From an uncultured Anaerobiospirillum sp. (GTDB lineage: Bacteria; Pseudomonadota; Gammaproteobacteria; Enterobacterales; Succinivibrionaceae): DNA of 64,000 bases. The translations under genes and the position numbers were made by a program. Shown here piece by piece: positions 1 through 64,000 of the stretch (its first letter is position 1; each line of letters opens with the position of its first letter). Where the stretch lies: assembly GCA_944390115.1 (NCBI GenBank), contig CALXOW010000001.1, positions 58,233 to 122,232 on the forward strand, written 5' to 3'. The notes under the pieces were generated by a model. The model saw only the letters and a list, made by a program, of their open reading frames with translations. It did no database searches and was not told the origin of the DNA.

Positions 1-3000
1 AGGCTATTGTGTGGCAGCTTTTGATAGTACAGGACGCGAATGCTCTGGCTCTTGAGCTGCTTGCGATCGAGCAAGTCATCAAGATAGAACACGGCATCAC
101 ACGACTTGTGGATCTGCGTGATCGCTTGGGTCAGGCGATCGTTGCCGAGCGCGCGGTATTCATCTTCGATGGTGCGCTCATAAAGCGGCGTCGGGACCGT
201 CAGGGTGCTGGAGCTTGGCTCAGTTAAGCCCAGAGCGAGTGCGGCCTGTCCTGCTTGACTCAGGCTTACTTGCTGCGCGGTCAGGGCTTGCTCGAGTTGT
301 ACTTGCGCCTTTTTGAAGTCTTGGTAGGAGCCAATCTTTAAGTAGTAGATACTGTGCAAGAGCATAATCTTGCTTAAAGGCAAGACCGGACTGACCACAA
401 AGCGCCCTAAGGCCTGGGTCGGCGTGGCGTCAACCATATTGATGAGCGATGGCTGGTAGTGCACCTCATCGCTGACCACTGGGACCTCGTACGCCGGGGT
501 GAATTGGAAGCTCGAGCGAGCATCGAAGGCATGCACCATCAGGCCAATTTGGGCAAAACGATCGTTGCCCGAGCTCTCATTGCTGTGCGCGCTGTCGTAG
601 GTGTAGGTGTTTCCGTAGGTGCTGCCATAGCTGTTGGCGCTGACCGCATTTTGCTGCAAGCTCATGCGCTCTAAGTAATCGTTGAGCGTGCCAAAGCGCT
701 TGCTTAAGCCGACGCCATTATCCTCGAGCAAGATGGTGACGCTGACGTCCTTGACGAACTCCGGGCCTTCAAGTGATTGCTTGAGGGCAAAGCGCTCACC
801 TTCAAAGAGGGCAAATACCTCTTGGGCTTGCTGGGCGCTTGGGCACAATATGACCAAGTTCAAACGAGTGCCACTCCAGTTTTCGTGCTGCTCGTGCTGC
901 AAGGTGCGATAGAGCTCCAAGGCAAAGCCTGGTACCGGGCAATGACTTAAGATCAGGGTGCATTGACTGAGCGGATAAGGGTGATGCTTGAGGTAAGCAC
1001 CAATTTGCGCGCTCAAAGCACCTAAGGCTAATTCGCTGGAGTTGCTGCTGGCGTTAGCGCCACCAATGCCCGAGCAGCCGCCACCGCCTTGGGCACCGTT
1101 AGAGAGATTGGTCGTGATGGCCTTCTTCGGGCGCCCACGGCCCTTGAGATTGACGGGACGGGCAAGGTTCTCACCTAAGTCCGAGCGCAGCTTGTTGGAG
1201 GCCACATACAGGGTGTAGCCGCCTAAGGCTTGGGTGGCAATAAGTTCGCTATAACGGGCATTGACCGGGGCATCATGCTGACTTAAGCCATTGAGGCAGA
1301 GCTCGGGGGCGTCGTAGTAGTTGAGATCTTGCTCTAAGGAGGCCAAGAACACATCGCGATCGTTGATCGAAATTGGCTTTTCCAAGATGTCGCAGATGAG
1401 CTCTTGAGTGCGCTCGAGCTTGCAGGCGTGGCTGCGCAAGGCCTCGACCGTAAATGGAGTGGCAATGGCGTAGCTTGAGTCTTGGGCGCTGGCACTCTTA
1501 CGATAGGCCATACCTACTTGCAAGATGAGAGCAAGCAGTTCCTTGAGCTTAGCGGTCGCCGGGCTCAAGCCTTGTTGCAGCTGATTAATCGGGCTCTGTA
1601 AGAGCTCGTACTGGAGGGCGCTATAGCTGTGGCTGAGCTCATGGCAGGCGTGCGGCTGCAAGGTGCAGTCTTTGAGCTGCTGTAAGCAGTCGTGATAGTG
1701 CTGCTCAAATTGAACAAAGCAATCTTTGATTGGTTGGGTAAGGCTAGGGTCGTTGAGCTGCTGCTCTAAGCTCTCCATCGTGGCCTGCCAGCGCGCGCTT
1801 AAGTCACAATCAGCGCTGTCGCTGACGTTAAAGAAGGTGCGCTCACTCTTCTCTGGAATCAAGAGCGTGGTGCTATTGTAGAGACTTAAGTCTTGGAGCG
1901 TGCCTTGCGCCGTAAACTCATCATGCTCAAAGAGGCCACAACGTAAGATTGGGCCTGAGGTGAGGGCCTCTAAGTCAGCACTGAAGAAGGAGCTGACGCG
2001 CTCAGGGCGCAGCTGCCAAGTGAGCTTAAACGGCTTGCCTTGCTCGAGCGTATTGCCTTCCTTTTTACGATAGGTTGGAGTGAGCACCAAAACTAAGGTG
2101 AGATCGCGTTCCTTAGTGGACTTGGCAGGCTGTTTTTTCCCGCGTGCGGCAAAGAACTTTTGGTAGTTAAAGAGCGGATTGAGGTCGGGCTCGTCCTGGG
2201 ACTCTGCTTGCTTCGAGGTGGTATTGCTCCCGGCGTAATCCACCACCAAGCGCCCGCCCAGGCGCTCGGTCAGGCCACGCAGGAACGCGCCATAGCGCAG
2301 GCTAAAGTACGACATCACCGCCGCATTCTTCTCTAAGATCTTCTGGGCGGTGCCATCTAAGGTGATGGTGAGGCGCTCGAGCAGCTCCTCGCTGTCGTCG
2401 CCGCTGCGGGCTAAGTTGAGCACCGCCTTGCTCAGCGATAAGAGGAAATTAGGCTCGGCGTAATTGTCCTCGTAGTAGATGTACTTTTCCCATTCCTTGC
2501 TGATCGACGTCTCTTGGTCGAAGATAGCGCGGCGGCTTTGGTAAAGCTCATTGAGCTCATTGCGATTGTCACGGGTCAGGGCCTTGACGTCTTGCTTGAC
2601 CAACTCAATCGTGGTTTCTTCTTGGGTGGTGAGCTTGGCCTCGTTGGTCAAATTGTCCTGGAACATGGCCATGGTGCGCTCGTAGAGGCTCTTCTTTTGC
2701 TCGGCCTTAGGCTCAGGGTTAAAGAAGAGTTCGAGCTTGCCCGTCCATTCAATCGTGCACAGCTGCGCAAAAAGTGCCTCGCGCTTGCTTTTGGGAGCGA
2801 CAAATTCCTTGAGCAGGCCTGACTCCCATTCAGCAAGCAGTGGTACTTCCTCCTTAGTGCCCTCAATCACAGTCGTGGCCGTGAGCAGTGGGCTCAGGTT
2901 CTCTTTGAGCTTGTTAAGCTTGAAGCTCTCTAATGGCTGGCCAGCGGCGACCGCATAATTAAAGAGGGTCGGGCGTTCTTTTAAAATGCCGCTCACTAAG

Positions 3001-3905
3001 CGCTTAACTTGCAGTTTGGTGTAAGGCTTAGGGCTCTTGCTCTTAGTTAAGAAGAGCTCTTCTTGGCGCGGGATCTGGAAGGTAGGCAAGGCCTGACCTA
3101 AGGCTGAGCGCACATTGCGTGCTCCGGCGGCCAAAGCTAACAGAACCTGGGCGATATAGGCGCTGACATCACTGGGCTTGACGCTTAAGGTGTCGCATAG
3201 GGCACTTAAAGTGGTGGCTAAGTCATCGCGCAGCGGGTCGGTCAAGAGCGCGGCCAAGATGCGCGGCACGTCCTTGATCTGGGCTTGTTCATAAGGCGTA
3301 AGTTCGGTGCTAAGCTCAGGTAGAGCTTGCTGTAAGGAGGTTAAGACCTCGACTAACACCGCTTTGTCTGAGAGGTGCTGCTTTAAGCTCTCGGAGTTGA
3401 TGCGATCGGTGATATTGCTTAAGGTGTCCTCGTTCTCACCGCTGGAGATAGCGCAGAGCTTGATGGTATTAGGCTCAATATTGTTGCGCCAATAGGTCGC
3501 GTTTTGGTCATTGGCCACGACCCACGAGGGTATGTTTGGACCTAAATCCAAGTCTTGCAGGGCCTTTTGCGTGATCGCAATCGAGAGATTGCTGGCGATC
3601 TCACCTTGCTCCTGCAGCGCCTGCACTTTAGCCACAATGGCCGTGAGGTAGTGCGGATCTAAATGTTCAAATAAGATCAGGCGTGATGGAGCAAAGTCTT
3701 GCTCGTCATCATCACCTGTTTCCTCGCCTTGCTCGGGCAAAAACTCCAGCACGCACTGCGCGCCCACTAAGCCTAAGATTTCTTGGGCTAAGCGTGCGGC
3801 CACGGCATCGTGAACCGTTTGCAGCTCACGCTGATAGGCTAAGGCCTGATTTTCAGCGACCGTCAGCTCCAGGTTAACGGTCGGTGGAGTGGTTTGAGTG
3901 GACAT
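1..3905 (-). CDS. DptH-like large subunit of a Dnd-type restriction module (partial, C-terminus off window)
   Basis: Open frame from ATG at 3905 running out of the left edge, with 1301 codons visible. The start sits 26 nt after the preceding gene, with GGGGA about 9 nt upstream. An AT-hook-like GRGRPKK lies at residues 922-928, followed by a Gly/Ser-rich linker. Near the edge the pattern QAITQIHKSCDAVFYLDD resembles a segment I recall from DptH/HerA-type ATPases. No Walker A motif is visible. In DptH proteins (about 1700 aa) the ATPase region is C-terminal, so it would be off the window. The assignment rests mainly on position after DptF- and DptG-like genes, on size, and on that one segment. 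In the family the protein acts with DptF and DptG to restrict DNA lacking phosphorothioate marks. Alternative: the large ATPase of another restriction-like system. Confidence 0.45.
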   Translation of the reverse strand, partial: MSTQTTPPTVNLELTVAENQALAYQRELQTVHDAVAARLAQEILGLVGAQCVLEFLPEQGEETGDDDEQDFAPSRLILFEHLDPHYLTAIVAKVQALQEQGEIASNLSIAITQKALQDLDLGPNIPSWVVANDQNATYWRNNIEPNTIKLCAISSGENEDTLSNITDRINSESLKQHLSDKAVLVEVLTSLQQALPELSTELTPYEQAQIKDVPRILAALLTDPLRDDLATTLSALCDTLSVKPSDVSAYIAQVLLALAAGARNVRSALGQALPTFQIPRQEELFLTKSKSPKPYTKLQVKRLVSGILKERPTLFNYAVAAGQPLESFKLNKLKENLSPLLTATTVIEGTKEEVPLLAEWESGLLKEFVAPKSKREALFAQLCTIEWTGKLELFFNPEPKAEQKKSLYERTMAMFQDNLTNEAKLTTQEETTIELVKQDVKALTRDNRNELNELYQSRRAIFDQETSISKEWEKYIYYEDNYAEPNFLLSLSKAVLNLARSGDDSEELLERLTITLDGTAQKILEKNAAVMSYFSLRYGAFLRGLTERLGGRLVVDYAGSNTTSKQAESQDEPDLNPLFNYQKFFAARGKKQPAKSTKERDLTLVLVLTPTYRKKEGNTLEQGKPFKLTWQLRPERVSSFFSADLEALTSGPILRCGLFEHDEFTAQGTLQDLSLYNSTTLLIPEKSERTFFNVSDSADCDLSARWQATMESLEQQLNDPSLTQPIKDCFVQFEQHYHDCLQQLKDCTLQPHACHELSHSYSALQYELLQSPINQLQQGLSPATAKLKELLALILQVGMAYRKSASAQDSSYAIATPFTVEALRSHACKLERTQELICDILEKPISINDRDVFLASLEQDLNYYDAPELCLNGLSQHDAPVNARYSELIATQALGGYTLYVASNKLRSDLGENLARPVNLKGRGRPKKAITTNLSNGAQGGGGCSGIGGANASSNSSELALGALSAQIGAYLKHHPYPLSQCTLILSHCPVPGFALELYRTLQHEQHENWSGTRLNLVILCPSAQQAQEVFALFEGERFALKQSLEGPEFVKDVSVTILLEDNGVGLSKRFGTLNDYLERMSLQQNAVSANSYGSTYGNTYTYDSAHSNESSGNDRFAQIGLMVHAFDARSSFQFTPAYEVPVVSDEVHYQPSLINMVDATPTQALGRFVVSPVLPLSKIMLLHSIYYLKIGSYQDFKKAQVQLEQALTAQQVSLSQAGQAALALGLTEPSSSTLTVPTPLYERTIEDEYRALGNDRLTQAITQIHKSCDAVFYLDDLLDRKQLKSQSIRVLYYQKLPHNS

Positions 3906-3931
3906 AGACGACAATCCCCAGCAAGGATGGA

Positions 3932-5995
3932 TTAAGATTGAGGGTTTGGACCCGCCGCACAAAATGGGTTTTTAACGAAATCACAGCCGTCGCTTAAGAC
4001 CAACAAGAAGCCTAAGCGCTCGAGCTTAATACGCAGGGCACGTTCGTTTTTGCGAAATTCCTCATCGAGATCGCCCAAGCGCAAGCTGCCATAGTAGCGG
4101 CCGCCTTTAGCGTAATTGGCCCGTGCCTGCTTGACGCCAATGATGATGTGATAGCGCTCGGCGAGCGCTTGCAAAAAGTCTTGCCAAGGCAAATGACGGT
4201 TCTTGCCTAAGATCGCCATCACCAAGGTCGTGACCAAGTGGTCACTTAAGACATAGCAGTGGCCGGTGGTGAGCTCGGTGGTGATAAGGCCAATCTGGCG
4301 CCCCAGCACGCGATGATAGTTGTTGTCGTAGGCGCGCTGATCTTGGAAGTAGCCCAAGAATACCGTGACAAAATCCTTGTAGCCGACCCGCAAGGCCACA
4401 ATGCGCTCGTACGGCGTGCCGACCGGATTTTTGCCCTTGAGGAGCGCCAGCTTGTCGGCCAGGTAAGTTAAGAGCTCAGTTTGCCCAGTTTGATTGAAGC
4501 TAAAGAGGGCAAAGATTGCCTTCAAGATTAGGTTAACCTTGTCGGCCGTGAGCACGCCCCCTTTAAAACCGGGTTGTACTTCCTCGAGGAAGAGGCGTAA
4601 GTGCGCATAGGCGTATTGCTTTAACATCAGGGCATGGAGCTCGTAGTTGGCCTTACAGCGCATAAGCGCGGCCTTGCGCATCCGGTCTTTAGGCGAGGTA
4701 TTGACCGCTGGAATGATGCTGATATCGACTGCCTTATCGGGATCGTAGAGCGCTATCGCGCCTTGGCTTTGCTCAAGTCCCAACACCATAAAATTGAGCA
4801 AGGTGATAGTACCTAAGGCCTCAAAGAGGTCTTGGTGGGTTAGACTTTGGGCCAAGATATTGGCATAGTCACCTAAAAGCTGGATAAAGATACGGTGGCC
4901 TTGCAGTGGGAAGGAGTTGAGGTGATTGAGCTTATCGACCGCAATCTGACCTATCGGCCACGAGGCTTTCTGCTTATCTCTGAAGTAGTTAAAGTCACTG
5001 TCGTCGGCATTGGTTGCCAAAGCCCCGGCATGCGCTGCAAGGTATTGGCACAGCTCCAGCTCGGCTTGGGCATAAGGCCCTTCGACTTGTTGGGCGCAGC
5101 GATTGAAGATATTAGGTTGCTCTAAGAAACGTTGATAGAGCTCCCGTCCCACTTGCTGGGTGAGCGCTAATACTTGGCCGCTAAAGCGCTTGGACTTGAC
5201 CTCTAGTCCCAGCTCCGGATAGAGCGAGCGCTCATGAGCGCTGCTGGCCCAATTCTGAAATTGCTGGAGACTAGCCTTGGTGGGGGCGCGCATCAGGGCA
5301 AAGTAAAGGATTTGCCCTGAGCCGCTTAAGTCAGGACTGATCGGCTTGAGCTCTTGGTTGAGCTGCCAAAAACAGGTGTAGGGACCACACGGAATTAAAA
5401 AACGTGAAGTCCAAGCAACCCCATCACCGCTGTCCATCGCCCAGTTTTGCAAGAGGCGTAAGGCGGTGGTAAAGGTGGCAAAGTCTTTAAAACTGCGCTT
5501 GAGGTAGCTCAGATCCAAGGCGGGACTGTCCTCAGTACCATTAATCCAGTTGTTGGCACTGACGAATTGTTGCTGCCATTGCTCCCACTTGTGTTCGTCG
5601 GTTAAGTCATTGCGCTGATTAATCGGACCCACCGTATTGTTGTTGAAGATCAGGGCCCGCAGCAGCACATGCTTGGTGCGGATAAAAGCGGGGTAGAACT
5701 CAGAACTTAAGCGTACCTGCGGTTCTTGCCAGTAGGGCATCAGCGCAAAGTTACGCGGCTGGCACATGAGTACCTGCAAGAACTCAATCATAGTGCCGTC
5801 GCGGGTGCACTGATTATTGAGGCCAAAGCCGAGCAAGTCTTGCTCTAACAAAAACTTATGCTCAGCATAAGGCTGCTTGGGGTGGGAACGTACTCCCAGC
5901 AAGTTGGCCTCAGCGCGTTTGCGCTGATCGACATACTGGCGCGTCGTTTTAGAAGCGCTACTGGTATGGGCAGGAGTGCGGACGGACTGAGTCAT
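3932..5995 (-). CDS. DptG-like protein, second copy (687 aa)
   Basis: Paralog of the upstream 973-aa gene. Both share a GQ-hydrophobic segment (SGSGQILYFALMRAP here) and a C-terminal block with a helical LSDHLVTTLVMAILGKNRHLPWQDF-type stretch. They end in SDGCDFVKNPF, where DptG proteins end in an SDSGDAxYVR-type motif. DptG (about 430 aa) partners DptF and DptH in phosphorothioation-dependent restriction; no enzymatic motif is known or seen. The start overlaps the previous stop as TAATG, so the two are probably translationally coupled. At 687 aa it is much longer than typical DptG. DptG-like identity is inferred from the C-terminal pattern and operon position. Confidence 0.5.
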   Translation of the reverse strand: MTQSVRTPAHTSSASKTTRQYVDQRKRAEANLLGVRSHPKQPYAEHKFLLEQDLLGFGLNNQCTRDGTMIEFLQVLMCQPRNFALMPYWQEPQVRLSSEFYPAFIRTKHVLLRALIFNNNTVGPINQRNDLTDEHKWEQWQQQFVSANNWINGTEDSPALDLSYLKRSFKDFATFTTALRLLQNWAMDSGDGVAWTSRFLIPCGPYTCFWQLNQELKPISPDLSGSGQILYFALMRAPTKASLQQFQNWASSAHERSLYPELGLEVKSKRFSGQVLALTQQVGRELYQRFLEQPNIFNRCAQQVEGPYAQAELELCQYLAAHAGALATNADDSDFNYFRDKQKASWPIGQIAVDKLNHLNSFPLQGHRIFIQLLGDYANILAQSLTHQDLFEALGTITLLNFMVLGLEQSQGAIALYDPDKAVDISIIPAVNTSPKDRMRKAALMRCKANYELHALMLKQYAYAHLRLFLEEVQPGFKGGVLTADKVNLILKAIFALFSFNQTGQTELLTYLADKLALLKGKNPVGTPYERIVALRVGYKDFVTVFLGYFQDQRAYDNNYHRVLGRQIGLITTELTTGHCYVLSDHLVTTLVMAILGKNRHLPWQDFLQALAERYHIIIGVKQARANYAKGGRYYGSLRLGDLDEEFRKNERALRIKLERLGFLLVLSDGCDFVKNPFCAAGPNPQS

Positions 5996-8916
5996 TATTT
6001 TTCCCTCTCCACCGCTTGGCTAAATGGATTGCGCACATAGTCGCACGCATCACTTAAGCTGATGAGCAAATGATTGCGCATAAGCTTGAGCTTGAACTGA
6101 CGCTCATTGGCGATGAAGTCTGCGTCCTCCACGGCGTAGGAACCAGCTTCACCTAAGCCAATCACCAAGTGATAGCGCTCATGGAGCTTGGTTAAAAAGT
6201 CCTTGAGGGCAATTGGGTGCCCCTTCGGGACTAAGGCCAGCACCAAGTAATAGAGCAGCTCATCGCTTAGGCTATAGTAATAGCTGACCGCGCTTTCCTT
6301 GGTGGTAAGCCCAATATCGGCGCTCCAAGTTGAGTGCAAGCTCTGGATGTGCATATCACGCTCATCGTCAATCAGCACCGACTCAATCTCAGCATAGCTA
6401 ATGCCGTCGGGCACGGTGGTCACGCACTCTAAGTTTTGGTCGTCCTTAGCCTTAGGCTGGGTAATAGTGCGCTCGAGCAGGTTAATGCGTACGCTCGGCT
6501 TGAAGTCAAAGGCGCAGCGCATTAGATTGCACACCAGCTTTTGCTCAGTGACGGTCAGAAGGGGCTTAGTTAAAAGCTCCGGGGCGCAAGCTGCGACCAC
6601 GGCACGCAAGTGGGCCTTGACGTAGTGGGCGCGTGCCTGAGCAAAGAGCGCAATATTTTCCTTGAAGCGGCGCATCGAGAGCGCGCGTAGCCCGTTTTTA
6701 TGCTCAGGATTGGCCACGATCACCATATTGAGGTCGCACGTGTGCGTGGCGTCTCCGGGCAAATCGAGCACCTTTTGTTCTTGCTCTAACAGATAGCAGA
6801 GCTGATGGAGCGCGCCTAAGGAGCCTAAAGCCAAAAACAGCTCTTGTTTGGTCAAATCAAGACTACAGAGCGCCTCAAAATCCTCACGTAACAAGTGGTA
6901 GCGCGGCAGATCGCGATACGGCAAATAGCGTGTAGTCGCGATGCGAATGCGTTGCGTGCTTAGATTAATGCGTTGCTCAAACGACGTGGCCGCTTGAATC
7001 TGTTGTTGCAAGTGCTGCTCAGTGACTTCAAGCTCTTGCTCAAAGCCGGGCAGCAAGGTGCCACTTAAGAAGCGCGCGCCGGTATTGAGGCCATTGTGAT
7101 CGACAAAGAAACGTTCCACCAGTCGAGAGCCCAATGAAGCAGCGCCTGCGCGTACCAGCATGCTAAAGACGTTTTGGCCCGCACCGCCCATCAGATTGAT
7201 GTTAAAGCTTAATTCACTATCGATTTCCCAGAACAGGGAATCATAGCCAAAAGGAAAGAGGAAGAGGGTCGACCATTGACGGTTCTTGTCGGTGTCGATT
7301 GACCATGAGCGCAGCACTTTAACCAAGGTGACAAAGCGCTCAAATTGTCCTAGGCATACTTCCTTGAGCTGAGTCAACAGTGCGGCCAAGAACTCAGGCT
7401 GGTACGTCGTATTATTTTCGCTTCGGTTTTTAGGCGGAGTTTGCAGTTTGGCGCTAAATTGCTCAAACCACTGCTGCCATTTGGCCTCATCTTGCTGATT
7501 AGTTGCGGCGATGATGCCCAGTTCTGGGTTATTAAACAGGATCTGGCGCAAGATGAGGTTGCGGCGCTTTAAGAAGGCAAAGCGGCCCCACTCATCGCTT
7601 TGGGCCACGGCAAAAGGATCGGACTGATTTTGGCTGGCAAGCACGGTCAGAAACTCAAGCATGAGATGGGTACGTTGCTCACTGTGGTCAAAACCGGTGC
7701 CCAAGATATCTTCTTCGAGCTGATAGAAGCTGTAACCTGCCTCACGCAGATGGGCAAAGCGCTGGCCTAAGGTCTTATCTTCGCTCGCGCGCACCTGAGC
7801 TAAAACTGGTGCCACCAGCTTGCGGCAAGTCTCCAAATCTAAAGCCTGGGCGGCAAAGTCAGGCGACAATGGCGCGGGCGCTGATTGCGCACTAGCCTCA
7901 CGATCAAGCTCTGGCGCGCTCTCAGTAGTTGCGGCAAGCTGAGTAGGTACGTCAGCTATGGTGTTGACCATACCTGCTAAATTGCTGGGCGTAGTCGCAG
8001 TACTTGGTTCGCTAGTATGCGATGCTACGATCGCCGTAGCGTCGGCCGCTGGTGCTAAGGGTGCTGGGACGGGCGTCGTGGCCTGAGCTGTTGCTGCCGA
8101 TAAGTCAGGGGCTGCAGCGTACGAAGCAGCAGACGAAACAGCGGCGCTATCAGAATCAGCAGGCGCTGGAGCGCAAGTAGGCGGGACGGTAGCGTGCGCA
8201 TGCTGCGGCGTACTGGTCGAGAGTAGGGATAAGACAGGGTTAGCGCGACGGGCACTCGGGGCGATACCCAGCAGGGCAGCGCGGTTTTCACGCTTGAAGT
8301 TTGGGCCTAAGCCGCCTTGGGGCTCTTCGTCCTCAGAAGAGGCCGACATATCAGGGGCATGCGGTAAGTTCGCGTTTAAGCCGCTTGGCATTTGGTCTTC
8401 AGGCAAGCCTGGTGCCTGTTGCCAGCCTGCAGCTTCGCTTTGGGGAGCTGGTACCTCTAGGGTGCTGTTGGTAGGCTGCAAGTTTGGCTCTAAGGCACTT
8501 TGGGGCTCTTCCTTGTCAGGAGCAGTTGGGGTGCCATTGACGCGCTGGACGATTTCAGCGATGAAGGCCCGATCGGTGGCACGGCGCAGGTACTGCTCGT
8601 GAGCCTTTTGGGCATAGTTAAAGTGCGCTTTGGCCCGAGGCTGCATGTGGCGTCCCTCAGCAATGAGAGCGGCTGCTTGCTGGGACGTAAGTGTCGTTGG
8701 CCCCATCTCGCGCGCCCGATAGGCGTCCTTGTGCGCTAATACCGACTCGGTTAAGTCATCATGTTGCTGCAAGGCTTTGTATTGATTGCTCAGACGCATT
8801 TCGGCATCAGTCGGGGCCATGCCAGCAAAAATGGCATCTTCGGCTGCTTGGCGCAAGCTGTCTTGCTCATTGGGGCTCAGGGGCTCAGTAATTGGCTCGG
8901 ATAAATCGTTGGTCAT
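5995..8916 (-). CDS. DptG-like protein, first copy with long low-complexity N-terminus (973 aa)
   Basis: The C-terminal 600 or so residues are homologous to the downstream 687-aa protein: GGAGQNVFSMLVRAG, LSDELLYYLVLALVPKGHP, and a terminal SLSDACDYVRNPF. The last motif matches the DptG-type C-terminus. Residues of about 130-370 are rich in Ala, Pro, Ser and Thr and look disordered. They contain a short internal duplication (EEPQSALEPNLQ and EEPQGGLGPNFK). ATG at 8916 follows AGGGG, ten nucleotides after the DptF-like stop. Presence of two diverged DptG-like subunits in one operon is unusual. Role inferred: scaffold or adaptor in a Dnd-like restriction complex. Confidence 0.5.
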   Translation of the reverse strand: MTNDLSEPITEPLSPNEQDSLRQAAEDAIFAGMAPTDAEMRLSNQYKALQQHDDLTESVLAHKDAYRAREMGPTTLTSQQAAALIAEGRHMQPRAKAHFNYAQKAHEQYLRRATDRAFIAEIVQRVNGTPTAPDKEEPQSALEPNLQPTNSTLEVPAPQSEAAGWQQAPGLPEDQMPSGLNANLPHAPDMSASSEDEEPQGGLGPNFKRENRAALLGIAPSARRANPVLSLLSTSTPQHAHATVPPTCAPAPADSDSAAVSSAASYAAAPDLSAATAQATTPVPAPLAPAADATAIVASHTSEPSTATTPSNLAGMVNTIADVPTQLAATTESAPELDREASAQSAPAPLSPDFAAQALDLETCRKLVAPVLAQVRASEDKTLGQRFAHLREAGYSFYQLEEDILGTGFDHSEQRTHLMLEFLTVLASQNQSDPFAVAQSDEWGRFAFLKRRNLILRQILFNNPELGIIAATNQQDEAKWQQWFEQFSAKLQTPPKNRSENNTTYQPEFLAALLTQLKEVCLGQFERFVTLVKVLRSWSIDTDKNRQWSTLFLFPFGYDSLFWEIDSELSFNINLMGGAGQNVFSMLVRAGAASLGSRLVERFFVDHNGLNTGARFLSGTLLPGFEQELEVTEQHLQQQIQAATSFEQRINLSTQRIRIATTRYLPYRDLPRYHLLREDFEALCSLDLTKQELFLALGSLGALHQLCYLLEQEQKVLDLPGDATHTCDLNMVIVANPEHKNGLRALSMRRFKENIALFAQARAHYVKAHLRAVVAACAPELLTKPLLTVTEQKLVCNLMRCAFDFKPSVRINLLERTITQPKAKDDQNLECVTTVPDGISYAEIESVLIDDERDMHIQSLHSTWSADIGLTTKESAVSYYYSLSDELLYYLVLALVPKGHPIALKDFLTKLHERYHLVIGLGEAGSYAVEDADFIANERQFKLKLMRNHLLISLSDACDYVRNPFSQAVEREK

Positions 8917-8926
8917 GAGCGTCCCC

Positions 8927-11098
8927 TTAGTCTAAACCACCGGCTTCGTTGAGCTGGCAGATTTGGATATTGTTAAAGAGCACGTCAAAGCTTGGCTCTG
9001 GGAAAATGTGCTGGTAGGTAAAGCTAATTTGTTCCGTAATCGTGGCATCGATGCTGGCCTTAAAGGCGGCCAGGTCGTTGGTGTTCTCTTGTGAGAACGA
9101 CAGGCCCGAAGTGCCGACGGCTAGTGCCATCAGGTACTCAAAGAGCTTGGGGTTAAGCTCTAAATAGCATTGCTTAGCAGGAAGTTTGCTTTGGTCATTA
9201 CCCTCAAGCATAGGGGTATTGAAGACTAAGGTTAAACGATCCTCGCCTAAGAGCTCAAAGCGCAGGGCGTTATCGCGGGCGTTGCCCTGGTAGTCGACCG
9301 GGACATGGTAGCGGCTGCGATCGTAGATGACACTCAAGGCCATCGGGTCGATCTTATTGTTGGTGGTGATATAGACCTCTTCAGCCGCCCCCGAGGTGAT
9401 CATAAGATTGGTAAAGGCGCGGTTGAGGCCGACCATCAGCTGGCGTGCCAGATCAAAACTGTTGGTGGAGCGCAAGTTAAGGCCTTGGCCTTCACGCCAA
9501 TAACTTTGTTTAATCTTGAGGGCGTCGTGCTTGAGCTTGAGATAGTCCAAGGCAAAAGGATAGGCCGTGAGCAAGAAGGGCGCAAAGAACGGCTTACCTG
9601 AGTTGCTGCTGGCACTTGCTTGGAAGATGGCATCGCTTTGAGCATCAGGCAGTACAAAGAAGAGTAAACGGCGTAGGCTCATTAAAAGCTCGGCCATCTG
9701 AGCGTACTCGGTGGAGCTGCCACCGTCCTCATCTAAGTCCTTGCTTTGGACACTGCGATAGCAGCGCTGCAAGCTCCCAAAGAGGTCGTAGTGGTCATGA
9801 AGCCGGGCTAAACGAGCATGGTAAGAGGCGATCTCGGCGGAGAAAACATCGGTGGTGGCGCCTAAAACCAAGAACTCGTCGATAAGCTTGGTGCTAAAAG
9901 CACCCAGATTTAAGGTGCCGAGCTCATGGAAGATTGGCATAGTGTCATCGCTCAAAAAGCTTTGCGGCTCTTCTGACTTCTTGCGCCCACGCTTGGTGGT
10001 GGCTGCTTTGAGATTGAGGCCCAACAAATTGTCAAACGGCTTGGAGCCTAAAGGCGTGGCCATGACTAAGCGGTCGACCTCAAATTGGTATGTCGCACGC
10101 TCTTCCTCGGTGGCTTCAGAACTTACCGGCGCTACCGCCTCGATTTGCTTGTTGAGACTCTTGAAATTGCGCATGACCACATTGCAGTTGAGATACTTAT
10201 CATCGTTGGTGCGGCCAAAGAGGGCGTTGACGATCAACAGGAGCACATTACGCATAGTAAAGTGCAGGCCGTTGTCGACTAAGAGCTCGTGGATTTGCAG
10301 CAGGCGCGTGAGCACCAGCGGCTCTTGCAGCACCTGACGATTGCGTACAATTGGGCATAGCGCGTGGTATGGGCACTGCGCGCACTGATCCCATCTGCTA
10401 TCGCCTAAGACCTTTTGATAGATCGCGGCGATTTCCTTAGTGCCCAAGCATGCGGACATATCGTGACATTGCACGCCCGGCAGCTTGTCGATTTTGCTGC
10501 GATCGTGCTCGAGCATATAGCGCTCAAGAGCGTGAATGAAGATATTGACCTCATTTTGGTCGCCGTAGAAGCTTTGGAAGCGCTCTAAGATCTTGCCATT
10601 ATTACCGGCGATGATGACGATGCGGCACGGGGCATCAGGCTGAGGATTTTGGTTTTGGTTAAAGATAGCTTCGATCGTGGCACGCAGCTTCTTTTGCTCG
10701 GCGTCGCTGTCGTTGGAGGTGAAGTCCTTAACCAAGGTGAAGGTGATCGGACCGCTCGCACCTTGCTTAGTGAACTCAAAGCAGTTCGGGCTGCGATTCC
10801 ACTCTTCGCGCGTGCCCCCTAAATACTCGGGGTCAGTGAATAAGGTGCGCAAGAAGTGGGTCTTGCCATCGCCCGCGCGTCCCGAGAGCAAAATGAGGCA
10901 GGACTGACGTTGGTCGATCGCGTGCTTGATGGCATCACGATATTCTTGTTGTTGTGGGAGGTCAAACTCAAAGGCTTCAATACCGAATTGCTGCGCGGTC
11001 TTGGCGACATGCTCGTCATACTGCAAGTTGCTGCCTAGGCCATAACTGCCTAGGTATGACACAAAGCCACTATTTGGAGTTTTAGCCACGGTCCTCAC
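8927..11098 (-). CDS. DptF-like P-loop ATPase (723 aa)
   Basis: Walker A GRAGDGKT lies at residues 73-80, in the context LILLSGRAGDGKTHFL, close to the GDGKS-type P-loop I recall for DptF. CRIVIIAGNNGKI (158-170) fits the following strand. A cysteine cluster C239, C242, C248 precedes an arginine-rich helical region. A basic KRGRKK lies mid-protein. In the family DptF is the ATPase of the DptFGH restriction complex, which acts on unmodified DNA in cells carrying the phosphorothioate system. It is first in a four-gene operon with gaps of 10 nt or less between the first three genes. Start uncertain: GTG at 11098 or GTG at 11090. Alternative: a different STAND/AAA defence ATPase. Confidence 0.55.
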   Translation of the reverse strand: MRTVAKTPNSGFVSYLGSYGLGSNLQYDEHVAKTAQQFGIEAFEFDLPQQQEYRDAIKHAIDQRQSCLILLSGRAGDGKTHFLRTLFTDPEYLGGTREEWNRSPNCFEFTKQGASGPITFTLVKDFTSNDSDAEQKKLRATIEAIFNQNQNPQPDAPCRIVIIAGNNGKILERFQSFYGDQNEVNIFIHALERYMLEHDRSKIDKLPGVQCHDMSACLGTKEIAAIYQKVLGDSRWDQCAQCPYHALCPIVRNRQVLQEPLVLTRLLQIHELLVDNGLHFTMRNVLLLIVNALFGRTNDDKYLNCNVVMRNFKSLNKQIEAVAPVSSEATEEERATYQFEVDRLVMATPLGSKPFDNLLGLNLKAATTKRGRKKSEEPQSFLSDDTMPIFHELGTLNLGAFSTKLIDEFLVLGATTDVFSAEIASYHARLARLHDHYDLFGSLQRCYRSVQSKDLDEDGGSSTEYAQMAELLMSLRRLLFFVLPDAQSDAIFQASASSNSGKPFFAPFLLTAYPFALDYLKLKHDALKIKQSYWREGQGLNLRSTNSFDLARQLMVGLNRAFTNLMITSGAAEEVYITTNNKIDPMALSVIYDRSRYHVPVDYQGNARDNALRFELLGEDRLTLVFNTPMLEGNDQSKLPAKQCYLELNPKLFEYLMALAVGTSGLSFSQENTNDLAAFKASIDATITEQISFTYQHIFPEPSFDVLFNNIQICQLNEAGGLD

Positions 11099-11235
11099 CT
11101 ACCATCACAAAAATCTACGTCAATCAGCCTATGTGCCTGAGCACACCTCAAAGATTCTAGCACGGGCCTCAGAATAGGGCGGCAAAAAAGGCGCCTAGTA
11201 CCAGCAAAGCGTGCGGGTGCTCACATATGAAAAAC

Positions 11236-11255
11236 GCGCAAGGCCCGGCTTGCGC
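11236..11255 (-). terminator. Rho-independent terminator of the MFS gene
   Basis: Minus-strand reading gives GCGCAAG, a 6-nt loop, CTTGCGC, then GTTTTTC. It lies 38 nt past the MFS stop and between that gene and the DptF operon start. Confidence 0.7.
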
Positions 11256-11292
11256 CCAAGAGCGCAAGTCAGGCCCAGGAGGGAGGATAGGC

Positions 11293-12855
11293 TTAGTTGG
11301 CGCGGGCGGCGACTAACTCAGCTGCTGCAACTTCGGCAGGTGCTGTTTCAGCTACAGTGGCTTCAGGTTGAGGCTCTTGGTGCGCCTTGTGGCGACTTAA
11401 GTACCAGCCGTAGCCGGAGGCGGCGATACCGAGCAGGCCCGAGATGGCGCTGATGGCTAAGATGATGACCGTGGCCTGAGCAAATTGCGCTGGGTAGAGG
11501 GCGCTGTCAGGCGAGGCCGTGACCACCGCTGCGATGATCAAGGACACTAACGCCAGGCTCGAGGCTTGACCTAAGGCGCGGCCCACCTGCTGGGTGCTCG
11601 AGGCCAAGGCGAAGTTGGCTTTGCCCACGGCAAAGGTCAGTAAGGTGGTGTTAGGCGCGGAAAAGAGCGCAAAGCCGGTGCCGACAAAGAGCTGGCGTAC
11701 GATTAAGCCCAGCGGCGTGGTGCTCTCATCGATGAAGACAAAGGAGCCTAAGGCAATGGTTTGGATGATAAGACCTAAGGTCACAACCGCATTGCCGCTT
11801 AAATAGCGCGTCAGGCGCCCGGTTAAGGTCGACACCAGGGCAATGGTGACTGGTTGCACCACCACGATAAAGCCGACGATGCTGGCCGGTAGGCCTAAGG
11901 TGAACTGTGAGAACAGGGCTAACAGCACCGGCTCAGCCATGACCGAGAAGTAGGCGGTGACGCTCACCAAGAAGCAGGCTAAGAAAGCCGGATTGTGGCG
12001 CAGGAAGTGGACTGGAATCACTACCTCAGGATGCTTCGGGGCTGGACCTGAGTGGGGAGTTGCGTGCTGAGCTAAACCATGGCGCTGGCAGATCGCATAG
12101 TCACGCGAGGCGACCAAGGCCAAGAGCAACACTGCCACGATAAGGCCATATGGGGCTAAGGCTTGGGTCGCTAAGGTTGAGAGCGAAATTAAGAACAGAC
12201 CGATGCCTAAGGCAAAAAAGAGGCTCTTGGTTTTGGGCAGACGCTGGTTCTGGTGCACTGGGGGCTGGGGCAGTTTACGGGCAACGAGAGTGAGCAGGGC
12301 AAAGGCGGCGGCGCTACCATAGAACATCCACTCAAAGCCGATCGAGTCGATAATGATGCCCGAAAAGCTCAGCGCGCTCGAAACGCCGAGATAGGTCAAA
12401 CCTACTGCAATGCCGATCGCACCAAAGCGCTGTTGTGCTGGTACTTGCTCGGCGATCAAGGCCATGGCAGTGCTCAGGCATAGGGCGGCGCTGGCACCTT
12501 GGAGCAGGCGGCCGACAAAGAGCAGCCAGACGCTCGGAGCTTGTGTGGTCACGGCCGTGGTGACGGCGCAGCCGATTAGGCCATAGACAAAGAGGCGTTG
12601 GTTGCCACGCTGGCGCGCCCAAATCGAGGCGGGCAGCAAGACGCACGCTAAAGCGGTAGCGTAGCCGCTGATGGCTAAGGTCACTAAGTGCGGTGGGCAA
12701 TCGAAACGCCCGACAAAGAAGGGCACGGCGACGGTTAAGGCGTTGCCGATGTAGGAGGTTAAGAATAAGGCGAGGCTGACGCAGCCGACCACCAAGATGG
12801 TGTGGGCGCTTAGGCGCTCTGTTGGGGCTTTTACCCCGGATGCAGTTGCTGGCAT
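11293..12855 (-). CDS. MFS drug-exporter-like transporter (520 aa)
   Basis: Highly hydrophobic protein with about 12-14 predicted membrane segments. An N-terminal segment LALFLTSYIGNALTVAVPF and the stretch WLLFVGRLLQGASAAL fit the first half of DHA1/DHA2 multidrug exporters of the major facilitator superfamily. These use the proton gradient to export small molecules across the inner membrane; no substrate can be named. The C-terminal tail (about 25 residues) is Ala/Glu/Thr-rich and probably cytoplasmic. ATG follows AAGGACGTGCATC. A terminator lies downstream, so it is probably monocistronic. No regulator gene is adjacent. Confidence 0.8.
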   Translation of the reverse strand: MPATASGVKAPTERLSAHTILVVGCVSLALFLTSYIGNALTVAVPFFVGRFDCPPHLVTLAISGYATALACVLLPASIWARQRGNQRLFVYGLIGCAVTTAVTTQAPSVWLLFVGRLLQGASAALCLSTAMALIAEQVPAQQRFGAIGIAVGLTYLGVSSALSFSGIIIDSIGFEWMFYGSAAAFALLTLVARKLPQPPVHQNQRLPKTKSLFFALGIGLFLISLSTLATQALAPYGLIVAVLLLALVASRDYAICQRHGLAQHATPHSGPAPKHPEVVIPVHFLRHNPAFLACFLVSVTAYFSVMAEPVLLALFSQFTLGLPASIVGFIVVVQPVTIALVSTLTGRLTRYLSGNAVVTLGLIIQTIALGSFVFIDESTTPLGLIVRQLFVGTGFALFSAPNTTLLTFAVGKANFALASSTQQVGRALGQASSLALVSLIIAAVVTASPDSALYPAQFAQATVIILAISAISGLLGIAASGYGWYLSRHKAHQEPQPEATVAETAPAEVAAAELVAARAN

Positions 12856-13410
12856 GATGCACGTCCTTAGGGATTTTTAAGGCCTCGCGGCCTGATAGTC
12901 AGTTAGAAAGGAGGCCACCACCTATCCCATGGGCAGCCTCCAGTTGTGCGCGGTGTGAGCTCACAGGATTGAGCTCAAAATCGGGTTAAGAAATCTGGTG
13001 CATCGTCATGACTGATGGCAAGGCTCAAGATACCCGCCTTGTTAGCTATAGTCTAATATTACTTTTTCATGATTCGTGATAACTAAAATGCATAGCCATC
13101 ATTGTCAGAATCTAGAACCGGATAAAACGCGATAAACATCAGCTTTGTGGGTTTGAAAGGTGGTGCCTAGTCAGTGCTTGGCTTTAGAGCAGCGGGACGG
13201 GGCGGGCGCGGCTATTGGTGGTGAAGCCATATTTTGGTAAGCATTGCCAAGTCTTGGGGCATGGGATAGTTTTGGGCTTGTCGGTGCGGCCTCAGTTTCA
13301 GTCTAGATGGAATTTATGCCCTGTCATGGTGCGTTTGGCATGCGCTGTGCTCAGCGCCCGCAAAAGCGGTGGTAGGACCGCTGTGTGTGGAACGAACCAA
13401 GGGAGTTAGC
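12856..13410. other. Intergenic region between divergent MFS and Mrr-like genes
   Basis: 555 bp without a supportable gene. It holds a GC hairpin near the MFS start (GGAGGC and GCCTCC around 12909-12940), an AT-rich patch at about 13045-13090, and unremarkable sequence before the Mrr-like gene. Confidence 0.5.
13057..13083 (-). promoter_or_regulatory. Possible promoter for the MFS gene
   Basis: On the minus strand TTATCA and TAATAT are separated by 15 nt in the only AT-rich patch of the spacer, about 200 nt upstream of the MFS start. Spacing is short, so this is tentative. Confidence 0.25.
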
Positions 13411-14454
13411 ATGGCCTTTTGGATCTGTGAGACGCAAAGTGTGAACGAAGAGCAGGCTTGCTTAAGCCAAGGCTTCATCTGCTGTGGCGATGATGCTATC
13501 GCCATGAACCTTAACGACTACCCCCAGGCCAAGAATTTGACCTTCTACCTCGAGGACATCTGTGGCCTAGACGAACATGCTGCTACGACCTTGACCGCTG
13601 CGTGCTGGCCTTTTGCCTACGAGCTGCAGGTCGGCGATATCGTGATTTTAGAGAATATTGAGACCTCAATTTGGCATCTGGGCACGGTCGTTGGTATTTA
13701 CGAATGCCGCGATGAGGGCTTAGGGCGTTTAGCTCAGCGCCGCGCCGTGTCTTGGTTTAGCTTGACCATCGATCGCTCCTTATTACCGCAAGACTTGCAA
13801 GCAGCCCTGCACGTCTATCAAGAGCGCGACCTAAGTCGTTTGACTCCTGAGCAAGAGGAGCGCTTGACTACTTACCTCATGGCCTGCTGGCAGCAGCGGG
13901 CGCCTGAAGGTAGCGTGTTTAACGCAGGTCTTACGACAGTCACGGCATTGAGTCGTGAGCAAGAGCGGGCCTTCTTGCTACGTCAAGCCTTAAATCCAGC
14001 GCCAGCGGCGATCAGCCAAGAGCGCCTGGTGCTGATGCACCTTAAGATCAAGCTCGCCGCCGGTGAGCTCAATATGGCCGATGTGGTCAAGTGCCTCATT
14101 CAAGCCTTTGGCCTGAATGTCAACGACGTCCCTGAGAGCACAGCCAAGACTGTGACCTTGGTTAGCAGCCCGCAAAATAACGCTGCGGTCAAAGTGCTGT
14201 GGCAGGTGCGTATGGTGCCGCTGCCTCTGACCTTGCAGGTCTTGGATTTCATGGAAGGCATTCTGCCCATCTACAAATGCTCGCGTGCGATGCTCATTTC
14301 CTTAAGCGGCTTTGACGCTGACTTAACCGCAGCGGTCAAATCAGGTAAGACCGCTTTTCAAGTAGTGCTGTGGGGCCCCGAGGAGCTGGCACGTGAGCTC
14401 ATCAGCCAAAAGGAGCGTCTCACCCCAACCCTCAGACAAGCCTTAGAGCTGTAG
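13411..14454 (+). CDS. Mrr-like restriction-type protein with degenerate nuclease core, copy 1 (347 aa)
   Basis: Start ATG at 13411 follows AAGGGAG with good spacing. The N-terminal 100 residues (MAFWICE..., GDIVILEN at 75-82, HLGTVVGIYEC at 89-99) match the DNA-recognition half seen before Mrr_cat domains, where the pattern is roughly 'xxW-RAG ... GD-V ... iG-I-G-Y'. The C-terminal 90 residues follow the Mrr fold: VLWQVR, then MLISLSGF, then VVLWGPEELA. The usual GGIDL aspartate is replaced by KTVTLVS, and the QxK lysine is arginine (QVR, 265-267). This suggests a binding protein rather than an active nuclease. A paralog lies 1.5 kb downstream. Family call is inferred from pattern only. Confidence 0.5.
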   Translation: MAFWICETQSVNEEQACLSQGFICCGDDAIAMNLNDYPQAKNLTFYLEDICGLDEHAATTLTAACWPFAYELQVGDIVILENIETSIWHLGTVVGIYECRDEGLGRLAQRRAVSWFSLTIDRSLLPQDLQAALHVYQERDLSRLTPEQEERLTTYLMACWQQRAPEGSVFNAGLTTVTALSREQERAFLLRQALNPAPAAISQERLVLMHLKIKLAAGELNMADVVKCLIQAFGLNVNDVPESTAKTVTLVSSPQNNAAVKVLWQVRMVPLPLTLQVLDFMEGILPIYKCSRAMLISLSGFDADLTAAVKSGKTAFQVVLWGPEELARELISQKERLTPTLRQALEL

Positions 14455-14480
14455 CTTCAATTCCGCTGTAGCTGGGGTCT

Positions 14481-14501
14481 GGGTGCGCGCCTGGCGCACC
14501 C
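14481..14501 (+). terminator. Hairpin after Mrr-like copy 1
   Basis: GGGTGCGC, 5-nt loop, GCGCACCC, lying 26 nt after the stop codon. No T-run follows, so termination is uncertain. Confidence 0.4.
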
Positions 14502-14756
14502 TAAGGCGCTTTGTGCCAGCCTCAGCTGCGGCCAGAGTCGTGAGGGGTAACGTCCCTCATGGCCTTATGGCGCCGCTCTTAGCTTCAATACAGCACGCTT
14601 AAGCGCAAGTTTAGACTTGCCCACCCACCACCCCCGCCGCCACCTGGCGTCAGCGCAAGCTCTTCTATGCGTGTACTCCATGTTTGGGAACAGCGCAATC
14701 ACAGCAATTAGTTGTTAGCCTCGGTCTATAAGGGGGCGTCTCGCGTTTCCTTTAGG

Positions 14757-14810
14757 CGCTTGGTGGCAATACCGCAAGCTGAGCTGTGCTCACCATTGTC
14801 CTTTGTGCTG
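14757..14810 (+). repeat. 54-bp imperfect direct repeat, left arm
   Basis: Matches 15353-15406 at 46 of 54 positions by eye. The two arms flank the transposase relic at 14939-15241. Confidence 0.6.
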
Positions 14811-14938
14811 CCTGACTCAAGTCATAACGTGATTTGTACGCAAGATTAGTCTTAGGGACTATATAAAACAATGGTTTCAAGTTTGTGGTAAGATTATAGT
14901 TAACGTTTATCGAAAGCTACTCTTCAAGGAGGTGTTAG

Positions 14939-15241
14939 TTGCAGCGTATTAAAGACTATCAGTTCAATCTTGAGTTCTTTAATCGGTTGGCGGAAAAATG
15001 CCAACTTTCGGAAGCGCAACGCAGAATGATGGCAGGCATGCTCGCCAACGAAATTGGCTGGGGCGGAACCTCTGCGGTATCTGATGCCTTGTCTCTGCGG
15101 CGACAATCGGTTCGACGCGGCCAAAAAGAGGCAAAGGGGATGCTCCAGTCACCAATGGTTCGCGGTAGAGATCGGGCCGAAGGTGGCGGTCGCCCGAGGA
15201 AGGTCCAAAAGGATTCCGACATTGCGGGTAAAAACCACTAA
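14939..15241 (+). pseudogene. ISAzo13-like transposase N-terminal relic
   Basis: 100 codons from TTG preceded by AAGGAGGTG. It contains ANEIGWGGTSAVSDALSL, QSVRRGQKE and a GGGRPRK block. This is the pattern of the helix-turn-helix N-terminus of ISAzo13-family transposases (GWGG-vS--LG, then GGGRK). The DDE catalytic domain is entirely absent, since a stop follows within 300 nt. It lies between the two Mrr-like paralogs, with imperfect direct repeats on either side. Confidence 0.55.
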
Positions 15242-15568
15242 GGTGAAACCTTTGTTATGGTGCATCCCCCGAGCGTTTGCTGGAGGTAAGAACCATACTG
15301 CAAGCGCAGCGCTGTGCCATGGGGCTCTAAAGGGCCACGTGTGACCTTGCGACGCTTGGCCGCAATGTCGCAAGCTGGGCTGTGCGCACCATTTTCCTTT
15401 GTGCCGTCCGTGCAAATGGTCATCCTTATGATCTTATTCCATAATCTGGAGTCGCGAAATTAGGATGATTATGCGAACTAGGTCAACTTTCTTGCGTTAT
15501 GTTGTGAGATCGCCAGTGCATAGTGCTATGCTCTAGGTACAGAACTAGATGCAAACAAAGGAATGGTT
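15242..15568. other. Intergenic region with second repeat arm
   Basis: 327 bp without a supportable gene. It carries the second 54-bp repeat arm (15353-15406) and an AT-rich leader for the next ORF. Confidence 0.5.
15353..15406 (+). repeat. 54-bp imperfect direct repeat, right arm
   Basis: Partner of 14757-14810 (about 85% identity by eye). Confidence 0.6.
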
Positions 15569-15940
15569 ATGGTAGAGCACGACTTAGCCCAGCTGCACCT
15601 GCCTAGTCTGACAGCGCAACGTCGGGTGCTCAAAGACGGCACGGTACGCTATGTCGTCTTGACCTGCAGCACGGTGTGGGACGATTACAAGCACCGCGCG
15701 GTGATTACCCATACGAAGGCAGTGGGCGTGGTCGAAGACGATCGCGCCTTTGGTCGTGTTTTGTTCAAAGCGGACTTCCTGCAAGAATTTCCGCAGCTCA
15801 AGGAGGTCACGGTGCTGCGTAAGGCCGATCGCCATTATGTGTACGTGCAGCGCCCGCTGACTTCATCTGATTATCATCATATGTACCATCAGCGCGGGCG
15901 TAGAGCTCATGGTTGCGCGCGCGGCGCCTGGGTTAAGTAG
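15569..15940 (+). pseudogene. Probable truncated IS4/IS1634-type transposase N-terminus
   Basis: ATG at 15569 follows AAAGGA. The 123-aa product has RYVVLTCSTVWDDYKHRAV, then KAVGVVEDDRAFGRVLFKADFL. This resembles the N-terminus of large DDE transposases (a YVY--S-WD-K-K---K-IG-D---G-I-F pattern). The DDE domain is missing and the tail turns into low-quality His/Arg/Gly-rich sequence. The stop lies 15 nt before the next gene, overlapping its leader, so it may now serve only as a leader ORF for Mrr-like copy 2. Confidence 0.4.
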
Positions 15941-15955
15941 CTTTAGGAGATGAGA

Positions 15956-16906
15956 ATGGCTTTTTGGCTGTGTGAGGCGGCAAGCAGCGAGGAGGAGCAA
16001 GACTGGCTCACTCAAGGCTACATCGGTTGCGGCTCCGAGGGCGTACCGATGAACCTCAACGATTACGACAACGCCGCTGATCTCACCTACTACTTTGAGG
16101 AGGTGTGCGGCCTCGAAGATCGCGAAGCCCAGACGCTCACGGCTTCGTGCTGGCCTTTTGCCTATGAGATGCAGCCTGGGGACATCGTCATCTTAGAGAA
16201 CCTCGAAAACTCGACCTTGCACGTGGGCACGGTGACCGGCCAGTATCAATGCGATGAGCAGCGCTCGGCGCGCAAGGCCCAGCGTCGTACTATCAATTGG
16301 TATGACTTTACCTTAGAGCGCAGCCAATTGCCCCAGGAATTGCAAAGCTCCTTGCAAGAATTTCAGTCGCGCGACCTAAGCCGCCTGTCCTTAGAGCAAG
16401 AAGAGAGCTTTAGCCAGTACCTCAACTCCAGCTGGCAACAGAATCATGCGGCTTCGATGGTCACCTCGGCCTTGACCCGTGAGCAGCTCGTGATCTTGCA
16501 GCTTAAGGCTAAGCTCGCTTCAGGTGAGCTCAAGCTAAGCGAGGTGATGACGCAGCTCATTGAGGCACGCGGGCTCAATGTCGCTGAGGTGCATGAAGCT
16601 TCGGCCAAGAACCTCACCTTGATCAGCACCAGCCCGGCGCAGGTGTTATGGCAAGTGCGCAGTGCCGAGCAACCGGTAACGGTCCAAGTCCTGGATTATC
16701 TCAACGGCCTCATTCCGCTCTACCAAAGTCAGCACGTCATGCTCGTCTCCTTAAGTGGATTTGCGCCGGAGCTTAAGACAGCGGTAGAGCCAGGCAAGCT
16801 CAGCTATCAAGTGGTGCTGTGGGGACCTGATGAAATCGCCGCGATGCTGCTCAGCCTGCGTGAGCATTTGTCAGCGCCGTTGTGTGCCGCCTTAGCCTTG
16901 GGTTAG
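15956..16906 (+). CDS. Mrr-like restriction-type protein with degenerate nuclease core, copy 2 (316 aa)
   Basis: Start chosen at the second ATG (15956), which has AGGAG six nucleotides upstream and aligns with the paralog's MAFW start. Domain order matches copy 1: MAFWLCEAAS, CWPFAYEMQPGDIVILENLE, LHVGTVTGQYQC, a central linker about 30 residues shorter, then VLWQVR (R235), MLVSLSGF and VVLWGPDEIA. The catalytic lysine is again arginine and the expected aspartate is absent. The same loss in both copies argues it predates the duplication. Whether it binds modified DNA is unknown. A bidirectional hairpin terminator follows. Confidence 0.5.
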   Translation: MAFWLCEAASSEEEQDWLTQGYIGCGSEGVPMNLNDYDNAADLTYYFEEVCGLEDREAQTLTASCWPFAYEMQPGDIVILENLENSTLHVGTVTGQYQCDEQRSARKAQRRTINWYDFTLERSQLPQELQSSLQEFQSRDLSRLSLEQEESFSQYLNSSWQQNHAASMVTSALTREQLVILQLKAKLASGELKLSEVMTQLIEARGLNVAEVHEASAKNLTLISTSPAQVLWQVRSAEQPVTVQVLDYLNGLIPLYQSQHVMLVSLSGFAPELKTAVEPGKLSYQVVLWGPDEIAAMLLSLREHLSAPLCAALALG

Positions 16907-16950
16907 GCTTTAAACCTGGGCTAAGGTTTTGGGGCGCGCGCAAAGATGGC

Positions 16951-16972
16951 AACGCCCACTTGAGTGGGCGTT
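16951..16972. terminator. Bidirectional hairpin between convergent genes
   Basis: AACGCCCACT, loop TG, AGTGGGCGTT: a perfect 10-bp stem between the stops of Mrr-like copy 2 and the 340-aa gene. Confidence 0.65.
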
Positions 16973-16994
16973 GGGGGCTCTGGTGTGAGCTCTG

Positions 16995-18017
16995 TTAGAA
17001 AATCGAAGCGCTTTGGTTATTGGCTTGGGCGAAGATCTGCATTAAGGCCATATCGCGCTTAAAGGTGCTATCAAGTTCGCGCTCGAGGGCGCGCTCATCT
17101 AAATCAGCATTAGTGCTGACCCCGACCGTCTGGCCTAAGGCCGCCTGCGGGTCACGCAGCACGTAGTTATAGTCGTGCGCCTCTAAGGCCGGAGCGTTGA
17201 TGTTGGCGCGCTCCATCAGAGTGGACATGCGGGTGCTGAGCTCAGCCCCAGTTAAGTGCTCGGCACCAAAGTATTGGGCCGCATTTTGGCCGTGCGGACC
17301 GTCTTCGCTGCCAAAGATCATGACATTGACGAAGCTATCAAGCTCGCTTTGCGGGCACTTCAAGTCGGACATAAAGGCGCGTAGGCCTGCCGGTAAGAGC
17401 GGCGAGAAGTCCAGGCTCTTTTGGGTCAGGTCAACTACCTCATCAGGATTGCTCGGAGCTCTCGTGCTAATATGATAGGACTGAGCCGCCTCAATCGTGC
17501 TGATGACTTGAGCGACCTCAGTGGTGAGCGCGCTCACCTGGGAGCGGGCGCTGGCAGTAGCAGGAAGCTCCTTGCCCTCTAACGCTGCGATGCGGCCTTG
17601 GATGTCTTCGTACGTGAGGTTGGTCGCCAGCTGAGTTAGGGCGTGGCTCTTGCCCGAGAGCAAGGTGGTCGCAGCAGCGGTGCTGGCAGCGGCATTAGCA
17701 TTTGGCGCATACTGCTCTTGGGCTTGGCCCAAAATCGCGGCAAATTGGGCGCCATGGGCGCCAGTGCTCTCTTGGCTGCGGGCGTGCGCGGCCTTGGCCG
17801 TTAAGATGGCCTCAGAGTGCAGTACTTGCGCATTCTTGGTCGCGACCGAGGAGACCCCCTTGATTTCGCGCGCGCTCTCGAGCAACGCCGAAAAAGCTGA
17901 GGCGCTCGGATTGGCGTGGCCTGAGGCTGCGATACCGCCAGATGCGGTCGTCGCGTTGCTCTTGGCAAGAACGCTCAGGCCGAGATTATTGCTGTGGGTG
18001 ATATCGCGAATGCTCAT
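16995..18017 (-). CDS. Unrecognised Ala-rich protein (340 aa)
   Basis: No family recognised. ATG at 18017 is preceded by CAAGGAGCAAGCC, a good ribosome-binding site. The N-terminal 130 residues are rich in Ala, Ser and Asn without a signal peptide or membrane segment. The middle has a probable coiled stretch (LTYEDIQGRIAALEGKEL, then SQVSALTTEVAQVISTIEAAQ). The C-terminal half is more acidic and better structured, with an FGSEDGPHG loop. It lies between converging and same-strand genes with no operon partner. Regular codon use supports a real gene. Confidence 0.65.
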   Translation of the reverse strand: MSIRDITHSNNLGLSVLAKSNATTASGGIAASGHANPSASAFSALLESAREIKGVSSVATKNAQVLHSEAILTAKAAHARSQESTGAHGAQFAAILGQAQEQYAPNANAAASTAAATTLLSGKSHALTQLATNLTYEDIQGRIAALEGKELPATASARSQVSALTTEVAQVISTIEAAQSYHISTRAPSNPDEVVDLTQKSLDFSPLLPAGLRAFMSDLKCPQSELDSFVNVMIFGSEDGPHGQNAAQYFGAEHLTGAELSTRMSTLMERANINAPALEAHDYNYVLRDPQAALGQTVGVSTNADLDERALERELDSTFKRDMALMQIFAQANNQSASIF

Positions 18018-18283
18018 GGCTTGCTCCTTGGGGCAGCTTAAACTCTGCCTTGCGGCAAAATCCTTCCGCTTGAGGCAAAGAATGCCCCGTTAAGTTGAGC
18101 CCTTCTCTCAATGGCTCCAACGTACCGACTAAAGTGCAGCTAACATGCCAGCTCAGTGCATCTAGCGGCCATCTGACTTAGCAGCGCTGACCCCAGAGAG
18201 GCTTGCTGCTGACCTCAGAGCTTGCAGCTTGCCTCGTTATTAGTGCGCCTAAGTTAGGTCTATGCCGTCTTGGTCAGGCGAGC

Positions 18284-19264
18284 TTAGTGCTGTGACCACA
18301 GGATTTGGCACTGCTGCGGCAGAACCTTTTTGGGCTTAGGGGCTGGGCGGGCGGTTTTGCTCTTGGGAGGTGGCGGCAGAAACCAGCTTTTAACCTCATA
18401 GCCGCAGCCGGTGCCCTCCGGAATCGGGGCTTGGCTTACACACTCGGGACTGTCGCTTGGGCACTTGAGGCGCACATGCATATGGGCTTGGTGGCCAAAC
18501 CACGGCCGCAGCTTGTGTAAGAAGCCGTTGTTGGGCTTGTTCTCATAGAGCTGACACATACGCATCTTAATCATCGGCGCAACAAAGACGCGGTCGACGC
18601 GCGGGTCAGAGGTGGCGCTGATAATTAGGGATGCGATCTTAGGGGTAAAGGTCGGCAGGATCTTTTGTCCCTTTACGATATAGACGTCAGGATGGGATGA
18701 GACATCGGCACTGTCCGCAAAGAAAAAGGGCAGATCGACGTCAATCCCGGTGTTGTGGCTGGCGTGATTGGACTTAGGACCATAAGGGCCGCCGTACTTA
18801 AGGCCAATATCGCCCACTACCAAGGGCGGGAGGCCTTGGGCTTTCACTCGGAGCCTGAGGTCATTTAAGTACTGGGCCATAATCGGGTGAGCGTAATTAC
18901 GCCCCCGGCCCCAGACTTGAAATTTAAGATCGGGACTTTCCGTGACCGGTACGGCCCCGGCGATACAGCCTAAGGCGGTCGAGCCGTAAATACGGGCGGT
19001 TGAGCCTTGGTAGGGGGTGTAGGCGCTCAGGACCGCAAGGTTTTGCTGCTTGGCCAGGGCACGCATGCGCTCTTGGGTCGAGAAGTCATTGGTGGCCAGC
19101 AGAATGGTGCCTTGCTTAGAGAACGCTTCAGCACTGTCACTGGTGGTACGGGCTTGGGCGCGGGTTGCCGCTACCGTGTCGAGGGCCGAGGGGCCCGAGC
19201 AAGCAGTGACAAGCCCTGCAACCAGTGCAAAAAGAAGAGCGGCACGCACCATAATCTTCACCAT
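18284..19264 (-). CDS. mepA: Penicillin-insensitive murein endopeptidase MepA
   Basis: LAS-family zinc endopeptidase that cleaves D-alanyl-meso-DAP cross-links of peptidoglycan in the periplasm. Seen: ASHNTGIDVDLPFF (zinc ligand H and D), and near the C-terminus WFGHQAHMHVRLKCP followed by DSPEC and GCGYEVKSW, all hallmark MepA segments. The N-terminus MVRAALLFALVAGLVTACSG is a signal with a lipobox-like VTAC, so it may be a lipoprotein, unlike the soluble E. coli enzyme. Start uncertain: 19264 is chosen because it places the signal close to the N-terminus; an upstream ATG at 19300 is possible. No clear ribosome-binding site. Confidence 0.85.
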   Translation of the reverse strand: MVKIMVRAALLFALVAGLVTACSGPSALDTVAATRAQARTTSDSAEAFSKQGTILLATNDFSTQERMRALAKQQNLAVLSAYTPYQGSTARIYGSTALGCIAGAVPVTESPDLKFQVWGRGRNYAHPIMAQYLNDLRLRVKAQGLPPLVVGDIGLKYGGPYGPKSNHASHNTGIDVDLPFFFADSADVSSHPDVYIVKGQKILPTFTPKIASLIISATSDPRVDRVFVAPMIKMRMCQLYENKPNNGFLHKLRPWFGHQAHMHVRLKCPSDSPECVSQAPIPEGTGCGYEVKSWFLPPPPKSKTARPAPKPKKVLPQQCQILWSQH

Positions 19265-19314
19265 GTAAACGCAAAACGAAACTGGCATAGTATAGCCCAA
19301 TGATGCTTAGTGGT

Positions 19315-19341
19315 TTGCGTCGGGTGCAAGCTTGCTATAAT
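19315..19341 (+). promoter_or_regulatory. Sigma70-type promoter for the DUF1189-like gene
   Basis: TTGCGT and a perfect TATAAT (19336-19341) with 15-16 nt spacing, 35 nt upstream of the chosen TTG start. Confidence 0.55.
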
Positions 19342-19375
19342 TAGCGCAGTTTGCCGTGGTGAGGAGGAGAGCCAG

Positions 19376-20662
19376 TTGAACTGGTCGCGTTATTTATCCT
19401 ATGTCTTAATGCCAGTGCGGGCCGTTTTGTCCCAGCGCTTTTATTACGATGTGCTCTTTAAGCTCAAGGGCGTAGGTCTGCTTTATCTTATGGTGCTATG
19501 CGCGGTCTTGGCCGTGCCGGGTACCTACCAGGTCAAGCAAGCGCTTAACAAGTTGCAAAGCTGGGAGTTAAGCACCATTGTCGCGAAACTGCCCCCAAGC
19601 TATATCTCTCCTGAGGGTACCTTGAGCCCGAACAATCCGCAAGATGGCATGCGCCCGCTCATCGTGCGCAATTCGCATGGCAGTGCGGTCTTGGCCTATA
19701 ACTTAAATGGCGATCCGTTAAACGCTGATGCGGTGCTCGATCCCGAGCGCCCAGCGGGTTCGTCTTTGAGCACCGAGCCCATTGAGGTGCCCATTAGCCT
19801 TACGGCCAACAATTTAATTCTCAATACCGTAGACGGCCCAATTGCGGTGCCGTGGACGGCGATCTATGGCGAAACGGGCGGTAGTTTTGAGCCTTTGGCG
19901 ACGGCACAAGTCTTTGATGCGGCTTTTCGCAGCTCCTACTTTGCTTTATGGGGCATGGTGTCGATCTGGTTGTTATCGATTATCGGCTTAGTGGTCTTGG
20001 TTGCCGCATGCCTACTCAAGCCGCTCGCTTCGCTTGCGCTCAAGCTTAAGATCAGCTTTGCCACTGCCTTACGCCTCAACGCCTACGGCAGCACCCTGGT
20101 GGCCTTGCTCTTATTGCTGCAATTTTTCTACAACTATTCCTTGAGCTATATGACGCTGTGCTTAATTCCGCTGCTCTACAGCGGCATGCTCATGATGCAG
20201 GTACGCAAGCACTTAAAGCACGCCAAGGACAATATTGAGCTGGCGCTCAATGTTCATCATCCGATGTACCCGATGTTTGATCTGTACTCGCGCGTAGGTC
20301 CTAACCATCAGGTCGACCGTGGTCCTGACTACAGCGCCTTAGATGAGGCTGGCAAGGAGCGGCGCCGCGCTAACCTCGCGCGCAACCTTGATATCATCAA
20401 TGTGATTTTCAAGGATGGCCACTACACTGCTCCGGGCAGTGCAGACGCCATGAGCGATTACCAGTACTATCAAAATATGGGCAATGACGGCGCGCCGCAG
20501 CAATCGCAGCAGGCGCAATCGCAACAGACGCAATCCCAGTCAACTGAAGCCCAGTCAACGGAAGCTCAGTCCAACGATGCGATGCCGCCGCAAGATCCGT
20601 GGGCTCAGGTTGAGCAGCCTAAGGATAAGAACAAGGAGCAGGGCGGTTCCTTTATCCCATAA
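19376..20662 (+). CDS. DUF1189-like membrane protein (428 aa)
   Basis: TTG start at 19376, chosen because GAGGAGGAG lies 7 nt upstream. The N-terminus (LMPVRAVLSQRFYYDVLFKLKGVGLLYLMVLCAVL) and four to five membrane segments with a long periplasmic loop after the first match the DUF1189 arrangement. Three to four hydrophobic segments follow at about residues 185-290. The C-terminal 60 residues are Gln/Ser-rich (repeated QSQQ and TEAQS), probably disordered and cytoplasmic. Function of the family is unknown. Confidence 0.6.
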   Translation: MNWSRYLSYVLMPVRAVLSQRFYYDVLFKLKGVGLLYLMVLCAVLAVPGTYQVKQALNKLQSWELSTIVAKLPPSYISPEGTLSPNNPQDGMRPLIVRNSHGSAVLAYNLNGDPLNADAVLDPERPAGSSLSTEPIEVPISLTANNLILNTVDGPIAVPWTAIYGETGGSFEPLATAQVFDAAFRSSYFALWGMVSIWLLSIIGLVVLVAACLLKPLASLALKLKISFATALRLNAYGSTLVALLLLLQFFYNYSLSYMTLCLIPLLYSGMLMMQVRKHLKHAKDNIELALNVHHPMYPMFDLYSRVGPNHQVDRGPDYSALDEAGKERRRANLARNLDIINVIFKDGHYTAPGSADAMSDYQYYQNMGNDGAPQQSQQAQSQQTQSQSTEAQSTEAQSNDAMPPQDPWAQVEQPKDKNKEQGGSFIP

Positions 20663-20791
20663 GAGAGCCTAAGTTAGCGATAATTAAGCCGGAGTAAGCT
20701 CAGAGCGCCGTGTCAATGGAGATAGGGCTCAGCTTGAGGGCTCGGGTCAGTTTGAGTGGTGGGGTGTAAGCCCTGAGAGGAGATATAAGTT

Positions 20792-21229
20792 ATGAAGTGG
20801 AGCCAGCTCACCTTGGTCTGGGGTCTGTGTATGGCCTCTTGGCTGAGCGCTACCAGTGCGGCGGCCCTAACCTTAGAGTGTAAGAACGTCGCGCATGTGC
20901 CGGTGTCGATGGCGGTGGCGTACCTAGACTACGACGGCAAGTCGTGGATGGTCGAGGGCTGGTACACCTTGGAGGCAGGCGCCCGCGCCAATATCAACTT
21001 AGATAGCGATAACAACATCTTCTACATCTACGGCGAGTTCCAAGGCGGCCAACAGGTGTCAGGAGGGGGCGGCAGCCTCGATCTGCCGATTTACTATCGT
21101 ACCTTCAAGTATGTGCAAAAGCCGGAGGGAGTCGAGCGCCCTGATGCCGTAGTCTCCTTCTCGCGCGGCTATGCTGACAATGGCATGGCGGTCATTACCC
21201 TAGGTCCAATCAATCAATCCAACCAATAG
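20792..21229 (+). CDS. Secreted DUF1036-like protein (145 aa)
   Basis: Signal peptide of about 25 residues (hydrophobic WGLCMASWL, then SAAA|LT). The mature part has LECKNVAHVPVSMAVAYLDY, then WMVEGWYTLEAGA, then a YIYGE strand. This follows the DUF1036 pattern (CN-t---v-vAi-Y, gW-s-GWw-i-pG, YvYae). Predicted periplasmic or secreted; family function unknown. GAGAGGAGAT precedes the ATG. The next gene begins 12 nt downstream, so they are probably cotranscribed. Confidence 0.65.
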   Translation: MKWSQLTLVWGLCMASWLSATSAAALTLECKNVAHVPVSMAVAYLDYDGKSWMVEGWYTLEAGARANINLDSDNNIFYIYGEFQGGQQVSGGGGSLDLPIYYRTFKYVQKPEGVERPDAVVSFSRGYADNGMAVITLGPINQSNQ

Positions 21230-21241
21230 AGCAGGTGTGCC

Positions 21242-22687
21242 GTGACTAACGAGCGCTTACAAGCCAAAGACTACCTTATTATCGCGCTGGTCATTGCGAT
21301 CTTCGCCGTAGCTTCGATCGCCTACCAAAACACTCAGCACTTCTCCTTTGACCAGCAGCAGATGCTGCTCAAGGGCTTCCATGCGCTCTTCACGGGCGAG
21401 TATTTGCCTTGGGGCAATGAGGCCAGTGCCTTAGGCAATCTGCCAGGCTATGTCTCCTCCTTTGTCATTGGCTTTCCGCTGCAAATCCACGCTTCGGTCG
21501 AGTCGCTCCTTATCTTTCAGCTGCTCATTCGCATCGCGGGCATCTTAATCTTCGCCAATGGCTTAAGCTTACTCTACAGCCGTAAGATCGTGCTTTTTGG
21601 TACCTTCGTCTTTGCCTTAAGCCCATGGATGTTGTACCAGACCATGCTCTACAACCCAGCCTATCTCTCGATTGGTACGGCCTTGGCTTTTAACTGCTTG
21701 ATTCGCCTGCGCAGCCCTAAGTATGGCGCTCCTGAGCTGACCTACCCAATGCGCTTTGCGCTCTCACTGATCTTGGTCTTAGCGGTCGGTTATTGCTTAC
21801 AGCTGCACTTTTCCTGGCCGGTGCTGGCCGCCACGATCGGTATTATGTGGTTACGCCGTGACCTCAAGGTCAGCTACTTAGGCATCATTGTGGGCATTGC
21901 CATTGTGGCCTTAAGCTTATGGCCTTTTGTTCAGGTGGTGATGGTCAACCCAAGCCTGCTCACCAATCCATCGGCATACGCCCAGGATCGCTACTTAGGC
22001 TACGGCTTAGTCAATGTTTATCCGGTGTTTAAGGGCTTGCTCTATTGGCTGCGCTTTGGCTCGCTCTTAGTCACCCAAAAGGCGATTGTGCCGCCAATTC
22101 AAGAGAGCTTCACCTTAGCCTTTACCGTACTGTGCTACGCCTGGATTGGCCTGTCGAGCATTGTCGGCGGCGCTACCGTGCTGTTCTCAGCTCTGTGCAA
22201 CTACTTTACGATTAGACAGTTCCCTAAGAGTGAGGCAGCCCAGGACGTTAAGCTGAGCTTTACCCGCGCTATCACCATCAGCGCCCTGTTAGCGGTCTTA
22301 ATTGCCGCTGCCGCCGCCCCGTTGGTGCTCAACTTCTGGCAGATCGCGGTTATCATCCCATTTGCCATGATTCCGGTCTTGACCTACTTTGAGTTAAAGC
22401 CGCGTTTCTTAAAGCTGGCCACCATTATCTCGGCCGTGTTCTTTGTCCTGGCCAATATCTGGGGCATTATGTACTCAGATAAGTTCGATTACACCGGCAA
22501 CATGCGTGCGAGCATCTACGGTCACTGCTTAAGCGGCTTTAGCAAGGAGCAATGCGCCCCATTTGCTCAAGGCCTAAGCCCAGAGGAAAAGGCCGATACC
22601 GAAGCGCGCTTCCCATACTCGCAAGATGCTGTGGATCGTGTCATCAAGGGCCTCATCCCACCACCTCCTCAGGACGGTGAGGACTAA
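21242..22687 (+). CDS. Polytopic membrane protein, possible GT-C glycosyltransferase (481 aa)
   Basis: GTG start, 12 nt after the preceding stop. About ten to eleven hydrophobic segments span residues 10-430. The first extracytoplasmic loop carries FSFDQQQMLLKGFHALFTGEYLPWGN, placed like the acidic loop of GT39/PMT-type lipid-linked sugar transferases. The following topology (SPWMLYQTMLYNPAYLSIG) also fits such enzymes. The classic DE pair is not present as such (FDQQ), so activity is uncertain. The hydrophilic C-terminal tail has paired cysteines. Family call inferred. Confidence 0.55.
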   Translation: MTNERLQAKDYLIIALVIAIFAVASIAYQNTQHFSFDQQQMLLKGFHALFTGEYLPWGNEASALGNLPGYVSSFVIGFPLQIHASVESLLIFQLLIRIAGILIFANGLSLLYSRKIVLFGTFVFALSPWMLYQTMLYNPAYLSIGTALAFNCLIRLRSPKYGAPELTYPMRFALSLILVLAVGYCLQLHFSWPVLAATIGIMWLRRDLKVSYLGIIVGIAIVALSLWPFVQVVMVNPSLLTNPSAYAQDRYLGYGLVNVYPVFKGLLYWLRFGSLLVTQKAIVPPIQESFTLAFTVLCYAWIGLSSIVGGATVLFSALCNYFTIRQFPKSEAAQDVKLSFTRAITISALLAVLIAAAAAPLVLNFWQIAVIIPFAMIPVLTYFELKPRFLKLATIISAVFFVLANIWGIMYSDKFDYTGNMRASIYGHCLSGFSKEQCAPFAQGLSPEEKADTEARFPYSQDAVDRVIKGLIPPPPQDGED

Positions 22688-22980
22688 GGACAGCGCACGG
22701 CACGCGGGCTCAATCCTATAACCAAGACGCAGGCTCAGCTCAGTGCTGGGCCTGCGTGCTTTCTGGATTAACTGCCAGAACTGCGTTGGGCTCATCCTCT
22801 GCACGATCTAATAATTAAGCTGGGACACGACGCTTTGACCCAGTCCACGCGCGATCTGTGAATTAAACCCCAGCATGGCGCTGGGTCAGAGTTCAGCACG
22901 GCGCTGGGCCTAAGCCCAGCTTGGTGTTGCTCTGAGTGTGCTTGAAAGCTAGTGCGTCGGCACGGCTTGACCTTGGTGGG
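22688..22980. other. Intergenic region with repeated GCTGGG hairpins
   Basis: About 290 bp between convergent genes. After the terminator it carries several GCTGGG/CCCAGC blocks that can pair, the best at 22903-22920 (GCTGGGC, CTAA, GCCCAGC). No gene seen. Confidence 0.5.
22727..22757 (+). terminator. Hairpin terminator after the GT-C-like gene
   Basis: ACGCAGGC and GCCTGCGT form an 8-bp perfect outer stem with further pairing inside. It is followed by GCTTTCT and lies 40 nt past the stop. Confidence 0.55.
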
Positions 22981-23688
22981 TTAGTTCTCGGGGGCGGCAT
23001 TGTCCTGAACCTTATCCCAGAACTCGTCAAATTCATGCGGATGACTCATCAGGCGGGTCGAACCAAAAGCGGTGTCACAAGAGTCTTTGAAGGTTTGCTC
23101 AGAGTCAGGGCTGAGCTTAGCAAGCCACGGTTCTAAAGGACTGGCACGGCGCAAGGTGATGTACGCATACTCAAAGCGCAGCATCCAAATGCGGTGTTTG
23201 TCACTGACTTCCCTTGGGTTATAAGTCGAGGCCCCCTTGCGTATCAGCGCAAGCACGGATTGCATTTGCATATCCATCGTTGCGAAGCGCAAAATTTCCA
23301 TGAACAGCGGGTAGAAGTGCTCACGCCCAAAGCCTTCGCTTGCCAGCTTGCGGGGATCAGAGAGCTTGCTGACAAGAGCAACGAAGCCGTTCTCAAACAA
23401 GTTATCAGAGAACAGACCAATTGCCGTGCGGAAAAGCTTAAGATCGCGGTAAATCTTAGGATCTTGCTCTTTGAGCGCCTTAAATTGGCGTTTGACCTGA
23501 TTCTTGCGCTTGCTTGGTACGACAAAATCAAAGCTTTGCGCATCGTGTTCCATCACCGGACGCATTTCGGCGTCAAATTGCGCAAACTTCGCATCATCAT
23601 TGAGAAGACCGTCCAAAATTTTCTCGAGCACTGGGTTGAGTTGATTGGCGGTTTTATCCATTTTCTGCTTGATGTTATCGAAATCCAA
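22981..23688 (-). CDS. Tandem paralog family, member 5 (235 aa)
   Basis: Last gene of the five-member array. TTG at 23688 is preferred because GGAGG lies 5 nt upstream; TTG at 23700 would overlap that site. It shares the family core: HDAQSFDFVVPSKRKNQVKRQFKALKEQDPKIYRDLKLFRTAIGLF. The usual C-terminal PGF...NPFAV motif is missing; it ends in an acidic, probably disordered tail. No signal, membrane segment or catalytic motif is evident. The family is not recognised. It is the most diverged copy and lies 147 nt downstream of member 4. Confidence 0.65.
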   Translation of the reverse strand: MDFDNIKQKMDKTANQLNPVLEKILDGLLNDDAKFAQFDAEMRPVMEHDAQSFDFVVPSKRKNQVKRQFKALKEQDPKIYRDLKLFRTAIGLFSDNLFENGFVALVSKLSDPRKLASEGFGREHFYPLFMEILRFATMDMQMQSVLALIRKGASTYNPREVSDKHRIWMLRFEYAYITLRRASPLEPWLAKLSPDSEQTFKDSCDTAFGSTRLMSHPHEFDEFWDKVQDNAAPEN

Positions 23689-23835
23689 GGGATCCTCCAA
23701 ATTGAGCTATTGCCTTGTGGGCGTGGGTTGGTAGATGGTGTCCTCAGAGCTTACTTGAGGGGCAGGCGCAGTGCTGTAGGCAGTATCGTTAATGCGCGTT
23801 ATGTAGGGTCGGTTATAAGGGCAAATCCTCTCATG

Positions 23836-24546
23836 TTAGGCGCCGACCACCCAATAGGGCGGGAAGAGATAGCGACCATCCCCGGTGGGTACAATGCCGC
23901 ATCTTATCAGATCGTGGCATAAGGTGAGGGCGTTGTCGCACAGGTCTTTAAGGCTCAGGCTGCCAACGCGATCAGTGATATCCCAAGCCTCAGCTGGGGT
24001 GGCGTGGCGCAAGCGCACATAGGCCAGAGCAAAGCGTACTAACCACAGCCCCGCATCCTGGTCCCAGATGATTGCGCGGATCTTGTCCTTGTCTGCGCTC
24101 ATAATCTCGGCCTCATGGCGCAGCAATACCTCAAGCACAGTGCGATACAGCGCTTTTGCAACGCTATGGTAAGTGTGTAGGCGCAGCCCTGGGATGACTG
24201 TGCTGAGATCACCCGTTTGCGCTGAGAGCTGATGCCAAGCGGTGAGCACAGGCTCTAAGGTCAAGGCAAAGTTGGGCTCACCGATTAAGGCTAAGCCGCA
24301 GCGGTACAGCGTAAGCTCTTTATTGGCCTCGGGATCTAAGGCTTGGAGAGCAGCGTAGAACTGGCTAAGGGACGCCGCACGCGCGTCCCCTGCTAATGCC
24401 TCAAAGCTAGCGGCATCGTGCGCCACTGTCGGCTGGTAGAGCTGAAGAAAGTCGCTGTAATAGGGCTCAGTCAATAAGCGCTCCGCAAGCTCGGTCATTG
24501 CAGGCGTGGGCTTATGCGTGACTAATTGGGCAATTAGCGGGGACAA
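23836..24546 (-). CDS. Tandem paralog family, member 4 (236 aa)
   Basis: TTG start with AGGAG five nucleotides upstream, 8 nt after member 3. Family core: VAHDAASFEALAGDARAASLSQFYAALQALDPEANKELTLYRCGLALIG. Like member 5 it lacks the PGF...NPFAV C-terminus and ends in YLFPPYWVVGA. Mostly helical by composition, with no catalytic signature. Function unknown; likely cytoplasmic and cotranscribed with its neighbours. Confidence 0.65.
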   Translation of the reverse strand: MSPLIAQLVTHKPTPAMTELAERLLTEPYYSDFLQLYQPTVAHDAASFEALAGDARAASLSQFYAALQALDPEANKELTLYRCGLALIGEPNFALTLEPVLTAWHQLSAQTGDLSTVIPGLRLHTYHSVAKALYRTVLEVLLRHEAEIMSADKDKIRAIIWDQDAGLWLVRFALAYVRLRHATPAEAWDITDRVGSLSLKDLCDNALTLCHDLIRCGIVPTGDGRYLFPPYWVVGA

Positions 24547-24554
24547 GGTAGCTC

Positions 24555-25307
24555 CTACGCATCGATTACAGCAAAAGGGTTAGGGCCGCTCAGCTCCTTA
24601 AAGCCAGGCACTTTCAGCTCGGTGTACTCTAACAGAGCGCAGCTTAGCCAAAAGGCGGCGTCAAATTGCTCGGCCATGCTTAATGCTGGCGCGGTAGGCA
24701 ACACGTGGTTGGTGGTGGTGCGCCACTTAGTAATAATTGAGCTTGGCAGCTTGAGGTAGAACGCGACCAAGCTGAACAGCCAAGGCTTGACGTTGCGATG
24801 TTGGGCGAGGGCGGTCAGGTCCTCGGGGCGGGCAGTGGGCAGGTGCGGGAAAGCGTTAGCCAGTGCCACCAGGTAGCCAAAGTGGATGATTGTGCCTACC
24901 GCCTGATAGCACAGTGCCCGCAGCTCAGTTAATTTGTCCTGGGGTAATTGATGGCGTTTGGCTTCTTTGAGCAAGCGCTGCAATTGCTCGTTGGTTTGCG
25001 CAATTGCTTCCTCGAAGCACTCACCGCCGACCATGCCCATACAGGTGCGATAAGGCTTGAGCTTCCTACAGAGCAAGGGATCGAGCGTTTGCAGCGCCTG
25101 GTAAAAGCGCTTGATCTTGGTAGCATTAACCTCAGGCACCACAAAGTTGAACAGCTCAGCATCGGCCTTAATGGCTGGGCCTAAGATGGTCACGATGGCT
25201 TCAGTTCGCTCGGGCGTGCGCATGGTTTGCACCAAGGAGGTCATCTGCTCGGTAGGCTTAAAGCAGGCCACCTGCAAGATTTGGGAATTGAGCGCGGTGG
25301 TGATCAT
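24555..25307 (-). CDS. Tandem paralog family, member 3 (250 aa)
   Basis: The start overlaps the stop of member 2 by four bases (ATGA), indicating translational coupling. Family core: KADAELFNFVVPEVNATKIKRFYQALQTLDPLLCRKLKPYRTCMGMVG. C-terminal motif: FWLSCALLEYTELKVPGFKELSGPNPFAVIDA. The variable centre (about residues 110-190) is where members differ most. Unknown function. Confidence 0.7.
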   Translation of the reverse strand: MITTALNSQILQVACFKPTEQMTSLVQTMRTPERTEAIVTILGPAIKADAELFNFVVPEVNATKIKRFYQALQTLDPLLCRKLKPYRTCMGMVGGECFEEAIAQTNEQLQRLLKEAKRHQLPQDKLTELRALCYQAVGTIIHFGYLVALANAFPHLPTARPEDLTALAQHRNVKPWLFSLVAFYLKLPSSIITKWRTTTNHVLPTAPALSMAEQFDAAFWLSCALLEYTELKVPGFKELSGPNPFAVIDA

Positions 25308-26110
25308 GATTTCACCTCGAAAATGGCCAAAGGATTGGCACCAGCTATGGCGCTAAAGCCAGGGATTGGGGTAGCACTGTGCTCTAAGAGCGCGGCACTG
25401 AGCCAAAATTTCACATCGAGATCATCTCGACCGGTAATACCATCTTCAGCCAACTCTGACCAAAAATAATGATCGCCGGTTGCAGCTAGTGCGGTGAGGT
25501 AGCACATTGCAAAGGTTTGGAGCTGATTGACATTTTGGGCATCAGAGACTGCTTGAGCTAAAGCAGCTTGGTCTTGGGTGCACAAGGCGTCAAAATAGGT
25601 CTCAATCTGCGCAACGGCGGCACAGGACAGAGCTCGGGAGCTCAAGAGAAAAGTATTAAGACGATTTTCTACACAAAATTGCTTGAACATGTTTAACATG
25701 CCGGCATCGATCTCAAGCTCTTTTGCGCTTGGGGAATCAGGCATTTGCAGATGGCAGGTCTGATAATCCTGGTAGAGCATCTCCACATCTCCCCACGAAA
25801 CAACTAGAGGGCTTATAAATTTTGTGAAAGTTTCCTCTTTCGGGATAATTCCTAAGTGGGTGCGAAAAGGCTTGATCAGCTCGTAGGTTTGGGGATCATA
25901 GGTCTTAATGAGCTCAAAGAGCTTCCTGATGGTGCGTGCCCGCTCGGCTGGGACTAATTGATCGAATTGGGCCGCGTCAGCCTCGATGGCGGGCATATAT
26001 AAGGCGCGCAGTTGCGCCAGATTGTCTGGTTGCACCAGCTCGTCAACGAAATCTGGTACGATCTTCGGGGGTGTAGCTAGGGTTAAGTCTTTTAGAGTCA
26101 AGGCAGACAT
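25304..26110 (-). CDS. Tandem paralog family, member 2 (268 aa)
   Basis: ATG with AAGGAG upstream. Longest member. Family core: EADAAQFDQLVPAERARTIRKLFELIKTYDPQTYELIKPFRTHLGII. C-terminus: FWLSAALLEHSATPIPGFSAIAGANPLAIFE. No catalytic motif or transmembrane segment seen. Lies between members 1 and 3 with a 9-nt gap and a 4-nt overlap. Function unknown. Confidence 0.7.
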   Translation of the reverse strand: MSALTLKDLTLATPPKIVPDFVDELVQPDNLAQLRALYMPAIEADAAQFDQLVPAERARTIRKLFELIKTYDPQTYELIKPFRTHLGIIPKEETFTKFISPLVVSWGDVEMLYQDYQTCHLQMPDSPSAKELEIDAGMLNMFKQFCVENRLNTFLLSSRALSCAAVAQIETYFDALCTQDQAALAQAVSDAQNVNQLQTFAMCYLTALAATGDHYFWSELAEDGITGRDDLDVKFWLSAALLEHSATPIPGFSAIAGANPLAIFEVKS

Positions 26111-26119
26111 GGGAGCTCC

Positions 26120-26866
26120 TTATATCTTGAGGGTGCGTAGGACGGCAAACGGGTCTTGGCCCTTGACCGCGCTAAAGCCTGGGGTTGGGTGGTCGCTAAA
26201 CTCCAAGATAGCGGCGCTAAACCAGAGGCTATTGACTGTCATTTGCTCAAGGAAGGTTGATTGCTCCTCTTGTTCTGGCAGCTTGAGCTCCTCGTTATTC
26301 TCTAGAGCGAGGCTGAGAAAAGCAAATTGTAGGGTCCGGCACCACCTAAACATTGCTTCCTTTTGATCAGCTTGCTTGATCTGCTTAGGGTCTAGGCTGA
26401 GCAGCTCTGTGGCATAGTCAGCGGTCATCGTCATGACTACAAGATACAAGTGCCTGAGCAAAATAAGTTTGGTTACAAGCTCTGTGAGCTCTTTTGGGGA
26501 GAGCAGAGTTCCAGCGCGCTGCTCCTTGGCCTTTAGTGCATGCCAGTGCACGATACAAGGATTATGAAACGACAGAAAATAGGATTTGTCGTCGAGCAAA
26601 CCCAAGATGGTGCGGTAGATTTTGAGTGCGCGAAAAGTCTCGGGCGCAAGTTCCTTCATTATTTTGAAGAGCTGCTTGATCTTACGAGCGCGCGGGGGCG
26701 CGACCTCGAGCTCAAAGCTTGAGGCATCGTGCTCTAGGAAGGGGCGCCAAGTGTCAATAATGAGTTGGCGCTGTCCAGGGGTGCGCAAGAAATCAGCAAA
26801 AGCGGTCATCTCGGCGGTGGGCTTAAGTAGCGTTACGGCGTCCCGCAGATCAAAGTCAACTTTCAC
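26120..26866 (-). CDS. Tandem paralog family, member 1 (248 aa)
   Basis: GTG start preceded by AAGGAGTCGCC, 15 nt after the 405-aa gene. Family core: EHDASSFELEVAPPRARKIKQLFKIMKELAPETFRALKIYRTILGLL. C-terminus: LWFSAAILEFSDHPTPGFSAVKGQDPFAVL. The conserved pattern across members is hD-a-F-x3-vp, then IK-x-F, then DP, then LK-yRT-lGl. No known fold recognised. First of the five paralogs in the operon. Confidence 0.7.
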   Translation of the reverse strand: MKVDFDLRDAVTLLKPTAEMTAFADFLRTPGQRQLIIDTWRPFLEHDASSFELEVAPPRARKIKQLFKIMKELAPETFRALKIYRTILGLLDDKSYFLSFHNPCIVHWHALKAKEQRAGTLLSPKELTELVTKLILLRHLYLVVMTMTADYATELLSLDPKQIKQADQKEAMFRWCRTLQFAFLSLALENNEELKLPEQEEQSTFLEQMTVNSLWFSAAILEFSDHPTPGFSAVKGQDPFAVLRTLKI

Positions 26867-26881
26867 GGCGACTCCTTGTGA

Positions 26882-28099
26882 TTAATGGCGGCGTAAGGCC
26901 GCTAAGACCTTATCAAGCTCGGCTTGGGATGGCATTTTGCCATGGGCGGCCTTGGTTTTAGCCAGGCTAATGGCCAGCTCTAAGGCGGCTAAGTCCGCCC
27001 CATTATTTTCAGCCTTCTCCGGCTTGGGAGGAGGAGGTGGCGCCTTTAATACCTCGGTCAGTTCACTAGGTGACAGCGCGCGCAACCCCTGGCACAGGGC
27101 GTTAAACTCCATATAGGTGTCGGTTAGAGCTAAGGCAGCGCTGCAAGCCTGGCGCAGCGCGAGCTCGGCACTGAGGGCATCTAAGTCGAGGCCTGCTAAG
27201 AGCTCGGCTAAATTCTCGTTGCTGATAAAGTTCAGAGCTTGACCGCCTAAGATCAACTCATGGCTGCGTGGCAGGACTAAGTTGAGCTCGGTGCGGCTTT
27301 TCATCTCTAAATGAAAATCCTCCGGGCTAATCACAATGTCCTCTAAGGTGTAGGCGTCGGGCACATAGTCGGAGGCTAAAGCAAAGCCTGAGAGCTTGAA
27401 CGTACCGTCCGTGCTGCCATAAAAAGGTAAGGCTGAGAGCTTGGGGGCATCGACCACTTCTTGCATCACGGCGCTTAATGTGCGCTGCGGGTACTCATCA
27501 AATGGGCGGGCGCCTGCAAGGGCGGCTACGGTTGGATTAACCACAATCGGCGGCAAGGTCATCGAGCCGGTGGCACTGTCATATTGGGCAATGGCTTGCT
27601 GGAGTCCGGCTAAAATCGCAATGCCTTGCTCTAAAACGTAGTTGCGGGTGCCATCGGCGATGCTCTGAAAGCTCTGGTGAAGGGTGTAGAGCGTCCGGTC
27701 ACAAGCGGCAGGTCCTTGCTGTAATAGGTCAAGGAGCTTGATGCCAGGGCTTGCCAGGACAGCGGCCGCGCCCAGGGGCACGGTTAAATTGGTCGACTCA
27801 TCGACCAAGTTGAGCTCAAGGCGCGAGGCTTCAACTAAGGCCATCGGCTCATATTGGGCCAGGCCCATGATTTGGTCCACTGCCTTGGGCTGAAACTCAA
27901 TAGGCTCGCCCAAGGTCGTTTCTTCCACGAAGCCTAACAGCAGGGGATTGTCCGGGTGTAACAGCTCATCTTGCGCCTCTTGTACGAGCGCTTGCGCTTC
28001 ATTGTATAAGGCTTCAGCTGAGGGCGTAGCCACGCCATAGCCCAAGCTCATGAGCGGATAGTCCGCCACGCGGGCGCAAAGTTCAGCGGTACTTTCCAC
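26882..28099 (-). CDS. Unrecognised 405-aa protein heading the paralog operon
   Basis: GTG start preceded by AGGAGGGGATT. Not related by eye to the five downstream paralogs. It has no signal peptide and is acidic. The central part looks structured (PPIVVNPTVAALAGARPFDEYP, LTLED-like strands). A proline run PPPPPKPEK at about residues 350-360 separates it from a helical C-terminal segment. It is the first gene of a six-gene minus-strand unit with tight spacing through member 4. A role in the same process as the paralogs is inferred from the operon only. Confidence 0.65.
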   Translation of the reverse strand: MESTAELCARVADYPLMSLGYGVATPSAEALYNEAQALVQEAQDELLHPDNPLLLGFVEETTLGEPIEFQPKAVDQIMGLAQYEPMALVEASRLELNLVDESTNLTVPLGAAAVLASPGIKLLDLLQQGPAACDRTLYTLHQSFQSIADGTRNYVLEQGIAILAGLQQAIAQYDSATGSMTLPPIVVNPTVAALAGARPFDEYPQRTLSAVMQEVVDAPKLSALPFYGSTDGTFKLSGFALASDYVPDAYTLEDIVISPEDFHLEMKSRTELNLVLPRSHELILGGQALNFISNENLAELLAGLDLDALSAELALRQACSAALALTDTYMEFNALCQGLRALSPSELTEVLKAPPPPPKPEKAENNGADLAALELAISLAKTKAAHGKMPSQAELDKVLAALRRH

Positions 28100-28122
28100 A
28101 ATCCCCTCCTCATGACTTTGTG

Positions 28123-28215
28123 GTGTGTGAGCCTTTTTAGGCTCCTGCTTTGAGCCTTCTGGGGCTCCTGTTTTGAGCCTTGTGGGTCTCTTGCTTTGAG
28201 CCTTTTGGGTCTCTT
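28123..28215 (-). repeat. Four tandem 23-bp terminator-like repeats
   Basis: Units start at about 28123, 28147, 28170 and 28193. Each resembles GCTTTGAGCCTTTTGGGTCT followed by CTT. The first contains a perfect GAGCCT-TTTT-AGGCTC hairpin; the others hold weaker versions. The block begins at the stop codon of the MYG1 gene and ends about 25 nt before the 405-aa gene's start. Confidence 0.7.
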
Positions 28216-29212
28216 ACTTGGTGGTGAGTTCGCCGTCCTTAAGCCAGAGCTGGGCCATCGCTAAGACCGTGTCAAAGTCCATCGCGCCGCCGGTGAAACC
28301 GGCACGGTGCACGAAGATGGTCCCGTGCAGCCCGGTGACTGCATCTAAGGCCTTCTCATCTAAGCCGCGCCAGCTCTTCGGGGCTGGAAGCTTGTTCTTA
28401 AAGCGCTCAGCCTTGGAAAATGGCAGAGTCTGGATACGCCAGCCGCGCTTGCGGTCAGGGTAGATCGCGAGCATACAGTCCTTAAAGCGCTCGAAGTTGG
28501 CCAAGACCGCCTGAGTCCACGGCAGCTTCTCATGCATAATGAGCAGTGGGCCGCCATCGTAGAGGGCTAAGACCTTGGCAATGCCATTTTCCGTGTTGAG
28601 GGCATTGATCGCGGCGCTGATGAGCAAGCTCTTTAAGATCTTGACCGTGTTGGAGAATTGGGCGTTTTGCTCATCGCCCGTGACGTTCGGCAGATTCTGC
28701 ATTGCCACTAAGTAAGGCAGATCTGGGGTGTAGCGGTAGAACTCATTGAGCTCGTCCATGATCGCTTGGTCATGGGCATTCTCTGGCTTAATCAAGTCGT
28801 TTAAGTACGAGTTGAGCTGGCCGTTGTCGTTGAGGTCGACCCCGTACATGATCTCTTTGTCAATACGGGCCAGAGCGGCTTCGTAAACGGCATCAGTAAA
28901 CTCAGCGCGCTCACTGGCACTAAAGTGCTCTTGGGCGATGCGCTCTAAGTAGGCGCGGCCAAACTTGAGCCACATCAAGCCTGCGGTCGCGTAATGGATC
29001 CCGTTAGCACGGCTTAAGTTGAAGTCATTGGAGTGATGATCGAAATGCTTGTCATCGTTGATGCCCGAGACATCGATGATGAGGTCAGCCGTTTCCAGGA
29101 GTTTTGGGTCACGCGTACGGATCACTTCGCAGTGATCGTAGAGGTAGGACAAAATAGCGCAGGCCACTGTCTCATCGGCGTGAAAACTACCATCGTGGGT
29201 TGCAATTAACAC
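28214..29212 (-). CDS. MYG1/UPF0160-family protein (332 aa)
   Basis: GTG start with GGGAG six nucleotides upstream. N-terminal THDGSFHADETVACAIL carries the HxxxxHxDE metal-binding signature of the MYG1 family. It is followed by LIIDVSGINDDKHFDHH, also typical, and GIHYATAGLMWLKFGR. C-terminal WRIQTLPFS and FVHRAGFTGGA fit the family. Eukaryotic MYG1 is reported as a 3'-5' exonuclease; bacterial function is unknown. Length is normal. The stop lies in a tandem terminator-like repeat. Confidence 0.85.
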   Translation of the reverse strand: MLIATHDGSFHADETVACAILSYLYDHCEVIRTRDPKLLETADLIIDVSGINDDKHFDHHSNDFNLSRANGIHYATAGLMWLKFGRAYLERIAQEHFSASERAEFTDAVYEAALARIDKEIMYGVDLNDNGQLNSYLNDLIKPENAHDQAIMDELNEFYRYTPDLPYLVAMQNLPNVTGDEQNAQFSNTVKILKSLLISAAINALNTENGIAKVLALYDGGPLLIMHEKLPWTQAVLANFERFKDCMLAIYPDRKRGWRIQTLPFSKAERFKNKLPAPKSWRGLDEKALDAVTGLHGTIFVHRAGFTGGAMDFDTVLAMAQLWLKDGELTTK

Positions 29213-29529
29213 TGTTTACTCCCATAGCCTAGGGCAACAATAAAAATCAATGATGAACTCTATCTTAGCACGCCCCCGCCGGTGGAACTGACAGGCAAGT
29301 CACGTGGCACCAAAAAGCCACCTACGTGGCCCTATAAGCGATTACGTGGGACTCACCCCTCCAGCTGGGCTTGCTGCAAGTCTCAGATGCGATCCAGTCA
29401 GGCGTGGTCCGCCTTGCGCACCAACCGGTCGGGTGCACCAGCCGGTCTGGCATGGTATGCCGGGCGTACGGCACGCCGGGCGTGGCGCACGCGTCAGCTC
29501 AACAGCCCGTCCTGATGACGGGATCTGCA
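29213..29529. other. Intergenic region downstream of the IS256-derived gene
   Basis: 317 bp without a gene. ACGTGG occurs three times (29298-29347) and CGCCGGGCGT-like blocks recur near 29460-29485. I found no terminal inverted repeats here. Confidence 0.45.
29506..29522 (-). terminator. Hairpin after the IS256-derived gene
   Basis: Minus-strand CCCGTC, 5-nt loop, GACGGG, starting 8 nt past the stop; only a weak T stretch follows. Confidence 0.4.
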
Positions 29530-32500
29530 TTATTTGAGCTTGACCTTGGCATCAAGCTTCGGCGTGCTCACACCCGTGAGTGGCGCCAGCTGCTCGGCGA
29601 GCGCGGAGCGAAATTCCGGGGCTGGTACCGGGCAGTGGGCGTCGGCCGTCTTTTGAATGAGCAAGGCCTCCTCGTCGGCGCTCCCCGCCCCAGTTAAGGT
29701 CAGCTGCTCGGCCTCGTTAAACAAGGCACTGCCCGACAGCGCCATGAGCGCGGCCGAGTGCTCTTGCTTGCGGCTTTCGGCGGCGACTACCTGCAAGACA
29801 TTGCCTGCGCTCACCGTGCTGTTGTGGGCTTGCATTGTCAGCTCATCTCGGGCAGCGCTGTGCTCAGGCTGATAGTAGCTGGTGCTATCGGTGCTTACCG
29901 TAGCTGCGCTTAAGAGCGAGCTCATAACTTGCGGGCTGACCTCAAGTCCGGCGCCACTGGAAAGTGGCAGCTTAGAGCTTAAGTAGGTAGGCTCGACGGT
30001 GACCTTGCTTGGGTCAAAGCTTGCGCTCACCGGAGCTAAGCTGGAGTCCTCGGCACTGACCGGGGTGAGCTCGTCGCTAAGTGCAACCTGAGCTAAGTCA
30101 TTACCCATGGTAATGGCCTCAGGCTTAATCGGGTCAAAAGCTGCGGCTGCTGCTGCGAGCTGCGCCTTGCGCTCTTGGCGCTTTAAGTAGCGCGCACGGG
30201 CCTTTTCCTTCTCGCGTTGCCGCTTGGTCTGCTCTTGCTCGGCCGCTCTGGCCTCAACTTCCTTTTGCTTATTCTGTAAAGCCTCACGGAAGATCGGCGT
30301 GACCTGGAAGATCACATTGTTAACTTCATCGAAGTTGAAGTTATGGCCTAAGAGGCGATAGATGAGCTGACGCTCCGCCTGCTTGAGCTGGTCGTGCTCT
30401 TCCTTGAGTGCCTGTTCGATCGTCGGCTTGAACATGCCCATGACCGCATTGGCACTGGAGATATTGGAGCTAACCTGAGGCAAGTTGCCCTTGGTCAGCA
30501 GGCTGTAATCGTCGAGCTCAGCGCCCATTTGCGCCAGCAGCTGGGCACTATTGGTGGTGTAGCTGCGCGCAAAAGAGGAGCTATCGTCACCGCGATAGCT
30601 GGTCTCAGCATGCTCATAGACCGCTAAGTCAGGCTCTGCTTGCGACCAGGCACTCTCCCCAGTAGTTAAGACCTCGCCGTTGAAGGTGCGCTTGGTTGGC
30701 GCCAGCTCCAAGATCGAAAGTCCGGCCTTATCAAAGCCAATCGGGTGCTGGGCCGCGATCGCGGCACTGAGCTTGTTGCGCTTAGGCGTACGTGGCGTCA
30801 GCGCGTTTTGCGTGCCCGCCTGCAAGGTCAAGGTCGAGGTCAGACCTGGGACCGTCGCCCTTGGAGTTAAGGCGACAGCTGGTGGCACTGGGGTGAGCAG
30901 CGAGTCGAGCGGCTCAAAGACTTGTGCTGCCTGCGCGCCCATGACATGATCGTCGCTTAAGCTTACCGCCTTGGTGCTGGTATTAAGACCAAAGCTTGAG
31001 CCCGCCTCCGGGGTTAACTCAGCGGCGCTTAAAGCTGTGACTTGAGCTACGGCCTGGGCACTGAGCTCAACTTTAGGCTCAACTTGTACCTCTTCCTGCG
31101 GCTCGCTCTTAGTAGGAGCTACCTGAGGCTGGGAGCTATGCTCGATACTCTCTTGCCAGGAGGCACCTTGTAGGGCGCCCGTACCGGTGACATCGACCTG
31201 ACCGGTGAGCGAAATGCGCTTACGGTTGGCGTTGAGGCTGAAGATCGGGCCGGAGCTAAATTGCCCGAAGTGGCGGTACATGAAGTCCTGCTGACGCTCG
31301 GTTAAGAGCTCATCTAAGAGCTGAGCGCCCGAGACTTCTTGGGTACGCAGATGGGCAAAAAGACGCGAGAACTTGAGGTTGTACAAGGCTTCGTCTTGGT
31401 GCTCGAGCCACTCATGCTTAGCCCAAATGACGTAGCGGTAGAACAGGAAGTTCAAGAACTCGGCGTGATCCGAGAAGAAGTCGCTTGGGGCCTTCTTACC
31501 CATCAAGAAGGCGGCCTCATGGGCGACCATCTTGTTGGTGTTAAGCAGCTTGCGCTCCTCCAGTCCCAGCATGGTGTAGTTCTTGAGGTACTCGAGGTTA
31601 CCTTGGAGCACGGTGGTGCCCTCAGGTAAGCGTGGCTCCCACTTGGCGCGCAGCTCGTTGAGTTGAGTTAACGCCATAGTGTAGTCGGCGGCCTCACACA
31701 GCTGAGCGCTATCGGCCATAAACTCCTTGCGCAGCGTGCTTGGGAGCTGATAGCTGTCAAATTGCATCACCTCTAACAGGTTGTACTGTAAGGTGGCCTC
31801 AGGGTAGTGCTTGCGCAGGGCCTTGTCTAAGAAGCGGCACTTGAAGGCGGCTAAGGCAAAGCAGATGTGCTGGCAGCCTAAGTTCTTGAGATTGCCTAAG
31901 ATCGTGTCCCAGAAGACCAGCGAGGTGCGCTTGGAGGAAAAGTCTGGGATGACGCCCAAGAGGTCCTTGCGCCCATCCAAGGTCACGCCGATCATGAAGA
32001 GTTCGTGCTCAACATAGACGCGCTTGCGGCCTAATTTAAAGTGCACCGGATAGGTGTCAAAATAGACCAGAGCGTAAGCGCTATCGAAGTTATGGCGCGC
32101 GGCACACCACGACAGGGCTGGGCCTTTCATGGCGGCAATGAAGTCGGTGACCTCACGACGCTTGATAAAGCGCTTGAACTCTAAGGCGTAGCTGTCAATG
32201 ATGTCGCGCTTGCTCACACCCTCGATAAAGAGCAAGAAGGCAGGCAGGCCGATATAGGCGATGCCGTTTTCTTCGGCGCGCACGCGCTTAACCTCGGCAA
32301 AGAGGTCATGGAAGATGCCCGCAGCATCATTGCGCTTTTCCCAGCCCTCCAGCCACTTGGCCAGAAAGTCGGTGCCGACAATCGGCTTATTGACGCGCTT
32401 AATTGGGGCAAAGAGCAGGCTCGAGCGCATATTGTGCGGCTGCTTGGCCGACTCGACCTCGAGCGGATCGTCGTAGTCAGGGACGCGATCTTGGGTCTTG

Positions 32501-33180
32501 ATGCCCAAGGTGACCACGGTGACCGGCTCAAAGCGGTTTTGTGCGACCGCATCCGGGCTTGGGTCATAGCGCTTGCCTTCGGCACGTAGTTTAGCCAAGG
32601 CGGCCTTACGGGCTTCCTTGATCTGATTTTCGTGCTCAACGCGCTTTAAGCGCTTTTGGGCTACGCGCTCGGGGAGCTTAGCTAACTCTTCTGGAGCAAT
32701 GAAGAGCTCCTTTTCGTAGGTAGGTTTACGGCGCGCAATACGGATCTTGCTGCCGTCCTTGCGCTTGACCTTGATATAGGTCTTACGCTTTTTGAGCGTG
32801 CCATCTTCGTTGAGGCGTGAGGCTGGAACCTTGACGTTGGTGCCTGGCATGGTCACCATTGTTGGTCCCTTCTTGAGCTTTAAGCGCTTGCGCTCACCGG
32901 TGGCCTCATCAAAATCAGAGCCGCGCTCGACGCCGGCGCCCGCCTCCGAGGCGGCGCGCCCGACGCGTCCTGAGTGCAGATCGGTCAGCTCGTCCCCATC
33001 TCCGTACAAGGCGGCAACGGTATTGCTGGTCAGTTCCGCTTGCTTAGGGGATACATAGACCTCACCGCGTGCTTCAGCAGCGGCTTGGGCGATCTTCTTT
33101 GCGGCGTACTTACTTAAATGTTTTGGAGCGCTGGACTCTTGAGGTTCAGCGTTCTCTTGCTTACGAGAGCGACGTGCCAT
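29530..33180 (-). CDS. IS256 (mutator)-type transposase-derived giant protein, probably catalytically dead (1216 aa)
   Basis: The central 350 residues follow the IS256 Transposase_mut layout. VYFDTYPVHFK (about residue 373) holds the first aspartate. MIGVTLDGRKDLLGVIP and SLVFWDTILGNLKNLG match the next strands. FALAAFKCRFLDKALRKHYPEA stands where SDGxKG is expected, so the second Asp is Ala. LLNTNKMVAHEA stands where YTTNxIE is expected, so the Glu appears to be Val. IS256 transposases are about 400 aa; here a 300-aa Lys/Arg-rich N-terminus and a 550-aa Ser/Ala/Gln-rich C-terminus with a charged coiled-coil (NKQKEVEARAAEQEQTKRQR) are added. No terminal inverted repeats were found. I infer a domesticated DNA-binding protein. 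Confidence 0.6.
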   Translation of the reverse strand: MARRSRKQENAEPQESSAPKHLSKYAAKKIAQAAAEARGEVYVSPKQAELTSNTVAALYGDGDELTDLHSGRVGRAASEAGAGVERGSDFDEATGERKRLKLKKGPTMVTMPGTNVKVPASRLNEDGTLKKRKTYIKVKRKDGSKIRIARRKPTYEKELFIAPEELAKLPERVAQKRLKRVEHENQIKEARKAALAKLRAEGKRYDPSPDAVAQNRFEPVTVVTLGIKTQDRVPDYDDPLEVESAKQPHNMRSSLLFAPIKRVNKPIVGTDFLAKWLEGWEKRNDAAGIFHDLFAEVKRVRAEENGIAYIGLPAFLLFIEGVSKRDIIDSYALEFKRFIKRREVTDFIAAMKGPALSWCAARHNFDSAYALVYFDTYPVHFKLGRKRVYVEHELFMIGVTLDGRKDLLGVIPDFSSKRTSLVFWDTILGNLKNLGCQHICFALAAFKCRFLDKALRKHYPEATLQYNLLEVMQFDSYQLPSTLRKEFMADSAQLCEAADYTMALTQLNELRAKWEPRLPEGTTVLQGNLEYLKNYTMLGLEERKLLNTNKMVAHEAAFLMGKKAPSDFFSDHAEFLNFLFYRYVIWAKHEWLEHQDEALYNLKFSRLFAHLRTQEVSGAQLLDELLTERQQDFMYRHFGQFSSGPIFSLNANRKRISLTGQVDVTGTGALQGASWQESIEHSSQPQVAPTKSEPQEEVQVEPKVELSAQAVAQVTALSAAELTPEAGSSFGLNTSTKAVSLSDDHVMGAQAAQVFEPLDSLLTPVPPAVALTPRATVPGLTSTLTLQAGTQNALTPRTPKRNKLSAAIAAQHPIGFDKAGLSILELAPTKRTFNGEVLTTGESAWSQAEPDLAVYEHAETSYRGDDSSSFARSYTTNSAQLLAQMGAELDDYSLLTKGNLPQVSSNISSANAVMGMFKPTIEQALKEEHDQLKQAERQLIYRLLGHNFNFDEVNNVIFQVTPIFREALQNKQKEVEARAAEQEQTKRQREKEKARARYLKRQERKAQLAAAAAAFDPIKPEAITMGNDLAQVALSDELTPVSAEDSSLAPVSASFDPSKVTVEPTYLSSKLPLSSGAGLEVSPQVMSSLLSAATVSTDSTSYYQPEHSAARDELTMQAHNSTVSAGNVLQVVAAESRKQEHSAALMALSGSALFNEAEQLTLTGAGSADEEALLIQKTADAHCPVPAPEFRSALAEQLAPLTGVSTPKLDAKVKLK

Positions 33181-33338
33181 AACAATAAAATCTACCTAAA
33201 AGGCGTACGACAGGCCACGCTGACCGACCAAGACGCGCGACAGTAGCCGCTAACGTCTTGGCTGCAAGGTCATTTAGGCCTCAAGCCAAGCTACCGTGAC
33301 CCCGTGGGATAAACCCCGGTGTCGCAACGGCAGCAGTG

Positions 33339-33389
33339 GAAAAAACAACAAGACCTGCTCCCACCACTGCTGGTAGAAAAGCAGGTCTT
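33339..33389 (-). terminator. Rho-independent terminator of the TerC gene
   Basis: Minus-strand AAGACCTGCT, 20-nt loop, AGCAGGTCTT (perfect 10 bp), then GTTGTTTTTT. Lies 41 nt past the stop. Confidence 0.85.
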
Positions 33390-33430
33390 GGCTTGCTCAC
33401 TATTGTAGTGATTTTAGAACTCAGGACAAG

Positions 33431-34735
33431 CTACTTAGCCTTGTCCTCAGTGGCGGCAGCGGCAGGGGCCTCAGCGGTGCTCACCTCAGCGGTGGCAGCA
33501 ACCTCAGCTGGAGCGACAGTGGCCTCAGCGGTGGCTGGAGCGACAGTGGCCTCAGCGGTGGCTGGAGCGGCCTCAGTTGCACTAGCCTCAGTGCTGGCAG
33601 GAGTGCTGGTCTCAGCAGCAACTGGAGTAGCCTCGGCAACTGGGGCGGCTTCAGCGACAGCGCTGGCGGCCACTGGGGCAGCCTTCTTGGACTTGTCAGG
33701 GAAGACGAAGGAGGCGACGATGCCTAAGCCCAAGATAACCGCGATGACAATCAGCGAGGTGTAGACGCTGATGTCGATACCAAAGCCAAAGAGGTGGAGG
33801 CTGGCACTAGCGGCAAGCTTAAAGGCGATAAAGAACAGTAAGACCGTGACTGCCTTTTCGAGGTGAATTAAGTACTGGCGCATCGCATCTAAGACGAAGT
33901 ACATCGAGCGCAGACCTAAGACCGCGAAAATCATGGCCGAGTACACGATTAAAGGCTCACGCGAAACCGCGATGACGGCTGGAACCGAGTCAAAGGCGAA
34001 CATGACGTCGGTGGTCTCAATGACCGCTAAGCACAGGAATAATGGGGTGGCAAAGAGCGGACCGTGACGCTTTAAGACTAAGCCCTGATTCTCTGGCTTC
34101 TTCAGCTCCTCGTTGACATGAGCTTGCGAGACAAAGAAGGAGTGACCCACTAAGCGCGGGAATACCGGGAAGAAAAGGCGGACTGCGCGGAAGGCAATGT
34201 GATGGCTGTAGTCAGCGTTTTCGTCTTCGTTATCGTCCTTTTTGCGCAGCATCATAAAGCCTGAGGCGGCGACCAAGAGGGCAAAGAAAAATTCCACGAC
34301 CGGACCCATGGCAAAGAGGGCCGAGCCAATGACCACGAAGAGCAATCTAAAGAAGATTGCGCCCAATACGCCCCAATAGAGCACGCGGTGACAAAATTGT
34401 TCTGGTACTTTAAACCAGGCGAAGATCGCCATCATGACGAAGAGGTTGTCGACCGACAGCGCCTGCTCAAAGAGGTAACCGGCAAGGAAGAGCGAGGCGA
34501 CCTCACCGTTGAAGTGAACGTAGAGGAATAAGGCAAAGCACATTGAGACCGCAATCCAGAAGAGCGTCCACATAATCGCGGACTTTAAGGCGATCGGCTT
34601 GTCCTTACGGTGCACCCAGATATCAACGCTTAAAGCAAACAGTGCGACGATACCAAAGACCACCATGGTTTCGGTCTCAAGACCAATATGGGTGTTGACC
34701 ATGGGATCGGCAACAGGGGTAGTTGAAAGTGACAA
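33431..34735 (-). CDS. TerC/Alx-family membrane protein with repetitive C-terminal tail (434 aa)
   Basis: Integral membrane protein of the TerC family, which is linked to Mn2+ export and metal insertion at the inner membrane. Seen: EQALSVDNLFVMMAIFAWF and VIETTDVMFAFDSVPAVIAVS, the paired acidic TM motifs of the family, and about eight to nine hydrophobic segments over the first 320 residues. The last 100 residues are an Ala/Thr/Glu/Val-rich tail with tandem EATVAPATA-type units encoded by a 27-bp DNA repeat at about 33509-33565. The TTG start at 34735 lacks a well-spaced ribosome-binding site, so an ATG at about 34702 is possible. I saw no yybP-ykoY riboswitch. Confidence 0.85.
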   Translation of the reverse strand: MSLSTTPVADPMVNTHIGLETETMVVFGIVALFALSVDIWVHRKDKPIALKSAIMWTLFWIAVSMCFALFLYVHFNGEVASLFLAGYLFEQALSVDNLFVMMAIFAWFKVPEQFCHRVLYWGVLGAIFFRLLFVVIGSALFAMGPVVEFFFALLVAASGFMMLRKKDDNEDENADYSHHIAFRAVRLFFPVFPRLVGHSFFVSQAHVNEELKKPENQGLVLKRHGPLFATPLFLCLAVIETTDVMFAFDSVPAVIAVSREPLIVYSAMIFAVLGLRSMYFVLDAMRQYLIHLEKAVTVLLFFIAFKLAASASLHLFGFGIDISVYTSLIVIAVILGLGIVASFVFPDKSKKAAPVAASAVAEAAPVAEATPVAAETSTPASTEASATEAAPATAEATVAPATAEATVAPAEVAATAEVSTAEAPAAAATEDKAK

Positions 34736-35142
34736 TTGTGAGATTTACCTTTTGAGCTAAGACACAACAAAGAGGAACCAAGCCAGAACCAGCGCTCCAA
34801 AAGAGCCTGGGTCCCAGCGGCAAACTAATTATAATAACTAGCCAATGTTAAGACTAGGTTAAGAAAAAACAAGCATCCCTCTGCCAGTGCACCTAATCAC
34901 CGCCTGCCCCAACATGGGGCGCGTTAAAGTCTAGGTGCTAAGTCTCAGGCGTTGAGTTCAGGTCAGAGGCAAAGCCGGTAGCTGCTCGGCGTAGGCCTTT
35001 TAGGTACGGGCAGGGCGGTCTGGTCGCCCCAGAACACGCCTGACTTACGCCGCTCGTTTCATTCCGAGCTGGTGGGCAATGAGGCTAATGGCATAGCTGC
35101 TCCTCAAAAAAGATGGAAGCTAACCTAAAGCATCGTGGCTGC
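34736..35142. other. Intergenic region upstream of TerC
   Basis: 407 bp with no supportable gene. AT-rich around 34825-34875, where a minus-strand TerC promoter would be expected. The rest is plain. Confidence 0.45.
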
Positions 35143-36960
35143 TTAAGGGATAGCTTTGGTCGCGAGCTGCTTATTATGCATATTGATAGCAATAGCTCTA
35201 CCTTCGCGAACCCCAATATTAGGGTCAGGATTAAATTCGCGCCAAGCAACGATGCGACGTTCTTTGGCTGATATCGCAATGAGTACTCCAACTACTGGTT
35301 TGCCCTCATTATGATAATTGACCCCATAACCTCTGGTTAATACTTGCATGCGTGCTGGTTCCAGAATGCTATCCTTGATTGCCTCAAAAGTAGTTAGGGC
35401 GCTATAGTCGATGTTTTCAGATTTTAAATCATTGAGGAGCTTGAGCTCAAAAACGATTACTTGGCCTTTGGTAGTGGTAAGTTCGATATCAGAGCGACCA
35501 CGCGCATTTGGGGTTTCCTCGCGTACATCCTTGAAGATGTCTCTGAGCCAAATGGTAAAGACAGTGCGATAGTGAGCCTCATGGGCATCGGTAAAGGCAT
35601 CAAAGAGAATGCCGCTGATTAGCTCATTGAGCTGGTCACAACTTTGGTCAAACTTGTTTGCTTCCAAGGATTGGAACAAGGCAGCCTTAAGAAGGCGGTC
35701 ATTTTCTAATGAGCTGATGCTTTCATTGATAAAGTTGTTAAAGACTGTTTTAAATTCAGTGGAAACATCGCGATTGGGATAGCCAAAGCGAAATTGAGGC
35801 TTGTTATCGTTAACGCCTAAATTATCAGTAGCACTGTTTGATATGACTTCCTTAATAGTTAAATAGCCAGCTTGTGCTAATAATGGTAAAAGTTTGACCT
35901 GAGAAAAAGAAACAGCGTTGGTACACTCAGATTCGGTTAAAGTGATATTTTCAGTTGTTAATTTATTATAGTCTTCAGAAATATTAAAAGGAATGCTTCT
36001 TAAATAAGATTTTAATGCTTGAGCGGCATTGGAATTGGTCATCCAATATGAAGTGAAACGCGGTAGTTGCTGCGACTGCCGGGCGGTCGTAGGAGCAAAG
36101 AACTTGTTGATAGCAAAAGGACAGTATAGATGTACTGAGGCGTTATAATCAAAGCAGAAACCATCATAGTATGATTTTAATTCTGCAATTAATTGCTCAT
36201 CGCTTAAGTGGAGGCGGCATGCTGCTTCAGCAATGTAGGGAGCATAGTTGGTGATTAGCTCATCGTGCGTTAGTCCTAATAAACTGGACCATTGTGGTTC
36301 CATGCTGATATCTTGAATATCTTGACCACTAAAGAGAGAAACAGAGTTATAACGCATGATACCCGTGATCAAGATAAAACGCGTGCTATCAATGCCGCGT
36401 AGCCAGCTGTAAAAGGTTTTCAGGACTGATAAAACATCGTTAAAAAGAGTTGCATTATTGAGATTGGATGAAAGAGCATAATCCCATTCATCAATTAAAA
36501 ATACCAAGCGCGTTTCATCGGAAATGCGTCCCACCTTATTCAAAAAACGATTAAGGGTGAGATCTTCTTGCTCGTACTCTTCAACCTGATAGAATCCAGC
36601 GGCACGGTAGGCTTCGGTAATGGCTCCTTTGAGTGACTGCGCGTATGATTGCGCATCGGTGCCTTCGACTTGGTTAAAGGAAAGATGGATAACGGGATAG
36701 CTTTTACTATAAGGCCAATTGCCATAAATAGCAGTGCCTTCGAAATTTTTATCACCGTAGGTAAAAAGGTTTTTAAGCGACGAAATTAATAAAGACTTGC
36801 CCATACGGCGCGGGCGAGATAGGAAAATTTTGCGTTGATTTGTTACTAAATCACCGAGTTGTGCAGTTTTGTCGACAAAAAACATTTTGTCATCGCGGAT
36901 TACTTGCCAATTGGAAATTCCTATAGGCAAATCTGGTAAAAATTGATTGTTTGCTGCCAT
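35143..36960 (-). CDS. AAA-ATPase-like/PD-(D/E)XK nuclease fusion (605 aa)
   Basis: ATG at 36960 is chosen over the upstream ATGs because AAGGA precedes it and the family begins here (LPIGISNWQVIRDDKMFFVDKT). P-loop RPRRMGKS lies at 49-56 and Walker B VFLIDEWDYAL follows. The C-terminal DUF1703-like nuclease has D491 and E505-x-K507 (SDIEL..., VFELK). This family is common in gut and oral anaerobes; its role is unsettled, with mobile-element or defence links suggested. The gene is clearly more AT-rich than its neighbours, which suggests horizontal acquisition. A second family member lies at 57.6 kb, on the opposite strand. Confidence 0.85.
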   Translation of the reverse strand: MAANNQFLPDLPIGISNWQVIRDDKMFFVDKTAQLGDLVTNQRKIFLSRPRRMGKSLLISSLKNLFTYGDKNFEGTAIYGNWPYSKSYPVIHLSFNQVEGTDAQSYAQSLKGAITEAYRAAGFYQVEEYEQEDLTLNRFLNKVGRISDETRLVFLIDEWDYALSSNLNNATLFNDVLSVLKTFYSWLRGIDSTRFILITGIMRYNSVSLFSGQDIQDISMEPQWSSLLGLTHDELITNYAPYIAEAACRLHLSDEQLIAELKSYYDGFCFDYNASVHLYCPFAINKFFAPTTARQSQQLPRFTSYWMTNSNAAQALKSYLRSIPFNISEDYNKLTTENITLTESECTNAVSFSQVKLLPLLAQAGYLTIKEVISNSATDNLGVNDNKPQFRFGYPNRDVSTEFKTVFNNFINESISSLENDRLLKAALFQSLEANKFDQSCDQLNELISGILFDAFTDAHEAHYRTVFTIWLRDIFKDVREETPNARGRSDIELTTTKGQVIVFELKLLNDLKSENIDYSALTTFEAIKDSILEPARMQVLTRGYGVNYHNEGKPVVGVLIAISAKERRIVAWREFNPDPNIGVREGRAIAINMHNKQLATKAIP

Positions 36961-37003
36961 GGTAATTATCCTTAGCAATCCGATGAAGTAAGGAGTAAAC
37001 ATC

Positions 37004-37032
37004 ATTATAGTGACGAATAGTAAATTTTATAA
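37004..37032 (-). promoter_or_regulatory. Promoter for the AAA-ATPase/nuclease gene
   Basis: Minus-strand TTATAA, 17-nt spacer, TATAAT, ending 43 nt upstream of the chosen ATG in AT-rich DNA. Confidence 0.6.
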
Positions 37033-37189
37033 GATATAATAAAATTAACTAAACATTATGATGTTTGTTGTTTCGTCTATCCGCAATTTTGCGCGGCTCA
37101 GTCACCTCAGAAGTCACAGCAAATGGGACATGATGCTACCTATGATAGCATGCAAGATAGGGGGCAAGTGCACCAGCGCGCTGCGCGTC

Positions 37190-37555
37190 TTAATTGCCAT
37201 AGCAATCGTGCTCGCGATAGCAATCGAGTTCATCGGCCACCTCACTGGTGGCAAAGCCATAGCGGATGCGGGCCGCAGCGCGGCGTGATTTAGGCTCTAT
37301 CCCGGTGCGTATGATATAGCCACAGGCATGAAGCAAGGTTAAGGGATCGAGTTCACCACAATGCTCATCATAACTTGGGGCCCAAGCCAGGCTGTGGGTT
37401 GGAGCATAGCGCCCTTGACGCAGCGCGGCAATGACCTCTTTTTCGATAGCAAAGTGTTCCTTGATGAACTCCCGCAAGGCCTCAAAGTTCGGGTGTTTTG
37501 GGGGTAAGAAAGATTCTGCTTGAGGCGGCGGGCCAAGTGAAGGTTGAGCTAACAA
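37190..37555 (-). CDS. Possible small hypothetical protein downstream of hisI
   Basis: Open frame of up to 121 codons. Its only upstream start, TTG at 37555, lies inside the hairpin that ends the his operon, so the start is doubtful. The product has a plausible helical centre (NFEALREFIKEHFAIEKEVIAALRQGRY) and no recognised domain. It could be a decayed gene. Confidence 0.3.
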   Translation of the reverse strand: MLAQPSLGPPPQAESFLPPKHPNFEALREFIKEHFAIEKEVIAALRQGRYAPTHSLAWAPSYDEHCGELDPLTLLHACGYIIRTGIEPKSRRAAARIRYGFATSEVADELDCYREHDCYGN

Positions 37556-37586
37556 GGCGTCAGTCCCCTTACGGAGACTGACGCCT
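37555..37586 (-). terminator. Hairpin at the end of the his operon
   Basis: AGGCGTCAGTC and GACTGACGCCT form a perfect 11-bp stem with a 10-nt loop, 68 nt past hisI. Only TTGTT follows on the minus strand. Confidence 0.6.
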
Positions 37587-37654
37587 AGGTTTGATACCAG
37601 TACTGGTGTCAGATTAGAACTGGCCTTTTAAGGCTTAGAGCAAAACCTTTGGGC

Positions 37655-38044
37655 TTAGATGAGGCCATTTTTGGCGGCGATGTACTTGACCGTAGCGTCG
37701 GCCATTGGGCTCTCATCAAAGCAGCTCTTGGTGCCCTTGTGGCAGGTTGGGCCGTCAGGGCGCGCTAAAATGAGGAGCGAGTCCTTGTCGCAGTCGGTGG
37801 TTACGCCGCGTAGGTGCAGGAAGTTGCCACTTTCCTCGCCCTTGGTCCAGAGCTTCTGGCGGTCACGCGAGTAAAAGGTGACTAACTTGGTCTCTAAGGT
37901 CTTCTCTAAGGCCTCTTGGTTCATGTAGCCCAGCATCAGGACTTGGCCATCTTGGGCATTCTGGACAATGGCTGGGATTAAACCGTTACCTTTTTGGAAG
38001 TCGAGTTCCTCGATCTTCTCAAAGCCGTGACGATATTCAAGCAC
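37655..38044 (-). CDS. hisI: Phosphoribosyl-AMP cyclohydrolase HisI (without HisE domain)
   Basis: Hydrolyses phosphoribosyl-AMP in step 3 of histidine synthesis. Seen: [30 protein letters not shown], metal-site DCDKDSLL, and zinc cysteines in [12 protein letters not shown]. At 129 aa it ends soon after the cysteine motif, so the HisE pyrophosphatase half of enterobacterial HisIE is absent. Overlaps the end of hisF by 8 nt. Confidence 0.93.
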
Positions 38045-38810
38045 GACAAATCACTCCTTGTGCGCTGAGGTATGACTTGAGCTCAGCGATGTTAATTAAA
38101 TTCTTGTGGAACACTGAGGCTGCTAAGGCGCCGGAGACATCAGCCTCCTTAAAAGCCTGGGCAAAGTGCTCCATGGTGCCCGCGCCGCCTGAGGCGATAA
38201 GCGGAATGTGGCAGCGCTCTTGGACGGCTTGTAGCTGCTTGATATCGTAGCCATTCTTCATGCCGTCTTGGTTCATCATATTGAGCACGATTTCACCAGC
38301 ACCCCGGCGCTGCACTTCTTCGACCCAATCAAGGGTCCGCCAATGGGTGGTCTTGGTGGTATTAACGTCACCGGTGAATTGCTTGACTAAGTACTCACCC
38401 GATTCTGCGTCGTAGAAGCTATCGATGCCTACAACCACACATTGCACGCCAAAGCGGTCGGAGAGCCGCGTGATGAGCTCAGGGTCAGACAGGGCTGGGC
38501 TGTTGATCGAAATCTTGTCGGCGCCATAGGCTAAGATTTCTTGGGCTTGCTCGATACTACGAATGCCACCTGCCACCGCAAAAGGGATGTTGATGACTTC
38601 GGCGATCTTGGCCACCCAAGACTTATCGACCTTGTTGCCGTGGGCCGAAGCGGTGATGTCGTAGAACACCAGCTCATCAGCGCCTTCGTCGGCATAGCGC
38701 TGGGCCAGGTCAACAATTGAGCCGACCACCTCATGGTTCTTAAATTGGACGCCTTTGACCACTACACCATCGCGCACGTCCAGGCACGGAATAATTCTTT
38801 TGGCTAACAT
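38037..38810 (-). CDS. hisF: Imidazole glycerol phosphate synthase cyclase subunit HisF
   Basis: TIM-barrel cyclase that takes ammonia from HisH and forms IGP and AICAR. N-terminal [19 protein letters not shown] carries the first catalytic Asp; VVVGIDSF carries the second. Phosphate-binding loops VAGGIRS and [12 protein letters not shown] are present. Length (257 aa) is normal. Starts 9 nt after hisA and overlaps hisI. Confidence 0.96.
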
Positions 38811-38819
38811 GGGCGCTCC

Positions 38820-39554
38820 TTAGTCGTTAGGCCATAAGGCTAAGGCCTCAGGGAAGGTAAAAGCCCCGGTTAACAGGGACTTACCTAAGACCGCGCTCTT
38901 CATCTTGATCGCGCGTAAGGCCTTAAGGTCATTAAGGCTTGAGATACCGCCCGAGGCGATAATATCAAGCTTAGGATAACGCTCAGTGATCTGGGCATAA
39001 AGCTCGGTGTTTGGGCCTTGCATCATGCCATCCTTGGCGATATCGGTGATAAGCACGTGCTTGAGACCCGCCTTGCTAAACTGCGCTAACAGGTTATAGA
39101 CGCTGGCCTCACTGACCTTAAGCCAGCCATGAGTTGCGACCATCGGGACGCCGTCGATCAATTTGACATCTAAGGCTAGAGTAATGGCCTCAGGGCCAAA
39201 CTCGGTTAGCAGCTTAAGCCCCAGCTCTGGGTTCTTGATCGCGGCCGAGCCCACCACCACGCGCTTGACGCCTAAGTCCAAGAGCTCAGCAACGTCCTCA
39301 TAAGTGCGAATGCCACCGCCGGTTTGAATCGGACAAGGACTGGCCGCTACCAGATTCGCAATCAGGCCTAATTGGCGCGCTTTCGGGTCTTTGGCGCCGT
39401 CCAGATCCACCAGATGAATCAGGGCCGCACATTGCGCAGCGTATTCCTTGACCTTGGCCACAGGATCTAAGGCAAAGACCGTCTTTTGGTCAAAGTCACC
39501 TTGCTTGAGGCGCACAATCTGACCATCAATGAGATCTAAAGCAGGAATGAGCAT
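38820..39554 (-). CDS. hisA: ProFAR isomerase HisA
   Basis: Isomerises ProFAR to PRFAR. TIM barrel with MLIPALDLIDGQIVRLKQGD, TGGGIRTYEDV, LALDVKLIDG, ITDIAKDGMMQGPN and ASGGISSLND, giving both catalytic Asp positions and phosphate loops. Normal 244-aa length. Lies between hisH and hisF with 9-nt gaps. Confidence 0.96.
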   Translation of the reverse strand: MLIPALDLIDGQIVRLKQGDFDQKTVFALDPVAKVKEYAAQCAALIHLVDLDGAKDPKARQLGLIANLVAASPCPIQTGGGIRTYEDVAELLDLGVKRVVVGSAAIKNPELGLKLLTEFGPEAITLALDVKLIDGVPMVATHGWLKVSEASVYNLLAQFSKAGLKHVLITDIAKDGMMQGPNTELYAQITERYPKLDIIASGGISSLNDLKALRAIKMKSAVLGKSLLTGAFTFPEALALWPND

Positions 39555-39563
39555 GATCTCTCC

Positions 39564-40238
39564 TTAGAGCTCTAAGAAGTTGTGTAAGATTTGCGCGCCC
39601 ACAGCTCCAGACTTCTCAGGGTGGAATTGGACGCCCATGAAGTTATCGCGTGCGATCGCGGCACTAAAGTCCTGACCATAGGTGCAGGTAGCGATCGTGT
39701 TCGGGCCGACATCTAAGCAGTAGCTGTGGACAAAGTACACGAAAGCCCCGTGCCCATCCTTACCATCAGGGAGCCCCGCAAAGAGCGGATGGCCATTATG
39801 GACAATGGTGTTCCAGCCCATATGCGGCAGTGGCAAGGTGCCGCAATTTAAGCGGTGCACCTGACCTGGGACCAGACCCAAGGTCTTAATGTGAGCAAGG
39901 CTACTACCCAGCGGCACCTCCGTGGAGCTTTGAGCTTGCACCTGCATGCCCAGGCAAATACCTAGGAGCGGGCGCTGACACTGATGGATAAAGTCCATGA
40001 GCTCACTTGAGGCCGCCGACTCATCTTGGCACAGTGCTGGGACTTGCTCTAAGGTGCAGCCCAACAAGCCTGCCATCACGGCACTAGCCGAACCCACGCC
40101 CGGCATAATGATCTTGTCACACTGGCGCAGGGGGGCAACTTCGTCGCTTATGACCACCTCACTGAGGCCTTGGCGCTTTAAGGCCTGCAGCACCGAGTTA
40201 AAGTTAGCCGACTTGGTGTTAACTATTCCAACGCGCAT
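39564..40238 (-). CDS. hisH: Imidazole glycerol phosphate synthase glutaminase subunit HisH
   Basis: Class I glutamine amidotransferase supplying ammonia to HisF. Catalytic Cys in LLGICLGMQ, catalytic His and Glu in GVQFHPEKSG, and IIMPGVGSASAVM near the N-terminus. A run of about ten residues before the Cys (CQDESAASSELMDF) makes it slightly longer than average. ATG preceded by AGGAG. Confidence 0.95.
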   Translation of the reverse strand: MRVGIVNTKSANFNSVLQALKRQGLSEVVISDEVAPLRQCDKIIMPGVGSASAVMAGLLGCTLEQVPALCQDESAASSELMDFIHQCQRPLLGICLGMQVQAQSSTEVPLGSSLAHIKTLGLVPGQVHRLNCGTLPLPHMGWNTIVHNGHPLFAGLPDGKDGHGAFVYFVHSYCLDVGPNTIATCTYGQDFSAAIARDNFMGVQFHPEKSGAVGAQILHNFLEL

Positions 40239-40266
40239 ACGATCTCCTAGGCGCTGCCTTTAGTGG

Positions 40267-41481
40267 TTATAAGGTGCCCTTGCTTGAAGGCAATTCCGTG
40301 CCCACGACCTTGATCGCCGGGCGTAGGGCGCGGCCAAAGGCCTTGAACAGAGCTTCGACTTGATGATGCGCATTGCCCTTTGTGACCTTCATATGTAAGG
40401 TCAAGCCCATAGCGACGGCTAAGGACTCAAAGAAGTGGCTGACCATTTGGGTCTCAAAGCCGTTGATGTCCTCACGGGTAAAGTCAGCATCAAGCTCAAA
40501 TTCGCAGTGTGGACGACCCGAGATATCAAGCGCCACCGTGATATTGTGAGCCTCGCTATCTTCTGCGGCTTCAGGTCTGACCTTGGTATCGGCGCCAATG
40601 GCCAGCATTTGGTCCTTGCTGGCAGCAAAAACCTGAGCCATAACCTCATCCATTGGGACCACAAAGCCAAAGCGGCCGATACCGCGCTTATCGCCTAAGG
40701 CCTCCTTGAGCGCCGTGCCTAAGGCAATGCCAGTGTCCTCAATGGTATGGTGGCCATCAACCTCGAGATCACCCTCGACCTTAACCGTCAGGTTAAAGTT
40801 GCCGTGGGTGGCGATTTGGTCGAGCATGTGGTCAAAAAAGCCAATGCCGGTGGCGATGCTGCTGTGACCACTGTGGTCGAGATCGACCGTTAAGTCAATC
40901 TTGGTCTCGCGGGTAGTGCGCACCACATGGGCGGTGCGCACATGCTGAGAGCGTACAGGACCCACATTTAAGATGGTGGCGACAATCTCATCCCAGGTCA
41001 GGGCTGGAACCTCGTCACTGGAGTCATCACGGGCAAAGTCACCGACCTTGAGGCCCTTGATGCCCATGGCGGCGGCCATTGCTAAATCGGTAGGACGATC
41101 GCCGATGAAGTAGGAAGTGGCGCGATCCCAGCTGTCATCGTTTAAGTAGGCCTGAACTAAACCAAGCTTAGGCTTGCGGCAGTCGCAATTGTCCTCAGGC
41201 TTGTGCGGGCAGATTAATACCTGCTCAAAGTTAATACCTTGCGACTCCAAGGTATTGAGAATGAGCTCATGGGCCGGAGTAAAGGTCTCAAGAGGAAAAG
41301 ACTCGGTGCCCAGACCATCTTGATTGGAGACCATGACCAAGCTATAACCTGCTTCTTGCAGGCGCAGCAAGGCCGGAATGACGTGCGGTAAGAACTTGAC
41401 CTTATCTAAGGCATCGACTTGGAAGTCTTCAGGCTCATAGACCAAGGTGCCATCGCGGTCGATAAAGAGGTATTTCTTCAC
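40267..41481 (-). CDS. hisB: Bifunctional histidinol-phosphatase/IGP dehydratase HisB
   Basis: HAD phosphatase N-terminus ([16 protein letters not shown], then cysteines in [11 protein letters not shown]) fused to IGP dehydratase ([28 protein letters not shown]). This fusion is typical of gammaproteobacteria. Length is 404 aa against about 355. About 32 extra residues (roughly 282-314, rich in Ala, Asp and Glu) sit between FVVPMDE and ALDISGRPH in the dehydratase. GTG start with GAGG upstream. Confidence 0.95.
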
Positions 41482-41491
41482 GGTACGCCTC

Positions 41492-42577
41492 TTACTCGAC
41501 CAAGGAGGTTAAGGTGCGCATTACCTCGTCTAACTCCTCTGGAGTGCCGATGGAAACGCGAATGCAGTTCTTAAGGCCCGGCTTAGTCTCAAAGGAGCGC
41601 AGGATAATGCCCTTTTGCACCATAGCATTAAAGACCTTAGGGCCATCGTTGAACTCGATTAAGACGTAGTTGGCGCACGATGGGTAGATGCGCTTAACTA
41701 AAGGATTAGCCCCAGTCATGAGATCTTGCAAGCTGTGCTCGAACTTAGCGCGCAGCTCTACGGTCTTCGCAACGCGCTCATGCATCAGCTCAATGCCGCC
41801 ACGGGCCAACGCTTGCTTGGCGATCTGAGCGACTGGATCTGGAATTGGATATGGGTCGATGACCTTGGTCATTAAGGCGATGATATCTGGGTGGGCCAGA
41901 GCAAAACCGCAACGAATGCCCGCTAAAGCAAAGGCCTTAGAGAGAGTGCGGGTGACGATGAGGTTTGGATAGTCGTTAATTAGACCGACCGTGGTGGCCT
42001 CCGGCTTAAACTCGATATAAGCCTCATCCATGACAAAGAGCACCTCAGGAAAGTCCGTGAGCAGGCGCTTTAACTCAGCGTGATCAAATAATTGGCCTAA
42101 TGGGTTAGCTGGGCTGTCGATAAAGACGGCCTTAACCTTAAAGGGAGCAGCCTTCAGAGCCGTGGCGATGACTTCATAGTCGAGGACAAAGCCAGGCTTG
42201 CGCGTAGCGTAGAAGGTCTGAGCGCGATTGGTGGTGGCGGCAATCTCGTACATGCCATAGGTAGGTGGAGCGACCACGATGCCTTCTCCGACCTCGCAGA
42301 AGGTGCGGATGATAAGGCCGATCGCCTCATCTGAGCCACGGGTGACCAAGACTTGATCGCGGCGCAGGCCTACATAGTCGGCCATCGCCTGAACCACTTC
42401 AAACGGCTGGCAATCAGGGTAGCGGTTTAAAGTGGTGGAGTTGAAGATGTAGAACTCCGACTTAGGAGCCTCATTGGCATTTAAGAAGGTGTGGCCGTGG
42501 CCGCCGATACGACGGGCACTCTGGTAAGGCTCCAGCTCTTGAACGTGCTTACAGGCAAGCTTAGTTAAATCGGTCAT
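41492..42577 (-). CDS. hisC: Histidinol-phosphate aminotransferase HisC
   Basis: PLP enzyme of fold type I. Seen: [48 protein letters not shown] (PLP-binding Asp) and [17 protein letters not shown] with the Schiff-base lysine. Normal length (361 aa). Lies between hisD and hisB in the operon. Confidence 0.96.
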
Positions 42578-42615
42578 AGCAAAAAACCAATAATCTCAAA
42601 AATCAGGAACGGCGT

Positions 42616-43905
42616 TTAACGGCCAATCTTATTTAAACGGATGGTAACGGCATTACGGTGGGCATCGAGGCCTTCAGCCGTGGCCAAAGTCTCAACCGTA
42701 GTGCCGATGGCGCGCAAGCCCGCTGCCGTAGCGTACGAGATAGTGTAGCGGCGGCGGAAGTCGTCGGTACCTAAGGCCGAAGCGGTCTTAGCATAGCCAT
42801 AGGTTGGCAGGGTGTGATTGGTGCCCGAGGCATAATCACCCATCGACTCGCAGGTGAGCGCACCTAAGAAGATGGAGCCCGCATTGGATAAGCGTGGTAC
42901 CAAGGAGTGTGGATCTTGCACCTGGACAATCAAGTGCTCTGGGGCGTAGCGATTGGAGATCGCGACACACTCATCCATGCTCTTGCATAAAATAAAGCGG
43001 CTCTTGCTTAAGGCCTTTGCGGCGATGTCCTTACGTGGTAAGACCGCGAGCTGCGCTTGCAGGGCAGTATCGGCCGCCTCAAGCAGTGACTTTGAGTCAG
43101 AGACCAAGATCACTTGGCTATCTGGGCCGTGCTCGGCTTGAGAGAGCAGATCGGCAGCGACAAAATCAGGATCAGCATCCTGATCGGCAATAACTAAGAC
43201 CTCAGATGGGCCGGCCGGCATATCGATCGCCGCACCCTGAGGATCGTCGGCGACCAAGCGCTTAGCCATAGTGACGAATTGGTTGCCGGGGCCAAAGATC
43301 TTATAAACCTTAGGCATAGTCTCGGTGCCGTAAGCCATAGCAGCGACGGCATGGGCACCGCCTAAGCGGAACAGCTTGGTGATACCGCACTTGGTGGCAG
43401 CGTAGATGATGGCATCGCTCATCGGATATGGCGAGCATAAGACCACCTCAGCGCAGCCTGCGATCTGGGCTGGTACACCTAACATCATAGCAGTCGAGAC
43501 GAGCGGAGCTGAGCCGCCTGGCACATAGAGGCCAACCTTTTCAATCGGGTGAGTCGCGGTCTGGCAGGTAATGCCCGGCACGGTCTCAACCGTGACATGG
43601 CTTGGCTCTTGGGCGGCGTGGAACTTCTTGATATTGGCGTAGGCCTGGTCGATCGCCGCCTTTAACCCAGGCTCAACACGAACACAGGCTGCGGCAATTT
43701 CCTCAGCACTGACCACAATCTTATCTTCTGGGCACTTATCAAAGCGTGCGGCGTATTCCTTAACGGCGGCATCACCCCGAGCGCGTACGTCAGCTAAGAT
43801 CGCGCTGACCGCGCGTTGCACTTCATCTTGCGAGCTGTGAGCCGGACGCTCTAACAGTGCTTCTTGCTCAGCAGCACTGAGCTCAGCAAAAACATTGATT
43901 TCCAT
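42616..43905 (-). CDS. hisD: Histidinol dehydrogenase HisD
   Basis: Zinc- and NAD-dependent oxidation of histidinol to histidine. Seen: GLYVPGGSAPLVSTAMMLGVPA, GGAHAVAAMAYGTETMPKVYKIFGPGN, DMPAGPSEVLVIAD, AEHGPDSQVILVS and the C-terminal TNHTLPTYGYAKTASALG. ATG at 43905 is preferred to one 21 nt upstream because it opens with MEINVF and matches family length (429 aa). It is separated from hisG by 244 bp with hairpins. Confidence 0.96.
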   Translation of the reverse strand: MEINVFAELSAAEQEALLERPAHSSQDEVQRAVSAILADVRARGDAAVKEYAARFDKCPEDKIVVSAEEIAAACVRVEPGLKAAIDQAYANIKKFHAAQEPSHVTVETVPGITCQTATHPIEKVGLYVPGGSAPLVSTAMMLGVPAQIAGCAEVVLCSPYPMSDAIIYAATKCGITKLFRLGGAHAVAAMAYGTETMPKVYKIFGPGNQFVTMAKRLVADDPQGAAIDMPAGPSEVLVIADQDADPDFVAADLLSQAEHGPDSQVILVSDSKSLLEAADTALQAQLAVLPRKDIAAKALSKSRFILCKSMDECVAISNRYAPEHLIVQVQDPHSLVPRLSNAGSIFLGALTCESMGDYASGTNHTLPTYGYAKTASALGTDDFRRRYTISYATAAGLRAIGTTVETLATAEGLDAHRNAVTIRLNKIGR

Positions 43906-44149
43906 GAACGAGAACCTGTAGCACAAGCTAAAACGTTAACTAAGGCCGCACAGTCCCAGCACGCAACCACATAGTAGAGGCCACTAGTTATGGCAAGCCA
44001 CCACAGGGCAGGCTACTAGTCACAATAAGCCGCCACCCAGTAGAGGCTACCAGTCAGGCAAGCTAACGTTTTTAGCAAAAACGACGCGGAACCTAGTAAG
44101 CTCGGCTCACTAAGTTCCACGCGTAGAGAATGGAGATAAAAGATGAAAG
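43906..44149. other. hisG-hisD spacer
   Basis: 244 bp within the operon, with short AGGC/CTAG-rich imperfect repeats (TAGAGGCTACCAGTC and AGAGGCCACTAGTT) and two hairpins. No gene. Confidence 0.5.
44067..44123 (-). terminator. Two hairpins after hisG, possible intra-operon attenuation or processing site
   Basis: CGTTTTT-AGC-AAAAACG at 44067-44083, and at 44085-44123 a 10-bp stem GGAACTTAGT with ACTAGGTTCC (one G-U). On the minus strand they lie 27 nt past the hisG stop. Confidence 0.5.
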
Positions 44150-45064
44150 TTAGTCTAACATCTTCTCAATTGGTACAACCAGAATAGAAGTTGCACCTAA
44201 ATCCTTTAAGCTCTCCATCGTTTCCCAGAAGAGCTTTTCACGCGATACTACGTGCAGGGCGACGCGCTCCGGCTCGCCCTCAAGCTGCATGATGGTTGGG
44301 GCCTCGGCGCCAGGGAGCAGGGCGGTGATTTCCGCAAGCTTGGCGCGAGGGGCGTTCATCATGATGTACTTGGATTCCTTAGCGGTCATGACACCACGTA
44401 AGCGGGTCAAGATCTTATCGGCTAAGGCCTTCTTCTCTGGGAAGAGCTCTTGGTCACGGGCAATGATGACGGCCTGGGACTCGTAGATGGTCTCAACTTC
44501 CTTTAAGCCGTTAGCTTGTAAGGTAGCACCGGTGCACACCAAGTCGCAGATAGCGTCGGCCAGCTCGGCGCGTGGGGCGACCTCGACCGAACCGGTTAAG
44601 AGCACGCTCTTATAGTTGACGCCTGCGGCGCTCATGGCGCGGCGTAATAAATGAGGATAGGTTGTGGCGATCTTCTTACCCTCAAGGTCCTTAAGGGAGT
44701 GCCACTCTTGCTCTTGTGGGATGGCGATCGCTAAGCGGCAATCACCGAAGTTGAGCTTGCACACCTCGTTAAACCCGGTTGGTTGGCCGTCTAAGGCGCG
44801 CTGCATCTGGGTTTCTTCGAGCACGTTTTGGCCCACGATACCCCAGTCGACCACATGGTCCATCACCAGACCTGGGATATCGTCATCGCGGACACGCAAG
44901 ATATCAATCGGCATGTTCTCGGCATGAGCGAGGAGATGATCACGGTTCTCGTTGATTTTGATACCGCAGCTCTTAAACAAGCGCTCCGTCTCGTCGGTTA
45001 AGCGACCGGACTTCTGCATTGCGATTCTCAAACGCTTTTTGCTCTGATCATTACTGTTGCTCAT
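44150..45064 (-). CDS. hisG: ATP phosphoribosyltransferase HisG
   Basis: First, feedback-controlled step of histidine synthesis. Start placed at ATG 45064, with GGAG seven nucleotides upstream and the family opening [14 protein letters not shown] close behind. The upstream in-frame extension is not supported. Seen: [40 protein letters not shown] and [18 protein letters not shown] (PRPP site). The length (304 aa) and C-terminal domain ([19 protein letters not shown]) show the long form, which does not need HisZ. Confidence 0.95.
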
Positions 45065-45204
45065 TAGAGTACTCCACGATGGCAGGCCAAGGCCGATCAA
45101 AGAACTAACGCCCAAACCAAACTTAGGCTCTGCTCTTTGCATTGGCTGCCCAATAGGAAAAGAAAACAAGTAAAGTCAAACCCCTCAGGGTCAAACCGTG
45201 CACC

Positions 45205-45210
45205 ATTATA
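45205..45210 (-). promoter_or_regulatory. -10 element of hisG
   Basis: Perfect TATAAT on the minus strand, 140 nt upstream of hisG; a CTTGCC-like -35 lies 15-16 nt away. The position leaves a long leader. Confidence 0.45.
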
Positions 45211-45639
45211 GCCACAAACAAGTAAGGCAAGCCGTCCCTTGCCCCAAAAGCCTGCACGGATCAGCCTCAAGGTGCGATCTATTCGCAATTGTGCCCCAAA
45301 TTGGCCCGATCACACCCCTATCAAGATAGGCCCGCCCACCAGTGAGGGCAAATAACGCACCCCAAAACCAGCACTAAAACGCCGCGCGTACCCCCAGACA
45401 GGAGCGCTAACCACCCTATCTTGAGCCAAGCTCCCCCTTGGATACGCCGAGGAGAAGCTAAAGTCCACGTCAAACAAGGGCGTTGCCGCAAGAACTCGGT
45501 CTTGCAACCTCCAGAGTAGGTACTGGTGCAGAGCGGCGTAGTCCAACTTTTACCTTCCTCTTACGTGCAAGTCTCTGTATCTATGAAAAATAGCGTGATC
45601 TGAGGGCACGTAACAGTGATCTGGGAGCTAAAAACGCAA

Positions 45640-45661
45640 AAGCCTAGGTGAAATCAGGCTT
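45640..45661 (-). terminator. Hairpin with T-rich tail on the minus strand
   Basis: AAGCCT, 10-nt loop, AGGCTT then TTGCGTTTTT on the minus strand. No minus-strand gene ends here, so its function is unclear. Confidence 0.3.
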
Positions 45662-45874
45662 GGATGGGTGTTTTGGGGTTTGAGATAGTAATTGTATTTG
45701 ATTGGTATGAATAGTTTAATAATCTTCAAAAATGCCGGTTTGGGCGGTATTGAACGGTCGTTTTTGAAATTTTTCAGTTCAAGCTTCTACCATGAGAGTC
45801 AGGTGTTAGCGCAACCAGGTGATGAGCTTGACGCGCGCTACCAAGTGTCACAAACAGAAGATAAGGAGTTCCTC

Positions 45875-46003
45875 GTGAACACGGCAACAACTTACGGGCG
45901 GGCGCCGTCAGCGGCGCAGATTGCCTTTCTCACTCATCCGCCTAATGGCGCCACGGCCGGGCAAACCGGTGAAGGGCTCAAATCCTTGGCTTTAAGCCAT
46001 TGA
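45875..46003 (+). CDS. Small unknown protein (42 aa)
   Basis: GTG at 45875 with AAGGAG six nucleotides upstream. No family recognised. Not hydrophobic, Ala/Thr/Gly-rich. The frame continues upstream to 45692, but that part looks random. Confidence 0.4.
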   Translation: MNTATTYGRAPSAAQIAFLTHPPNGATAGQTGEGLKSLALSH

Positions 46004-46036
46004 GCGCGAACCTGAACTGTGCAACAATTGGAGTGA

Positions 46037-46471
46037 ATGATGAAGGACGAGAACTCTGCTCTTCATGCTAAGGCCGAAACGGCGAAGCCACTAGCCGTTG
46101 TCTTATTAACTCTGAACTGGCATGCAACTTCAGCAGCTTTAGAAGCGACCTATGATACGACGCCCTGGTATGCTTACTGGGGGCTATCTGTATTGTCGTT
46201 ATTGACTTTTCTGTGGTCTCTGCTACCAATTGCTCGTGAGCTTAAGCGCAAGGTACGGAGTGAAACTGCAGCCAATGCAGCAGAACAGGCTCAAGAACAA
46301 CGTGAGCAGTCAATTGAGTGCTCACTGCGCAACTGTGCTGGTGCGCTGCAGGACATTGCTGGTGCTCAGGCTGAGATCGCTCATAACTCGGCTGAATTAA
46401 GCCGTCATTGCGAACAAATTACCAAAACGCAGCCGGTTGTCGTCGTTAACCAAACTCAGTCCAACAAGTAA
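46037..46471 (+). CDS. Unknown single-pass membrane protein with coiled-coil tail (144 aa)
   Basis: ATG with GGAG upstream. Hydrophobic segment at about residues 45-65 (WYAYWGLSVLSLLTFLWSLLP), followed by a basic stop-transfer (RELKRKVR). A Glu/Gln/Ala-rich helical, probably coiled-coil, cytoplasmic part ends in a Gln/Thr/Asn tail. An earlier weak hydrophobic stretch (PLAVVLLTLNW) may be a second segment. No family recognised. First larger gene in a cluster of small membrane-protein genes. Confidence 0.6.
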   Translation: MMKDENSALHAKAETAKPLAVVLLTLNWHATSAALEATYDTTPWYAYWGLSVLSLLTFLWSLLPIARELKRKVRSETAANAAEQAQEQREQSIECSLRNCAGALQDIAGAQAEIAHNSAELSRHCEQITKTQPVVVVNQTQSNK

Positions 46472-46489
46472 CTTTGGGGGTTGATTTCA

Positions 46490-46570
46490 ATGGAAGCTCT
46501 TATTCCTTCACTTTATTTTATTTTTGCCATGCTTGCCGTTATTGGCTTTCATTATTACATGAACCATTAA
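46490..46570 (+). CDS. Tiny membrane peptide, type A (26 aa)
   Basis: ATG at 46490, after GGGGG. Begins MEALIPSLYF, has one hydrophobic helix and ends FHYYMNH. It resembles the 26-aa peptide at 48052 (M-[DE]-x-x-IP start, YY-M-H end). A terminator-like hairpin follows. It could be a small inner-membrane regulator or a type I toxin-like peptide. Confidence 0.5.
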   Translation: MEALIPSLYFIFAMLAVIGFHYYMNH

Positions 46571-46643
46571 CCAACGGTGTCTCTGATTCTCGGAGGTTGT
46601 AATGCTTCCGAAAGTTAGGAGCAATGGGCATGGACAGGTTTTG

Positions 46644-46689
46644 AAGCGAGGTTGTGCTTGAGCCAGGGGGCTTTGGTGCAGCCTCGCTT
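46644..46689 (+). terminator. Hairpin terminator between tiny peptide and 187-aa gene
   Basis: AAGCGAGG and CCTCGCTT arms, followed by TGTTTTGTTT. The next gene starts 35 nt further on. Confidence 0.6.
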
Positions 46690-46723
46690 TGTTTTGTTTG
46701 GATTCAGGGTCAAGGAGGTCGTC

Positions 46724-47287
46724 ATGAGTGACGACGATAATGACAAGTTAACCCGGCGCGAAGAGATCAGCGCGGCAGTTGAGGGCATTGGTCAAGGCAT
46801 CTTAATGGCTCTGCTGAGCTTCCTGCTTTTATTTCTTTGCCTCAAAGAGCGCCTTACCCACGAGCCGGAGCCGTGCATCTTAGAGTCCTTTGCTCAGCAG
46901 CTCTTAGTAACTATTGGCAGCGATCTGGCCTTGCCACCTGAGCAAATTGCGCCCCTGGTGGCAAATCCTTTAACTTGCGCCTGGCAAATGCTGCTGCTGT
47001 TCGCTCTAGGCCTGCCGATTGGTGGAGCTCGTGCCTATGTGGCTGGCCAGATGATTGGCCGGGGATTGCGCCCGAAAACAGCGTGGGAGCGCTTTTTGAC
47101 CTCGCCCTCACATATCGGTGTGGTCTGGCTCATCACGGCGGTGCTCTTCATCTTTTCCTGCTTTTATCCTCAGAGCCTGGGAGTAGCGGGGCTGTGCATG
47201 ATCTTCTGTGGCTATAGTGTCGCCTACATTCTGGCCTTGTGGCTGGTCGTTCCCTATGCCCGGCGCCGTAAAGCCGAGGGCCATTAG
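46724..47287 (+). CDS. Unknown polytopic membrane protein (187 aa)
   Basis: ATG at 46724 preceded by AAGGAGGTCGTC, so the longer upstream frame is not used. Starts with a very acidic, then basic segment (MSDDDNDKLTRREE). Four hydrophobic segments follow (residues about 24-42, 88-104, 133-150 and 158-178), with a basic C-terminal end. No family recognised. A decayed copy of its first codons lies at about 47680-47714. A strong terminator lies downstream. Confidence 0.65.
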   Translation: MSDDDNDKLTRREEISAAVEGIGQGILMALLSFLLLFLCLKERLTHEPEPCILESFAQQLLVTIGSDLALPPEQIAPLVANPLTCAWQMLLLFALGLPIGGARAYVAGQMIGRGLRPKTAWERFLTSPSHIGVVWLITAVLFIFSCFYPQSLGVAGLCMIFCGYSVAYILALWLVVPYARRRKAEGH

Positions 47288-47333
47288 CAGGATTAGGCGA
47301 GCGTTGGGCTAAACCAAAGCTAGCCATTATGAC

Positions 47334-47385
47334 AGCGCGGCAGTGAAGTAAGTTCCCATCTCATTTCACTGCCGCGCTTTCTTTT
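47334..47385 (+). terminator. Rho-independent terminator after the 187-aa gene
   Basis: AGCGCGGCAGTGAA and TTCACTGCCGCGCT form a perfect 14-bp stem followed by TTCTTTT. Confidence 0.85.
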
Positions 47386-47412
47386 GCCCCAAAGGTAGAA
47401 TTTGCATATAAT
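47384..47412 (+). promoter_or_regulatory. Promoter for tiny membrane peptide type B1
   Basis: TTGCCC, 17-nt spacer, TATAAT (47407-47412), 85 nt upstream of the 28-aa ORF, directly after the terminator. Confidence 0.55.
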
Positions 47413-47497
47413 TGTACACATAAAACAGTGATACTACTTTTAACCTAAAGCGCGGCGCGCTTGGTTGCGGTCAAAAGTGCTCATTGAGGAAGGCATC

Positions 47498-47584
47498 ATG
47501 ACAGGTGAAACACTTTACATGGTTTATATGGCAATACTGGTGACTATATTGCTTGGTGCAGCGATCTATCTTAATTACATGTAA
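47498..47584 (+). CDS. Tiny membrane peptide, type B copy 1 (28 aa)
   Basis: ATG preceded by GAGGAAGG. Begins MTGETLYMVYM, then a hydrophobic helix and GAAIYLNYM at the end. Near-identical in layout to the 28-aa peptide at 47754, including the DNA around the start (TCATTGAGGAA). Likely a single-pass inner-membrane peptide. Confidence 0.55.
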   Translation: MTGETLYMVYMAILVTILLGAAIYLNYM

Positions 47585-47753
47585 CTAGTATTCAAGGTTA
47601 ACCATTAAGCAGGTACGCACCTTAGCGCTGTTTTGGCTCAATATGAGGCCAGGTGGCTTGAAGTTCGGTGCGGACGCCGGTGATGATAAGTTAACCCGGT
47701 GCGAAGAGAGCAGCGCTTGGTTGAGGCCAAAAACGCTCATTGAGGAAAGCATC

Positions 47754-47840
47754 GTGACGGGTGAAACTCTTTACACGATTTATCTTGGAATTGCGACGGT
47801 GATGCTGGTGGGCGCTGCGATCTACCTCTACCGCATGTAG
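47754..47840 (+). CDS. Tiny membrane peptide, type B copy 2 (28 aa)
   Basis: GTG start with GAGGAAAG upstream. Begins (V)TGETLYTIYL and ends GAAIYLYRM. Paralog of the peptide at 47498 (TGETLY and GAAIYL conserved). The upstream 110 bp carry a remnant of the 187-aa gene's N-terminal codons in the same frame. Confidence 0.55.
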   Translation: MTGETLYTIYLGIATVMLVGAAIYLYRM

Positions 47841-48051
47841 ATCGTTCCCTGTCCCAATCATTAAAGCAGAAATAGGCCTTAGTGCTGGTTTTGCCTCGAT
47901 CTGAGGTCAGGTGGCTTGGAGTTCGGTGCGGGCGCTGGTAATGGGTGGTGAGAGTGACCTAAGCCTTTGAGACCAGAAGTGCTCTGACTCAGGTCAGAAC
48001 GGCGTGGTCTGGCTGGCATTGAACCAATGTGCAAGTATCGGGGAGGATTTG

Positions 48052-48132
48052 ATGGACGAGTACATTCCGGCCATTGTGTTATTTCTTGAGTTGCTCATTG
48101 TCGTTGTTAGCGGCTATTACATCATGCATTAG
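48052..48132 (+). CDS. Tiny membrane peptide, type A copy 2 (26 aa)
   Basis: ATG preceded by GGGGAGGATTTG. Begins MDEYIPAIVL, has one hydrophobic helix and ends GYYIMH. Same length and layout as the peptide at 46490. A hairpin terminator lies 45 nt downstream. Confidence 0.55.
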   Translation: MDEYIPAIVLFLELLIVVVSGYYIMH

Positions 48133-48177
48133 ACGACATTGGTCGTTGCCAATTTGAGAAATGTCTGGGGCGCAAGG

Positions 48178-48215
48178 CCTGCCCTGTAATCAGGATAAGT
48201 CTGGTTACGGGCAGG
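48178..48215. terminator. Hairpin between convergent tiny peptide and PfkB genes
   Basis: CCTGCCCTGTAATCAG pairs with CTGGTTACGGGCAGG with one bulge. It could end transcription from both sides. Confidence 0.55.
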
Positions 48216-48237
48216 CGCGGGAAGTCTGGGGTTGGCT

Positions 48238-49389
48238 TTAGATGGTGAGGCGGGCGCCGATCTGGCCTACGACCTTAGATGCCAGCTTGCTGCCAAAGAT
48301 GATGCCTTCATCAATGGTTTGCCCTTGGATCAAGGCGGCAATGATGCCGGCGCTGTGAGCATCTCCGGCACCGGTGGCATCGAGCACTTTCTGCGGAATA
48401 GTTGGGTAGTGCTTGAGGGTAAAGCCCAGCGATGGGGCTTGGGCGATCGCTTGATAAAAGACGCTACTGGCTGCCGACTTCGGCACAATAGTGTTCTCGC
48501 TTGGCGTCTTAGTGCTATTAAATGATGGGAGGGCTCCGGCGCTGCGGCGTGCGGTGACATGAGCAGTGTGGCCTAGGCGCTGGCCTAAGAGGCAGCCATG
48601 GTGGGCGAGGGTTAAAATCACTGGGCACGGGGTCTTGGAGGTGAGCTCAGCCATGCCTTTGACCAGATGCTTGGTGCCCGTTAAGAGCTCCAGCTCTAAC
48701 AGGTTGAGGTGCAAAATTGGCTTGAGCTTGTAGAGGAGGGCGCGCGCCTCATAGGTGATAAAGTCGACGCGGGCACCGGCATCAAAGTACACAGCGCAAT
48801 CAGGGCGCTTGCGGGCTGCGATTTCCTCGAGATAGACCATGCCATTGTTTTCGGTCAAGTCAAAGCCTGATAGGTAGATGAGGTCACACTCTTCGATCGG
48901 CGCGTCCTTGAGCCAGCCTGGCTCGATATGATTCTCAATGCCCGGTACCACAATAAAGGTGCGCTCACCGGCGGCATCGACAAAGCAATTGCACACGCCG
49001 CAGTCTTGGGTCTTGGGATCGCCGTACTCGTAAGGCTTGATGAAGTCTTCGTCTTGGTAGCCGTCGGCTTTGAGTTGGGCTTCGATAAAGGCGGCGTTAA
49101 GGCCCACGCCAATTGGTACCTTGATGGCATGAGGCAGCTCAAGTTGGCGCAGGATATGTGCGACATTGAGCGCACAGCCGCCTACGCCATTGTGTAGTTC
49201 CTTAGCGTAGGAGTCGCCACCGACCGGAGGCATCCTGGTCAGGCTTAAGGTCTTATCAACAAAAGAGCCGCCTAAGATCATGACTTTGCCCGGTGCCGCT
49301 GGTGACAGCTGGTCATGACTTTCCAAGCGATAGCTGGTCATCGCTACGCTGGCTGCTAATACTGATTCCTGATTGACGTTTGCTGCCAT
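48238..49389 (-). CDS. PfkB/ribokinase-family sugar kinase (383 aa)
   Basis: ATP-dependent kinase of the ribokinase fold. N-terminal ILGGSFVDKTLSL, then GVGGCALNVAHILRQL (sugar-binding motif 1). C-terminal DATGAGDAHSAGIIAAL is motif 2 with the catalytic Asp. Substrate not assignable; relatives phosphorylate nucleosides or sugars. About 60 residues longer than usual, partly from an inserted Ser/Thr/Ala-rich stretch (about 280-325). ATG follows AAGGTGGTGTC. Convergent with the tiny peptide gene. Confidence 0.85.
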   Translation of the reverse strand: MAANVNQESVLAASVAMTSYRLESHDQLSPAAPGKVMILGGSFVDKTLSLTRMPPVGGDSYAKELHNGVGGCALNVAHILRQLELPHAIKVPIGVGLNAAFIEAQLKADGYQDEDFIKPYEYGDPKTQDCGVCNCFVDAAGERTFIVVPGIENHIEPGWLKDAPIEECDLIYLSGFDLTENNGMVYLEEIAARKRPDCAVYFDAGARVDFITYEARALLYKLKPILHLNLLELELLTGTKHLVKGMAELTSKTPCPVILTLAHHGCLLGQRLGHTAHVTARRSAGALPSFNSTKTPSENTIVPKSAASSVFYQAIAQAPSLGFTLKHYPTIPQKVLDATGAGDAHSAGIIAALIQGQTIDEGIIFGSKLASKVVGQIGARLTI

Positions 49390-49577
49390 GACACCACCTT
49401 AAACTGCATGAAAACTTGATTTAAATTTCGGGCGTAAGTTTAGCGCAGATTGCGCGTGACGACACGCCCCATTACATGGTGCTCGGTGCGAGTACAGCAC
49501 TAAAATGGTGCGCGAAGAGGTTGCGTTCTGGTTGTGTGCTTTGTTGTGGTGCAAATAGAGCCTGGGGCACGTTTTGC

Positions 49578-49606
49578 TTAAGTTTGTCCCCTCATCTCAC
49601 TATAAT
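49578..49606 (+). promoter_or_regulatory. Sigma70-type promoter of sucCD
   Basis: TTAAGT, 17-nt spacer, TATAAT (49601-49606), 50 nt upstream of the sucC start. Confidence 0.65.
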
Positions 49607-49655
49607 GTGGGCCTTAGTTTGTTAGGGCTAACTTGCCAGATTGAAGGGAAGGTTT

Positions 49656-50819
49656 ATGCATCTTCACGAATACCAGTCCAAAGAGCTGCTTCGCGCTTAT
49701 GGCTTACCAATTGGCGATTTTCGCGTCAGCACCAAAGCTTTAGGCATCGGTAAATTTGCCTATGAATTGGCCCCAGGCCCATTTGTGTGCAAGTGCCAAG
49801 TACACGCTGGTGCCCGTGGTAAAGCAGGCGGTGTTGCGGTCGTGCAAAGCCCGGCCGAAGCCGAAGCTTTTGCCGCTAAGTGGCTGGGTTCGCGCCTGGT
49901 CACGGGGCAAACTGGTCCTGAGGGCAAGCTGGTCTCGCGTATCTTGATTGAGCGTGCCACTGAGTCGGTCCGTGAACTCTACGTCGGTGCCACCATCGAT
50001 CGCACCAGCTCTAATTTGGTGATCATGGCCAGTGAAGCTGGTGGTATGTCGATCGAAGAGCTGGCAGCCAAGGACAGCTCCAAGATCTTAAAGTGCAACA
50101 TCGATATGTTGACCGGCCCTCAGCCTTATCAAGGCCGTGCTCTGGCCTACCAATTAGGTCTTAAGGGCAAGCAGGTCAATGAGTTTGCCAAGATCTTCAT
50201 GGGTATTGCGCGCTGCTTTATCGAAAAGGATTTGTCCTTAGTTGAGATCAATCCGCTGGCAGTAACCACGGAAGGCTCGCTCTTGTGCCTTGATGCCAAG
50301 ATCAATCTTGATTCTTACGCTTTGTATCGTCACCCTGATTTAGTCGAGCTCGACGACCCATCGCAAGAAGATCCACGTATTGCTCGTGCCGTGGCCTCAA
50401 ACTTCTCCTATGTACCGTTAAATGGCACGATCGGTTGCCTGGTTAATGGTGCAGGCCTGGCCATGGGCACGATGGACATCATCAAGGCTTCGGGCGGTGA
50501 ACCTGCCAACTTCCTCGATGTCGGTGGTACTGCGACCAAGGAGCGCGTCATGGAGGCCTTTAAGATTATCTTAGAGGACCCTAATGTTAAGTGTATCTTG
50601 GTCAACATCTTCGGCGGTATCGTACGCTGCGACCTGATTGCCGAAGGTATCTTAGGTGCGGTCCACGATGTCGGCACCAAGGTCCCGGTTGTGGTGCGCT
50701 TAGAAGGCAACCACGCCCAAGATGGTGCCCGCATCCTTCACGACAGTGGCCTTGATATTACGGCAGCTCACGGCTTACGTGAGGCCGCCTTATTAGCGGT
50801 CCAAAAGGCTTCGGCTTAG
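49656..50819 (+). CDS. sucC: Succinyl-CoA synthetase beta subunit SucC
   Basis: ATP-grasp subunit of the enzyme that interconverts succinyl-CoA and succinate with nucleotide phosphorylation. Start at ATG 49656 ([12 protein letters not shown]), after GGGAAGG. Seen: [22 protein letters not shown]-type [25 protein letters not shown] and [17 protein letters not shown] (phosphate loop). Normal length (387 aa). Forms a two-gene operon with sucD. Confidence 0.96.
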
Positions 50820-50855
50820 TGGGCCTTGGCTTAAAACTACGAATTGGTTGTTGCA

Positions 50856-51734
50856 ATGAGCATTTTGATTAACAAAGATACCAAGATTATCTGCCAAGGC
50901 ATCACGGGCTCGCAGGGTACGGTACACTCTGAGCAATGCTTGGCTTACTACGACACCAAGCTGGTAGGCGGTGTCACCCCAGGTCGTGGTGGTTCCACTC
51001 ACTTAGGCTTGCCGGTGTTCAATACCGTCCGTGAGGCCGTTGACGTCACGCACGCTACCTGCTCGATGATCTTCGTGCCGCCTCCATTTGCCGCCGACTC
51101 GATCTTTGAGGCGATCGATGCAGGCTTAGAGCTGATCGTCTGCATCACCGAGGGCATTCCAGTGATGGACATGCTGCGCGTCAAGGCACGTCTGCGTGAG
51201 TCGCACTCGATGTTGATTGGTCCTAATTGCCCAGGCGTCGTGACCCCAGGTGAGTGCAAGGTCGGTATTATGCCTGGCTCGATTCACTCCAAGGGCAAGG
51301 TCGGTATTGTTTCGCGCTCGGGTACCTTAACCTACGAGGCAGTCAAGCAGACCACCGATGCTGGTTTTGGCCAGTCGACCTGTGTCGGCATTGGCGGTGA
51401 TCCCGTCCAAGGCTCCAACTTCGTCGATATGTTAAAGCTCTTTGAGGAAGATCCACAGACCGAAGCCGTAGTTATGGTCGGTGAGATCGGCGGTACCTCC
51501 GAGCAGGAGGCCGCCGCTTGGATCAAGGAGAATATGACCAAGCCAGTGGTCTCCTACATTGCAGGTGCCTCGGCCCCTAAGGGCCAGCGTATGGGCCACG
51601 CCGGTGCCATTATCTCCGGTGGTCAAGGCACGGCGGCTGCCAAGCAGCAAGCCTTACGTGCGGCTGGTGTCACGGTGGTTCCAACCGCTGCCGACATCGC
51701 CGATGGCCTGCGTGAGGCTACCGGTTGGAACTAA
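50856..51734 (+). CDS. sucD: Succinyl-CoA synthetase alpha subunit SucD
   Basis: CoA-binding subunit carrying the phosphorylated histidine. Start at ATG 50856 ([21 protein letters not shown]). Seen: [49 protein letters not shown] and [10 protein letters not shown] with the active-site His. Length 292 aa is normal. No strong ribosome-binding site, and it starts 36 nt after sucC. A 17-bp terminator stem follows. Confidence 0.96.
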
Positions 51735-51758
51735 GCCTAAAAGTTCCTAAAAATTGAG

Positions 51759-51799
51759 CGCCCATGGGGGCAAGGCTCAAAACCTTGCCCCCATGGGCG
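51759..51799 (+). terminator. Strong terminator of sucCD
   Basis: CGCCCATGGGGGCAAGG and its perfect complement form a 17-bp stem with a 7-nt loop, 24 nt past sucD. It could also end the convergent antitoxin transcript. Confidence 0.8.
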
Positions 51800-51831
51800 T
51801 TGTCGTTTAGCGCCACTAAAGTGCGCAGCGC

Positions 51832-52092
51832 TTACACCTTGATGAGGTCGTGCTGAGCAAAGTGTGCTTGACCGGCCTCGATCTTTTCCTTGAGACGGCG
51901 CAGATAATTAAGGTTGTGCTCCGAGTAAAAGGGATCGAGCGCGACCGCAAAAGGAATGCGGCCCTCACGACCGACCTTTTTAGCAAACAGGGTAAAGGCC
52001 TCACTCATTGAAAGTCCGCGCTCAGCGCAGACTTGCTCCATCCGAGCATAGTCGGTAGCTGTGAGCTTAAAGCTTACCTCGATTTGAGCCAT
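51832..52092 (-). CDS. Orphan RelB/DinJ-family antitoxin (86 aa)
   Basis: Start placed at ATG 52092 (MAQIEVSFKLTATDY), after AAGGA. N-terminal ribbon-helix-helix pattern (IEVSFKLTATDYARMEQVCAERGLS) then SEAFTLFAKKV and a GRIPFAV segment, as in DinJ/RelB antitoxins. These bind operator DNA and neutralise a YafQ/RelE toxin. No toxin gene lies downstream: 32 nt on comes the sucD terminator. None lies upstream either. The C-terminal tail (LKEKIEAGQAHFAQHDLIKV) resembles other DinJ tails. Confidence 0.75.
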   Translation of the reverse strand: MAQIEVSFKLTATDYARMEQVCAERGLSMSEAFTLFAKKVGREGRIPFAVALDPFYSEHNLNYLRRLKEKIEAGQAHFAQHDLIKV

Positions 52093-52445
52093 TGTTTGGT
52101 CCTTGCCGCAGAGCGGCAGTTGCATTGTTGGGATGACCTAAGATTAAGCTCTGAGCTTAATCTCGGTCCGTTGCGATTAACCTGCGCAATGCCATCAATG
52201 CGGGCTTCATTTTAGCAAGTTTTAGGTGCGGGCGCTGCTCTGGTGCGACGCTGTTTCATAGGCGCAGCTGCGTTAGGGACAGCCGCGCCGGTTTACGGCT
52301 ACAGTTGGGCGCCATAGCCCTGACGTTGGGAGCGGCGCCGCCAATGATCAAGAACAGATAAATCCGTCCGTTGGAAACCCCTTGCGAGGTGGTTCCATTA
52401 GGTGGAGCCACCCCTATAGAGTCGCACTTATTAGCTCCGGCGGGG
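52093..52445. other. Intergenic region between antitoxin and methyltransferase
   Basis: 353 bp with no gene. It contains several GC-rich inverted blocks (around 52258-52345) and a hairpin at 52388-52412 (GGTGGTTCC with GGAGCCACC, one wobble). Confidence 0.5.
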
Positions 52446-55088
52446 CTAATCTGTCTCTTGGTCTAAAGGATGGATAGTGAGCGTTGGCAGATGCGCGACA
52501 ATCTCATTGGTTGCTTGCGACACGGTGATGATGCGCAAGATGAGCTCTAAGATATAGCGCGGGTTACCACAGGCTACGGCGTAGTCGTTGTAATCATTGA
52601 CGATCTGGGATTCCTTATCGACCATCACGCCACAGCGCTCGACCACCCAATCAAGGGCAGAGCGACGATTGAGCTGGTAGGCTTGCGCCGCGAGCGGAAT
52701 GTTGCTGATAGTGATGGTGTCGTTGTAGATGATGGTGCTCTTGTCCTTGGCCGCGTTGCCTTTCTTGCCTGCAATTAAGCCGTAGCTGAGGGTAGACACG
52801 TGGTAATCTACCGCGCGGCCGGGAGTGTAGGTGATCGTGCAGCCTGAGTAAGGCTGAACCGTCTCATAGTCCACATGCAAGCGGGCCAAAGCTCGACCGG
52901 CATCAGTAAAGGCCTGAAAATCGGCGTAAGTGGCCACCCGAGGAATCCGAGGCAGTTCCTTTTGCAGATTGGAGTCGTAGGTGCGGCGATAGTCCGGACT
53001 ATGCAGCAGACCATAGGTGTAATAGAACATGGCATCAGCATCGATGGCAGCGGCGTGTTCAGGATAGGCGGCCTTAAAGTGGTTAAGGGCCTCGACGCTG
53101 ATGGCATCACTACGAACATAGCCGTGCGGCGCGTTGGGATCTGGGCGATAGAAGTAGCGCGGTAGGCATTGGCCTTTGAGGCAACTCAAGCTCAGAGGCA
53201 AGTTGGTCATCAGGCAGTTAAACTCTGGCGAACCTGAGCCAGTAAGAGCGATAACTAAGTTAGACGCTCCCTCATATGGGAACAGCTGCGGCATTTGGTA
53301 AACGCAGTTAATCCAGGCACGGTCGTAGTATAGAAACTCCTTGACGAAGGGGCGATAGAGCGCGGTCACGATCAGCTCAGGCTTAACCGGGCCATAGCGC
53401 TTGCCTTGCTTGAGATGGAGCTTTTGGGCGCGATCCCACGAGATCTGCTGCTTATCCTCACCGAGTTTGAATTGGGCGCCTAAACGCTGCGCGGCTTCAA
53501 CTTGCGCGTTGTAGTAGGCAATGCAGCGGGTGAAGTTGGCCACCAAGGTGTCCTTGTTAGCATTAAAGGACCAAGCATCACGCGTTGTGTGCACGCCAAA
53601 GGAGCTGGTGGTGTACAGAGCAAACGGGTCGTCACTTTGTGCGCTCTTTTTGTGTGCCACTGGGAGGAAGTGCGCAAAATCTGAGCGGCGCTGATTGAGC
53701 CAATCATCATGGCTATCTGGAACCAGCTGAGTTAACGGCGCCTTGAGCAGGGAGCCTAAAGTTTGCAGGTGGGCGAGTTTTTGCTCGCGCGTGAGATAAT
53801 CCCCGACCTCGGCAAAGTAAATCTGGCCTGAGCCCTGTGCCGTCTTACCTGAGGTCTGTGACATCTGACCTGAGGTCTGTGCCGCAGGATTTTTGACTAA
53901 GATCGTGACTGCAACTGGAGTGCGGCTGGCCTCATCGAAAATATTGCCCCCTTCTTTGCGGCGCAAATCCCCTAAGAGGCGGCTGTTCCCACGTAGGTGG
54001 TAGATGTAGATTGAGCTAAATTCCTGGCACAGACAATGGCGCAGGCCTTGGGCATAGGGGGCATCAAGCCAGCTAGAGTATGAAATCCAGCCAATCACGC
54101 CGCGTGAGCCTAAGCAATCCGAGGCCCAGCGCAAGGCCTTGATGAAGGTGTTGTTCAGGCCTTTCTGGGTGCTGCCATAGGTGGCAGCCACGCGCGCTTC
54201 CAGTTCCGGATAGCCCGAACTCTCAGCACAATACGGCGGATTGCCGAGGATGACTGGTAGCGCGCGCGGACTGGCGTTAAGCGGGGCTTTGAGGCTATCT
54301 AATAGCATCAAACAATTTGCAGGTTCATAGCGTCCGGTGAGCTCGTAATAGCTGGCCTCAAGGTTAATAGCGGCCAGGTAATAAGCGCGCGGCATAATTT
54401 CGGCCACGTGCAGCAACGAACGGAACTTGGCACTGAGCACGCGCGGCGTAATCAGCTCCGGACTTTGTAGCAAGCGAGAAATGAAGACGCCGGTTCCGGT
54501 AAAGGGATCTGAGATCTCCACCTCAGGGCTGCTGAGGTTGAGGCCAAACTCTGCGGCCAAGATGTCATTGACCGACTGATTGACGAAATCAACTACCTCA
54601 ACTGGCGTGTAGATCAGCCCCAATTGCTCTGACTGGTCGTAGGTGAGCTTGAAAAAGCGCTCGCTTAAGGTCACTAAGACAGCTTGGCGCTCACTTGCAG
54701 TAGTATAACGGGCCACACGCAGCGCTGCGTTTTGGTAGAAGCGGGCCAGCTCTGGGCTCGGCTTATAGGCCGTCATAGTGGTGAAGCGATCGAGCATATT
54801 GGTGAGCAGGAACGACAGCAGATTGCGCTCACTCCAAGGGCACTTAGGGAAGAGTGCACTTAACACCGGCGAGAGCACGCAGTGCTGTGCTAAAAGGGCT
54901 AGCACCTCTGGTGACTCAAGTGGTCGGCGCAGCAGTGCGCTAAGGTGGTCGCCCAGCAGCTCCCAGAACTGTTTGAATGCAGGGCGCTCACAAGTGGCAA
55001 GCGCCCATTCGAGCTGCTGGTATTGCTGGTGATAGAGCTCAGCCGCATCAGCGGCGATATGCAGGGGGTTAGGATTATTGATAGTCAT
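52446..55088 (-). CDS. Type ISP-like adenine methyltransferase/specificity protein lacking motor and nuclease (880 aa)
   Basis: Gamma-type N6-adenine methylase: SAM motif DPFTGTG at 194-200 and catalytic NPPY at 283-286. The leading helices (AQHCVLSPVLSALF, then LGLIYTPVEVVDFVNQSV) and the following block (ALRWASDCLGSRGVIGWISYSSWLD, IYIYHLRGNSRLLGDLRRKEGG) match the methylase and target-recognition half of Type ISP enzymes such as LlaBIII. Those are about 1600 aa, with a nuclease and helicase in front; neither is present and no separate gene for them is adjacent. A Gln/Thr/Ser-Gly repeat (QTSGQMSQTSGK) lies at about 395-412. Could be an orphan methylase or part of a split system. Confidence 0.75.
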   Translation of the reverse strand: MTINNPNPLHIAADAAELYHQQYQQLEWALATCERPAFKQFWELLGDHLSALLRRPLESPEVLALLAQHCVLSPVLSALFPKCPWSERNLLSFLLTNMLDRFTTMTAYKPSPELARFYQNAALRVARYTTASERQAVLVTLSERFFKLTYDQSEQLGLIYTPVEVVDFVNQSVNDILAAEFGLNLSSPEVEISDPFTGTGVFISRLLQSPELITPRVLSAKFRSLLHVAEIMPRAYYLAAINLEASYYELTGRYEPANCLMLLDSLKAPLNASPRALPVILGNPPYCAESSGYPELEARVAATYGSTQKGLNNTFIKALRWASDCLGSRGVIGWISYSSWLDAPYAQGLRHCLCQEFSSIYIYHLRGNSRLLGDLRRKEGGNIFDEASRTPVAVTILVKNPAAQTSGQMSQTSGKTAQGSGQIYFAEVGDYLTREQKLAHLQTLGSLLKAPLTQLVPDSHDDWLNQRRSDFAHFLPVAHKKSAQSDDPFALYTTSSFGVHTTRDAWSFNANKDTLVANFTRCIAYYNAQVEAAQRLGAQFKLGEDKQQISWDRAQKLHLKQGKRYGPVKPELIVTALYRPFVKEFLYYDRAWINCVYQMPQLFPYEGASNLVIALTGSGSPEFNCLMTNLPLSLSCLKGQCLPRYFYRPDPNAPHGYVRSDAISVEALNHFKAAYPEHAAAIDADAMFYYTYGLLHSPDYRRTYDSNLQKELPRIPRVATYADFQAFTDAGRALARLHVDYETVQPYSGCTITYTPGRAVDYHVSTLSYGLIAGKKGNAAKDKSTIIYNDTITISNIPLAAQAYQLNRRSALDWVVERCGVMVDKESQIVNDYNDYAVACGNPRYILELILRIITVSQATNEIVAHLPTLTIHPLDQETD

Positions 55089-55212
55089 GGTGCGATCTTA
55101 GCTGATTAGACCGCACCACGCTAGGGATTAAGCTCAGTCGCTCGCAAAACATCAAACACCAAAGCGCGCTCAGCAACGAGCCTAAAAGCACGCAAAACAT
55201 CAAGCTACAAAG

Positions 55213-55264
55213 CTCAGTAGCGCGCTAAGCATCGGTCTCAGTAGTGCGCTAAGCATCAGGCTCA
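55213..55264 (-). repeat. Two 24-bp tandem repeats across a stop codon
   Basis: Units 55213-55236 and 55237-55260 differ at three positions. Each carries the EPDA-stop type ending of the ATP-grasp gene, so the end of the gene is duplicated. Weaker related units continue to about 55140. Confidence 0.65.
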
Positions 55265-56877
55265 ATCACAAAGGCGTTGATAAAGTCCGCCATAATGGCT
55301 TGAGCGGTTGGCTCAGGGATATCCTTGAGCACGGTAAAGCCTAAGTGGGTGACTGCGCCATCATTAAGCTCAGTGCGGGTGTAGTGGGCTCCCAGCTGCA
55401 CATGGCAGGAGAAGTAACCTAAGTGCGCGCACGGATCGTCCTGAGGCAGCGCCCGCGCAATTAGCCCTAACAAGTGCTCACGATTAGGTACTCCGCGCAC
55501 CGTGCCCGGTTTGATATTATAGAAGTGCTGGACCAAGGTGTGCTCGCCTTGCGCCGTAGCTTGCAGCGCGGTAGTGCGCTCCTTGACTCGCTCCCAGTAA
55601 TCAGGCGCCGTCGGGTGGCTCTCATGATTGACCACATAGTCAAAGAAGTACGGCATTAAATCACCATGGCTTAAGGCAAAGGTGCGATAGAGGAAGTAAC
55701 CGGTATGGCGTCCAGCCACATCGACGACATAAGGCGTCAGGCTCGAGCGGTCACCACAGAGCACGATATCGGACATGATGACCGAGTTATTGATGCCCAA
55801 GGCCGCCGCAACGCGCTCTAACTCAGAGATAATCGCGGCGCGCTGGGCCGGAGGCAAGAGGCGCGAGCTGTAGCTCAGCTCTTGGCGATACGGCCACGGA
55901 CTCATCTCGAGCTTGGTTAAGATGAACGGGGCAATGAGCTTACCTTCGACGATGATGCCATTACCGCTGACTTCGAGGTCATGCTCGATATAGTTCTCGA
56001 TTAACATGTCGTAGCAGAAGATATCGCCGCGCGCCGCCTTAGATGCAACACGCTCAGCAATATCGAGCAGAGCAGTCTTGAGCTCAGTTTCATTGGTGAC
56101 TACGGTCACCATGCGTGAGCCCGAGCCAAAGCGCGGCTTGCAAATCAAAGGAAAGCCCTGCGTAGCGACAAAGGACGCAATCTTGGCTTCAATCTCAGCC
56201 CAGGACAAGGTGAGCTCGGCTTCACTGAGCCACAATTGCGGGGCCGCGTTGCAGCCCGCTGCGACCAAGAGGTCACGCACCCGCTTTTTGTCGGTGAAGT
56301 TAAGGGCACATTGCTCGGAGATGCCAGGCAGTTGGCAGCGGTCATTGACCTCACCTAAGTGCTTGATGAGATAGCCAATCGGGGCAGGGAGTAGGGCCTT
56401 AACCGCAAAAGCCTGGCAAGTGCGCACGTAGAGGTCGATAGTACGGATATCAACTCGACACGAGATCAAGAGATTGCCCCTAACCTCAAGATCAGATGGT
56501 AACAGGCGTGCAAGCAAGGCCTGAATGCGTGCTTGCTGCCCCGACGACGCACCTAAACCCGCGCCCCAGTGCAGCCCAGCGGCCGCGCCCACATCCGGCA
56601 CGCCACTACTTAACGTGCAGGTATCAAGCTCGGCTAAAGTGGCGGATAGTTGTTCTTGGGTGATTTCCACGGCAGTGAGGAGCGATGCGTCATAGTTAGG
56701 GTCAACATAGAGCTCGCGTAAGCACCACGAAGCATCCCAGCCCAGTGATAAGACATTAAAGCCCTTGCGGACGCTTTGCAGGATTAAGGCGGAACACTCA
56801 GGACTTGCCCCCATGCACATGACAAAGGGACGGTTTACCCAAGGGACAATAGGGACAGCAAGCTCTGATGTGCGCAT
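55249..56877 (-). CDS. ATP-grasp-domain ligase of unknown substrate (542 aa)
   Basis: ATG at 56877 is chosen because GGAGG precedes it. An N-terminal Rossmann-like region (FVMCMGASPECSALILQ) is followed by an ATP-grasp fold: FTDKKRVRDLLVAAGC, GFPLICKPRFGSGSRMV (ATP-binding Lys and flexible loop), DMLIENYIEHDLEVSGNGI and VVDVAGRHTGYFLYR (Mg-binding region). The layout resembles CarB-like or amino-acid ligase proteins that join carboxylates to amines. An insertion of about 55 residues (about 82-140, Ala/Gly/Ser/Leu-rich) and a C-terminal domain are not recognised. No biosynthetic partners are adjacent. Confidence 0.75.
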   Translation of the reverse strand: MRTSELAVPIVPWVNRPFVMCMGASPECSALILQSVRKGFNVLSLGWDASWCLRELYVDPNYDASLLTAVEITQEQLSATLAELDTCTLSSGVPDVGAAAGLHWGAGLGASSGQQARIQALLARLLPSDLEVRGNLLISCRVDIRTIDLYVRTCQAFAVKALLPAPIGYLIKHLGEVNDRCQLPGISEQCALNFTDKKRVRDLLVAAGCNAAPQLWLSEAELTLSWAEIEAKIASFVATQGFPLICKPRFGSGSRMVTVVTNETELKTALLDIAERVASKAARGDIFCYDMLIENYIEHDLEVSGNGIIVEGKLIAPFILTKLEMSPWPYRQELSYSSRLLPPAQRAAIISELERVAAALGINNSVIMSDIVLCGDRSSLTPYVVDVAGRHTGYFLYRTFALSHGDLMPYFFDYVVNHESHPTAPDYWERVKERTTALQATAQGEHTLVQHFYNIKPGTVRGVPNREHLLGLIARALPQDDPCAHLGYFSCHVQLGAHYTRTELNDGAVTHLGFTVLKDIPEPTAQAIMADFINAFVIEPDA

Positions 56878-57594
56878 CATGCCTCCACAAAAATACGTTA
56901 CTGCACGCCCACGCCTCAAAGATTTCGAGTGTGAGGCGGGGTCAAAACAAAAAACAGACCACAGAGCCCCAAGATTTCGAGTGCAGGGCCTAGTCCGAAA
57001 TAAAAAAATTAAAGTGGGGTGAGATCCCCTAAAGTGGCAGAACGCGCAAGATTAGGGCCAAGTGTTACCAGGTGCGGGCGCTTGGAGTGTGGCCGGTAGG
57101 AAGTCGTTAATGGCGCGACGAGCAAACGAAGAGACAAAACCCGATGAAATAACGCTTGCAGCTTATTTCAGATCGTCACGGAGCAGGTAGGTGAGAACGC
57201 AATGTGCCTGAGGTAGGTTAGCGTCGGGCGCGCGCTCGAAGCTTGAGTTAAGGCTTTAGCGCAGCCCGCGCTAACCCTGCTACATTGCGGTCCCTCAAGA
57301 CATGGCTATGGGCAGCCCAATTGTGCTTCGTTTAAGCACAGTCTGGAAGCGTTGTGGCAGCGCGCTCGAGCGGGCGTAATTTGGGAATAGGGAGTGGTGC
57401 TTGGTTAACACGTGGGTTAACCTTCAAGTGCACCTGAGGTGCACAGTTGCAACGGTCGTGTGTGGGGATATTAAGTGATAAAGCGCTATTTAATCGGGTT
57501 TTGGTGGGGAGTTTGGTCTGCCTACCTGTGATAAAATACGGGGCGATGGGATGATTGCGGAGTGTCCTTGCATGCCGTTGCACGGGAGGTCAAT
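56878..57594. other. Intergenic region before the second AAA-ATPase gene
   Basis: 717 bp, no convincing gene. It has AT-rich stretches at 56985-57015 and 57470-57540, a palindrome at 57428-57444, and otherwise plain sequence. Confidence 0.5.
57428..57444. promoter_or_regulatory. Palindrome upstream of AAA-ATPase gene, possible operator
   Basis: GTGCACCTGAGGTGCAC: perfect 8-bp arms around one central base, 151 bp upstream of the start. Confidence 0.35.
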
Positions 57595-59328
57595 ATGCGT
57601 TTTAGTGAGCTAAAAACCAAGCTGCCAATTGGTTGTCAGTCTTTTGCGCAGCTGATCAACCGGGGCAAAGTCTATGTCGATAAGACAGCCTATGTTTATG
57701 AGCTCGCTGTTAATGATTCTCCTCAAATCCTGACCCGTCCACGCCGTTTTGGCAAAAGTACGCTGCTTACTACCTTAGAAGCGCTGTTCAGATATGGGGT
57801 AAAACCTGATGCTGACGGCAAGCCTTCCCTTTTTCATGGACTGGCTATTGAGCAGCTGTGGCAGGATGAGGAAACTTATCCGGTGTTGCGCCTTAATTTG
57901 CACCGGCTGAACTCAAACTGCGATACCGCAGCGCAGTTCGAGCAGAACTTGATGCGTGCGGTCGCTAATTTTTGCGATGAGCAAAAGATCGATCTAACTG
58001 CGCAGATCAATTCGAAGCTGGTTGCGATGGTGGTTTCTGAGCCGCTTCGTTTTAACGATCTGTTTAGCTATATGCTGGATCAGATGAATCGTCCCTTAGT
58101 CCTGCTGGTTGATGAGTTCGATGCGCCTTTGATCTATCATTATGATCAAAAGCAAGAGCTCAAAGAATGCAAGCTTATCATGTGCGGTTTGTTTAACACG
58201 GTTAAGGATTATCCTGATAAATTTCGTTGTGTCCTCTTTACCGGCATCACCCGCTTTCAAGATCTGGATTTGGGTACTGCGGGGAATAGCTTTACCGATG
58301 TGTCCTATGATGGCGAGTTTGCAGCATGCTGTGGCTATACGCGTGCAGAGCTTGAACACTATTTTCCTGAGTACTTGCGCTATGCGGCCGCAGTAAGAAA
58401 TGGCTGCTCGCTCGAAGCTGTAAGCGATAAGCAAATTGAGCGTCTGCTCAATGAGATGTCCTTTTGGTATGACAGCTATTCCTTCGATGGCTCGGAGCAA
58501 AACCGGGTCTTTTCAACTTGGTCCGTGCTGCGCTTTTTTGCCAACAAAGAGTCTGTCTTAGACGCTTACTGGAGCACCGAGGAAGGTGCAGGTTTGCCGC
58601 AGCTGCTCAAGCTGGTCTTAGAGCGGATTAAGCTCAATGAGCTCATTTCTGAGCTGGGCCAAATCGTTATTGGCGGGAAAGAGTTCCTGCAGTCCTCTCT
58701 GATTAATCCGAAGGCTAATCCTTACTCATTGCTCTTTCAGACGGGCTATCTTACTTTCGCCGAGCCATTTAGACCTAGTGGCAAGGCTCATCTTACTTGC
58801 CCCAATCAGGAGATTCGTTGGGCCTTTGCCAATTTGCTAGTGCGCCATTTCTACAATTTCAACTATGATCTTTGCTCGAGCGAGTCGAGCTCGAAGATGC
58901 TGGCAGCACTGGCAAGTATCGACCCAGAACAGATTCGCATTGCGATCAATGAAGCGATTGGCATCTTGCCCTATAGCCACAGCCCTGAAAATGAGTTTTG
59001 GGTGGCGGGCCTTATGATCTTGTTCTTGTTTGGCTTAAATCTCAAGCCCCGCGCTGAGGTCATGTCCCTGAATGGCCGCGCTGATTGTGTGTTCGATCTG
59101 CCTGGGCATAATATTACTTTTGTCTTTGAGTTTAAGTATGAGGCAAGCGCCGATGACAATGCGCTTGATGCCAAGCTGGCCGAAGCTTTGCAGCAGATCA
59201 AATCCCGTAAATATGCGCTTGACGGCAATAGTGAGTCTCGGGTCGCCCGTTTGGGTTTGGTCTTTTGTGCTGCACCTGGTGAGCGCGGCTTTGCTCGGGT
59301 CGAGTTGGCCGATGTGATCGCAAGATAA
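57595..59328 (+). CDS. AAA-ATPase-like/PD-(D/E)XK nuclease fusion, second copy (577 aa)
   Basis: ATG at 57595 after GGGAGGT. N-terminus LPIGCQSFAQLINRGKVYVDKTAYVYEL is the family signature. P-loop RPRRFGKS lies at 48-55 and Walker B VLLVDEFDAPLIYH follows. DUF1703-like nuclease C-terminus with D497 and E512-x-K514 (ADCVFD..., VFEFK). Composition is closer to the chromosome average than the copy at 35.1 kb, and the two are diverged, so they are separate lineages. Family function unsettled. Confidence 0.85.
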   Translation: MRFSELKTKLPIGCQSFAQLINRGKVYVDKTAYVYELAVNDSPQILTRPRRFGKSTLLTTLEALFRYGVKPDADGKPSLFHGLAIEQLWQDEETYPVLRLNLHRLNSNCDTAAQFEQNLMRAVANFCDEQKIDLTAQINSKLVAMVVSEPLRFNDLFSYMLDQMNRPLVLLVDEFDAPLIYHYDQKQELKECKLIMCGLFNTVKDYPDKFRCVLFTGITRFQDLDLGTAGNSFTDVSYDGEFAACCGYTRAELEHYFPEYLRYAAAVRNGCSLEAVSDKQIERLLNEMSFWYDSYSFDGSEQNRVFSTWSVLRFFANKESVLDAYWSTEEGAGLPQLLKLVLERIKLNELISELGQIVIGGKEFLQSSLINPKANPYSLLFQTGYLTFAEPFRPSGKAHLTCPNQEIRWAFANLLVRHFYNFNYDLCSSESSSKMLAALASIDPEQIRIAINEAIGILPYSHSPENEFWVAGLMILFLFGLNLKPRAEVMSLNGRADCVFDLPGHNITFVFEFKYEASADDNALDAKLAEALQQIKSRKYALDGNSESRVARLGLVFCAAPGERGFARVELADVIAR

Positions 59329-60062
59329 CTTGATCATATTGGCTGGCCTCAGTCGGTTTAGGAGGATGCCCTTAGAAGAGCATGTTAGGTCAAGGCTTAG
59401 CATGGGAGCTGCTTGAAGTCATTGGGCACGTGCACGTTTGTGACGTTTGCATTGAGCGATGCTGGGGTGGTTTATTGTTAAGCGCTTGCATAGGTGTTCG
59501 GCTCCGCCTTAGCGCTGCTGCTTACAGCTTCGCGCATGTGCTCTTTGATCATGCTTACTACTGGGCCAAGGTGCGAGTCTATGGCATGTGGTGCATCCTG
59601 ATCGATGTTGTTTGTGTGATCTATGGGGATTTGTTTACGCGGTAATCGAGGCGCGTGCTTTGCGGCTTGTCATAGGATAGGTCTTTGCTAGGTGGCATGG
59701 TTGGGTATGCGGCTTTGGTGGCATGAATAGCACGGCGCCTCACTCCCAAGAGCTGAGGCTATCCGCAATTTAGTGGGGTATTGAACCATGCGGCCGCCTG
59801 CACCTGTAGGCCCAAAGTGGCTAACCACCACTAAATTGTGCTGAGCCGAGGCTGTTTGAGCGCGCCTGTGGTCTTGAGAGTGAGGCTAAGGAAGCTATAA
59901 CAAAATAAGTGTCCAAAAATTTGCATAAGGCCTGAGGAGGTGTTGGCTGCGTAAACTTTAGCCAAAACTCAAGATGTGGTAAGGTGAGTCTCCATGGGGC
60001 ATGTTCTTAGAACCAAGGCCTCGTAACCTAAATCATATAACCAAACTTCCGAGACCTTGACC
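59329..60062. other. Intergenic region with inverted repeat
   Basis: 734 bp. No supportable gene. It contains an 11-bp perfect inverted repeat at 59766-59838 and a leader with GAGTCTCCATGG before the next gene. Confidence 0.5.
59766..59838. repeat. 73-bp segment bounded by 11-bp inverted repeats
   Basis: CAATTTAGTGG at 59766-59776 and CCACTAAATTG at 59828-59838. No target-site duplication recognised, so it may be only a hairpin. Confidence 0.4.
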
Positions 60063-60545
60063 ATGAACCATTATACTGAGAAAACCCCGCCTTTATCCTT
60101 GCCATGCTCTCAAGAGCTTATGGAGAAAACTCAGGCTTTTTGCAGTCTGTGTGCTCGCGCTGCCAGTGCTCATTATGTTGCTTATCTGTTTCTTGGCTCA
60201 TGTGCGTTAGCACGCTCCATCGCAGCTAAGATCTTCCTTCAGTTTGTCGCCTTAATCTTGCGAAATCGCATGTTCAACCTTCTCAAGGAGGAAATGCCTA
60301 AGCTTAACGTGAAGCGGAACTACCTGACAGTTCCATCGGCGATCAGGGAGCTCGACACCATGGAAATGACTCGTTACGTCGACCTAGGTGGGTATTGCTT
60401 GACCAGCGCCTTGACTAAGAGCAACAAGGTGATATTCACGTGCCTTGGGATGGACGAGGATGACGTAATTGACCGCACGAAGGAGCTGTCAAAGCAGCTG
60501 GCTCGTTGCAAGGACCAGCCGGTTAAGTTCAAGGATGCCGCATAA
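60063..60545 (+). CDS. Unknown protein (160 aa)
   Basis: ATG at 60063 (another ATG six nucleotides upstream). A hydrophobic stretch lies at about residues 36-66 (SAHYVAYLFLGSCALARSIAAKIFLQFVALIL). A soluble C-terminal half (RNYLTVPSAIRELDTMEMTRYVDLG, then DEDDVIDRTKELSKQLA) looks well formed. No family recognised. The next gene follows after 2 nt, so they form a pair. Confidence 0.55.
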   Translation: MNHYTEKTPPLSLPCSQELMEKTQAFCSLCARAASAHYVAYLFLGSCALARSIAAKIFLQFVALILRNRMFNLLKEEMPKLNVKRNYLTVPSAIRELDTMEMTRYVDLGGYCLTSALTKSNKVIFTCLGMDEDDVIDRTKELSKQLARCKDQPVKFKDAA

Positions 60546-60547
60546 GA

Positions 60548-60760
60548 ATGGGCAGACGCAAAAGTGTTAAGGTCATTGACCGTAAGATCAGCTTGTTGGA
60601 GGCCCAAGCAGCAAGGACAAAGGCCCGTTACGACAGGCAGTTAAAGGAAATCACAGAGCTCAAAGCTGAGAAGGAAAGCCTCATGGCCGAGGAGATTTTG
60701 ACTGCCTTCAAGAGTAGCGGTAAGAGTTACAAGGAGCTCATGATCTTCCTTGGGCGTTAG
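60548..60760 (+). CDS. Small coiled-coil protein, DUF4315-like (70 aa)
   Basis: Helical throughout: VIDRKISLLEAQAARTKARYDRQLKEITELKAEKES, then an EEILTAFKSSGKSYKELMIFLG end. The pattern recalls DUF4315 and other small coiled-coil proteins from conjugative elements (K-x-I-x-x-t-k-x-K, then L-x-x-L). Call is tentative. It starts 2 nt after the 160-aa gene. Confidence 0.5.
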   Translation: MGRRKSVKVIDRKISLLEAQAARTKARYDRQLKEITELKAEKESLMAEEILTAFKSSGKSYKELMIFLGR

Positions 60761-60833
60761 CCTACCCTATGGGGCACGTTTTGCGTTTTAGTGTAACAAT
60801 TTCTGGAAGTTAGGGGCGTGCGTGCAGAAGCAC

Positions 60834-60998
60834 TTAGGCTGCACTATGCCACACGAGCTCAAGATCAGAGGCGGCTGCACTTAAGCTCTGTGGCTCAGCG
60901 AGCTCAACCGTATCGTCGTAGTTTTTAGCGTGAATGGTTCGGATCGTACCAAGGGCTTGGTAGAAGAGTGGGGCGTAGCTGTATGCGGCGTAGTTCAA
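60834..60998 (-). pseudogene. Tandem family copy A, truncated (54 aa)
   Basis: TTG start aligned with the other copies (AAGGAG six nucleotides upstream). N-terminal half only (SYAPLFYQALGTIRTI, then SDLELVWHSAA) and a stop. The C-terminal part of the family is not found to its left, so the copy ended by deletion. Confidence 0.55.
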
Positions 60999-61244
60999 TG
61001 CTGACTCCTTATTTTGTAAAAATGCAGCGCGCGGCGGTATGCCTCGAGCTGCGTTAGAAGAAGACTCTGTGCGCAGACAACATACTGCTGTCCGCACAGG
61101 CCAATGGATGTAATGCCCCCAAACGGCGTGTGCCGCTGGAGTCGGTGAACTAATTGGATCTTATGAGAATCGGAGTCCTGTTATTAGGTGAACTGCGATC
61201 TCAAAAGGTCCGGGGTGTGCGAGCTCAACTCGCTGTTACTGTGA

Positions 61245-61947
61245 TTACTCGTCGCGCAGGATCCTGTAGGTCTCGAGCAGCAGCTCACTGGCAGCCTTAC
61301 TATCTGCTATTAGGATCTCAACTTTGGCTGGATCGTAGGTTGGAAAAGCAAAAACGCCGGGACTGTATCGATCGGTATCATGATCGAGACAGAACCTTGC
61401 TATAATAGCGCTGTTTAAAGTCAATATCTTTATTTTGAGATGACTTTATTCCCTAATAACAAAAATAAACAATCAAATAACAATTCAACTCTTTGGCCTG
61501 ACATGCTAAATTAGCTTAAATCAGCATCTATTTAAATCTGGGGAGTTGTTTGCATGTTACCCATCGATACAGTCCCAAAACGCCTTCGAATGATACAAAC
61601 CGGGAAATACTTCCAAAGGCAAGATGTGACACGAGCAAGGCGTCGAGATTGGCTGGGCTGTTAATCAGGTGAAAGTTAATGGTGCGATTTATGATCTGCT
61701 GATCCAGTGACTCGAACAGGGCTCTTACTTGCTTGATGCGACCATCACAGGTTAATAGTTCAGGATAACGTGAGCTCAGGAGCCCCGAGGCCGCACAGTG
61801 CCAAACGGTCTCAAGAGCAGCGGAGACAAAATTGAAGATCCGTGGCTCAGTGAGCTCAAACGTACTATGGTAGTTGTCTCTAATGGTTCTGAGCTCCGCA
61901 TGGGCTTGGTAAAAGATGGGGAAGTAGCTGTTTACGGTGTTGTCCAC
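61245..61947 (-). pseudogene. Tandem family copy B, interrupted by a MITE
   Basis: GTG at 61947 is preferred to the upstream TTG because AAGGAG lies six nucleotides before it. The product reads FYQAHAELRTIRDNYHSTFELTEPRIFN, then SSRYPELLTCDGRIKQVRALFESLDQQ, up to SFEGV, where the MITE enters. On its other side the reading frame resumes as FAFPTYDPAKVEILIADSKAASELLLETYRILRDE-stop. Removing the 218-bp insert and one 8-bp duplication rejoins the two in frame. The copy is otherwise intact, so the insertion is probably recent. Confidence 0.7.
61359..61576. mobile_element. 218-bp MITE with 24-bp terminal inverted repeats and 8-bp target duplication
   Basis: Both ends begin GGGACTGTATCGAT; the inverted repeats match at 22 of 24 positions. 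Flanked by AAAACGCC on both sides (61351-61358 and 61577-61584). AT-rich inside with no ORF. GGG ends with 8-bp duplications fit mobilisation by an IS1595-type transposase, but no such element is in the window. Confidence 0.85.
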
Positions 61948-62199
61948 GGTTAACTCCTTATTTTGCAAAAACGCAGAGCGCGGCGGTATGCCCCGAGCTG
62001 CGTGAGAGGATGACGCTGTGCTGATACCATATTTTGGTCAGCACAGGTCAATGGAGGTAATGACCCCTAAACGGCCCGTGCCGCTGAGGCCCCGGTGAAC
62101 TAAGTGGAGCTAATGAGACTTGAAGTCCAGCTGTTAGGTGAACTTCGAGCTCAAAAGCCACAAGGTGTGCGAGCTGAGCTCAGGGCGCTGCTTCTGCGC

Positions 62200-62676
62200 T
62201 TACTCGTCGCGCAGGATCTTGTAGGTCACGAGCAGCAACTCACTGGCAGTTTTGACATCTGCCATTAGGTGCTCAACTTTGGCCGGATCGTGAGGTGGAA
62301 AAGCATTCACGCCATCGACTGCTACAAACCGAGAAATGCTTTCGAAGGCCACATGAGACACGAGCAGGGCGTCGAGATTGGCGGGGCTATTGAGCAGGTG
62401 AAAGTTAATGGTGCGACCTATGACCTGCAGGTGCAGTGCCTCGAACAGGGCTCTTACTTGCTTGATACGGCCGTCACAGGCGAATAATTCAGAGTAGCGT
62501 GGTTTCAAGAGACCTGTGGCCGCACCTAGCCACACGGTCTCAAGAGCAGCGGCGGCCGAGTTGAAGACCCGTGGATCTAGGAGCTCAAACGTGCCATGGT
62601 AATTGGCTCTAATGGTTCTGATCGCATCAAGGGCTTGGAGAAAGAATGGGGCGTAGCTGTTTACAGCTTTATCCAA
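62200..62676 (-). CDS. Tandem family copy C, intact (158 aa)
   Basis: TTG start with AAGGAG six nucleotides upstream, in the position conserved across copies. Product: FFLQALDAIRTIRANYHGTFELLDPRVFN, then AATGLLKPRYSELFACDGRIKQVRALFEALHLQVIGRTINFHLLNSPANLDALLVSHVAFESISRF, ending KTASELLLVTYKILRDE. Helical, soluble, no signal or catalytic motif. No known family recognised. Confidence 0.65.
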   Translation of the reverse strand: MDKAVNSYAPFFLQALDAIRTIRANYHGTFELLDPRVFNSAAAALETVWLGAATGLLKPRYSELFACDGRIKQVRALFEALHLQVIGRTINFHLLNSPANLDALLVSHVAFESISRFVAVDGVNAFPPHDPAKVEHLMADVKTASELLLVTYKILRDE

Positions 62677-62924
62677 GGCAAACTCCTTATTTTGCAAAAA
62701 CGCAGAGCGAGGCGGTATGCCCCGAGCTGCGTTATAAGTGGACTCTGTACAGACACCATACTGAGATCCGCACTGGTCAATGGATGTAATTACCCCAAAC
62801 GGCGTGTGCCGCTTGGGTCAGTAAGTTAAAGAGGCTAATGAGGCTCGAAGTTCAGCTATTAGGTGAACTGCGAGCTTAAAAGGTCCGGGATGTGCAAGCC
62901 GCGCTCAACTCGCTGCTACTGCGA

Positions 62925-63395
62925 TTACTCGTCGCGCAGGATCTTGTAGGTCACACGCAGCAGCTCACTGGCCGCCTCGAGCTCTGCGGTGAGAAGTTCT
63001 CGGTTGATCTGCTCGTTGGCAGGAAAGGCATACTTATCCTCGACTGCTGCAAACTGGGAAATGCCTTTAAAGGCAATATGAGCCATAAGCAAGGCGTCGA
63101 GGTTATCAGGGGAGTTGATCCCGTAAAAGTTAATGGCGTTGTCCACGATCTGCTTATCCAGCGTCATGAACAGGGCTTCTACTTGGTTGATGCGACCGAT
63201 ACAGGTGAGCAATTCAGGATAGCGTGAGCTATGTAGTCCTGTGGCAGCGTTAAGCCAAACGACTTTAAGATAAGAGGCGGCTGCACTGAAGATCCGAGGA
63301 TTTGTGAGCGCGAACGTACCGTGGTAGTTGACTCTAATGTTTTTGAGTTCTGCGGCGGCTTGGTTAAAGACTGAGATGATGTCATTGTTATTCAT
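62925..63395 (-). CDS. Tandem family copy D, intact (156 aa)
   Basis: The only copy with an ATG start, preceded by AAAGAG. Product: VFNQAAAELKNIRVNYHGTFALTNPRIFSAAASYLKVVWLNAATGL, then INFYGINSPDNLDALLMAHIAFKGISQF, ending ELLRVTYKILRDE. Most diverged of the full-length copies. It lies first in transcription order. Function unknown. Confidence 0.65.
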   Translation of the reverse strand: MNNNDIISVFNQAAAELKNIRVNYHGTFALTNPRIFSAAASYLKVVWLNAATGLHSSRYPELLTCIGRINQVEALFMTLDKQIVDNAINFYGINSPDNLDALLMAHIAFKGISQFAAVEDKYAFPANEQINRELLTAELEAASELLRVTYKILRDE

Positions 63396-63853
63396 GACGA
63401 GCTCTTTACTTAAACAAGATAAAACACGCAGAGTGAGGCGGAAAGCCGCTTATCTCTGTATTTAAGACAAAATGAGTCTGTGAGCACCAACTGAGTTCTA
63501 AGAACAGTCTCGCCCACAGGGCTTGCGGTAAGATCTGATCTTGCACTTCATTAATATTGGGACTATGCCGCGTTGAGACGGCTGTTACTTTCGTGTAGGT
63601 GAGCGCTTGTTAGCGCATCAGTTGCCTCCTTGTGATGATTACAGTCTGCCTCCACACAGCCAATGCTTGACCGGCTGCCGCAGGCTCAGCTGGAGTGCCG
63701 TAAGTTAGACCGTAAGTATCAGAACTTAGGCGTCATTGCTCTGAAACCGCCATTATGTATATCGATGGCCATTTCTCGAACGGGCGCCTTGTCAGTGGTC
63801 CAATAGCCTTGGGCTTTCGTTTTGTGCCTAAGAGGAACTTGACCTGAGTGTCG
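63396..63853. other. Intergenic region upstream of copy D
   Basis: 458 bp without a gene. Contains GTTCTAAGAAC (palindromic) at about 63494-63505 and unremarkable sequence. Confidence 0.45.
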
Positions 63854-63940
63854 TTAATGCGCGAGCAATTTATAGGTCGCGTTGAGCAAGCCGATGGCAG
63901 CTTGGAAGTCAGCTGTCAACTGCTGCAGGTTTGTCTCATC
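63854..63940 (-). pseudogene. Tandem family copy E, 3' remnant
   Basis: Reads LQQLTADFQAAIGLLNATYKLL and a stop, matching the family C-terminus (LLTAELEAASELLRVTYKILRDE). An in-frame stop directly upstream (63941) cuts it off; the rest is lost or lies beyond the edge. Confidence 0.5.
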
Positions 63941-64000
63941 TTAATTTTTACCCCTATTAGGCTACAATGTTTTCCATGAAGAGCGCACCTTGTTCCTGTC

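Follow-up and report, generated by a model that had tools for sequence, protein, structure and literature searches.

A probable phosphorothioate-independent SspFGH-type operon with two SspG-like subunits and an FtsK-type pump in a relative of Anaerobiospirillum

Complexes with F, G and H subunits have been described as SspFGH, as DndFGH/DptFGH and, in FGH-like form, as the MAD6-7-8 part of MADS, a system equipped with a methyltransferase (MAD2) and an S subunit (MAD5) of its own. SspFGH normally accompanies sulfur marking of the host DNA, and in the case tested the host suffers damage from its SspFGH when phosphorothioate (PT) marks are lacking. For the Dnd branch, PMC10853773 argues that DndFGH occurs as a stand-alone complex and that DndH captures HerA/FtsK motors; the names sspF, sspG and sspH have no occurrence in the text of that paper. 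A search of the open PMC library found no literature on stand-alone SspFGH, doubled SspG or FtsK capture in SspH. Here we describe an operon that in our view is probably a PT-independent SspFGH-type restriction complex with a captured FtsK pump, its function being deduced from its genes. This reading would extend to Ssp the stand-alone state and the HerA/FtsK capture that have so far been argued for Dnd.

Gene order and family assignment

The sequence analysed is a stretch of 64,000 nucleotides (the window), which starts at contig position 58233. The host is a gut bacterium close to Anaerobiospirillum. Four genes, all of them open frames, lie on the minus strand in the order F-G1-G2-H. The sspF-like gene (8927..11098, minus strand) has a GTG start and encodes the 723-residue P-loop ATPase recognized in the initial annotation, with a Walker A motif (GRAGDGKT) at residues 73–80. 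This motif is present in 20/20 F proteins compared, and a cysteine cluster (CAQCPYHALC, from residue 239) is found in 19/20 of them, the exception being G173. After a gap of 10 nt comes the first sspG-like gene, G1 (5995..8916, minus strand; 973 residues, including ...SDACDYVRNPF...), in which an N-terminal extension of ~370 residues precedes the SspG core. It is joined to the second, G2 (3932..5995, minus strand; 687 residues, including ...SDGCDFVKNPF...), by a stop/start overlap of 1 nt (TAATG). These two had been annotated as paralogs from their C-terminal motifs, and both do match SspG profiles, with 28% identity to each other. The sspH-like gene H begins 26 nt beyond the G2 stop, at a likely ATG at 3905, although the frame is longest when read from a TTG at 3962. 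The window holds the N-terminal part of H (1..3905, minus strand; ~1,300 residues), and the gene continues to the left as far as contig position 55289. At 2,301 residues, counted from the TTG, H is indeed the giant partner in a tightly coupled operon that had been proposed.

The operon is not a product of chance and is unlikely to be one of assembly, since its gene order recurs in G396, G262 and G398, and is thus common to four genomes at one locus; in G398 it is cut inside G1 by the end of a contig. In the window genome (G000) and G262 this locus is flanked on one side by a pair of ABC-transporter genes, identified by eye, and on the other by an MFS gene. The flanks match in G396, as does the transporter side in G398. 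The neighbouring genes include PDC-S02 candidate defence genes.

PADLOC profiles assign the proteins to the Ssp family: F matches SspF (E = 1.8e-65), G1 matches SspG over residues 400–965 (1.4e-68), G2 matches SspG (7.9e-53) and H matches SspH (2.3e-65), all within one operon. The FGH-type complex with two G subunits put forward in the initial annotation is therefore retained, but not its assignment to the Dnd/Dpt type: no Dnd/Dpt model was matched at E<=1 in NCBIfam (with H scanned to residue 1320), and the PADLOC DndF profile matched F at 1e-4 only.

Membership of MADS was also rejected. The MAD7 scores of 15.0–15.7 bits compare with a cut-off of 410, and MAD2 exceeds its cut-off in 0/11 Anaerobiospirillum genomes. 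An apparent SspG match outside the genus, G090, was discarded because its locus is MADS; there the MAD7 C-terminus matches the SspG profile and MAD8 weakly matches the DndH and SspH profiles. It could still be asked whether self DNA carries some other mark, placed, as in MADS, by a methyltransferase that here would be unlinked. The weak MAD7 similarity of G1 and G2 (E = 0.006 and 0.0095) and the methylase-like MAD2 matches below cut-off in 10/11 genomes are in keeping with this idea. Against it stand the want of any MAD2 match above cut-off and the genome G280, which has three FGH cassettes and no MAD2-family match of any kind, and we consider such a mark very unlikely. The profile scan of cassette-flanking genes covered some in the window and two in G280.

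Modification genes across the genus

SspG genes were found in all 11 of the genus genomes examined. Of the FGH cassettes mapped, 19 have no SspB/C/D homologue beside them, and 18 of these are in genomes without PF01507. Each genome has from one to four cassettes, and these are very divergent. Genome-wide searches for modification genes used PF01507 and the profile of SspD, whose gene serves sulfur transfer in PT marking, while SspB and SspC were sought on the window contig and in the cassette stretches. The PF01507 search, which covers SspD and DndC, gave no match in the window genome nor in 10/11 genus genomes; the same search gave matches in 14/14 control genomes and also finds the single sspBCD-FGH locus of A. 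succiniciproducens DSM 6400 (G310). The SspD profile likewise has no match in the window genome and matches 1/11 genomes, again G310 (7.2e-127). The initial annotation suggested looking for modification genes to the left of the window. No SspB/C/D homologue occurs among the 86 ORFs of the whole contig (non-overlapping, 100 residues or longer), nor in those of the cassette stretches analysed other than G310_C25 and G173.

The assembly of the window genome, in 123 contigs, has a completeness of 92.85%, and the full cassette of G310 indicates that the genus does acquire marking genes. The operon could thus be envisaged as an ordinary PT-dependent SspFGH that seems to lack sspBCD because those genes fell into assembly gaps or were on a lost plasmid. 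We regard this as quite unlikely, as PF01507 and SspD are both missing from 10/11 genomes, eight of which are at least 90% complete. These include NML120449 and NML120448, with three and two cassettes, respectively, and no match to either profile. In the F and G trees, moreover, the stand-alone copies are separated from the two that are coupled, in a region where the program warns of long branches. Outside the genus sspD adjoins SspFGH in 8/8 genomic loci, each with one G; the search for related loci by one peptide pattern reached the genus only, so that it is no census of outside loci.

The G subunits and the motor of H

Judged from sequence, G1 and G2 are SspG-type subunits that have diverged and are both maintained by purifying selection, with dN/dS values of 0.14–0.27 and 0.09–0.27, respectively; these values are rough where dS exceeds 1, which is the case for all pairs except G000–G396. 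A single G is present in all 18 outside SspFGH loci read, and G has been doubled independently in another species. The doubling, which thus arose at least twice, suggests that heteromeric G layers can form. A tandem origin of G1 and G2 within the lineage was weakly rejected (p-AU = 0.034, which is marginal), so that G2 may instead have come from a different cassette; both this group and the H_G000/H_G396 test group were named after the tree had been seen. A supposed G2 relic in G346_C89 was dismissed, as the tblastn match is the C-terminus of G1 itself. Searching PDB sequences with profiles of G, F and the nuclease domain brought no useful match.

To the left of the window, H contains a D...ExK motif at residues 1420–1466, which we take to be catalytic (PD-(D/E)XK-like) and which is kept in 18 of the 19 H proteins that reach this region. 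The best match of the predicted model of this domain is HamA, with McrC, MspJI, Nt.BspD6I and FokI among the next rows; these folds are restriction-enzyme-like, with modest Z scores of up to 7.5. The motif is followed by a proline-rich linker, an FtsK alpha domain, the motor (Walker A at residue 1982) and a tail. Pfam recognizes FtsK_SpoIIIE (PF01580, 2.1e-48) and FtsK_alpha (PF17854, 1e-9) in the C-terminal part. In H, a conserved PD-(D/E)XK-like motif is combined with a DNA-pump domain. The alpha, motor and tail regions align end to end with the FtsK of the same genome (44% identity over 501 columns, E = 7e-125). For the FtsK-like tail we assume the name gamma; the Pfam scan at E<=0.1 gave no gamma-domain row.

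In the motor tree the FtsK-type H proteins group with FtsK and away from six ordinary SspH motors (support 100/100). The pump of H in this lineage is an FtsK-type alpha-motor-tail unit replacing the usual SspH motor, and its donor lies somewhere among the FtsKs of the host family. There may have been one such capture or two: a single group of all seven FtsK-type H proteins was not rejected (p-AU = 0.27), though in the F and whole-H trees G280_C44a adjoins cassettes with an ordinary motor. The synonymous divergence of the FtsK-like part of H from that of the sister genome is 1.7–1.8, compared with 0.34 for the cellular FtsK and 0.17–0.48 for the neighbouring genes, the last being the fair yardstick since these neighbours have diverged further than F, G1 and G2 have. 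From these values we infer that the motor allele of H has been replaced between the sister genomes. The last 56 residues are the most divergent, with 54% identity between these genomes.

Three cassettes have an H without a recognized motor, and one H fragment has neither F nor G in the stretch read. These are what might be expected of a decaying restriction-modification remnant, drifting after the loss of its modification half. Such decay is highly improbable here: the frames are intact, dN/dS over the full length of F, G1, G2 and H is 0.09–0.27 (with the reservation given above), SspG is present in all 11 genomes, some genomes carry up to 3–4 cassettes and the FtsK-type motor retains an intact Walker A motif. 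That same presence of SspG in every genome, the one conserved locus with its transporter flanks and the FtsK-type unit would also suit a domesticated complex outside defence, acting, for example, on the chromosome or its terminus. We find this unlikely in view of the variable number and divergence of the copies, the retained nuclease motif, the neighbouring PDC-S02 genes and the sharp difference in motor allele between sister genomes, which would be unusual for a housekeeping function.

Proposed mechanism and comparison with described systems

For the preferred PT-independent complex, F and the G subunits would recognize or license the DNA substrate, H would pump it and the nuclease of H would cut or nick it. 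The target would be chosen not by PT but by the DNA-binding-type parts, namely the two G subunits and the FtsK tail, and also by where the captured motor engages DNA, such as segregated, replicated or transferred DNA. The second G could provide a heteromeric layer or an added recognition specificity. A bolder and distinctly tentative proposal is that self and non-self are told apart without a chemical mark. In this scheme a PT-free SspFGH would have two DNA-binding G subunits that co-evolve, and an exchangeable FtsK-derived pump from the host family. Recombination between strains would swap the motor and DNA-reading tail of this pump and thereby decide which DNA comes under attack. We would liken such pump swapping to that of specificity subunits in type I restriction-modification systems.

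Because SspFGH lacking PT harms its host in the tested case, and intact FGH with no sspD found occurs in the genus, self-sparing by FGH is directly testable; NML120448 and NML120449 (no sspD found) could be compared with DSM 6400 (sspBCD present). The locus also adds a case in which the motor donor is among host-family FtsKs, and it shows replacement of a motor allele between sister genomes.

Compared with DndFGH/DptFGH, the operon shares the predicted DndG fold of G2 but has no Dnd profile match in NCBIfam, and PF01507, used to look for dndC, has no match in the window genome. H resembles cellular FtsK in its alpha, motor and tail regions, and differs in that these are fused to the N-terminal part of an SspH, which bears a nuclease motif. 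The closest likeness is to SspFGH of Vibrio anguillarum FF-93 (PMC8092258): the two share F, G and H by profile, Walker A in F, an FtsK-like C-terminus of H and the F-G-H order. The window operon differs in having no sspD found, two G genes, longer G and F proteins, and an FtsK alpha domain and FtsK-like tail in H, which at ~2,300 residues compares with 1,771–1,849 in 17 of the 18 outside SspFGH loci read.

A coupled operon with two G genes

Four coupled minus-strand open reading frames, F-G1-G2-H, which resemble sspF, sspG, sspG and sspH, respectively, take up the leftmost 11 kb of the window. F (8927–11098, 723 amino acids), G1 (5995–8916, 973 amino acids) and G2 (3932–5995, 687 amino acids) are followed by H, which runs leftwards from about position 3905 out of the window to contig position 55289 and encodes 2,301 amino acids counted from an upstream TTG; the first base of the window corresponds to contig base 58233. 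G1 and G2 share a single base. This layout bears out the initial annotation, which had placed a P-loop protein, two DptG-like proteins and a giant partner in one coupled operon, and the motifs that it quoted, SDACDYVRNPF and SDGCDFVKNPF, are exact. Gene content, order and family were computed, as were the predicted fold of G2 and the FtsK kinship of the H tail.

The F-G1-G2-H order and its conserved flanks are common to the window genome (G000) and three other genomes of the genus (G396, G262 and G398), and a single G of 508–547 amino acids is found in all 18 loci read outside the genus. G1 and G2 each make up a fully supported clade of the G tree. The cassette on contig C89 of G346 has only a G1-type G and both G319 cassettes only a G2-type, yet the F and H proteins of these cassettes and of those bearing G1 and G2 form one clade despite the differing G content. 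Monophyly of G1 plus G2 was weakly rejected (p-AU 0.034), which suggests that one G was acquired from a different cassette and did not simply arise by late tandem duplication. An independent second G–G pair, on contig C9 of G397, consists of sisters (support 100/99); that locus additionally carries an H C-terminus that runs off the contig end. Over the pairs compared, dN/dS was 0.14–0.27 for G1 and 0.09–0.27 for G2, with dS saturated in all pairs but G000–G396; these ratios indicate purifying selection, and both G proteins look to be maintained.

A major facilitator transporter gene (11293–12855, minus strand; PF07690, 1.5e-31) adjoins F and also borders the operon in G396 and G262. Two paralogous plus-strand genes at 13369–14454 and 15950–16906 match the PADLOC candidate defence family PDC-S02 (7.5e-24 and 3.7e-31, respectively), the second with a weak Mrr_cat match just below the cut-off; near the G280 cassette on contig C9, a protein with Mrr_cat over the cut-off looks related to them by eye. 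Further left on the contig, beyond the window, lie three genes in tandem (contig C1, 19325–23032); their products share the same first 60 residues and resemble flagellins.

Cassettes and marking genes across the genus

The close relatives of the window genome belong to Anaerobiospirillum (Succinivibrionaceae). When the order was searched with the SspG profile, nine genomes out of 395 matched; seven are from this genus, and the other two are G173, with an Ssp locus, and G090, with a MADS locus. A G-alignment search matched all 11 genus genomes examined, five of 369 genomes in a class sample and four of 398 in a phylum sample, the window genome being counted in each. The MAD7 protein of G090 matches the SspG profile and its MAD8 weakly matches those of DndH, SspH and HerA, which suggests that MAD6-7-8, SspFGH and DndFGH belong to one FGH superfamily.

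Nineteen FGH cassettes were mapped in the genus, with no SspB, SspC or SspD homologue in the stretches read: one each in G000, G262, G396, G398, G310 and G395, two each in G346, G319 and G337, three in G280 and four in G397. The F of G398 lies past the contig end, and several H genes run off contig ends. Contig C44 of G280 holds two tandem cassettes, one H having an FtsK-type tail and the other an ordinary SspH motor. A lone H C-terminus with a nuclease motif and an FtsK-type motor (G395 contig C182, 9528–12458), with neither F nor G within the 20 kb examined, may be a remnant or a free-standing nuclease-pump. Beyond the 19, there is one coupled sspBCD-FGH cassette, in A. succiniciproducens DSM 6400 (G310, contig C25); its H has 1,610 amino acids, and a Pfam scan of the C-terminal 810 showed no FtsK motor.

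PF01507, which covers DndC as well as SspD, the product of the phosphorothioate (PT) sulfur-transfer gene, had no match in the window genome, nor in ten of the 11 genus genomes in all; the single match in the eleventh, G310, is the sspD of the coupled cassette. The search was positive in 14 of 14 control genomes. As PF01507 detected the G310 sspD only at 6.6e-7, the search was rerun with the SspD profile, which matched G310 (7.2e-127) and none of the other ten (genus assemblies are 81–95% complete). MAD2 was over the cut-off in none of the 11 genomes, and G280, with three cassettes, had no MAD2-family match whatever.

Outside the genus, sspD adjoins SspFGH in all eight genomes with context read (G173, G639, G518, G596, G701, G841, G1078 and G953); in G596 and G701 all three proteins are only distant relatives. 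Among plasmids, 28 records matched and ten were read, eight of which carry sspC and/or sspD no more than about 9 kb away. Coupling is thus the usual state, and FGH on its own is the exception. The other two plasmids, from Sphingopyxis (NZ_CP009431) and Polaromonas (NC_008758), have neither within that distance; thus Anaerobiospirillum is not the sole place without an adjacent sspD.

Replacement of the H motor

G000 and G396 are sister genomes. The FtsK part of H (contig 55485–56863) shows 72.6% DNA identity between them, compared with 93% on the F side and, beyond patches of 84–90%, 93.6% further on. At the protein level this part is 67–69% identical (dS 1.7–1.8), compared with 98.1% (dS 0.34) for the cellular FtsKs, which are sisters; six neighbouring genes have dS of 0.17–0.48. 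Along H, dS rises from 0.19 (residues 1–1330, which include a divergent block near 1100–1300) through 0.64 (nuclease part) to 1.8 (FtsK part). A clade of the two H proteins was rejected (p-AU 0.0017). As computed from these comparisons, the H motor is replaced by a divergent allele, not altered by ordinary drift. The dS values of F, G1 and G2 (0.093, 0.015 and 0.043) fall below those of the neighbouring genes, as if the F-G1-G2 block (window 3932–11098) had recently been exchanged between the two lineages.

Proposed action and relation to known systems

An ATP-driven F-G-H machine would load on DNA, pump it and cut it, and may, without recourse to a PT mark, defend against phages or plasmids. 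According to PMC8092258, FGH without PT damages its own host, so the Anaerobiospirillum lineage must be restrained or triggered in some other way. The extended G proteins, the second G and a pump that engages DNA only under FtsK-like circumstances are candidates for this role. The same logic, captured HerA/FtsK motors included, has been proposed for DndFGH in PMC10853773, a paper that does not mention sspF, sspG or sspH. Published accounts of stand-alone SspFGH, of a doubled SspG or of FtsK capture in SspH were not found in the open PMC literature. The system is SspFGH minus its marking half, with two G genes and an FtsK that has been captured; the separate ideas of stand-alone FGH and HerA/FtsK capture already exist for Dnd.
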